Shown in pieces: positions 1-32,129 of a stretch of DNA of 32,129 bases. The notes beneath the pieces are model-generated. The model ran no database searches and was not told the DNA's origin. It was given only the letters and a program-made list of their open reading frames with translations. A program made the position numbers and the translations under genes. Each line of letters begins with the position of its first letter. Position 1 is the stretch's first letter. Origin of the DNA: Alcaligenaceae bacterium (GTDB taxonomy: Bacteria > Pseudomonadota > Gammaproteobacteria > Burkholderiales > Burkholderiaceae_B); assembly GCA_947378965.1 (NCBI GenBank), contig CANCMG010000047.1, positions 1 to 32,129 on the forward strand, in the 5' to 3' direction.

Positions 1-399
1 CACCATGGGGGCGGCCGCCAAGGCTGTGACCGCCACAAAATCACGTTCAACGTTGTAAGCGAGCTTTGGATAAATGCTTGGATTGACACCGATTTCAGAA
101 ACCGAACCCACCAATAACGTCTTGCCGTCGGGGTTTGCACGTGCCACGAACTGCGCGCCAATCGCACCCGCAGCACCGGGGCGGTTTTCAATCACAGCCG
201 TGACCCCGAGCTTATCGGCCACCTTCGGCATCACCATGCGGGTCAACACGTCTGTTCCTCCGCCTGGGGCAAAAGGGATCACCACGTTCAGCGGTTTGTC
301 GTTGATCGACTGTGCATAGGCCGTCGGTAAGGCGCCAAGCGTCACCAAAAACAATAGGGCAAAGACGCCTTTCAGACGGGGTTTAACAGGTTTGGCCAT
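1..399 (-). CDS. Bug/TctC-family periplasmic binding protein, N-terminal part
   Basis: The first 133 codons of a tripartite tricarboxylate transporter-type (Bug) solute receptor are visible; the rest lies beyond the left edge. Translation starts at the ATG at 399-397, preceded by a GGAGA ribosome binding site five bases upstream. An Ala/Leu-rich signal peptide ends near AYAQ (residue 31). The mature part begins with the family hallmarks: a strand reading NVVIPFAPGGGTD, then ENRPGAAGAIGA and ANPDGKTLLVG, which form the ligand-binding loops of lobe 1. Bug proteins bind carboxylates in the periplasm. The gene is divergent from the CoA-transferase at 674 and may serve the same pathway, but this is inference. 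The ligand cannot be predicted. Confidence 0.93.
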   Translation of the reverse strand, partial: MAKPVKPRLKGVFALLFLVTLGALPTAYAQSINDKPLNVVIPFAPGGGTDVLTRMVMPKVADKLGVTAVIENRPGAAGAIGAQFVARANPDGKTLLVGSVSEIGVNPSIYPKLAYNVERDFVAVTALAAAPMV

Positions 400-518
400 A
401 CGCGTCTCCGATAATCGCGACTCATCGGCTAGAAAGTTCAGATAGAGTCGATTCTTTATGATTGCGAACAATAGTAACAAGAAGAGCGAAGAGACTGACC
501 ATTTGGGCGCAGGTTTCA

Positions 519-550
519 CCGACTCACCACTCGTCAGGTGCGTGAGTCGG
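519..550. other. Perfect 9-bp dyad / hairpin in a divergent intergenic region
   Basis: Arms CCGACTCAC (519-527) and GTGAGTCGG (542-550) are perfectly complementary. Three inner pairs (528-530 with 538-540) extend the stem past a one-base bulge. It lies between the divergent Bug gene (ends 399) and the CoA-transferase (starts 674). There is no adjacent T-run, so it does not look like an intrinsic terminator. It could be a regulator operator or a leader hairpin. The remainder of 400-673 shows no convincing promoter. Confidence 0.5.
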
Positions 551-673
551 GCAAGGTCAGTTAGGCTTGTAGGCACGCGCTTTGGTAAGCTTTATGTCTA
601 GTGTCGGTTCAACCCTCTATTTTTAGCGTCGGCCTAACCGACTTTACGACGTAACCGGCTTCACCTTAGGATA

Positions 674-1921
674 ATGTCCGCGATGACTCTGCCTTATCAA
701 CAACTGCCCCACGTTCAGGCCGCTCAAGGTTTTGCACATTTTGAAGGGATTCAAGTACTGGATCTGAGTACTTCGGTCGCAGGCCCCTACGCCACCCAAC
801 TACTAGCCGATTTTGGTGCCACGGTGCTCAAAATCGAAAAACCCGGCACGGGCGACGATGCGCGCCAATGGGGTCCACCCTTTTTGAACGGCGCTTCGCT
901 CTGGTTTTTAAGCGTCAATCGCAATAAACACAGTATGGCCCTCGATATCAGTCAACCTGAAGGCCTCGAGGTCTTGCTATCGTTGCTTGAAACCACTGAC
1001 GTGTTGGTGCTCAACATGACGCCACGCGTTCAAGACAAGTTAGGCTTGAACTTTGCCAAGCTCCAAGAACGGTTTCCGCGCTTGATTCATGCCAGCCTGA
1101 CAGGTTTTGGTTTGACCGGCAGTCGCAGCGATCACCCCTGCTACGACTTGATTGCCGAAGGCTACTCTGGGATCATGGATCTCACAGGCGAAAGCGAAAG
1201 CGATCCTCAAAAAGTAGGTACGCCCGCCGCCGATATGCTGGCTGGACAAGACCTAGCCATGGCCGTGATGGCCGCCATTCATGGCCGCGCTCGCAATGGC
1301 AAGGGTTCTAGCATCGACATCTCGATGCTCGCTACCATGACTCGCTTTACCGCCCCGCGCGTGGTCGCCTATCTAGGGTCTGACGAGGTGCCACGCCGTT
1401 CCGGCGGCAAAGACTCGGTGATCGCAATCTATCAAGTGTTTAATACTGCCGACGCACAGCTCTCACTCGGTCTGGGTAACGATGCGATCTGGAAACGCTT
1501 TTGGCAGGCAGTCGGCGACCCCGCTTTTGCTGAAACGCCCGAGTACGCCGGCAATGCGGGGCGTCGCACCCACCGCCCTGCCATTGTGGCGCGAATCGCA
1601 GAGGTACTGGCAACCAAACCGCGCGATGAATGGCTTGCGCTGTTTGCCAAGAATCGGATCCCTGCAGGGCCTATCAATCGGGTAGACGAGGTCACAAAAG
1701 ATCAAGACCTCTTAACTAAAGAATTTTTTTATAAGAGCGATTCTGGGTATGGCGAGGTGCCTCAGGTGGGGCTAGGCATTACTATCGATGGCAAGCACCA
1801 CGTGCACCGTAAAGCACCGCCCACCCTAGGAGAAGACACCGAGGCGATTTTGCGTGAACGCCTCAAGCTAAGCCCAGCCCAGATCACGCAATTACAGCAG
1901 GCCAAAATCGTGAACGAGTAG
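674..1921 (+). CDS. Class III (CaiB/BaiF-type) CoA-transferase
   Basis: A 415-residue cytoplasmic enzyme of the family III CoA-transferases, which move CoA between carboxylic acids through an aspartyl-CoA intermediate. The N-terminal Rossmann-type motif (FEGIQVLDLSTSVAGPYATQ, residues 23-42), LLADFGATVLKIEKP, and the catalytic-Asp region with D158 in PCYDLIAEGYSG are all visible. Length is normal for the family. An AGGA lies only two bases before ATG 674 and eleven before the in-frame ATG 683, so either start is possible. It is the first gene of the plus-strand acyl-CoA cluster and probably activates the acid substrate or recycles CoA from a pathway product. Its acid donor and acceptor are unknown; racemase activity is less likely, since the racemase-specific His-Asp pair is not obvious here. 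Confidence 0.9.
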   Translation: MSAMTLPYQQLPHVQAAQGFAHFEGIQVLDLSTSVAGPYATQLLADFGATVLKIEKPGTGDDARQWGPPFLNGASLWFLSVNRNKHSMALDISQPEGLEVLLSLLETTDVLVLNMTPRVQDKLGLNFAKLQERFPRLIHASLTGFGLTGSRSDHPCYDLIAEGYSGIMDLTGESESDPQKVGTPAADMLAGQDLAMAVMAAIHGRARNGKGSSIDISMLATMTRFTAPRVVAYLGSDEVPRRSGGKDSVIAIYQVFNTADAQLSLGLGNDAIWKRFWQAVGDPAFAETPEYAGNAGRRTHRPAIVARIAEVLATKPRDEWLALFAKNRIPAGPINRVDEVTKDQDLLTKEFFYKSDSGYGEVPQVGLGITIDGKHHVHRKAPPTLGEDTEAILRERLKLSPAQITQLQQAKIVNE

Positions 1922-2004
1922 CGCAGCCTTTTCGAGCCCAAATGGTGAACATCACGCGTGGCGCCAACTTGATCGAAATTGCAGATTTAGCTGGGTTGTT
2001 TTAG
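1921..2004 (+). pseudogene. Possible remnant of a D-2-hydroxyacid dehydrogenase
   Basis: Directly after the CoA-transferase stop, a 27-codon open stretch ends in TAG at 2002-2004. Its last residues (MVNITRGANLIEIADLAGLF, from ATG 1942) resemble the active-site Arg segment of D-2-hydroxyacid dehydrogenases (consensus LVNxARGxxVxExxLxxAL). Nothing else of such a gene is visible. The match is short and could be chance. The remaining spacer to 2197 shows no other feature. Confidence 0.2.
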
Positions 2005-2197
2005 ATTGGCAGACAGCCTGGGCTAAAAAACCTCCTCGCGCCCGTCTAGCTACAATAACTGGCGTGCGTAGGATAAACAGCGCAAGTAAAATTTGCAAAA
2101 TGAGACTACGCAGAATCAAACACTAACCAAGGCAGCGGTCCCCCGACAATTGCTAGCGCAGTCAATCAAAAAATTACCGACAGACAAAGAGACTTTT

Positions 2198-2977
2198 ATG
2201 ACATTCGACGAAATCCTTTACGAAGAAGACGGCCCAGTCGGCACGATTACGATCAACCGCCCCGAAGACGGCAACATGTTCACGGCAAAAATGTGCCACG
2301 AGATTCGTGACTGTATCAACGAGATCCGTCGCGAAACACGCACTCGTGTCATCGTCTTAACTGGCGCCGGTGATCGGTTCTTTTGCATTGGTGGCCGCAA
2401 AGAAGGCATGGAAGACACTCAGCTTTATGCGGGCGTCTTGCCGACCCTTGAAATGTACGAAAGCATCGACCGTCTGCAAAAACCCGTCATCGCTTCAGTC
2501 AATGGCTTTGCTGTGGGCGGCGGTAACGTCTTGCAAATGGTTTGCGATGTGACCATTGCCTCAGACACAGCAACCTTTAGGCAAGTTGGCCCAATGATGG
2601 GCAGTTTCGACGCCGGCTATGGCACCTGGTATCTTGAAGACTTGGTTGGTAAAAAACGCGCAAAAGAAATGTGGTTTTCAAATCCTAAGATCCCCGCCAA
2701 GCAAGCGCTTGAAATGGGTCTGATCAATCGCGTTGTGCCAGCCGCCGAGTTGCGTGCCGAAACTCGTAAGTGGGCACTCGAAATCGCCGATCGCGGCGCG
2801 TTTGCCCTAGCGTCGGTCAAGGCCGCGTTCAACGCACGCCACGGTGGTGTCAGTGGCCTGTCGCGTATGGCGCATGATCTGCTACTGCGTGGCTATCTTG
2901 ACACCAAAGAACACGATGAGCTTTCAGCATCGTTTGCCGAACGTCGCAAACCTGATTCCTCTACCTTTGGGCACTAA
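2198..2977 (+). CDS. MenB/BadI-like crotonase, probable ring-opening beta-keto-acyl-CoA hydrolase
   Basis: A 259-residue crotonase-fold protein. The start at 2198 (MTFDEILYEE) follows an AAAGAG; the in-frame ATG at 2093 would add 35 unrelated residues. It shows MenB/BadI features rather than those of ordinary hydratases: GGGNVLQMVCD (107-117), where hydratases have a catalytic Glu, then GPMMGSFDAGYG (131-142) and KKRAKEMWF (152-160), plus Y233 in the C-terminal GYLDT segment. In the family MenB closes the naphthoate ring, and BadI hydrolytically opens 2-ketocyclohexanecarboxyl-CoA to pimeloyl-CoA. The Asp of type II MenB after GP is replaced by Met. With no other menaquinone genes and a ligase, dehydrogenase, hydratase and SDR downstream, a BadI-like C-C cleaving role is favoured. 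This is inferred from context; the ring substrate is unknown. Confidence 0.8.
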   Translation: MTFDEILYEEDGPVGTITINRPEDGNMFTAKMCHEIRDCINEIRRETRTRVIVLTGAGDRFFCIGGRKEGMEDTQLYAGVLPTLEMYESIDRLQKPVIASVNGFAVGGGNVLQMVCDVTIASDTATFRQVGPMMGSFDAGYGTWYLEDLVGKKRAKEMWFSNPKIPAKQALEMGLINRVVPAAELRAETRKWALEIADRGAFALASVKAAFNARHGGVSGLSRMAHDLLLRGYLDTKEHDELSASFAERRKPDSSTFGH

Positions 2978-2995
2978 GCTCTTGACTCAACCAAA

Positions 2996-3123
2996 AGGCT
3001 TTCTACGTTAGCCAACAAGACAGGCTCCTTAATTCAGCGAGCAGGCCTTTTAAGAAGTTAGCTAACAAGCTATTTAATTTACCCAGAAGGCCTTCTATTT
3101 TGGCCAACAGGCTTTTTCTATAC
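2996..3123 (+). repeat. Degenerate ~21-26-bp tandem repeats in spacer
   Basis: The spacer after the MenB/BadI-like gene consists of about six decayed units built on AGGC(C/T)TT(C/T)TA followed by TT(A/G)GC(C/T)AACA. Clear unit starts lie near 2996, 3022, 3043, 3088 and 3109. No ORF or terminator is visible. It resembles the other intergenic tandem arrays at 5714 and 10531 in style but not in sequence. Confidence 0.5.
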
Positions 3124-3142
3124 CGCGCTTAGGTTTTCGAAC

Positions 3143-4864
3143 ATGATGTTGACTCTGCACGATCCGCAAAAAACCCGCGAGAACTATGCCTCGGGGGCTT
3201 GGCATGCCGACACCATGTTCGGTCTGTTACAACAACACGCGAAAGCGCGCCCCAATAGCGTTGCCCTGCGCGACTTGTTCACCACGCTGACCTGGTCGCA
3301 AGTCTTACAGGCGGTTGAGCAGCTTGCGCTAGACCTGCACCACGCAGGCTTAAGCGCTGGTGACCGTGTCGCGATCTGGTTGCCTAGCCGTGTTGAAAGC
3401 GTCATTGTATTTATGGCCTGTTCGCGCAACGGCTATGTGTGCTGCCCCTCACTTCACCAAAGCTACACCTCTGGCGAAATCATTACCCTACTCAAGCGCA
3501 TTCGTTGCAAAGCATTTTTTACGACACCCGGCTATGGCTCTGATGCAGCAACTCAACCGATCCAGGCGTTGCTAGACGAAGTGCCCACGTTAATTCGAAC
3601 CTGTTTCTATGGCGCAACCTTTGCTGACCCCACGCAAGCGATTGACCATCAGACGGTTGAGCATCAAACGACTGCGCATCAGACAAGTGACCATGACACG
3701 ACCGAGTTGAAGACGATTGCCGAGGCAATCCCAACACTTGGCTTACCCCCTGCAGCCACCAACCCCGACAAGATTGTTTACTTAGCCTTCACCTCGGGCA
3801 CCACCGGTTTACCCAAAGGGGTGATGCACAGCGACAACACCTTGTTGGCAAACGGCCGCATGATGGTACGTGACTGGCAGCACGATCAACACTCTATTCT
3901 TGTTGCACTCAGCCCTTTAAGCCATCACATTGGTACAGTCGCCATCGAGCAATGGCTTGCTGCGGGCTTGCAACTCGTCATCCATAACTTTGCTGCGGGC
4001 AAGCCTGCGCTTGATTGGATCATTGAAAGCCAAGGCACCTATGTGATGGGTGTGCCGACACACGCGATGGATATTCTTGAAGATGTTCGCCGCCGCGGGC
4101 TGACCGCGATGGGCAGCGTGACGTCGTTTTATATGGCAGGGTCACCGATCCCGCGCGAAGTCGCCGAACAATTTTTACGTATTGGTGTCACGCCACAAAA
4201 CGTCTACGGCATGACCGAAAACGGCTCGCATCAATACACCTTACCCACCGACCCCACCAGCACGATTGTGGCCACGTGCGGGCGTGCCGCGCAAGGCTAC
4301 GAAGTGCGGATCTTTGATGCTGAGCATCCCGATCACGAAGTCGCGCAAGGTCAGGTCGGTGAAATTGGCGGGCGTGGTGGTCTGCTGATGCTTGGCTATT
4401 TTGACGATCAAACCGCGACTGAAAATTCTTTTAACCGCTCAGGCTGGTTTATGAGTGGCGATCTCGGTGTGTTTGATGAACAGGGATGCCTGCAAATCGT
4501 CGGGCGTAAAAAAGATTTGATTATTCGTGGTGGACACAACATCCACCCGGCACGAATCGAAGACTTAACGCATAGACACCCTGACGTTGTGAAGGCGGCC
4601 GTGTTCCCGATTGCTGATGATCGCTTAGGCGAGCGGGTGTGTCTCTCGATTTTGCAGCGAGCGGGCGCAACGATTGACCCTCAGCAGGTTTTACAGCACT
4701 TGCACGAGGTCGGTTTATCAAAATACGACATGCCAGAATATTTTATTGTGCTTGCAGCCTTTCCACTCACAGCAAGCGGTAAGATTTTAAAACGCGAACT
4801 CATTGAGATGACTAAGCGTGGAGACATCAAACCCTCGCCGGTTCGTTGGAGGGCGTCGACCTAA
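3143..4864 (+). CDS. AMP-forming acyl-CoA ligase, cyclohexanecarboxylate-CoA ligase (AliA)-like
   Basis: A 573-residue ANL-superfamily ligase that would form an acyl-adenylate and then an acyl-CoA in the cytoplasm. Visible motifs are the P-loop LAFTSGTTGLPKG (214-226), the A5 motif VYGMTENGS, the A7 region SGDLGVFDEQG, the hinge GRKKDLIIRGG and the C-terminal catalytic lysine in TASGKILK (about K547). The N-terminal NYASGAWHADT pattern and general layout recall cyclohexanecarboxylate- or short-chain-acid ligases. Residues 168-187 form an insertion of four pentapeptide repeats of the type (D/E/A)HQT(V/T/S), encoded by a 15-bp tandem repeat. The start follows only a weak AGG. Its place between the BadI-like and hydratase genes suggests it activates the pathway's starting acid. 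Confidence 0.88.
   Translation: MMLTLHDPQKTRENYASGAWHADTMFGLLQQHAKARPNSVALRDLFTTLTWSQVLQAVEQLALDLHHAGLSAGDRVAIWLPSRVESVIVFMACSRNGYVCCPSLHQSYTSGEIITLLKRIRCKAFFTTPGYGSDAATQPIQALLDEVPTLIRTCFYGATFADPTQAIDHQTVEHQTTAHQTSDHDTTELKTIAEAIPTLGLPPAATNPDKIVYLAFTSGTTGLPKGVMHSDNTLLANGRMMVRDWQHDQHSILVALSPLSHHIGTVAIEQWLAAGLQLVIHNFAAGKPALDWIIESQGTYVMGVPTHAMDILEDVRRRGLTAMGSVTSFYMAGSPIPREVAEQFLRIGVTPQNVYGMTENGSHQYTLPTDPTSTIVATCGRAAQGYEVRIFDAEHPDHEVAQGQVGEIGGRGGLLMLGYFDDQTATENSFNRSGWFMSGDLGVFDEQGCLQIVGRKKDLIIRGGHNIHPARIEDLTHRHPDVVKAAVFPIADDRLGERVCLSILQRAGATIDPQQVLQHLHEVGLSKYDMPEYFIVLAAFPLTASGKILKRELIEMTKRGDIKPSPVRWRAST
3644..3703 (+). repeat. In-frame 15-bp x 4 tandem repeat within the ligase gene
   Basis: Four consecutive 15-bp units encode DHQTV, EHQTT, AHQTS and DHDTT. 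They lengthen a linker before the adenylation P-loop. The units have diverged at several positions, so the array is not recent. It keeps the reading frame. Confidence 0.8.
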
Positions 4865-4903
4865 ACTATTACCACGTTGATCCAACATTAAAGGCAGTCG
4901 AAC

Positions 4904-5686
4904 ATGGCGGTAGAACTTTCAATTGACCAGGGCTTAGCCCATCTGCATCTCAATCGCCCTAAGGCTCTTAACGCCTTAAGCTTTGGGATCTTGCAAGACC
5001 TCAATAATACGCTTACTCAAATTGAACAAGCGATCGAGCAACAACACGTACGCGGCTTAGTGATTACGGGCGAAGGCGAAAAATCTTTCTGTGCCGGGGC
5101 TGACATCCCTGAACTACTTGGACGCACACTCTTGCAACAACACGAGGGCGCACGACTCGGGCAAGAGGTCTTTAATCGACTCGCCGCCTTGCGTGTCCCG
5201 TCCGTCGCAGTGATTCACGGTTACGCCTTTGGTGGGGGCCTTGAGCTTGCGCTGTCATGCACCTTTCGCATTGCGACTGCGCGCGCAAAAATGGGCTTGC
5301 CAGAAATCAAGCTCGGTCTGATCCCAGGGTACGGCGGCACACAGCGCCTGCCTCGTTTGATTGGCGAAGGTCGCGCGCTTGATATCATCCTGTCAGGCCG
5401 TACTGTTGACGCAATCGAGGCCGAGCGCATCGGCCTAGTCACGCGCGTGGTCGAAGAGGGCAATCCCTACACACTTGGCACAGATTTTTTAGCGCCCTAT
5501 TTAAAACATGGCCTCTTGGCTCTTGACATGGCACGCCAAGCGATATCGCGCGGCGTGCAAACAACGCTGGCTGAAGGCCTAAAAATTGAACGTGACCTAT
5601 CAACCTTAATTTTTCAAACAGCTGACGCCACCGAAGGCATGACCGCTTTCACTGAAAAGCGTCCCGCTATCTTTAAGGATCATTAA
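4904..5686 (+). CDS. Enoyl-CoA hydratase (BadK-like position)
   Basis: A 260-residue crotonase with both catalytic glutamates of classical hydratases: E114 in GGGLELALSC and E134 in GLPEIKLGLIPGYGGTQRLP. The oxyanion-hole segments are SFCAGADIPEL and YAFGGG. It should add water to an alpha,beta-unsaturated acyl-CoA. The start at 4904 follows AAAGG about nine bases upstream. It lies 39 bp after the ligase and before an SDR, in the order expected for a cyclohex-1-ene-carboxyl-CoA hydratase in alicyclic acid degradation. The sequence alone does not separate this role from ordinary beta-oxidation. Confidence 0.9.
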   Translation: MAVELSIDQGLAHLHLNRPKALNALSFGILQDLNNTLTQIEQAIEQQHVRGLVITGEGEKSFCAGADIPELLGRTLLQQHEGARLGQEVFNRLAALRVPSVAVIHGYAFGGGLELALSCTFRIATARAKMGLPEIKLGLIPGYGGTQRLPRLIGEGRALDIILSGRTVDAIEAERIGLVTRVVEEGNPYTLGTDFLAPYLKHGLLALDMARQAISRGVQTTLAEGLKIERDLSTLIFQTADATEGMTAFTEKRPAIFKDH

Positions 5687-5713
5687 GTCGTTAACTAAAA
5701 ATTCAATCATGCC

Positions 5714-5811
5714 CGCGACCCACACATCTATCTCAACACACTCGCCATAGCAGCGACCTACTATTTAACTTGCGACAAACTTTCAACACGTGCGACCGAC
5801 TTGTTAACTTA
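5714..5811 (+). repeat. Degenerate ~19-20-bp tandem repeats in spacer
   Basis: Units beginning GCGAC occur at 5715, 5753, 5772 and 5792; the first interval, 38 bp, equals two units. The best-conserved pair reads GCGACCTACTATTTAACTT (5753) and GCGACCGACTTGTTAACTT (5792). No ORF is visible in this 160-bp spacer. Confidence 0.5.
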
Positions 5812-5846
5812 GACCCCTTTCTATTCACGATCACTTCAGGCAAACC

Positions 5847-6605
5847 ATGAGCACTTCAACAAAAAAAGGCTGCATTATCGTCACCGGCGCAAGTCGCGGT
5901 ATTGGCGCTGCCATCGCACTCGGGCTTGCGCAAGCGGGCTACGCGGTCGGCTGTTTGTCGCGCTCGGGCGAAACACCTCAAATTACAGGCGCCACACCAG
6001 AACTGGCAAAGCACTGGTTCAGCGCCAAATGTGATGTCAGCCGCCCTGAACAATTAGCAGCAGCATTTTCTGACATTGCACAGCGCTCCGCTCAGCCTTT
6101 AATTGGTCTCGTCAATAACGCAGGCATTCACTCACAAGATCGTGTGCAAGACATTGCTGAACAAGAGTTCAAAAACGTGATGGATGTCAATGCCTACTCT
6201 GTCTTAGCCGCGAGCCAAACCGTTTACCCTCACCTGCTCGAAAACAAGGGTGGTCTGATCGTTAACATCGGTTCGTTTTATGACAAACTTGGCGTCAAGC
6301 AACACCTAACCTACTGCGCAACAAAAGCCGCGGTGGGCGCAATGACTCGCTGCATGGCAGTCGAATGGGCGCCCAAGGGCATTCGGGTCCTGAACGTTGC
6401 GCCTGGCTACGTGATGACAGATTTCAACCGCGAGATGATTCAAAAAGGCCCCCTTGCTGATTACCTGGCAAAGCGTATTCCTTCAGGAGTCGCCGGCGAA
6501 GCGCAAGATATTGGCAATCTCGTGACATCTCTTTTTGTCTTAAATTCACCTTACATGACAGGCGAAACGATCTACATTGATGGCGCACACGGCATGCTGC
6601 AATAA
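5847..6605 (+). CDS. SDR-family 3-hydroxyacyl-CoA-type dehydrogenase (BadH-like position)
   Basis: A 252-residue classical short-chain dehydrogenase/reductase. It has the cofactor glycine motif TGASRGIG (13-20), NNAG (90-93), and the complete tetrad N115, S143, Y156 and K160 (YCATK). The PGYVMTDFN segment and C-terminal YIDGA are typical. An AGG lies upstream of ATG 5847. In the alicyclic scheme the NAD-dependent SDR BadH oxidises 2-hydroxycyclohexanecarboxyl-CoA to the 2-keto compound, which the BadI-type hydrolase then opens; this gene fits that position next to the hydratase. The substrate is inferred from context, and a general 3-oxoacyl reductase is possible. Confidence 0.88.
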   Translation: MSTSTKKGCIIVTGASRGIGAAIALGLAQAGYAVGCLSRSGETPQITGATPELAKHWFSAKCDVSRPEQLAAAFSDIAQRSAQPLIGLVNNAGIHSQDRVQDIAEQEFKNVMDVNAYSVLAASQTVYPHLLENKGGLIVNIGSFYDKLGVKQHLTYCATKAAVGAMTRCMAVEWAPKGIRVLNVAPGYVMTDFNREMIQKGPLADYLAKRIPSGVAGEAQDIGNLVTSLFVLNSPYMTGETIYIDGAHGMLQ

Positions 6606-6729
6606 TCGTTAGATTGGCCTGCGAAAGACTCGAATACTTGACTGTAGGCAACTCGTACGCCGACACAAGTTACACAACAGAATTTGATGTCTGTCTCATC
6701 CAGACCGGCAAAGCTTCATGAGGTAAAAG

Positions 6730-7905
6730 ATGAACGTATTAGAACGATTAGATGCCGCACAGCCTTGGACGCAAGAAGAAACCATGCTGCTCGATTCGGT
6801 CAAGCAACTTGCCGCCGAAAAAATTGCACCACGCGCTGCCCATTACGACAAGACCGCCGAGTTTCCGTGGGACAACGTAAAAGACATCAATAATCTCGGC
6901 TTGAACGCCATGTTCATCCCTGAGGCCTATGGTGGGGCGCCACTATCTTATGCTTGCTATTTAGCCTGTGTGCGCGAGATCAGCGAAGCTTGTGCCTCAA
7001 CAGGAATCATTTGGGCTACTAACTTTCACGCCATCAAACCCCTAATGGATTTTGGCAACGAAGAACAAAAGCAACGATTGCTGCCTCGAATGGCTGAAGG
7101 CGGTTTAGCGGCCTTGGTCATTACTGAACCCACTGCTGGTTCAGATGCCACGGGGATGAAGACTACCTTCACGCCCGATGGTGATTCGATCATCATGACT
7201 GGCAGCAAAATCTTTATTTCGAATGGCGATGTGTCAGATCTTTATATCGTATTTGGAAAATGGAGCCAAATCGCTGGCGATAAAGAATCGATTTCAGCAG
7301 TCGTACTTGAAAAAGGCACCCCCGGCTTTAGCATCACCGGCACAGAAGACAAAATGGGAACGCGTGCCTCGGGCACGGCCTCGCTCGCGTTTGACCAGGT
7401 CAGCATCCCTCGCGCAAACTTATTATGCGAGCCCGGTGACGGCTTAAAAATATTACTGGCCTCACTGAACAAATCACGTCCAAGCGTTGCAGCCCATGCG
7501 CTAGGTATTGCACGCGCCGCGTTCAACGACGCGATCGCTTACATGAATGATCGCCGTCAGTCTGGCAAACGCCTGCTCGAGTTTCAAGGCTTGCAATTTA
7601 ACGTGGCTGACTTAGCAGCTGAACTTGTCATGGTTGAGTCGTGGTTGTGGCGCGTGGCTGCACTGATTGAATCCAACGCCCCCAATGTCGGCATCGAAGC
7701 CTCGATCTTAAAGTTAAAGGCCACCGATCTCGCCATGCGAATTGCCACCGATGCCGTCCAATTTTTAGGTGGCTACGGGTATTGCAAAGACTATCGCGTC
7801 GAGCGTCTCATGCGCGATGCAAAAATTACTCAAATCTGGGAAGGTACCAATCAAATTCATCGTCAATTGATTGGACGTAGCTTTCTGAAAAAGGAAAAAA
7901 GATGA
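6730..7905 (+). CDS. Acyl-CoA dehydrogenase (AliB-like position)
   Basis: A 391-residue FAD-dependent acyl-CoA dehydrogenase. Both family signatures are present: ALVITEPTAGSDATG in the middle domain and GGYGYCKDYRVERLMRDAK near the C-terminus, followed by the catalytic base E371 in QIWEGTNQI. It would introduce the alpha,beta double bond, passing electrons to an electron-transfer flavoprotein not seen in this window. The start at 6730 has a GAGGTAAAAG ribosome binding region. Its stop overlaps the next start as ATGA (7902-7905), so the 3-hydroxyacyl-CoA dehydrogenase is probably translationally coupled. An alicyclic or branched acyl-CoA substrate is inferred from neighbours. Confidence 0.92.
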   Translation: MNVLERLDAAQPWTQEETMLLDSVKQLAAEKIAPRAAHYDKTAEFPWDNVKDINNLGLNAMFIPEAYGGAPLSYACYLACVREISEACASTGIIWATNFHAIKPLMDFGNEEQKQRLLPRMAEGGLAALVITEPTAGSDATGMKTTFTPDGDSIIMTGSKIFISNGDVSDLYIVFGKWSQIAGDKESISAVVLEKGTPGFSITGTEDKMGTRASGTASLAFDQVSIPRANLLCEPGDGLKILLASLNKSRPSVAAHALGIARAAFNDAIAYMNDRRQSGKRLLEFQGLQFNVADLAAELVMVESWLWRVAALIESNAPNVGIEASILKLKATDLAMRIATDAVQFLGGYGYCKDYRVERLMRDAKITQIWEGTNQIHRQLIGRSFLKKEKR

Positions 7906-8777
7906 ATGCTTCAAAAACGATAGGCATCGTCGGCTGCGGCACGATGGGCACCGGCATCGCGATCGTCGCTGCACGCGCAGGTTTTAAAACACGCATTTAC
8001 GATCTTAAGCCTGAGCCGCTTGAAAACGCACGCAAACAAGCCGCAGCATTTTTAAAAAAATCAGTCGAACGCGGCAAACTCGCTGCAGGCGAAGACGCTC
8101 AGATCATGGCACAGTTTTTAACGACCACTGATGCAAAAGAATTTTCAGATTGCGACTTGGTGATTGAGGCTGTGTTTGAAGACCTCAAGGTTAAGCACTC
8201 GATCTTTAAACAACTGAATGAGATTTGCCCAGCGCACACGATCTTTGCTTCAAACACGTCAACCATCTCTATCACCGAGATCGCCGGTGGCTCGGGGCGC
8301 GCCGATCGTTTTGTCGGCATGCACTTTTGCCTGCCCGCACAATTGATGAAACTGGTTGAAATGTCGCCAGGCATGAATACCTCTGAAGCAACCTTTGACG
8401 CAGCCTGGAAACTGTGTGAAGCGCTCGGACAAAAGCCCGTGCGTACGCGTGACACGCCCGGCTTTATCTTGAATTACTTTTTAATCCCCTTTAATAACGA
8501 CGTGATCAACTTGATAGATCAGGGCGTGGCCGATGCCGTCAATATTGATTTGGCGGTCAAAACTGCACTAGGCTATCCGCTGGGCCCGTTAGAGCTTCTC
8601 GATATGGTGGGCATGGATACCCAGCTCTTACTATGCGATGCCATGCACGGGCTCACCAACGAGCCACGTGCTGCCTGCCCACCACTGGTCAAACGTATGA
8701 TCGGCGCGGGTCGTCTGGGTCGCAAAACGGGTCAAGGGTTTCACACCTACGACAGCAACAAGATTTTTGGAGCCTGA
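7902..8777 (+). CDS. 3-hydroxyacyl-CoA dehydrogenase (3-hydroxybutyryl-CoA dehydrogenase type)
   Basis: A 291-residue NAD-dependent 3-hydroxyacyl-CoA dehydrogenase. The Rossmann motif GIVGCGTMGTGIA (8-20), E89 in VIEAVFED, S117-N118 in SNTST, H141 in GMHFCLPAQLMKLVE and N191 in GFILN are visible. The C-terminal domain ends with YPLGPLELLDMVG and GRKTGQGFHTY. The usual N-P after GMHFF is altered to C-L-P. It overlaps the acyl-CoA dehydrogenase by ATGA and is followed two bases later by a protein resembling the second 3HCDH domain of long PaaH/PaaC-type enzymes. It should perform the third step of beta-oxidation after ring opening or on a linear intermediate. Confidence 0.92.
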   Translation: MNASKTIGIVGCGTMGTGIAIVAARAGFKTRIYDLKPEPLENARKQAAAFLKKSVERGKLAAGEDAQIMAQFLTTTDAKEFSDCDLVIEAVFEDLKVKHSIFKQLNEICPAHTIFASNTSTISITEIAGGSGRADRFVGMHFCLPAQLMKLVEMSPGMNTSEATFDAAWKLCEALGQKPVRTRDTPGFILNYFLIPFNNDVINLIDQGVADAVNIDLAVKTALGYPLGPLELLDMVGMDTQLLLCDAMHGLTNEPRAACPPLVKRMIGAGRLGRKTGQGFHTYDSNKIFGA

Positions 8778-8779
8778 GC

Positions 8780-9445
8780 ATGAGCTATCAGATTATTCAA
8801 GCCGAAGACAGCCGCTCGTTTCCTGAGGCTCACGCATTTTTTGAGCGTGCAAGCAAAGACGGCACCGGCGTGGTGTATATCGGCGCAGATGCCGGCGAGG
8901 CCTATGACGAAGCGCGCGAACAGCACGCAGCTGCAAGCTTTGTTGCCCTTGAACTTGATAACGAATGTCTTGGCGTGCATATCGCAGATGACAACGGCCC
9001 AGTCAACGTGGTTGGCTTTGCGCGCTTTAGATTGGGCGACGATGCGCCCACCCAATTGGTTGAACTGGTGCGCATGCCCTACACCTCTGACGCCGCACTG
9101 GCGGCTGCCAAAGCCGCCTTCACAGAGGCTGGCCTGGTCGTAGCGGTCTGCGGAGATTTTCCTGGTCGCATCCTCAATCGCTTAATTCGGCCCTACTACA
9201 ACGCTGCCTTGCGTCGTTTAGATGAAGGCTTGGCATCGGCGAACGACATGGATATGACCCTGCGCTTGGGCTTAGGGTACCCAGAGGGGCCGATTGCATT
9301 GTTAAATCGCTCGGGTCTGCATCATCACTTTGAAGTCACGCAAGACCTGTACGAACAGCTGGGGCAAGAAGCCTACGCACCTGCTCGGCGTGCGCGCAAT
9401 GCTTGGCTGAAACAATTTCAAGAGAATGACGATGCAGCCTCTTGA
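8780..9445 (+). CDS. 3-hydroxyacyl-CoA dehydrogenase C-terminal-domain-like protein
   Basis: A 221-residue protein starting at ATG 8780, two bases after the preceding stop; a longer in-frame extension to 8633 would lie inside the upstream gene and is rejected. Residues from about 115 carry the 3HCDH C-terminal pattern: CGDFPGRILNRLIRP, then a neutral-helix region, then MTLRLGLGYPEGPIALLNRSG. The N-terminal half (VVYIGADAGEAYDEA, FVALELDNE) resembles the degenerate middle region of about 500-residue PaaH/PaaC-type dehydrogenases and lacks a GxGxxG motif. Together with the upstream gene it looks like a long enzyme divided into two polypeptides. It may assist dimerisation or substrate binding. 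It overlaps the next gene by 14 bases. Confidence 0.7.
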   Translation: MSYQIIQAEDSRSFPEAHAFFERASKDGTGVVYIGADAGEAYDEAREQHAAASFVALELDNECLGVHIADDNGPVNVVGFARFRLGDDAPTQLVELVRMPYTSDAALAAAKAAFTEAGLVVAVCGDFPGRILNRLIRPYYNAALRRLDEGLASANDMDMTLRLGLGYPEGPIALLNRSGLHHHFEVTQDLYEQLGQEAYAPARRARNAWLKQFQENDDAAS

Positions 9446-10538
9446 AGGGGTCAAGGTACTAGACTTTAGTACCTTGTTGCCGGGTCCGATGTGTACGCTG
9501 TTACTGGCAGACGCCGGTGCAGATGTCATCAAAATTGAGCGTAAAGACGGCGATGAGATGCGCTCGTACACACCCAAATTTGGCACAGACAGCGTCAACT
9601 TTGCTTTACTCAATCGCGGTAAAAAATCGATCGTCGCAGACCTTAAGTCACCAGAGACGATCAAACAAATTCAAGCCCTGATTACGCAGGCCGATGTGCT
9701 GGTTGAGCAATTTCGGCCGGGCGTGATGGATCGGCTAGGGCTTGGCTACCAAGCTGTTGCAAAGATCAATCCGCGTCTTGTGTACTGTTCGATCACCGGC
9801 TACGGCCAAACCGGCCCCTACGCGCAAGTTGCCGCGCACGACATGAATTATCAGGCGCAAACAGGCATGGTTGGGCTCAGTGGCGACGCTAACGGCGCGC
9901 CAGGCGTGCCACCTGTTTTAACAGCCGACTTAGCCGGTGGGGCCTACCCTGCCGTAATGAATATTTTATTGGGCTTGCGCAAACGCGACCTTGAGGGCGT
10001 AGGCTGCCATCTTGATATCTCGATGGCTGACAACCTTTTCCCGCTGATGTACTGGGGCCTGGGTAACGGGTGGGCTGCCGGCCAATGGCCGCGCGGTGGC
10101 GATGAACTGGTCACGGGCGGCAGCCCGCGCTATCAAATCTATCAAACCTCAGATCAAAAATACTTAACGGCTGCACCCTTAGAAGACAAGTTTTGGGGCA
10201 ATTTTTTAACGGTGTTGGGGGCAACTGAATTGCAGCATGTCGACAACCCCCCGTTAGTCAAGGCTAGCATCGCCAGGATCATTGCCCAGCACCCCGTCGC
10301 GTACTGGAACGCGCGCTTTGCGGGGCAAGACACTTGCGTGTGTGAGGTGATTGGGCTTGAACAGGCGGTGCAAGATCCGCATTTTCAGGCGCGCGGCGTG
10401 TTTAGTCGCACCATCGCGACCAACTCAGGGAAAACCATACCCGCCCTACCGACCCCCATCAGTGCGGTATTCTTAGCAACTGAACAAAAACAAAATAGCC
10501 CTGAGTTAGGTCAGCACACAACAGACATTTTGAAATAA
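9432..10538 (+). CDS. Alpha-methylacyl-CoA racemase-like class III CoA-transferase
   Basis: The start at 9432 (MQPLEGVKVLDFS) is chosen because AGAGA lies six bases upstream; ATG 9426 is also in frame. The protein has 368 residues. It follows the racemase branch of the CaiB family: AAHDMNYQ supplies a His-Asp pair (H136, D137), LTADLAGGAYP supplies D166, and APLEDKFW supplies E251, matching the His, Asp and Glu described for alpha-methylacyl-CoA racemase from Mycobacterium. GGSPRYQIYQTSDQKYLT is also racemase-like. Such enzymes interconvert R and S 2-methylacyl-CoAs so that the stereospecific dehydrogenase can act. It overlaps the preceding gene by 14 bp. This suggests an alpha-branched or alpha-ring-substituted intermediate. 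CoA-transferase activity remains possible. Confidence 0.82.
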   Translation: MQPLEGVKVLDFSTLLPGPMCTLLLADAGADVIKIERKDGDEMRSYTPKFGTDSVNFALLNRGKKSIVADLKSPETIKQIQALITQADVLVEQFRPGVMDRLGLGYQAVAKINPRLVYCSITGYGQTGPYAQVAAHDMNYQAQTGMVGLSGDANGAPGVPPVLTADLAGGAYPAVMNILLGLRKRDLEGVGCHLDISMADNLFPLMYWGLGNGWAAGQWPRGGDELVTGGSPRYQIYQTSDQKYLTAAPLEDKFWGNFLTVLGATELQHVDNPPLVKASIARIIAQHPVAYWNARFAGQDTCVCEVIGLEQAVQDPHFQARGVFSRTIATNSGKTIPALPTPISAVFLATEQKQNSPELGQHTTDILK

Positions 10539-10637
10539 GCGTGCGCGTGCCCTTTTTTGAAATAAACGTGCACCTACCCTTTTTTTGAAATAAACGTGCG
10601 CCTGCTCTTTTTTGAAATAAGCGTTGGTCTGCCCTTT
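10531..10637 (+). repeat. 27-28-bp tandem repeat, about 3.9 copies, overlapping a stop codon
   Basis: Units start at 10531, 10558, 10586 and 10613 with TGAAATAA(A/G)CGT, then a GC-rich part ending CCC or CTC, then five or six T. The first unit contains the last codons and TAA stop of the racemase-like gene, so the array looks like serial duplication of the 3' end of that gene. Spacing is 27, 28 and 27 bp. No unique spacers separate the units, so it is not CRISPR. Confidence 0.9.
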
Positions 10638-10676
10638 ACAATTGCTGAACAGAATCAAAACAATCGGAGATCTTTA

Positions 10677-11897
10677 ATGAAACTTGCCCGTAACTTAACC
10701 GCGCTCGCGACTCTGGTGGCAAGCGCGCTGCTCGTGACCCCCACTTCTGCACAAAATGCAAAACCTTTTCGCATTGGCGCCCTTGTCGACATGTCTGGAA
10801 TCTATTCCGCACACGGTGGCCCCGGCATGGTGACCGCGGTCAATATGGCCATTGAAGACTTTGGCGGCAAAGTATTAGGCCGCCCGATTGAAGTACTTTC
10901 TGCTAATTATCAAAACAAAGTTGATATCGCTGCCGCGCGTGCGCGCGAGTGGTATGACCGCGACGATGTCAACGTCATCATTGAATCTACCGATTCAGCC
11001 GCCGCACTCGCCTTACAAAAATTAGGCGTTGAAAAAAAGAAAATCACAATCTTTGCTGGCTCTGCCTCATCAGCGCTGACAAATGCCGAGTGCTCACCGT
11101 ATAGCGTTCATTACGTCTATGACACCTATGCGCTGTCAAACGGTACAGGGCTTGCAGTGACGAAGGGCGGTGGTGACTCTTGGTTTTTTATCACCGCTGA
11201 TTATGCGTTTGGTCATGCGCTTGAAAAAGACACCGCAGACGTCGTTGTCAAAAATGGCGGAAAAGTCTTGGGTGCCGTGCGTGCGCCCTTAAATAGCCCA
11301 GACTTTTCATCGTATCTATTGCAAGGCCAGGCTTCCAAAGCGAAGATTATTGGCCTGGCTAACGCCGGATCAGATGCGCAGAACTCCGTGCGTCAAGCCA
11401 GCGAGTTTGGCATTACGCAAGGCGGTCAAAAACTTGTCACGCTGTTGATGTTCTTGCATGATGTAAAAGGCCTTGGCTTAAAGGTTGCGCAAGGCCTTCA
11501 ATTTACGGATGGATTTTATTGGGATTACGACGACGACACCCGCGCCTTTGCCAATCGCTTCTTTGCACGACATAAAGGCATGCCTTCGATGATTCAAGCT
11601 GGCGCCTACTCAGCCACCATGCATTATTTGAAAGCAGTCACTGCTGCCGGCTCAGACAACACTGAAGCCATCATGGCGAAGATGAAAGAGATGCCGATCA
11701 ACGATTTCTTTGCTAAAAACGGCAAGATTCGCGTAGACGGTCGCATGGTGCACGACATGTACTTAGCCGAAGTCAAAAAACCGGCCGACTCAAAAGAAGA
11801 TTGGGATCTACTGAAGATCAACGCCGTGATCCCTGGTGACCAAGCCTTTCGCCCCCTCTCACAAAGCGTCTGCCCTTTAGTTAAGAAACCGTCTTAA
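10677..11897 (+). CDS. LivK-type ABC transporter substrate-binding protein
   Basis: A 406-residue type I periplasmic binding protein of the branched-chain amino acid/amide/aromatic-acid family. ATG 10677 is preceded by GGAGA seven bases upstream. The signal peptide ends near TPTSAQ (residue 26). The mature chain opens with FRIGALVDMSGIYSAHGGPG, typical of lobe 1, followed by VLSANYQNKVDIAAARAREW and IIESTDSAAALALQ. No LivH, LivM, LivG or LivF gene is in the window, so the receptor must use a transporter encoded elsewhere. It follows directly after the acyl-CoA genes and probably captures their substrate. The ligand is unknown. Confidence 0.9.
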   Translation: MKLARNLTALATLVASALLVTPTSAQNAKPFRIGALVDMSGIYSAHGGPGMVTAVNMAIEDFGGKVLGRPIEVLSANYQNKVDIAAARAREWYDRDDVNVIIESTDSAAALALQKLGVEKKKITIFAGSASSALTNAECSPYSVHYVYDTYALSNGTGLAVTKGGGDSWFFITADYAFGHALEKDTADVVVKNGGKVLGAVRAPLNSPDFSSYLLQGQASKAKIIGLANAGSDAQNSVRQASEFGITQGGQKLVTLLMFLHDVKGLGLKVAQGLQFTDGFYWDYDDDTRAFANRFFARHKGMPSMIQAGAYSATMHYLKAVTAAGSDNTEAIMAKMKEMPINDFFAKNGKIRVDGRMVHDMYLAEVKKPADSKEDWDLLKINAVIPGDQAFRPLSQSVCPLVKKPS

Positions 11898-11966
11898 GGC
11901 TTAGTTGCGACTTCCACGGTGCAAGCCATTTGGCTCTGCCGCAAAGAAACAAAGCAACATAACGAA

Positions 11967-11990
11967 CACCCCGCACTTCAATGCGGGGTG
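11967..11990 (+). other. Perfect 9-bp GC-rich hairpin upstream of a Bug gene
   Basis: CACCCCGCA (11967-11975) pairs perfectly with TGCGGGGTG (11982-11990) around the loop CTTCAA. It ends 16 bases before the Bug start codon at 12007 and has no T-run. It is more likely a 3'-end stabiliser or processing element for the upstream receptor transcript, or a partial attenuator, than a full terminator. Confidence 0.75.
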
Positions 11991-12006
11991 TGACAGAGAT
12001 ACCGTC

Positions 12007-12975
12007 ATGAAAAGAATATCGTCTTACTGCTTGATTGCACTCGCAGCGCTGCTGCCAGGTATTGCTGCGAGTGCAGACCCATGGCCAAGTAAACCCATTC
12101 GTATCGTCGTGACTTTTGCTCCCGGCGGTACCTCAGATGTCATGGGCCGCGCGATTGCACCACCCCTGTCAGCGGCTCTAGGGGTGCCGGTTGTTGTTGT
12201 CAACAAACCAGGCGCCAATAGCATTATCGCAACCCAAGAAGTTGCGCGCGCCGCACCAGACGGCAACACCATTGGTTTGTTTATCAGTGCGCACGCCATC
12301 AATCCTTTTATCGCCAAGAGCCTGCCCTACGACTCTAAAAAGGATTTCATTCCTTTGGCAATGCTCGCGCTTATGCCCGGGCTCTTAACAGTGAATCCGA
12401 CTGTTCCAGCCAACAGCGTACAAGAGCTGATCGCACTTGCAAAAGCCAAGCCCGGCACCTTGTCTTACGGCACGCCCGGTGGCTTAACCTCGGGTCAGCT
12501 CTCGATGCAATATCTCATCAAACTGGCAGGGGTCAACATTGTCGAGATCCCCTATAAGGGTGGCGGCCCAGCCTTAGCCGATTTGTTGGCGGGGCATATC
12601 CAGATGCTGATCAATAGCCCCACCTCAACGATTCCGCACGTTAACAGCGGCAAGTTACGTCCATTGGCCACCACCGGTGCAACGCGTCCTCCGGCACTCA
12701 AGGATGTGCCTACCATCGCAGAGTCAGGGTTTCCGGGCTTTGAGCTCTATGAGTGGTACGCCTTGTTTTTACCGGCTGGCACACCCAAAGACATCGTCAC
12801 TCGCTTGCACAAAGAAGTCATGACAGTGATGGCGTCACCCGAGATGGTGAAACGTATTGCTGATATCGGTGCGCAAGGCAGCAATGACACGCCAGAACAG
12901 TTTGCCCAATTCTTAGCGAAAGAAGACAAAGTCTGGGGCGATCTGGTGAAAGCTATCGGGATTCAACCAGAATAA
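12007..12975 (+). CDS. Bug/TctC-family periplasmic binding protein
   Basis: A 322-residue tripartite tricarboxylate transporter receptor. The start at 12007 (MKRISSYCLIALAALLPG) follows AGAGAT; an in-frame ATG at 11905 would put residues before the signal peptide and run through the hairpin. Cleavage is expected after AASA (residue 23). Typical elements are IRIVVTFAPGGTSDVMGR, NKPGANSIIATQ, APDGNTIG, the IPYKGGGPALADLLAGHI segment and the C-terminal FLPAGTPKDIVTRL. It ends two bases before the convergent SDR stop, with no obvious terminator between them. Position suggests it serves the upstream acyl-CoA pathway. Confidence 0.93.
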   Translation: MKRISSYCLIALAALLPGIAASADPWPSKPIRIVVTFAPGGTSDVMGRAIAPPLSAALGVPVVVVNKPGANSIIATQEVARAAPDGNTIGLFISAHAINPFIAKSLPYDSKKDFIPLAMLALMPGLLTVNPTVPANSVQELIALAKAKPGTLSYGTPGGLTSGQLSMQYLIKLAGVNIVEIPYKGGGPALADLLAGHIQMLINSPTSTIPHVNSGKLRPLATTGATRPPALKDVPTIAESGFPGFELYEWYALFLPAGTPKDIVTRLHKEVMTVMASPEMVKRIADIGAQGSNDTPEQFAQFLAKEDKVWGDLVKAIGIQPE

Positions 12976-12977
12976 TT

Positions 12978-13745
12978 TCACTGCCGAAACCGTGTCCCAG
13001 CATCAATCGAAATCACATCGCCACTGATGTATTTTGACATGGCGTCTGAAGCAAAAAAGACCGCAAGATTTGCAATCTCTTCAGGCGTCCCCATCCGACC
13101 ATAGGGCAGGTTCGCCATGACTTTAGCGTAAGCCTGTCGATCGGTATCGTTTCGAGGATGCAGCAGGCTCTCGGTGCGAGGGGTATGGATTAACCCCGGA
13201 TTGATCCCAACTACGCGCACTCCATGATTGACCGTCTCTGAACCAAACGCCTTAGTAAAGGCAATCAGAGCGGCGTTGGCAACCGACGTGCCAATCGAGT
13301 TGGCATTGAGTCGCTCGCCTGCGATACCAATAATGTTGATCATCACACCCGCCTTGCGCGCGATCATGTGCGGATATAGAGCGCGGCTCAGCATCATGGT
13401 TGACATCACCTTGCCTTCGAAACCATCGCGAAAATCAACCGGGTCGATGGTCAGCAAGCTGCCGCGCCCAATCGCGCCCGCCGAATTAATCAAGATCTCG
13501 GTCTCGGGGTAAGCCGCAGCAAGCTCCTCGGCCGCGCCTGGCTCGGATAAATTCACCGACTCGATCAAGACCTCAACGGGATGTTGCGCTTGAATTTGAC
13601 GGCGAGCCTCTTCTAGGGACACCAGGTCACGAGCAACCAGCCTTAACGAACAGCCCTCTGCTGCCAACGCCTTCGCAATCGCGAAACCGATTCCTTTTGA
13701 GCCGCCCGTCACCAGGGCAATCTTTCCTTTGAGCTGATAGTCCAT
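12978..13745 (-). CDS. SDR-family protein without the classical catalytic tetrad
   Basis: A 255-residue short-chain dehydrogenase-like protein with an intact dinucleotide motif TGGSKGIG (13-20) and NSAG in place of NNAG. The four usual catalytic positions differ: K112 stands for Asn, G140 for Ser, and T153 and N157 for the Tyr and Lys of YxxxK (segment IGTSVANAALIAFTK). The rest, including NPGLIHTPRT and YISGDVISIDAG, is normal. From memory, a subfamily annotated only as short-chain dehydrogenase shares this KV/IG-AGE/GNAAL pattern, so this may be a conserved variant rather than decay. It could still bind NAD(P). It is the only minus-strand gene between two Bug genes. Function unknown. Confidence 0.85.
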   Translation of the reverse strand: MDYQLKGKIALVTGGSKGIGFAIAKALAAEGCSLRLVARDLVSLEEARRQIQAQHPVEVLIESVNLSEPGAAEELAAAYPETEILINSAGAIGRGSLLTIDPVDFRDGFEGKVMSTMMLSRALYPHMIARKAGVMINIIGIAGERLNANSIGTSVANAALIAFTKAFGSETVNHGVRVVGINPGLIHTPRTESLLHPRNDTDRQAYAKVMANLPYGRMGTPEEIANLAVFFASDAMSKYISGDVISIDAGTRFRQ

Positions 13746-13792
13746 CCTTGATCCTTTTGTGCGTTTCGTGAGGCTGAGGTGCGCTGCTGCCC

Positions 13793-13845
13793 GATGTGTC
13801 TGCCTATCAGATGTGACTGCGACTCATAGGTGTCTGCGAATCATA
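13793..13845. repeat. Three degenerate 17-19-bp units in a divergent spacer
   Basis: Units at 13793, 13810 and 13829 share G(A/G)TGTG(T)CTGC and end in (C)ATCA or TCATA. They lie between the divergent SDR and Bug genes. Their position could suit regulator binding, or they may be decayed tandem duplications like those elsewhere in the window. Confidence 0.4.
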
Positions 13846-13932
13846 ACAATAGACCCACCATTACCCCAACTTGCGCCGCACTCGCTAGACATCGAGGCGG
13901 CTCACCCCTCTCAGACCTGACGCAGGTCTCGC

Positions 13933-13961
13933 TTGCTGTTACGGGAGCTTGCCGCCATAAT
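13933..13961 (+). promoter_or_regulatory. Candidate sigma-70 promoter for the Bug gene at 14037
   Basis: TTGCTG (13933-13938) and CATAAT (13956-13961) are separated by 17 bp. Transcription would start near 13968, giving a leader of about 70 nt. No experimental support is available. Confidence 0.35.
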
Positions 13962-14036
13962 ATTCAACAATCAGCCTGCCGGCCAATCGTCGGGCAACAC
14001 CACGCCAATTCAATTCTCATAACAAGGCCCTGTTTT

Positions 14037-15017
14037 ATGCCCTCGCTAAAAGTCATCGCATTGAGTTTGCTTGCCGTATCGGTCTTCAATGCCTCTGGCA
14101 TTCAAGCGCAGGTGATCGACGGCTACCCGACGCAACCCATTAAGCTCGTGGTGCCGTTTCCACCAGGTGGGGCCTCTGACATCATTGCGCGCATTGTCGG
14201 GCAACGCTTGGCTGAACACATGAAAGCCACCGTCGTCATTGAAAATAAAGCGGGTGCCAATGGCAACATCGCCGCTGAGTATGTGGTGCGCTCAAAACCT
14301 GATGGGTATACCTTGATTTACAACAGTTCATCTGTGGCGTTAAGCCCTGCGCTGTATAAAAACTTAAGCTTTGATGTGCAAAAAGATTTGGCGCCAGTGA
14401 TTCTCACTACTGTTGTCCCGATGCTGCTCAATGTCAACAACTCGGTACCTGCCACCAATTTCAAAGAGTTTGTCGCACTGCTCAAAGCCAAGCCCGATTC
14501 GCTCTCATATGGCTCGGCAGGGGTTGGCAACATCACCCACCTGGCACCTTTTTTAGTCTTAGAGCAATTAGGCTTAGTCGCAAACCACGTGCCGTATAAA
14601 GGCAGTGGCCCCGCAATGATTGGTTTAGTCGGTGGCGAAATTCAGTTTGATATGCAACCGATTTCAGTCGGTTTAGCCTACGCAAAAGAAGGGCGCGTGC
14701 GGCCTATAGCGGTATCAACTCTGGTGCGCTCGCCCGCGCTTCCTAATGTGCCGACGCTTGACGAAAGCGGCCTAAAGGGCTTCGAGCTGGGCGCCTGGCA
14801 AGCCATCATGGTGCCCGCCAAAACGCCGCCAGCGATCATCAAGCGCTTAAACACAGATATCATGGCGGTTCTCATGAACCCCGACACCAAAGAAAAGTTG
14901 CTGTCACAGGGGGCTCAAGTCTTAGGATCAACACCCGAAGAATATGGCACCTACCTCGCAAGCGAGGTCAAGCGCTGGGATGCCGTTGTCAAGAGCAGCA
15001 AAACCGAGCCGCAGTAA
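14037..15017 (+). CDS. Bug/TctC-family periplasmic binding protein
   Basis: A 326-residue solute receptor. The start at 14037 gives a clean signal peptide (MPSLKVIALSLLAVSVFNAS, cleaved near IQAQ, residue 25); longer in-frame starts to 13830 would place a polar stretch first. Hallmarks are IKLVVPFPPGGASDIIAR, ENKAGANGNIAAEYV, KPDGYTL, HVPYKGSGPAMIGLVGGEI and MVPAKTPPAIIKRLN. No clear Shine-Dalgarno precedes the ATG. It is divergent from the unusual SDR, with a candidate promoter about 75 bp upstream. TctA/TctB membrane partners are absent. Ligand unknown. Confidence 0.92.
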   Translation: MPSLKVIALSLLAVSVFNASGIQAQVIDGYPTQPIKLVVPFPPGGASDIIARIVGQRLAEHMKATVVIENKAGANGNIAAEYVVRSKPDGYTLIYNSSSVALSPALYKNLSFDVQKDLAPVILTTVVPMLLNVNNSVPATNFKEFVALLKAKPDSLSYGSAGVGNITHLAPFLVLEQLGLVANHVPYKGSGPAMIGLVGGEIQFDMQPISVGLAYAKEGRVRPIAVSTLVRSPALPNVPTLDESGLKGFELGAWQAIMVPAKTPPAIIKRLNTDIMAVLMNPDTKEKLLSQGAQVLGSTPEEYGTYLASEVKRWDAVVKSSKTEPQ

Positions 15018-15182
15018 GTGATTCTGAGACCCAAACGCAGATAATGCCCACGCTAAACGACTCGGCACTTGAGTTTTACTTGACGCAGTCGCTTGCATAG
15101 CCATACGCAATGTTGACTGTTGAAGCGACTTCTTGCTTGGCCTCAATGTCTAAGTCTGAGTTTTTGTGTATCGTGGCGGTCT

Positions 15183-16793
15183 ATGATTCACCTTATCGAA
15201 CTTCGCTTACCCATCGATCACGCCCCCGAGGCGCTCGCGGCGGCGATCGTCAAGCGTCTGGGTATCTCTGCTAGCGATCTCTTAAAGATTGAGATCTTTA
15301 AACGCAGCTACGACGCGCGCAAAAATATTGCACTATCGTTTACCTATATCGTTGATGTCATCATCAAAGACGAAGCTGCAGTCCTTGAGCGCTTTGTTGA
15401 TGACCCGCAAGTACGTCTAACGCCGGATACCAGCTATCACTTCGTTGCGCAGGTCACCGACCAAGCACATCGCCCAACGCTGCGACCCGTGGTCATTGGC
15501 TTTGGCCCTTGTGGGATTTTTGCTGCTTTATTACTGGCACAGATGGGGCTCAAACCCCTCATTCTTGAACGCGGCAAAGCAGTACGCGAACGCACACAAG
15601 ATACCTGGAAGCTTTGGCGTAAAAATGTTTTAAATCCCGAGTCAAACGTGCAGTTTGGCGAAGGTGGCGCTGGGACCTTTTCAGATGGCAAACTGTATAG
15701 CCAGATCAAAGACCCAAAGTTTTATGGTCGCAAGGTCATTCAAGAGTTCATCAAGGCGGGTGCCCCCGAAGAGATTTTGTACGTTGCCAAGCCGCACATT
15801 GGCACGTTTCGCTTGGTAGGTATCGTTGAGACCATGCGCGAAGAGATCATCGCACTGGGCGGTGAAATTCGGTTTTCGCAGAAGGTCACCGGCTTTGATA
15901 TTGAGGCACAGCAGATTCGAGGCGTTCAACTTGAAAACGGCGAGCACATTGCCGCAGATCATGTCATTTTGGCGCTTGGTCATAGCGCGCGCGACACCTT
16001 TGAGGCCTTGCACGAGGCGGGCGTTTACCTTGAGGCCAAGCCCTTCTCTGTCGGCTTTCGCATTGAGCATCCACAATCCATGATTGATCGGGCGCGTCTC
16101 GGGCCACATGCTGGCAACCCGTTAATTGGCGCCGCCGACTACAAACTGGTACACCACGCCAACAATGGTCGGAGTGTGTATAGTTTTTGCATGTGCCCAG
16201 GCGGCACGGTGGTGGCAGCCACCTCAGAACCCAACCGCGTCGTCACCAACGGTATGAGTCAATATTCTCGCAACGAACGCAATGCCAACGCCGGCATCGT
16301 GGTGGGGATCACGCCTGACGATTACCCCGGTGGCCCCCTAGCCGGCATTGCCTACCAACGGGCAATTGAATCGAAAGCGTTTGAACTCGGCGGTGGCACC
16401 TACGAGGCCCCAGGGCAATTAGTGGGGGACTTCTTAATGGGACGCGCGTCAACTGCGTTTGGTAGCGTCACGCCCTCGTACAAGCCCGGCGTACATCTCA
16501 CTGACCTAGCCAGTAGCCTGCCAGCGTATGCCATTGAGGCCATTCGCGAAGCATTGCCCGCCTTCGAGAAAAAAATCAAGGGTTTTTCAATGCACGACGC
16601 TGTACTGACCGGTGTTGAAACACGTACCTCATCACCCTTACGCATTACGCGCGGCGCAAATTTTCAAAGCCTCAATATTAAAGGCCTGTATCCAGCCGGC
16701 GAAGGCGCAGGCTACGCCGGTGGCATTTTATCGGCTGGGGTAGACGGTATCAAAGTCGCCGAGGCAGTCGCACTGAGTTTGTTAGCGCACTGA
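15183..16793 (+). CDS. FAD-dependent oxidoreductase, COG2509-like
   Basis: A 536-residue flavoprotein. ATG 15183 (MIHLIELRLPIDHAPEAL) begins the small N-terminal alpha/beta domain typical of this uncharacterised family; the ATG at 15120 would add 21 unlikely residues. The dinucleotide fold VVIGFGPCGIFAALLLAQMG (103-122) carries GxGPxG and is followed by the acidic ILERGK. FGEGGAGTFSDGKL, GHSARDTFE, and the C-terminal YPAGEGAGYAGGILSAGVDG (FAD contact) are conserved. The reaction is unknown; such proteins are predicted NAD(P)/FAD-dependent dehydrogenases. It has only weak upstream ribosome-binding sequence and no obvious functional tie to its neighbours. Confidence 0.88.
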   Translation: MIHLIELRLPIDHAPEALAAAIVKRLGISASDLLKIEIFKRSYDARKNIALSFTYIVDVIIKDEAAVLERFVDDPQVRLTPDTSYHFVAQVTDQAHRPTLRPVVIGFGPCGIFAALLLAQMGLKPLILERGKAVRERTQDTWKLWRKNVLNPESNVQFGEGGAGTFSDGKLYSQIKDPKFYGRKVIQEFIKAGAPEEILYVAKPHIGTFRLVGIVETMREEIIALGGEIRFSQKVTGFDIEAQQIRGVQLENGEHIAADHVILALGHSARDTFEALHEAGVYLEAKPFSVGFRIEHPQSMIDRARLGPHAGNPLIGAADYKLVHHANNGRSVYSFCMCPGGTVVAATSEPNRVVTNGMSQYSRNERNANAGIVVGITPDDYPGGPLAGIAYQRAIESKAFELGGGTYEAPGQLVGDFLMGRASTAFGSVTPSYKPGVHLTDLASSLPAYAIEAIREALPAFEKKIKGFSMHDAVLTGVETRTSSPLRITRGANFQSLNIKGLYPAGEGAGYAGGILSAGVDGIKVAEAVALSLLAH

Positions 16794-16869
16794 TCAGTTC
16801 GGCGCATCGTACATATCTTTACCGGATTACGCGGAAAGCCTCAGCCTTTAGGGCGGGGAGGAAGTCAAC

Positions 16870-17175
16870 CTAGGCCGCCACCGCCTGAAACACCCTGATG
16901 CGCGCTTGAATCTTTTTTTTCAGCTCCCGTGTCACCACGCGCATATCGTATTCAGCCTGAAGGTTCAGCCAAAATCTTGGGTCCATCGAGAAATAAATGC
17001 CTAGCCTTAAGGCCGTATCGGCGGTAATCGGACGCTGTCCGTTGACGATTTCACTGACGCGACTCGCTGACACATCAATATCGGCAGACAAGCGTCGCGC
17101 AGTAATGGCCATCGGTTTCATAAATTCTTCAAGCAGGATTTCGCCCGGATGAATCTCTTGTAGACGCTTGGTCAT
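16870..17175 (-). CDS. higA: HigA/VapI-type XRE antitoxin
   Basis: A 101-residue antitoxin. The N-terminal IHPGEILLEEFMKPM leads into a helix-turn-helix (ITARRLSADIDVSASRVSEI, residues 24-43), then NGQRPITADTALRLGIYF, the usual HigA order. It is encoded nine bases after the toxin stop, with AGGAAG six bases before ATG 17175. It should neutralise the HigB toxin and repress the shared promoter by binding the inverted repeat at 17470-17506. The toxin-first gene order is characteristic of higBA. Confidence 0.92.
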   Translation of the reverse strand: MTKRLQEIHPGEILLEEFMKPMAITARRLSADIDVSASRVSEIVNGQRPITADTALRLGIYFSMDPRFWLNLQAEYDMRVVTRELKKKIQARIRVFQAVAA

Positions 17176-17184
17176 AACAACTTC

Positions 17185-17463
17185 CTAGTGATAGTCAACA
17201 ATTTCAACTTGATAAGCGCCGTCGTCATGCCACACAAAACACAAGCGCCATCTATCGTTGATTCGGATACTATGCTGGCCGTTACGGTCGCCGCGTAGAG
17301 CCTCAAGGCGATTACCCGGTGGTATACGTAGCGTCTGCAATGTACTGGCGGCATGGAGGTAAAGTAGTTTTCGCCTAGCTATGCGTTCAATCGCTTTAAA
17401 GCGGATCACCTCGATACTTTTGAATAACGCCTCAGTATCGGCGTATAAAAACGATTGAATCAT
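17185..17463 (-). CDS. higB: HigB/GraT-type RelE-superfamily toxin
   Basis: A full-length 92-residue toxin of the RelE/ParE superfamily. It begins MIQSFLYADTEALF and contains the family core: AIERIARRKLLYLHAA (28-43), LRIPPGNRLEALRGDR, HSIRINDRWRLCFVW and the C-terminal VEIVDYH. The basic and aromatic residues of the GDR..QHSIRINDRWRLCF block are those expected for a ribosome-dependent mRNA endonuclease. It is first in a bicistronic operon with HigA, nine bases away. A predicted -10 element sits only four bases before its ATG, so the message may be leaderless. No sign of inactivation is seen. Confidence 0.92.
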   Translation of the reverse strand: MIQSFLYADTEALFKSIEVIRFKAIERIARRKLLYLHAASTLQTLRIPPGNRLEALRGDRNGQHSIRINDRWRLCFVWHDDGAYQVEIVDYH

Positions 17464-17467
17464 TAAA

Positions 17468-17506
17468 ATAATATTCCGTTAAAAAGATTCCGTCAAACAG
17501 AATATT
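17468..17506 (-). promoter_or_regulatory. higBA promoter with overlapping operator dyad
   Basis: On the minus strand, TTGACG (17496-17491) and TATTAT (17473-17468) are spaced by 17 bp, a good sigma-70 promoter. An imperfect inverted repeat overlaps both elements: AATATTCCGTT at 17470-17480 and AACAGAATATT at 17496-17506, 10 of 11 positions complementary. A further ATTCCGT lies at 17487-17493. The arrangement fits HigA autorepression. Confidence 0.7.
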
Positions 17507-17541
17507 TATTTGACAACCAAGCTTAACGAAAGACACAAAAT

Positions 17542-17566
17542 AAAAAAACCCGTGATATCCACGGGT
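17542..17566 (-). terminator. Rho-independent terminator of the D-aminoacylase gene
   Basis: Read on the minus strand, a 7-bp stem ACCCGTG/CACGGGT (17566-17560 and 17554-17548) with a 5-nt loop is followed by a run of seven T (17548-17542). It lies about 60 bp after the stop of the minus-strand deacylase. Confidence 0.88.
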
Positions 17567-17626
17567 CGATCAAAACATCCTACCAACGCAACAGCTGGTT
17601 ATTTGCCAGCCCTTGCGTTGCTCGGC

Positions 17627-19081
17627 CTAACTCAACGCGCGCGATAACACCCGACCTGGCCGCGCACTTGTCGCCTTACCCTGTGCCCAAACGACCTCGC
17701 CATTGACAATCACGGTATGAATGCCTTTGGCCAACGCGATCGGGTTGTCATAGGTCGCCACTTCATCAATGGTTGCTTCATCAAACAAGGTCAAGTCAGC
17801 AAACGCGCCTTCTTTGATCACACCGCGATCAGTCAGACCAAAATTCATTGCCGTCAAGCCGGTCATTTTATGCACCGCAGTTTCAAGCGAAAAAAGCTTG
17901 AGTGAGCGACGATAGTGACCCAACACGCGCGGGAAGGTTGACCACAATCTTGGGTGCGGCGAAGCATCATGCGGCAAGCCATCTGAACCAATCATGGTGG
18001 GGGCAAACTGCAAAATCTTTTGCACGTCGCCTTCATCCATTCTGAAATAAATCGCACCGGCTGGTAACAGCTTAGCGACCGCTTCTTTTTCTGACAGGCC
18101 CATTTGCTTGGCAATCTTGTCAAGGTCTTGCCCAGCATATTGAGGAAACGGCTTTGACCAGGTCACGATCACACGCGAGGAGGTCTCGGCGCGGCTATAA
18201 GACAACACCGTTGAGCCTGCCGTGTAAGGATAACAATCCAAGCAAATCGGTTGCTTCGCCATATTTTTTTGGATGTAAGCCAGCGTCTCGTCTGAACGCC
18301 CGTAGTTCTTTGCGCCAATCACCTTATGATGTGAAATCACAACCGGCACGTCAGTTTCACGACCAATTCTGAAAGTCTCTTCAAGCGAGTCAATCACACC
18401 ATCGGCCTCGTCGCGCATGTGCGTGCAATACAAGCCGTTGTATTTTTTTAGCGGGCGACAAATCTCAATAACTTCTTCTGTCGGGGCTGCAACCGCCGGT
18501 TCATAAAACAACCCAGTCGATACGCCGATGGCGCCAGCTTGCATGGCCTCGACCACTAACTCGCGCATCGCTGCAATTTGCGCAGCGTTGGCGGGTTTCT
18601 CAAGATCGTCCATGGTGGCGACACGCAGAGTTGTATGCCCGACTAACATCGCGCGATTGGTCGTTGAGGGCTGCGCCCGCAAAGCATCTAAATAGGCCTT
18701 GAACGTACCAAACTTAAACCACTTACCCTCGTCATCCAGCAAATTCAACGGAGGCGTCACAGGGTCGGGGATCGGCCTAGGCATCGGAGCCAAAGAGACC
18801 CCACAGTTACCACCAATGATCGTCGTGACCCCTTGGCTGACCTTCGGGGTCATTTCTGGGTTTGAGAGCATCAACCGATCGTCATGGGTATGCGCATCGA
18901 TAAAACCCGGTGCGGCCACCTGCCCCTTCAAGTCAATCTCTTTTTTGCCAGTAGATGACGACAAATCGCAGATTTTAACAATCCTATCGCCGTTGATACC
19001 AATATCTGCGGTATAGCGAACGGCCTCGGTACCGTCCACAATCGTGGCATTTCGGATCAAAAGATCGTAAGAAGTCTGCAT
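17627..19081 (-). CDS. N-acyl-D-amino-acid deacylase (D-aminoacylase) family amidohydrolase
   Basis: A 484-residue metal-dependent amidohydrolase, the same length as characterised Alcaligenes D-aminoacylases. The start at 19081 (MQTSYDLLIRNATIVDG) has AAAGG about seven bases upstream; an in-frame ATG at 19123 adds 14 residues. Metal and catalytic residues of the family are all visible: H64 and H66 in DAHTHDD, C93 in GGNCGVSLAP, H221 in YCTHMRDE, H251/H252 in ISHHK, and D367 in IGSDGLPHDA. It would hydrolyse N-acyl-D-amino acids to D-amino acid and carboxylate. A divergent M20D amidohydrolase and Bug receptor suggest a shared N-acylated substrate. D-glutamate- or D-aspartate-specific relatives cannot be excluded. 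Confidence 0.9.
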   Translation of the reverse strand: MQTSYDLLIRNATIVDGTEAVRYTADIGINGDRIVKICDLSSSTGKKEIDLKGQVAAPGFIDAHTHDDRLMLSNPEMTPKVSQGVTTIIGGNCGVSLAPMPRPIPDPVTPPLNLLDDEGKWFKFGTFKAYLDALRAQPSTTNRAMLVGHTTLRVATMDDLEKPANAAQIAAMRELVVEAMQAGAIGVSTGLFYEPAVAAPTEEVIEICRPLKKYNGLYCTHMRDEADGVIDSLEETFRIGRETDVPVVISHHKVIGAKNYGRSDETLAYIQKNMAKQPICLDCYPYTAGSTVLSYSRAETSSRVIVTWSKPFPQYAGQDLDKIAKQMGLSEKEAVAKLLPAGAIYFRMDEGDVQKILQFAPTMIGSDGLPHDASPHPRLWSTFPRVLGHYRRSLKLFSLETAVHKMTGLTAMNFGLTDRGVIKEGAFADLTLFDEATIDEVATYDNPIALAKGIHTVIVNGEVVWAQGKATSARPGRVLSRALS

Positions 19082-19132
19082 AAAAGGCCTTTTTTGTAAT
19101 TTTGAGCGTTTAACAAGACCCAAGCCCTTTGA

Positions 19133-19183
19133 TTTTTAAGGGTATTTGAGGTGATCGCCAACATGAATCTAAAACTATATACT
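19133..19183. promoter_or_regulatory. Candidate divergent promoters sharing a -35 region
   Basis: Plus strand: TCGCCA (19155-19160), 17 bp, TATACT (19178-19183), directed at the amidohydrolase at 19278. Minus strand: TTGGCG (19161-19156), 17 bp, TAAAAA (19138-19133), directed at the deacylase starting at 19081. The two -35 hexamers overlap by five bases. Confidence 0.35.
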
Positions 19184-19277
19184 GAATCTAACAGGGATCG
19201 GGGTTTAAGCGCCACAGACGCGCTTGCGCCGACCCGCCAAATTCTCACGCAGCGCGTTCTCGCGTACCGAGGTTTTT

Positions 19278-20495
19278 ATGCAAGTTTTTTCTGATACCGC
19301 TTCGATCGACGTTACCGACATCACCCCTTACCTGGGCAAGTTGATTCGCTTCAGGCGCGATCTACATGCTCACCCTGAATTGCGCTACGAAGAAATGCGC
19401 ACCTCAGACCAAGTCGCCAATTACCTGACCGAACTTGGCCTGGATGTTCATCGCGGTATGGGCAAAACCGGCGTGGTGGCCACCTTGCGTGGTCGTGGCC
19501 CTCAGGCGGGTGACCCAGCACGGGTGCTCGCGTTACGCGCCGACATGGACGCACTGCCTGTCACGGAACTCAATCAATTTGAACACGTCAGCACTAACGT
19601 AGGTCGCATGCACGCCTGCGGTCACGATGGCCATACTGCCATGCTGCTTGGGGGCGCCACGCTGCTGGCTGCCAACCCCGACTTTAACGGTACCGTGCAT
19701 TTTATTTTTCAACCAGCCGAAGAAGGCGGCGCTGGCGCACGCGCAATGATCGAAGACGGCTTGTTTGATAAGTTTCCGGCCAAGGCTGCTTTTGCCCTGC
19801 ATAATTGGCCGGTGTTACCGGCCGGCCAAATGGGCGTGCGTGTCGGCCCTATCATGGCAGCAGCCAATCGCTTTGAAATTCGCGTCAATGGCAAGGGCGG
19901 TCATGCGGCGCAACCGCATATTGGTGTCGATCCGATCCCCGTGGCCTGCACCATCGTCGGTCAATTGCAAACGCTGGTGTCACGCGGCACCGACCCACTT
20001 GACAGCGCAGTGGTCACCGTTGGCAAAATCGAGTCGGGCACCGTCGAAAACATTATCCCCAATGAAGCCATCATTTATGGCACTACCCGTGCGTTAACCC
20101 AAGAGACCCTCAATCGCTTGACGGTGGGCCTTGAACGCATCAGTGAGCATATCGCTGCTGCACATGGCGCGACCGCTAAATTTATTCTCAAGCCGGGCTA
20201 TCCCAGCACCGACAACCATCCGAAAGAAGCCGCGTTTATGGCGAAAATGATGGCCGCCACGGTTGGCGTCGAAAACGCTTTTGACAACATCCCACCCGCA
20301 ATGACGGCTGAAGACTTCAGCTTCATGCTGCTTAAAGTGCCAGGCGCCTATGGCTTTATCGGCAACGGCAAAGGCGGCAAACCCGGCATCAGCCTGCACA
20401 ACGCAACGTATGACTTTAATGACGACATTTTAGGCGTGGGTGCGCAGTTCTGGGATCGACTCGCGCGTGAATGGTTTAGAACTGAGGCGATTTGA
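19278..20495 (+). CDS. M20D-family amidohydrolase (hippurate / N-acyl-amino-acid hydrolase type)
   Basis: A 405-residue carboxypeptidase-like hydrolase. ATG 19278 gives the usual N-terminus before LIRFRRDLHAHPELRYEE. Dinuclear metal ligands of the family are visible: C114 and H116 in MHACGHDGHT, E148/E149 in FQPAEEGG, H175 in ALHNWP and H374 in SLHNATYDF. The dimerisation domain contains GKGGHAAQPH. Such enzymes cleave N-acyl or N-aroyl amino acids such as hippurate to acid and amino acid in the cytoplasm. Its stop shares a base with the next start (TGATG), coupling it to a Bug receptor. It is divergent from the D-aminoacylase-like gene. The exact acyl group is unknown. Confidence 0.92.
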   Translation: MQVFSDTASIDVTDITPYLGKLIRFRRDLHAHPELRYEEMRTSDQVANYLTELGLDVHRGMGKTGVVATLRGRGPQAGDPARVLALRADMDALPVTELNQFEHVSTNVGRMHACGHDGHTAMLLGGATLLAANPDFNGTVHFIFQPAEEGGAGARAMIEDGLFDKFPAKAAFALHNWPVLPAGQMGVRVGPIMAAANRFEIRVNGKGGHAAQPHIGVDPIPVACTIVGQLQTLVSRGTDPLDSAVVTVGKIESGTVENIIPNEAIIYGTTRALTQETLNRLTVGLERISEHIAAAHGATAKFILKPGYPSTDNHPKEAAFMAKMMAATVGVENAFDNIPPAMTAEDFSFMLLKVPGAYGFIGNGKGGKPGISLHNATYDFNDDILGVGAQFWDRLAREWFRTEAI

Positions 20496-21481
20496 TGCGC
20501 CGGCTAACGCGCGATCTCGCCCTAGGGCTCTCTTTGGTTTGCGCTACCTGGTGCGCTCAGGCTCAAACGCCCGCTGCATCAGCTTGGCCCACTAAAGCGA
20601 TCAAAATCATTGTGACCTACCCCACCGCCGGGGTCAGCGATAACGCCACACGCGTACTCGCCGAACGCTTGACTAAATCTTTAGGGCAACCTGTCTTGGT
20701 TGAAAATCGAGCGGGGGCAGGCGGCACGCTTGGGGCTGATGTGGTCGCCAAAGCGGCGCCAGATGGCTACACCATTGGCTTTGCAGGCATCAGTGCGTTC
20801 TCGATTGGCCCGCATGTCATGAAAGTCAATTACGACAGCTTGAAAGATTTTTCAGCCGTTGCGGCGGCCATGTACTCGCCCGTTTATTTATTGGCCACGT
20901 CAAAATTTGCCGGCAACAGCTTTGAGGATGTGATCGCGTTAAGCAAAGCCAAACCCGGTTCGATCACGGTTGCCACCTCGGGCTACGGCACGGTTGGCCA
21001 CATCATGATTGAACAGCTGCGTAAAAAATCAGGCGCAGATATTACGCATGTGCCCTACAAAGGTGGCGGTCAAATCGCCACCGACGCACTGGGTGGTCAG
21101 TTCGATTTAATGCTTGCCAACCCCTATGCCAATCTCAATAATTTGATCGCAGAAGGCAAGTTCAGGGTGCTGGCCATGGGTGCCCCACAAAGACTTGAAA
21201 AATATCCCGACGTCAAAACTTTTGCCGAGCTTGGCTACCCCGAAGCCAACATGACTTCATTTTTTGGCTTCTTTGCACCCGCACGCACACCACCCGAGAT
21301 CATTGCAAAACTCAACACTGAAATTAACCGGGCGCTCAACGACCCCGAGATCGCAGAAAAAATCCGCAGACTAGAAAACCTTGTCGTCACGGGTGCGCCA
21401 GAATACTTTGGCGACATGATTCAAAAAGAATACGCCTCAAATGCTGTGATCGTCAAAGAAGCGAATATCAAGGCAGAGTGA
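20495..21481 (+). CDS. Bug/TctC-family periplasmic binding protein
   Basis: A 328-residue receptor starting at ATG 20495, within the TGATG junction with the amidohydrolase; a TTG at 20492 is also in frame. The signal peptide MRRLTRDLALGLSLVCATWC is cleaved near AQAQ. Family segments include IKIIVTYPTAGVSDNATR, ENRAGAGGTLGADVV, APDGYTIG, HVPYKGGGQIATDALGGQF and FFAPARTPPEIIAKLN. The first loop has PTAGVSD instead of the common PPGGxSD, so ligand contacts may differ. Translational coupling to the hydrolase suggests it captures that enzyme's N-acylated substrate or its acid product. Confidence 0.93.
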   Translation: MRRLTRDLALGLSLVCATWCAQAQTPAASAWPTKAIKIIVTYPTAGVSDNATRVLAERLTKSLGQPVLVENRAGAGGTLGADVVAKAAPDGYTIGFAGISAFSIGPHVMKVNYDSLKDFSAVAAAMYSPVYLLATSKFAGNSFEDVIALSKAKPGSITVATSGYGTVGHIMIEQLRKKSGADITHVPYKGGGQIATDALGGQFDLMLANPYANLNNLIAEGKFRVLAMGAPQRLEKYPDVKTFAELGYPEANMTSFFGFFAPARTPPEIIAKLNTEINRALNDPEIAEKIRRLENLVVTGAPEYFGDMIQKEYASNAVIVKEANIKAE

Positions 21482-21623
21482 TCGGCGAGGAGTACGCCGC
21501 CTCAAACCACTGCACAGTGACCTTGTACGCACTAATCAGAATATTTTCTCAATGCCGCAGGCGGTCGATTGCAGCTACAAATTGATAACTGCTCGTCACC
21601 CCTTTCTACAGGGCTTTGCAGCT

Positions 21624-23039
21624 TCAGTTTGACGCAGCGATCTGCGCGCCCTCATCGCCAAGATCCCAAAACAAGCCTGCCATCAGTTGTAACGACTCGC
21701 GAGCGACTGAGCCCAGCATGTGCTCGTTAGGCGCGTGCTGCGAACAGGCCGCGTACGAGTGCGGCACCCATACGGTTGGCAAACCTAAGATTTTAGAAAA
21801 CGCGTCATTTGGTAAGGTGCCGCCCAAGTTAGGCAAGACATCAACCGTTTTACCAGTGCTGCGTGTAATGGATGCGACCGCCATTTTGACCCAAGGATTA
21901 TCGGGATCTAGGCGCGTCGCTTCAGCGGCCTCACCACGACTGGCCGCTGCCTCGACATCTGTGAAACCATGCGCATCAAGGTGGTCACGAATATGCTTTA
22001 GAAAATTCTCGTTATCGCTACCGACCACATAACGCAACTGACAAAATGCAATCGCGTAACCAGGAATCGCATTCACCGGCGCGTCTGGATTGCCGGTTTT
22101 AAACGCAAGAGTTTCAAAGGTGTTCCAGGCAAACACTCGCTCGGCTAGCGTCAGGCCTGGCTCAGCCCAATCAGGATCGATCTCGGGATCATTGGGCCCG
22201 CCGCCCACTTCAATATTGGCGAGTGCTCGTTTAACGTTTTCAGGCAACGAACTAGGTAAAAGCTTAGGCACCAGAATGCGCCCTTTCGCGTCGACCATCG
22301 AGGCAATCGCGTGAGCCAAACGAATACCAGGGTTACGCAGCAACCCGCCCCAATTACCCGAGTGATGCGCGCCTTGGCGCAGATTTAATTTCAACTCAAA
22401 ATTAAACGCACCGCGCGAACCTAAAAATAAAGTCGGGCGCGAGGCGGATACGCGCGGGCCGTCTGACGCTAAAAACAAATCTGCTTTTAACAAGTCACCG
22501 TATTGTTCGCACACTTCACGCAAACCAGGCGAGCCCATTTCTTCGCCCATCTCGATTAAGAGTTTGATGTTGTAGCCTAAGCGGCCTGCACGCGCGTTGA
22601 TGACTTGCTCTAACGCCGCAAGGTTAATCGTGTGCTGACCTTTGTTATCCGCGGTGCCGCGGCCATACCAACGGTCACCTTGGATTTTCAGGCTCCAGGG
22701 GGCCAGGCCTTCGTTCCATTGCGGCGCGTAACCGCGCACCACATCGCCATGGCCGTAGCTCAACACGGTGAAGTCAGCGCCTTGCTCGAGACGCTCTGCC
22801 ACTAAAAATGGACCACGATCCTCAACCGGATTCGGAATCATTTTGCAGGTAAAGCCCATGGTGTTTAGATAAGGCGTGAGCTCTTGCGTGAGATATGACG
22901 TAAGGATCTCGACCTTGCCTGGCTCTTGGCTCTCAGTAGCCATCCCAACGCGACGTGCAAGAGTGGCCTGAAAGTGGCCTTGATCAAAGTAGGCAGTAGC
23001 GAGATCGATCGATTGTTGACGGCTCATGGGTACGCTCAC
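21624..23039 (-). CDS. M20-family metallopeptidase (dipeptidase-like)
   Basis: A 471-residue M20 peptidase, the length of dipeptidase/ArgE/DapE relatives with a dimerisation domain. Zinc ligands are visible: H97 in SYGHGDV, bridging D131 in GRGTADNKGQ, E166 (catalytic) and E167 in IEMGEEMGSPG, D193 in ASDGPR and H440 in PNEHML. The inserted domain includes GAHHSGNWGG. ATG 23039 and ATG 23027 (MSRQQS) are both possible starts. It would hydrolyse a dipeptide or N-acyl amino acid in the cytoplasm. It is convergent with the amidohydrolase-Bug operon, with no clear terminator in the 142-bp gap, and 39 bp downstream of a conserved hypothetical gene on the same strand. Confidence 0.9.
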   Translation of the reverse strand: MSVPMSRQQSIDLATAYFDQGHFQATLARRVGMATESQEPGKVEILTSYLTQELTPYLNTMGFTCKMIPNPVEDRGPFLVAERLEQGADFTVLSYGHGDVVRGYAPQWNEGLAPWSLKIQGDRWYGRGTADNKGQHTINLAALEQVINARAGRLGYNIKLLIEMGEEMGSPGLREVCEQYGDLLKADLFLASDGPRVSASRPTLFLGSRGAFNFELKLNLRQGAHHSGNWGGLLRNPGIRLAHAIASMVDAKGRILVPKLLPSSLPENVKRALANIEVGGGPNDPEIDPDWAEPGLTLAERVFAWNTFETLAFKTGNPDAPVNAIPGYAIAFCQLRYVVGSDNENFLKHIRDHLDAHGFTDVEAAASRGEAAEATRLDPDNPWVKMAVASITRSTGKTVDVLPNLGGTLPNDAFSKILGLPTVWVPHSYAACSQHAPNEHMLGSVARESLQLMAGLFWDLGDEGAQIAASN

Positions 23040-23078
23040 GTAAACGTTATCTGTTTAGAAAATATTGTTGATTCGTTC

Positions 23079-23654
23079 TCAATGATACGTCACTGAGCCT
23101 TGATTCGGCATCAATTCCATTAACGCTTGTTGACTCGTCTCGCGCTGACCAATCGCCGTCACATCAAACCACTGGGCACGACTGGATAACTCAGTCAAGA
23201 GTTGAGAAAGGCCCAAGCCTAAGTGAGCTGAAAGGTTCAAGCTCACAGGCTGCAAGGGCTCAATCAAAAAGGTAAAGGTCAAGCCTGTATCGGTTTGTTG
23301 GCAAGCCGCGTTGTTTACCAAAACTGCAGCGCTGCCAACATTTAGCAGGTTGCCTTCTGGCGCACGTTCTTCAAAGGGCCTCGTGTCTCTTCCAATTTGC
23401 CCAAGCGCGGCCGGCGGTCCATTTGCACGCGCACTGGCACTCGCACTTGGCGTGGCAGCGGCAGCGCTAGACTTTGGTGCCTGGGTAGCTGCAGGCGAAA
23501 TGCGCTGCAACAAAACCGAAAGACTGTCGAGCATAAAGCGCACAATCCGTCTCGTAAGCACTAAGGTCAAGTGTTGCTCAACCCCCATATTGATACGCAA
23601 CACCATGCGGTCTTCAACATCGACATAGTTGAGCTGAATTTGAGAGATTTCCAT
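23079..23654 (-). CDS. Conserved hypothetical protein
   Basis: A 191-residue soluble protein with no signal peptide or membrane segment. The N-terminal 45 residues (EISQIQLNYVDVEDRMVLRI, LVLTRRIVRFMLDSL) resemble, from memory, a Burkholderiales family of unknown function with a DRLLLR...LTRR pattern. An Ala/Ser/Pro-rich linker covers about residues 54-83. The C-terminal half is predicted alpha/beta with a Leu-rich helix (SLNLSAHLGLGLSQLLTELS). It is co-oriented with the M20 peptidase, but no functional link is evident. The start at 23654 matches the conserved N-terminus. Confidence 0.75.
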   Translation of the reverse strand: MEISQIQLNYVDVEDRMVLRINMGVEQHLTLVLTRRIVRFMLDSLSVLLQRISPAATQAPKSSAAAATPSASASARANGPPAALGQIGRDTRPFEERAPEGNLLNVGSAAVLVNNAACQQTDTGLTFTFLIEPLQPVSLNLSAHLGLGLSQLLTELSSRAQWFDVTAIGQRETSQQALMELMPNQGSVTYH

Positions 23655-23820
23655 AAACCCGCTTAAGAAAACACGCCATTAATCTTCAAGCACCGCGCCG
23701 GCGACAACCGCCCGAACCAAACTTGGTGAATAATAGCTTGTGCGGCCAATTGACTGAAACAGAATTCAAACGAGCGACAACGTTGGCTGACTTGCCGTTT
23801 AACCTTTAAGCCCTTACCCA

Positions 23821-25026
23821 ATGACCAACCGCGTCTACCGAATCGTCACCGTCGTGGGTGCTGCCCAAATTATTTCGCACGCGGGCGCCTACTATTTGGC
23901 TGCGGTGATGGCGGTGCCCGCAAGCATTGAGCTTTCGATTTCAAGTGCCACCGTGTATGCCGGCCTGTCTCTGGCACTGGCCGTCTCGGGTCTTGCCGGC
24001 CCAACCGCCGGAAAACTGGTAGATCGCTTTGGCGGTCGACCCGTGTTAATCGCCTCAAACGTGTTGCTGGCAGCCGGGCTTTCACTGCTAGCACTGGCTC
24101 AAGGGCTCGGTCTACTTTTACTGGCCTACGCGGTGCTAGGATTAGGCATGGCGACGGGCATGTTCGAAGTCGCCTTTGCCGCGATCGTGCGAATATTCGG
24201 CAAGAAGTCGCACAATGCTCTCATTGGCGTAACGCTGGTTGCAGGGTTTGCCAGCGTCGCAGGATGGACCATATCAGTGTTTGTCGAGGCGCGCTACGGC
24301 TGGCGTGGGGCTTGTTGGTTTTGGGCCGCCATGAATGTGTTGGTCGCGTTACCCCTCAACATGCTTATCCCTCGAGCCTCTGACAGCGCTGAGCCCGCAG
24401 CCCCTTCTGAGTCACACAATCACAGCGCGCAGCCGACCACAGTCGTGCCTGACCCCAAGCGTGAAAAATACATCACGGTATTACTGGCCTTTGTTTTCGC
24501 TTCAAGCGGCTTTATCAGCATGGGCATGATGTCACACCTGCCGCGTTTGTTAGAAGGGGTTGGTGTGCCTCTCTTGGTCGCCTTTTCGATTGGTGCGCTA
24601 GTGGGCCCTGCTCAAATTACAGGTCGAATCCTCGACTTCACGTTTCTTAGACGACTGCATCCCTTAATTGGTACACGCATTGCAGCGTTGGCTCACCCGT
24701 TGGGTATCGCTGCGCTGGTGGTGTTAGGCGCCCCCTTTGCCGCGCTCTTTGTCATTTTGCATGGCTTGGGCAACGGCATTTTAATTATTGCCAGAGGAAC
24801 CTTACCCTTAGCCCTGTTTGGCCCGCAAGGCTTTGGCCGTCGCCAAGGCTGGCTCACTATGCCCGCAAAATTCGCACAAGCCATTGCCCCCTTCGCGTTT
24901 GGCTTAGCGTTAACGCAATGGGGCACTGGCGTACTGTGGCTCACTTTCGGACTCGCGATGTGCAGCTTTGCAGCGCTGTGTCTGATTTCAATTAAACCGT
25001 CTGCGAAACCGACGTATGAGGTTTGA
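23821..25026 (+). CDS. Major facilitator superfamily transporter
   Basis: A 401-residue inner-membrane protein with about twelve hydrophobic segments in two halves. The MFS signature after TM2 is visible as GKLVDRFGGRPVLI (64-77). A polar central loop of about 30 residues (around 184-216, rich in Ser, His and Pro) separates the halves. It resembles secondary carriers of the oxalate/formate or monocarboxylate antiporter type, but the substrate cannot be assigned. No clear Shine-Dalgarno precedes ATG 23821. It lies divergent from the hypothetical protein, and its 3' end overlaps the convergent HigA gene by 35 bp. Confidence 0.9.
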   Translation: MTNRVYRIVTVVGAAQIISHAGAYYLAAVMAVPASIELSISSATVYAGLSLALAVSGLAGPTAGKLVDRFGGRPVLIASNVLLAAGLSLLALAQGLGLLLLAYAVLGLGMATGMFEVAFAAIVRIFGKKSHNALIGVTLVAGFASVAGWTISVFVEARYGWRGACWFWAAMNVLVALPLNMLIPRASDSAEPAAPSESHNHSAQPTTVVPDPKREKYITVLLAFVFASSGFISMGMMSHLPRLLEGVGVPLLVAFSIGALVGPAQITGRILDFTFLRRLHPLIGTRIAALAHPLGIAALVVLGAPFAALFVILHGLGNGILIIARGTLPLALFGPQGFGRRQGWLTMPAKFAQAIAPFAFGLALTQWGTGVLWLTFGLAMCSFAALCLISIKPSAKPTYEV

Positions 25027-25297
25027 TTTTTTTTAACACCGCTTGCAAGGCATTTTTCGCCTTTCGCTGGTCAAGGTCAAACTGCAGGCCGGTCCAAAAA
25101 TCGTCTGAGGTTCCGAAGTAGCGCGAAAATCTTAAACCGCTGTCCGCTGTCACTGCGCGGGTTCCGGCGATGATTTCGCCAATACGGCGTTGAGACACGC
25201 CGATCTCTTTTGCTAAACGATACTGGGTAATGCCCAAGGGTTTTAAAAACTCTTCAACCAGAATTTCACCTGGGGTGGGATAGGCAACGGTTGGCAT
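24992..25297 (-). CDS. higA: Orphan HigA-type XRE antitoxin
   Basis: A 101-residue HigA homologue, the same length as the one at 16870 but well diverged. TPGEILVEEFLKPLG precedes the helix-turn-helix (ITQYRLAKEIGVSQRRIGEI, residues 24-43), followed by AGTRAVTADSGLRFSRYFG. GAGAGAG lies upstream of ATG 25297. Its toxin partner survives only as a 77-bp scar ten bases upstream (25308-25384), so it is now an orphan. It may still repress its own promoter (25421-25448) or cross-react with the intact HigB. Its 3' end overlaps the MFS gene by 35 bp. Confidence 0.9.
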   Translation of the reverse strand: MPTVAYPTPGEILVEEFLKPLGITQYRLAKEIGVSQRRIGEIIAGTRAVTADSGLRFSRYFGTSDDFWTGLQFDLDQRKAKNALQAVLKKIKPHTSVSQTV

Positions 25298-25307
25298 ATT
25301 TACTCTC

Positions 25308-25384
25308 TCAGTGATAGTCGATCAGTTCAACGTCTTGAGCATCACGCCCTGCCGAGTGTCTTTGCAGCGAAAGGTTTGAATCAT
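25308..25384 (-). pseudogene. higB: higB toxin deletion remnant
   Basis: The first ten codons of a HigB toxin remain (MIQTFRCKDT, 25384-25355). The last fourteen codons remain in a different frame (AGRDAQDVELIDYH and TGA, 25352-25308). The ends match the start MIQSFLYADT and end VEIVDYH of the intact HigB at 17185-17463. About 200 bp of the core, including all toxic residues, are missing. The junction lies at about 25352-25355 and shifts the frame, so translation from the original ATG stops after 20 codons. Confidence 0.85.
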
Positions 25385-25420
25385 TTATTTAGTAACGAAA
25401 TAAGATAGTAACATATGACG

Positions 25421-25448
25421 ATAGTATTGTTATGCGATACTATGTCTA
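25421..25448 (-). promoter_or_regulatory. Candidate promoter/operator of the orphan higA
   Basis: On the minus strand, TAGACA (25448-25443) and TACTAT (25426-25421) are spaced by 16 bp. A perfect 7-bp inverted repeat, ATAGTAT (25421-25427) and ATACTAT (25437-25443), overlaps both elements. Direct repeats TAGTAAC lie nearer the remnant (about 25390 and 25406). Confidence 0.45.
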
Positions 25449-25670
25449 GAGGAGAAGCCAAGTCTGATCGCTTTTAGCGCAGCGCGACATTCGGGCTTTC
25501 CACATTGGATGGGCTATGCCAAGTTCGACTTGACGCCGGGATATCATTCGAATGCTGAAAGCAGAGTTCTTACCTTTGCACCCACGCTTTCCGCGTTTGA
25601 ACCAATCCGATAAATTGGGCACACTACGCCTTGAACCCATAAAAAATCAAATTAGGAGACCGCATCCAAT
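25449..25670. other. Intergenic region without recognised gene
   Basis: The stretch between the orphan higA promoter and the SucC-like gene has short open frames on both strands, including 64 codons on the minus strand, but no recognisable protein. A TTAGGAGA at 25652-25659 is the ribosome binding site of the next gene. Nothing else is supported. Confidence 0.6.
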
Positions 25671-26810
25671 ATGATGCTGCTTGAACACGACGCCAAGGTT
25701 TTGCTGGCGCAATTTGGTATTTCAATACCGGTTGGCGTGCTCGCCAATCGCTCAACTCACCCAACATTGAGCTACCCGTGTTTTGTCAAGGTACAAATCC
25801 CCGTCGGGGGGCGCGGCAAAGCGGGCGGCATCGTCAAAGCCAACAATGCGTCAGAGCTTGAGCAGGCGCTGCACAAGCTGGTGGGCGCTACGGTGCGCGG
25901 CCATCGCGTGCACGAGTGCCGCATCGAGCAACCCGCCTCGGGGCAAGAGTGCTACGTCAGCCTGATGCTTGATCCCTCTTCAGGCAAAGTCATCATTTTG
26001 ATGTCAGCAGAAGGTGGCGTTGAAGTTGAGCAACATTCGGCCAGCGGTGCCATGCTGCAGCAGCAAGCGAACTTTGAAATCAACGCAGTGAAGCTTGCCG
26101 CTCAACAATTGGCTCAACAGCTACCAGCCTTTGCACAAGCCGCATTAACCCAAGCAGCCCATCAGCTGTGCGACGCGTTATTTAAACTCGAACTGACCCT
26201 GACGGAAATCAACCCATTGTTCGTGCAACCCGACGGCAGCTGGATTGCAGGTGACGCGAAACTAGTCGCCGACGATAATGCCATCGAACGCCAGCCGCTC
26301 TTACTCGCTTTGCTAAAAGAACGCGGCCACGCCTACCCTGAGGCCTCTCTCAAAATCGATCACGGTTTTGATTTTGTGCGGCTCGATGAAGACGGCGATG
26401 TGGGTATGCTGACCACCGGCGCGGGCTTGAGCATGCAACTGGTCGACGAACTCACCCGCCGCGGCTGTAAGCCTTTTAATTTTGTAGATATTCGTACAGG
26501 TCAATTTCGAGGAGAGCCCACCCGTTTGATTCAAGTGCTTCGCTGGATTGGCGAAGGTAAAAACGTCAAAGTCATTTTGATGAATTTCTTTGCGGGCGTC
26601 ACTGATTTAGCAGAGCTCTCGCGTCTGATTCTGATCGCGCTCGAACAAACACAAGATATCAACATCCCAATTGTGATTCGCTTAATTGGCAATGGCCTTG
26701 AGGCCGCCATTCAAACACTTACAAACGCCAACGCCTCATTGGTTGTTGAAACTGATTTAGAGAAAGCGGTCGATCAAGTCGTCGCAATCGCACGGGGGCA
26801 AGCAGCATGA
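25671..26810 (+). CDS. SucC-like ADP-forming acyl-CoA synthetase beta subunit (divergent)
   Basis: A 379-residue protein with an ATP-grasp domain and a C-terminal ligase domain. VKVQIPVGGRGKAGGIV matches the nucleotide-binding start of SucC; LTEINPLFV and GDAKLVADDNA match the metal-binding segments. In the C-terminal domain the usual glycine-rich loop (LDVGGGA) reads VDIRTGQ, and NIFGGI reads NFFAGV, so the active-site region differs from TCA-cycle SucC. A ribosome binding site TTAGGAGA lies 11 bases before ATG 25671. It overlaps the alpha-subunit gene by ATGA. With an acyl-CoA dehydrogenase and a Bug gene downstream, it probably activates an imported acid other than succinate. Malate-CoA ligase-type activity is one alternative. 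Confidence 0.88.
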   Translation: MMLLEHDAKVLLAQFGISIPVGVLANRSTHPTLSYPCFVKVQIPVGGRGKAGGIVKANNASELEQALHKLVGATVRGHRVHECRIEQPASGQECYVSLMLDPSSGKVIILMSAEGGVEVEQHSASGAMLQQQANFEINAVKLAAQQLAQQLPAFAQAALTQAAHQLCDALFKLELTLTEINPLFVQPDGSWIAGDAKLVADDNAIERQPLLLALLKERGHAYPEASLKIDHGFDFVRLDEDGDVGMLTTGAGLSMQLVDELTRRGCKPFNFVDIRTGQFRGEPTRLIQVLRWIGEGKNVKVILMNFFAGVTDLAELSRLILIALEQTQDINIPIVIRLIGNGLEAAIQTLTNANASLVVETDLEKAVDQVVAIARGQAA

Positions 26811-27724
26811 CAACCCACCTATTCCCCAACGATCCCTTAGCACTTTTGTTCGACCCAACTGCAGCCTTGCCCACCATCGTGCAGGGCATTACCGGCCGCA
26901 TGGGCCGCAAGCATGCCGCCTTGATGCGCGCCTATGGCACGGATATCGTTGGTGGCACCGCCCCTGCTGGCAGCAAGTCGGCTGATTTGAAAGAGGTAGA
27001 CGGTGCGCCCGTCTTTCGGTCTTGCGCTGAAGCCGTCAAGGCAACCGGTGCAGTGGCCAGTGTGGCGATGGTGCCCCCCTTTGAAGTGCTAGCAGCAATT
27101 AGTGAAGCCGTTGCTGGCGGCATCAAACTGGTCGTCACGGTGACCGAAGGCATGCCTGTGGCCGATGCGATACGGGCTCGCGCGTTGGTGCAGGCTGCCG
27201 GCGCGCGCTGGGTGGGCGCCTCGACCCCTGGCGTGGCCGTACCCGGACGCACCAAGCTTGGTTTTATTCCGTCAGTCTCTTTGCACCCTGGCTCGGTAGG
27301 CGTCATCGCCAAGAGCGGCACCTTATCGTACGAGACCAATCACCGACTGGTGGATTGCGGCCTTGGGCAAAGCGTGTGGATTGGCGTAGGGGGCGATGCC
27401 TGTAAGGGCACACGGTTTGCTGAAGTACTACCGTTCTTTAATGCAGACCCGCGCACCAAGCAAATCGTTTTAGTCGGCGAAATTGGCGGTTCTGAAGAAG
27501 AAGAGTTCGCGCAGGCCTTAATCGACACCAAGTGCACCAAGCCGACGTTTGCGGTGATCGCCGGACACGGCGCGCGCGAAGGCGTAGTGATGGGGCATGC
27601 GGGCGCGGTGGTGCATGGCAACACGGGTACCTTTGACGCAAAAAAACGTGCGCTTGAAGGCGCCGGAGCACGTGTTTTTGCCAGCGTTGACGATTTAATT
27701 AAAGCCATGCTCGCCGAGCATTAA
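26807..27724 (+). CDS. SucD-like acyl-CoA synthetase alpha subunit (divergent)
   Basis: A 305-residue CoA-binding subunit. The CoA-binding Rossmann motif QGITGRMGRKHAALMRAYGT (26-45) is followed by VVTVTEGMP, AKSGTLSYE and GEIGG. The phosphohistidine is H264 in VVMGHAGAVV. Differences from housekeeping SucD include GTAPAGSKS for the usual VTPGKGG loop and IAGHGAR for IAGRTAP. It shares ATGA with the beta-subunit gene, so the two are probably made in equal amounts as a heteromeric synthetase. Substrate unknown; succinate is not excluded. Confidence 0.9.
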   Translation: MTTHLFPNDPLALLFDPTAALPTIVQGITGRMGRKHAALMRAYGTDIVGGTAPAGSKSADLKEVDGAPVFRSCAEAVKATGAVASVAMVPPFEVLAAISEAVAGGIKLVVTVTEGMPVADAIRARALVQAAGARWVGASTPGVAVPGRTKLGFIPSVSLHPGSVGVIAKSGTLSYETNHRLVDCGLGQSVWIGVGGDACKGTRFAEVLPFFNADPRTKQIVLVGEIGGSEEEEFAQALIDTKCTKPTFAVIAGHGAREGVVMGHAGAVVHGNTGTFDAKKRALEGAGARVFASVDDLIKAMLAEH

Positions 27725-27746
27725 ACTAAGCGTAAACCATCAGGTA

Positions 27747-27782
27747 CTTGGCACTGACTAACGATTAGCCGCTTGGCACTGA
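27747..27782 (+). repeat. Two copies of an 11-bp direct repeat, 25 bp apart
   Basis: CTTGGCACTGA occurs at 27747-27757 and 27772-27782 in the spacer between the SucD-like gene and the acyl-CoA dehydrogenase gene. It may be an operator pair or another decayed tandem duplication. Confidence 0.45.
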
Positions 27783-27921
27783 TTGTAGTGCTGAGCATCT
27801 GAGACTTGTTAGGATAATCATTCAACGGCGCCGTTGCGCATTGAACACGTCGTGCAGTAACAAGCCTCTTATTTTAAAGCGAGGCAAAAATAACGATCTA
27901 CCTCATCAAGGATTGAGCAGC

Positions 27922-29088
27922 ATGGATTTCAAACTTAATGACAGTCAACGGCAATATGTTGAAGCGGTGCGCGCACTTGCCCAAAATGATTTCAAACCAC
28001 GCGCCGCAAAATACATGGATGGGACGTTTCCGTGGGAGAACATGAAGCAGCTTGCCCAAATCGGCGTGCTGGGCATGACAGTGTCTGAGCAGTACGGTGG
28101 CCTGGGCTTACCTGTGTTTGAAACCGCGTTGATCCTGGAAGAGATCGCCAAAGTTTGCTACCCCACCGCCATGGCAGTACTGGGTGAAGCCGGCGTGCAA
28201 ACTCGCATCATCGAAACTTACGCACCCGACTCAATCAAAAATAATATCCTGCCAAAAGTCTGTTCGGGCGACGCGATTTTGTCGATCTGCATGACAGAGC
28301 CCCACGCCGGCACCGATGTCAGCAGCTACCGCACCAACACGCGGTTGCATCTGAATCATGCGACCGTCAATGGCGTCAAAACCTTGATCAGTCGTGCTCA
28401 AGAGGCTGCCATGTTTGTCGTATTCACGCGCGTCGATGATCAGCCTGGGCGCGAAGGCATTGGTTGCGTCTTGATCGAGGGCGGCACACCTGGTCTTGAA
28501 GTGACTGCCAGTTATCACACCATGGGTGGCGAGTACTTGCACGAAGTACGTTTTGATAACGTTGAAGTCCCGCTTGAAAATGTTGTCTTAAAAGAAGGTG
28601 GGTTTCGTAAACTCATGAGCGCGTTCAATACGCAGCGCTGCTTAAACCCCAGCATCTCATTGGGCTTGGCTGAAGGTGCCTTTGAAGAAGCGGTCAACTA
28701 CACGCGCAATCGTCCGATCTTTGGTAAAACACTCACTGATTTTCAAGGTCTGCGCTGGAAACTCGCCGAGATGTATCGCGACATCGAAGCAGCTCGCAGC
28801 GTGTTGTATCGCGCGTGTGCTTCAGCCAATCCTTTTCCGGATCCCTTTTTGGCAGCAGTCGCCAAAATCACCTGCAACGAAATGGCGTTGCGCGTCACCA
28901 ACGACGCCTTGCAATTGCATGGCGGCTACGGTTTCACCGATGAGTATCCGGTATCGCGCCTGTATCGCGGTGCACGCTATGGCTCTTTAGGCGGCGGAGC
29001 CACCGAAACACTCAAGGATTTAATCGCCAAGCGGATTCTTGACGGCATGGATCCGACCGAAGGGATTCTGTCTTTTAATAATTATTAA
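27922..29088 (+). CDS. Acyl-CoA dehydrogenase-family protein lacking usual catalytic glutamates
   Basis: A 388-residue protein with the acyl-CoA dehydrogenase fold: SICMTEPHAGTDVSSY (121-136) and GGYGFTDEYPVSRLYRGARY (334-353) match the family signatures. ATG 27922 (MDFKLNDSQRQYVEAV) is the usual N-terminus; an in-frame ATG at 27841 adds 27 unrelated residues. The catalytic Glu of short/medium-chain enzymes (YEGT) is replaced by G358 in SLGGGATE, and the alternative Glu of long-chain and isovaleryl enzymes (xERL) by Q238 in FNTQRC. It may act by a different base, be an FAD-binding partner, or catalyse a different reaction. It lies between SucCD-like genes and a Bug receptor, so its substrate is probably the synthetase product. 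Confidence 0.88.
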   Translation: MDFKLNDSQRQYVEAVRALAQNDFKPRAAKYMDGTFPWENMKQLAQIGVLGMTVSEQYGGLGLPVFETALILEEIAKVCYPTAMAVLGEAGVQTRIIETYAPDSIKNNILPKVCSGDAILSICMTEPHAGTDVSSYRTNTRLHLNHATVNGVKTLISRAQEAAMFVVFTRVDDQPGREGIGCVLIEGGTPGLEVTASYHTMGGEYLHEVRFDNVEVPLENVVLKEGGFRKLMSAFNTQRCLNPSISLGLAEGAFEEAVNYTRNRPIFGKTLTDFQGLRWKLAEMYRDIEAARSVLYRACASANPFPDPFLAAVAKITCNEMALRVTNDALQLHGGYGFTDEYPVSRLYRGARYGSLGGGATETLKDLIAKRILDGMDPTEGILSFNNY

Positions 29089-29120
29089 ACGTCGTTAACC
29101 CACAGATTCAGGCTTGCCAA

Positions 29121-29150
29121 GGGGCGACACACTACCTGCGTAGTCGCTCC
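29121..29150 (+). other. Hairpin upstream of a Bug gene
   Basis: GGGGCG (29121-29126) pairs with CGCTCC (29145-29150) with one G-T pair; after a four-base bulge, ACTAC (29131-29135) pairs with GTAGT (29140-29144) around a CTGC loop. No T-run follows. It lies between the acyl-CoA dehydrogenase stop and the receptor start at 29187, as for the hairpin at 11967. Confidence 0.6.
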
Positions 29151-29186
29151 CTGATCCGAACACATTCCTCTTATAAAGAGCAACCG

Positions 29187-30233
29187 ATGACCTCACTTTT
29201 AAAGCTAGGCAGAGCCAGGCTATTCGGGGCCTTTTTGTCGCGCCTTGCTGCAACGACACTGCTGTCACTTGCCTCGTTGACACAAGCGGCGCAGGCTCAA
29301 ACGAGACAGGCTGCAGACCCGCAGGCTGCCATCAGTCAATACCCTACCCGCACAATTAAGATGTTAGTCGGATTCCCGCCAGGCGGGCCCAACGATCAAT
29401 TGGCGCGTTTACTCGCCTTACGTTTATCAGAACGCCTGAAACAGCCTATTGTGATTGAAAACAAACCAGGCTCAAGCGGCGAGATTGCCGCCACACAGGC
29501 CGCAGCGGCGCAGCCTGATGGCTATACGCTCTTGTTCGGCTCGAGCGGCGCGTTGACAATCAGCCCTAGCCTAAATAGCAAACTCCCTTACGATCCGCTC
29601 AAAGACCTGACGCCGATCTCGATGGTGGCACTCAACCCAATGTTGCTTGTGGTGTCGCCTAAGTCTGGCATCACCAGTCTGCCGGATCTGATCACGCGCG
29701 CCAAGGCCCAGCCAGGCAAGCTGACCTTTGCGTCAGCGGGCACCGGTAGCCCGACCCACCTTTCTGGTGAGTTGTTTCGGGATATGGCAGGCATCGACCT
29801 ACTTCATGTGCCGTATAAGGGCGGCGGCCCAGCCATGAACGACGTCATGTCAGGCGAAGTTGATATTTACTTTGCAGGCCTGTCAACCGCCTTACCGCTT
29901 GTTAACGCAGGCAGGTTGCACGCGCATGCGATCACAACTCGCAAACGTTCAGATACCGTGCCGAATCTGCCCAGCATTAGTGAGTTCGGTTTTCCAGACT
30001 ATTCATCCATCATCTGGTATGGCGTCTTGTCGCCTGCAGGTCTGCCACAGCCTATTGTGACGATGCTGCGCGAACATATTTTAGTCATCATGAACATGCC
30101 CGAGTTTCGCAAACAACTATCAGATTCAGGCGCCGAAATCTTTGATCAAGGCCCAGCTGAATTCAAAGCCTTTATGAAAGAGGATTTAGATAAGTGGGCA
30201 AAGGTGATTGCTGCGACGAAGGTGACTAAGTAG
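29187..30233 (+). CDS. Bug/TctC-family periplasmic binding protein
   Basis: A 348-residue receptor with AAAGAG upstream of ATG 29187. The long signal region (residues 1-38, TLLSLASLTQAAQAQ) precedes a short polar linker. Family elements are IKMLVGFPPGGPNDQLARLL, ENKPGSSGEIAATQ, QPDGYTLLFG, HVPYKGGGPAMNDVMSGEV and VLSPAGLPQPIVTML. It follows the acyl-CoA dehydrogenase by 98 bp, with a hairpin between, and its 3' end overlaps the convergent CoA ligase gene by 8 bp. It probably takes up the acid activated by the SucCD-like synthetase or the nearby AMP-ligase. Ligand unknown. Confidence 0.93.
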   Translation: MTSLLKLGRARLFGAFLSRLAATTLLSLASLTQAAQAQTRQAADPQAAISQYPTRTIKMLVGFPPGGPNDQLARLLALRLSERLKQPIVIENKPGSSGEIAATQAAAAQPDGYTLLFGSSGALTISPSLNSKLPYDPLKDLTPISMVALNPMLLVVSPKSGITSLPDLITRAKAQPGKLTFASAGTGSPTHLSGELFRDMAGIDLLHVPYKGGGPAMNDVMSGEVDIYFAGLSTALPLVNAGRLHAHAITTRKRSDTVPNLPSISEFGFPDYSSIIWYGVLSPAGLPQPIVTMLREHILVIMNMPEFRKQLSDSGAEIFDQGPAEFKAFMKEDLDKWAKVIAATKVTK

Positions 30234-31773
30234 CTGACACCGTAGCGGGCCAGTAGCGATCACGCAAGATTTTTTTATAAAGTTTTCCGGTGGGATGGCG
30301 CGGTAACTCAACTGTAAAATCAACGCTACGCGGACATTTAAAATCGGCCAACTGTTCTCGACAATACGCGATGAGTTCGGCTGCCAGGCTCTCGCTGCCG
30401 CTCTGATCTTTCACAAGCTGAACCACCGCCTTCACTTCTTCACCAAAATCCAGATTGGGGATTCCGAACACAGCGACATCCAAGACCAAGGGATGACCAA
30501 TCAGAATGGCTTCAATTTCTTGAGGATAAATATTGATCCCTCCAGAAATGATCATGAAAGCCTTGCGGTCGACCAAGTACAAATAACCTTCAGCATCAAG
30601 ACGCCCAATATCACCGAGCGTTGTCCAGCCCAAAGCATTACGAGTCTCGGCGGTTTTTGCTACATCACCGTGGTACTCAAATTGTGGGCCCTCCGAAAAA
30701 TAAACAAGGCCCGTTGCACCTACCTCAAGTGCATGCCCCTCTTCGTCGCAGATGTGTGCCACCCCTAGCGCGGCCTTACCCACTGAGCCTTGATGCAACA
30801 ACCACTCGTCACTCGTAATTGAACAAAACCCATTATTTTCGGTACCAGCGTAATACTCATCGATCACCGGCCCCCACCACTCAATCATCTGCAACTTCAC
30901 ATCGACTGGGCAAGGCGCGGCGGCATGAATCGCCCGTTTCATTGAGCTCAGGTCAAAACCCAAACGCGTGGCTTCAGGCAACTTGAGCATACGCACAAAC
31001 ATCGTCGGCACCCACTGGCTGTGCGTAATCTGATGCTGCTGATGCAATGCCAAAGCCGTTTGTGCGTCGAACTGACTCATCACAAACACCTCGCCCCCAA
31101 GCTTAATATTCGTCATGCTATGGCGCAAAGGTGCCGCGTGATAAAGCGGCGCAGGCGACAGGTAGCGACAGCCTTTACCGTAACCGTAGAGCCCCTCTAA
31201 TAAATTCACCAAAAAGGTTCGCATTCCTGAAGGACCGTCGGGCAGTGGCCACTTCACCCCTTTAGGTCGCCCGGTTGTGCCAGAGGAATAGAGCATATCC
31301 AGGCCCTGTGCTTCATCTGAAATCGGGGTCACAGAAAACTGCTCAGCACTCGCTTGCCAGCTTGGCCAGTTGTCTTGTGCGCTCCCTACAACAAACTGGT
31401 GAATAGGCGTACTTAAGCCCTGACTAATTTTTTCACCAAGCTCAAGCAAATCTTCACCAACAATCAATACCTTTGCACCGCAGTCTTGCACGATGTAAGC
31501 GATTTCAGCAACCGTCAGACGCGTACTCATCGTGGTGTAGTAAAGACCAGCTCGCTCTGCGCCAAAACAAATTTCAAGAAACTCACGTTGGTTTTTGAGC
31601 AAAATCGCGACATGATCGCCCAGCCGTGCGCCGCAAGCCCTGAAAACATGCGCCGCCTGATTCGCCCGCTGTTCAAGCTGACCATAGGTCACGACTTCGG
31701 GCTCACCACAAATTCTGAAGGCGATCGCGTCTGGATCTTGATCTACGGTGTCGATGGGGTAAAGCAGTCTCAT
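30226..31773 (-). CDS. AMP-forming acyl-CoA ligase
   Basis: A 515-residue ANL-superfamily ligase. The P-loop is MLYSSGTTGRPKGVKWP (160-176); YYAGTENNG is the A5 motif; TLGDIGRLDAEGYLYLVDRK is the A7/A8 region with the hinge; and HPTGKLYKK carries the catalytic lysine (about K497). HAAPLRHSM and VPTMFVRML resemble ligases for bulky acids (bile-acid, fatty or aromatic acids). It shares ATGA with the upstream dehydrogenase gene (31770-31773), so the two form a minus-strand operon. It has low resemblance to the ligase at 3143 and likely a different substrate. It is convergent with the Bug gene. Confidence 0.9.
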   Translation of the reverse strand: MRLLYPIDTVDQDPDAIAFRICGEPEVVTYGQLEQRANQAAHVFRACGARLGDHVAILLKNQREFLEICFGAERAGLYYTTMSTRLTVAEIAYIVQDCGAKVLIVGEDLLELGEKISQGLSTPIHQFVVGSAQDNWPSWQASAEQFSVTPISDEAQGLDMLYSSGTTGRPKGVKWPLPDGPSGMRTFLVNLLEGLYGYGKGCRYLSPAPLYHAAPLRHSMTNIKLGGEVFVMSQFDAQTALALHQQHQITHSQWVPTMFVRMLKLPEATRLGFDLSSMKRAIHAAAPCPVDVKLQMIEWWGPVIDEYYAGTENNGFCSITSDEWLLHQGSVGKAALGVAHICDEEGHALEVGATGLVYFSEGPQFEYHGDVAKTAETRNALGWTTLGDIGRLDAEGYLYLVDRKAFMIISGGINIYPQEIEAILIGHPLVLDVAVFGIPNLDFGEEVKAVVQLVKDQSGSESLAAELIAYCREQLADFKCPRSVDFTVELPRHPTGKLYKKILRDRYWPATVSAT

Positions 31774-32129
31774 TTCTGCTCGTGCGAAATGCAGATTTTT
31801 CCAAACTGCGCACCGCTTTTAAGATACGTAAAGGCTTCTTTCAATTCAGTAAAGTCAAATACACGGTCAATCACTGGCCTAATTTGATGCTGCGTCATCG
31901 CCCGCAACAAAGCCTCAAACGCATCACGATTGCCCACCGTGATCCCCTGCAAACGCACTTGACGCGTAATGATTAAACCTAACGACGCAGACATCGCAAT
32001 ACCCGACAAAATTCCAATCATCGATAAGGTGCCGCCTGGCCGAATACAACGCAATGACTGTGGCAAGGTTTTTTCACCTCCTAGCTCTACGATGTGGTCA
32101 TAGCCGTTGCCGTCGGTCAATTCACGTGA
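31770..32129 (-). CDS. Zinc-type alcohol dehydrogenase/quinone reductase (MDR), C-terminal part
   Basis: The last 119 codons of a medium-chain dehydrogenase/reductase are visible; the reading frame stays open to the right edge. GYDHIVELGGEKTLPQSLRC and IRPGGTLSMIGILSG match the second half of the Rossmann domain, and VFDFTELKEAFTYLKSGAQF with GKICI is the normal C-terminal end of the fold. Catalytic zinc residues would lie beyond the edge. Its stop overlaps the ligase start, so it may oxidise an alcohol or reduce an enone to give the acid activated by the ligase, which is inference. Confidence 0.88.
   Translation of the reverse strand, partial: SRELTDGNGYDHIVELGGEKTLPQSLRCIRPGGTLSMIGILSGIAMSASLGLIITRQVRLQGITVGNRDAFEALLRAMTQHQIRPVIDRVFDFTELKEAFTYLKSGAQFGKICISHEQK

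Follow-up and report, generated by a model that had tools for sequence, protein, structure and literature searches.

A run of nine tandem genes in which a crotonase of the MenB/BadI superfamily lies among CoA-ligase and beta-oxidation genes raises the question of whether it encodes the opening of an alicyclic ring and, if so, whether this follows the known bad-ali route. The first-pass annotation had read the genes as equivalents of AliA, AliB, BadK, BadH and BadI acting on a substituted or chiral ring acid. They occupy positions 674 to 10,538 on the plus strand of the window, by which is meant the whole stretch of 32,129 nucleotides that was analysed. The stretch belongs to a MAG of the same genus as Zwartia hollandica and Jezberella montanilacus, which places the host in Burkholderiales and bears out the betaproteobacterial origin suspected earlier. 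The host is a freshwater-type bacterium. The genes and their neighbours are given below, with the basis of each assignment in brackets.

674..1921, plus strand: CoAT1, CoA-transferase family III, transferase type (PF02515; solved-structure matches; residues)
2198..2977, plus strand: MenB/BadI-type crotonase of a separate clade, proposed C-C hydrolase (sub-cut-off scores; tree; residues)
3143..4864, plus strand: AMP-forming acyl-CoA ligase (PF00501/PF13193; AliA model 239 of 792 bits)
4904..5686, plus strand: enoyl-CoA hydratase with both hydratase glutamates (PF00378; Glu pair)
5847..6605, plus strand: SDR, candidate beta-hydroxyacyl-CoA dehydrogenase (PF13561/PF00106; 24% to pBN3 BadH)
6730..7905, plus strand: acyl-CoA dehydrogenase, acryloyl-CoA reductase/short-chain-like (PF00441, PF02770, PF02771)
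7902..8777, plus strand: 3-hydroxyacyl-CoA dehydrogenase, N-terminal part of a split PaaH-type enzyme (PF02737, PF00725)
8777..9445, plus strand: C-terminal half of the PaaH-type dehydrogenase (PF00725; matches PRK08268 positions 327-494)
9426..10538, plus strand: CoAT2, alpha-methylacyl-CoA racemase-like CoA-transferase III (AMACR structure matches; His138/Asp168/Glu253)
10596..11897, plus strand: ABC transporter substrate-binding protein, Peripla_BP_6 (PF13458; synteny, with a counterpart near the nine genes in various relatives)
11905..12975, plus strand: TctC (Bug) receptor (PF03401; adjoins the cluster in close relatives too)
12978..13745, minus strand: SDR (NF004779, 266 bits against a cut-off of 261; adjoins the cluster in close relatives too)

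The ORF listing together with NCBIfam and Pfam matches confirmed the gene families claimed for the region, including a MenB/BadI-superfamily crotonase inside a CoA-ligase/beta-oxidation cluster. The genes are indeed consecutive on one strand; after the crotonase come the ligase, the hydratase, the SDR and the acyl-CoA dehydrogenase, in that order. The second hydroxyacyl-CoA dehydrogenase is also present, but its C-terminal half (8777-9445) had been overlooked. The two halves are one fused gene in Celeribacter (L146, 20057-21571) and Salipiger (L152, 23043-24542). The crotonase starts with an ATG within a longer TTG frame beginning at 2093. For the acyl-CoA dehydrogenase, the top NCBIfam model was AcrC at 344 bits, which is below the AcrC cut-off, and Glu371 is kept in 65 of 66 orthologues, the remaining one not being resolved.

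The family scans covered 25 distinct ORFs among the 45 of at least 100 amino acids in the window. Most of the other 20 overlap scanned ones; they include 30226-31773 and 31770-32129, both on the minus strand, of which the former is AMP-ligase-like by blastp. No match to thiolase families, to a MarR regulator or to an ipdAB-type CoA-transferase was found among the 25 scanned ORFs. The lack of a thiolase had been remarked on before and is correct for these ORFs, but carries little weight, since several homologous clusters have thiolase genes in their vicinity. The window offers no oxygenase or terpene gene as a pointer to the substrate.

The complete nine-gene set was found in 34 of the 69 loci with enough flank (near-duplicates included), which argues that the cluster is not a chance assembly. 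It occurs in Alpha-, Beta- and Gammaproteobacteria. Among the 65 loci outside the close genus, neither the SDR nor the 3-hydroxyacyl-CoA dehydrogenase was detected in seven, and in five no more than one core gene was detected besides the crotonase. The thresholds used miss distant orthologues; a Streptomyces locus whose annotation lists most of these gene types is an example. Across the complete loci at greater distance, the crotonase ranked first in similarity among the nine genes every time (21/21), with a mean identity of 80.5% against 50-69% for the other cluster genes. No description of the set was found in the literature searched, as far as the available parts of those sources extend. 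For a pathway shared by many Proteobacteria, the operon is a defined unit that can be put to the test.

The identity of the crotonase is central to the question, since the other enzymes are of generic beta-oxidation types and the crotonase alone argues for ring opening. On the badI model (TIGR03210), it scored 226 bits against a cut-off of 467.6, while pBN3 BadI scored 547 bits; taken alone, this cut-off is a strict criterion, as many BadI-type relatives score 390-465 bits and also miss it. On the menB and PRK07396 models, the scores were 218 and 249.5 bits against cut-offs of 342.7 and 380. In a tree with MenB, BadI-type and paralogous crotonases, it fell into a clade of its own, comprising 29 sequences with support of 100/100. 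This clade groups with the MenB and BadI-type sequences, apart from six paralogous crotonases. The MenB/BadI phylogeny that had been proposed as a check therefore places the protein neither among true MenB nor among ordinary hydratases. In the best tree, the clade lies beside MenB (97/99) and the BadI-type rows are not monophyletic. Neither alternative topology was rejected (clade and BadI held together, p-AU 0.268; BadI and MenB, 0.281), so the claim is limited to a separate clade. The trees were built without L161 and L162, and the final one also without L002 and L008 (long paralogues). The BadI group of 32 rows was defined by the authors: five (L155-L159) exceed the badI cut-off, others reach 404-465 bits, and 12 (the 42-46% group) were assigned by tree position. 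The MenB group holds 18 sequences, three annotated as menB and 15 assigned by score and place in the tree.

The residues show both kinship and separation. G86, G133, Q154, G156, S161, D163 and W184 (E. coli MenB numbering) are kept in 29/29 clade sequences, as they are in the 32 BadI-type and 18 MenB sequences. At position 258, every one of the sampled BadI-type (32) and MenB (18) sequences has Tyr, whereas the clade has Leu in 27 of 29 and Tyr in two; the residue preceding it is Tyr throughout the clade (29/29). Ring hydrolysis may not have been retained, given this replacement. Arg91, Tyr97 and Thr254, which we take to be functional MenB positions, are present in 18/18 MenB sequences and absent from 29/29 of the clade. 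No MenD above the cut-off was found in the genome (96% completeness). A menaquinone role was therefore rejected as unlikely, the menB cut-offs having been missed as well. The mean identity of the clade to BadI-type sequences is 41%, and that of the crotonase to pBN3 BadI is 45%. The best solved-structure matches by sequence were also MenB. The predicted structure has a mean pLDDT of 75, with segments 64-81 and 133-141 under 50, the latter holding Ser136 and Asp138; its top Foldseek matches were MenB chains, which adds little as other crotonases score close behind. Judged by its sequence, the crotonase belongs with neither BadI nor MenB, although it is related to both.

The clade crotonase and a BadI-type one occur together in three genomes (G050, G152 and G170), which indicates that neither is a plain substitute for the other. 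With 124 of 259 columns invariant among the 29 proteobacterial sequences, this coexistence makes the crotonase a clean case for the assignment of a new function. The label badI is readily given to MenB-like crotonases beside beta-oxidation genes, and the clade shows that it can be misplaced.

Several known systems invite comparison. The bad-ali clusters of Rhodopseudomonas palustris and Aromatoleum sp. CIB share a ligase, an acyl-CoA dehydrogenase, a hydratase, an SDR and a MenB-type crotonase with the window, and also the scheme of beta-oxidation followed by hydrolytic C-C cleavage. However, the window cluster is non-orthologous by model cut-off, identity and tree, and it additionally has a CoA-transferase, a racemase and the split PaaH-type dehydrogenase. 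The ligase scored 239 of 792 bits on the AliA model; the AliB model gave 152 of 575 bits, and BadH was absent from the best 25 of 230 NCBIfam matches. Identities to the annotated pBN3 cluster were 29% for AliA, 28% for AliB, 24% for BadH and 38% for the hydratase. The equivalence to AliA, AliB, BadH and BadI put forward in the first-pass annotation is accordingly not supported. The mrc genes (MrcD, MrcE, MrcF) of Castellaniella defragrans 65Phen share a Burkholderiales host and a route in which the ring of a substituted cyclohexane-carboxyl-CoA is proposed to be hydrolysed. However, MrcE is reported to be 88% identical to a BadI of Azoarcus sp. KH32C (PMC4109377), far closer than the window clade is to BadI-type sequences. 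EchA20, the HIEC-CoA hydrolase of steroid degradation, is likened here to the window crotonase by its published description and stands outside the tree; it is reported to cluster with MenB, at about 28% identity to MenB and 24% to BadI, and to open a ring by a reverse Dieckmann reaction (PMC5380842).

The two family III proteins differ from each other. CoAT2 carries His138, Asp168 and Glu253 in 47/47 orthologues (at least 46% identity, at least 80% coverage), aligned with AMACR and with His126, Asp156 and Glu241 of M. tuberculosis MCR, which we take as the reference catalytic positions. Its best solved-structure matches are AMACR, so the racemase-like label holds, and racemase activity is predicted. 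In CoAT1, Asp is kept in 60/60 orthologues (at least 48% identity, at least 80% coverage) and Tyr stands in 60/60 where the racemase has His. Its best solved-structure matches are CoA-transferases, and from these residues and matches CoAT1 looks like a true CoA-transferase rather than a racemase. A benzylsuccinate-type (BbsEF) pathway was rejected, as both proteins match benzylsuccinate CoA-transferase weakly and lie apart. A carnitine (Cai) pathway was also rejected, with CaiB and CaiA scores far under the cut-offs.

A CoA-dependent catabolic pathway parallel to bad-ali, and not orthologous with it, is the reading we favour; we give it, with a methyl-substituted alicyclic acid as the most likely substrate class, a little less than an even chance. 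The substrate itself is a guess. Gene content and arrangement, recurrence, membership of the clade, residues and the relatives' sigma-54 elements were observed directly; from these, the route may run as follows. The ligase would convert the imported acid to its CoA thioester, and the acyl-CoA dehydrogenase would form the 2-enoyl-CoA. The hydratase, with its intact glutamates, would add water, and the SDR, the split PaaH-type dehydrogenase or both would oxidise the alcohol to a beta-keto acyl-CoA. By analogy with family chemistry, the crotonase would then hydrolyse the C-C bond adjoining the ketone, which would open the ring if ketone and thioester share one. CoAT1 could re-activate the free carboxylate of the cleavage product and the racemase could epimerise an alpha-methyl or alpha-alkyl centre, allowing further beta-oxidation with thiolases from elsewhere. 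A bolder version, which we regard as somewhat more speculative, would make the crotonase the third line of Claisen-type C-C hydrolases next to MenB and BadI, one in which the active-site Tyr has been relocated. On this view it would form the core of an aerobic pathway for such an acid that is widespread, horizontally mobile, often under sigma-54 control and so far unrecognised as a pathway.

The strongest rival dispenses with the ring: the crotonase would hydrolyse a branched open-chain acid in the form of its beta-keto thioester and so replace the missing thiolase. The cluster has no thiolase match, methyl-branched acids would suit the racemase and the family III CoA-transferase, and the MenB/BadI residues suit C-C cleavage of beta-keto thioesters generally. 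However, the thiolase genes near several homologous clusters would then be redundant, and among the described relatives, BadI and EchA20 have ring substrates and MenB is a ring-forming enzyme (PMC5380842). This makes an acyclic substrate unlikely.

Crotonase-type enoyl-CoA hydratases use two catalytic glutamates. That the crotonase is an unusual hydratase or isomerase of an ordinary fatty-acid beta-oxidation operon would fit its generic neighbours and the name 'enoyl-CoA hydratase-related protein' in plasmid records, but the glutamate positions are Val111 and Gly131 in 29/29 clade sequences, the protein groups away from the paralogous crotonases, and the operon already holds a hydratase with both glutamates, so that this seems quite improbable. 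Least likely of all is a divergent aliA, aliB, badK, badH and badI set taking cyclohexanecarboxylate to pimeloyl-CoA: the enzyme classes are the same and the crotonase and hydratase are the closest to their pBN3 counterparts, but the cut-offs were missed, AliA, AliB and BadH reach 24-29%, the crotonase lies in a separate clade without the Tyr common to BadI-type and MenB, three genomes hold both crotonases, and regulation differs.

On this last point, published Gram-negative bad-ali clusters carry the MarR regulator BadR (PMC9795900), whereas a sigma-54 activator gene is the commonest extra family near the relatives of the window cluster (29 of 76 loci). In six annotated plasmid loci, the activator gene and CoAT1 are divergently arranged. 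Of 17 loci tested, 14 have elements of the -24/-12 type ahead of CoAT1, and a sigma-54-like match was found in four same-genus loci; in the window itself, the region upstream of CoAT1 lacks a -24/-12 match. A promoter and terminator scan gave results at background level. The motif CAAN4TTG, which serves as operator between the catabolic operons of bad-ali clusters, has 26 matches in the window against 15.9 expected, none of them in 577-673.

Isonicotinate was dropped as a substrate lead, as no fitting paper was found. Relatives of the ligase (44-49%) sit in molybdenum-hydroxylase clusters with no crotonase of the clade annotated nearby; as a hint only, this context points to ring acids. None of the commonest extra neighbour families in the 76 loci was diagnostic of substrate. 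An MDR quinone reductase lies near the cluster in 24 of these loci and a further 3-hydroxyacyl-CoA dehydrogenase in 19, and transporters are also common.

Nine genes in a row were found on the forward strand at 674-10538, as read from the ORF listing of the window together with NCBIfam and Pfam matches, in the following order:

674-1921, forward, CoA-transferase III (CoAT1)
2198-2977, forward, MenB/BadI-type crotonase
third gene, forward, acyl-CoA ligase
fourth gene, forward, enoyl-CoA hydratase
fifth gene, forward, SDR
sixth gene, forward, acyl-CoA dehydrogenase
7902-8777, forward, 3-hydroxyacyl-CoA dehydrogenase
8777-9445, forward, PaaH C-terminal half
9426-10538, forward, racemase-like CoA-transferase III (CoAT2)

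The cluster reported in the first-pass annotation is confirmed, with the addition of the PaaH C-terminal half, which had been overlooked. Celeribacter and Salipiger each have a single gene, of some 500 aa, that matches the two halves of the dehydrogenase (55-57% identity for the 3-hydroxyacyl-CoA dehydrogenase, 48-50% for the C-terminal half), so 7902-9445 is a split PaaH-type enzyme. The reported lack of a thiolase also held, as no thiolase family match was found in the 25 distinct ORFs scanned out of the 45 listed for the window. An ABC substrate-binding protein and TctC receptors are encoded downstream. TctC (Bug) receptor matches amount to five genes in the 32 kb of the window (1-576, 11905-12975, 13830-15017, 20492-21481 and 29187-30233), the last within a second acyl-CoA module (25671-30233) that also holds a split ATP-grasp/CoA-ligase pair and an acyl-CoA dehydrogenase. 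Imperfect direct repeats of 33-36 nt occupy the crotonase-ligase gap (2982-3118).

The crotonase scored under every NCBIfam cut-off (badI, 226 against 467.6; menB, 218 against 342.7; PRK07396, 249.5 against 380), as did one Rhodococcus and one Celeribacter member of its clade. The BadI of plasmid pBN3 (547) and an Anoxybacillus MenB (445 and 524) passed, although the badI cut-off is strict and many BadI-type relatives miss it too. On average, the clade shares an identity of 0.41 with BadI-type sequences, 0.40 with MenB and 0.29 with paralogous crotonases; the value between BadI-type and MenB is 0.52. A corrected tree of 85 rows (29 of this clade, 32 BadI-type, 18 MenB and 6 paralogues) gave the clade 100/100 support and separated the paralogues with 100/100. 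The best tree places the clade next to MenB (97/99); the alternatives that join it to BadI (p-AU 0.268) or BadI to MenB (p-AU 0.281) stay unrejected, and the BadI-type rows are not monophyletic.

The residues compared are MenB and hydratase positions with presumed catalytic roles. E. coli MenB positions G86, G133, Q154, G156, S161, D163 and W184 are invariant across the clade, BadI-type and MenB sequences. Arg91, Tyr97 and Thr254 of MenB are missing in 29/29 members of the clade and also from BadI-type sequences, and both hydratase glutamates are replaced, by Val and Gly, in all 29. MenB Tyr258 is kept in 32/32 BadI-type and 18/18 MenB sequences, whereas its position in the clade, counted back from a conserved Phe, holds Leu in 27 and Tyr in two. 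The preceding position is Tyr in all 29. Since the HMMER alignment pairs this earlier Tyr with the MenB Tyr via a one-residue gap, it may be a shifted functional equivalent of Tyr258.

Plasmid pBN3 of Paraburkholderia aromaticivorans has an annotated aliA/aliB/badH/badI cluster, to which identities are 29% for the ligase, 28% for the acyl-CoA dehydrogenase, 24% for the SDR, 38% for the hydratase (to the hydratase there) and 45% for the crotonase. The best solved-structure matches of CoAT2 are alpha-methylacyl-CoA racemases, and its His138, Asp168 and Glu253 are conserved in 47/47 retained orthologues. Those of CoAT1 are CoA-transferases; Asp is present in 60/60 retained orthologues, and Tyr stands at the racemase-His place in all 60. 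The acyl-CoA dehydrogenase has Glu at the expected place in 65/66 (one unresolved). Ligase relatives (44-49%) occur in plasmid clusters (L190, L191) where a molybdenum hydroxylase is accompanied by an MDR reductase and a gene of the amidase or asparaginase type; no crotonase of this clade is annotated nearby.

By the chemistry of these families, the ligase would activate an acid, the acyl-CoA dehydrogenase and the hydratase, together with the SDR or the PaaH-type enzyme, would lead to a beta-keto thioester, the crotonase would hydrolyse a C-C bond, and the CoA-transferase and racemase would ready the product for further beta-oxidation. The racemase points to an alpha-methyl or alpha-alkyl centre. 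A ring is suggested solely by the crotonase's relatives: according to PMC5380842, BadI and EchA20 are ring-opening enzymes and MenB is a ring-closing one. The earlier reading as an AliA/AliB/BadK/BadH/BadI-like ring-opening cluster stands as to superfamily and logic but not as to orthology, given scores below the cut-offs, a clade of its own and only 24-29% identity to AliA/AliB/BadH. Judged from its sequence, this widespread cluster represents an uncharacterised variant of beta-oxidation-type C-C hydrolysis.

The window, contig C47, belongs to a MAG that comprises 4.5 Mb in 189 contigs. Across the family, 9/151 genomes carry this crotonase (at least 69% identity) and 11/151 a relative at 42-46%, one genome having both kinds. 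A genome-contig scan yielded 158 relatives from 166 candidate stretches; the best 80 of the 158 are all at least 78% identical, with hosts including Achromobacter, Azospirillum, Burkholderia, Variovorax, Novosphingobium, Mesorhizobium, Roseovarius, Solimonas and many MAGs. Several MAG records (L063, L066, L068, L074 and L080) have titles, such as Candidatus Methylopumilus, Bordetella parapertussis or Klebsiella pneumoniae, that are at odds with their clusters, which resemble Zwartia-type or other Burkholderiales ones; these records look like mislabelled bins. A plasmid collection gave 79 records matching at E 1e-40. Of these, 12 reach at least 60% identity, and relatives at 55-57% are found on plasmids of Rhodococcus and Streptomyces.

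Synteny was followed in 94 loci, some near-duplicates; in 69 of them the sequence extends from the crotonase by 1.3 kb or more on the upstream side and by 7.2 kb or more on the downstream side. All nine genes are present in 34 of these 69, and in 30/65 outside the genus shared with Zwartia hollandica. Reduced forms consist of crotonase, ligase and SDR only (three loci) or the crotonase alone (three loci). Of the best 80 loci from the contig scan, including those cut by contig ends, 27 have the nine genes at 70% coverage, 21 of them outside the genus. Among the nine, the crotonase shows the highest similarity in all 21 (mean 80.5%, against averages of 50-69% for the others). Because the neighbours diverged while synteny was kept, we infer that this similarity reflects constraint rather than recent transfer.

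Both crotonase types can occur together: Verticiella carries this crotonase twice, beside a single copy (L029) that the tree assigns to the BadI type, and G152 (same genus) and G170 (another family) have one of each. The BadI-type copies of G152 and G170 score 404 and 460 bits, slightly under the cut-off. In G152 a contig end truncates the copy belonging to this clade. This coexistence in 3/7 genomes, picked for BadI-type genes or close kinship, shows occurrence, not frequency.

The sigma-54 activator family is present in 29/76 loci, many of them truncated; three of its proteins were checked against family models, and the gene is divergent from CoAT1 in six annotated plasmid loci. In 14/17 loci of our choosing, a -24/-12 element lies at most 360 bases upstream of CoAT1 (all but L093, L094 and L138), against a background in the same loci of 0.018 per 360 bases, hits included. 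The sole match in the window is at 26953, with none upstream of CoAT1; close relatives have a match in 4/10 loci (two duplicate pairs), none near CoAT1. According to PMC9795900, the published bad-ali clusters of Gram-negative bacteria use a MarR regulator and those of Gram-positive bacteria a TetR-like one, the operator being CAAN4TTG. The stretch preceding the Cupriavidus basilensis cluster (L147:11907-14765) encodes a DUF4286 protein, two SDRs and a protein resembling type II dehydroquinase. An rpoN-like gene lies near the cluster in four Rhodobacteraceae-type loci, L138 (5252-6685), L127, L129 and L135, one protein having been checked by Pfam.
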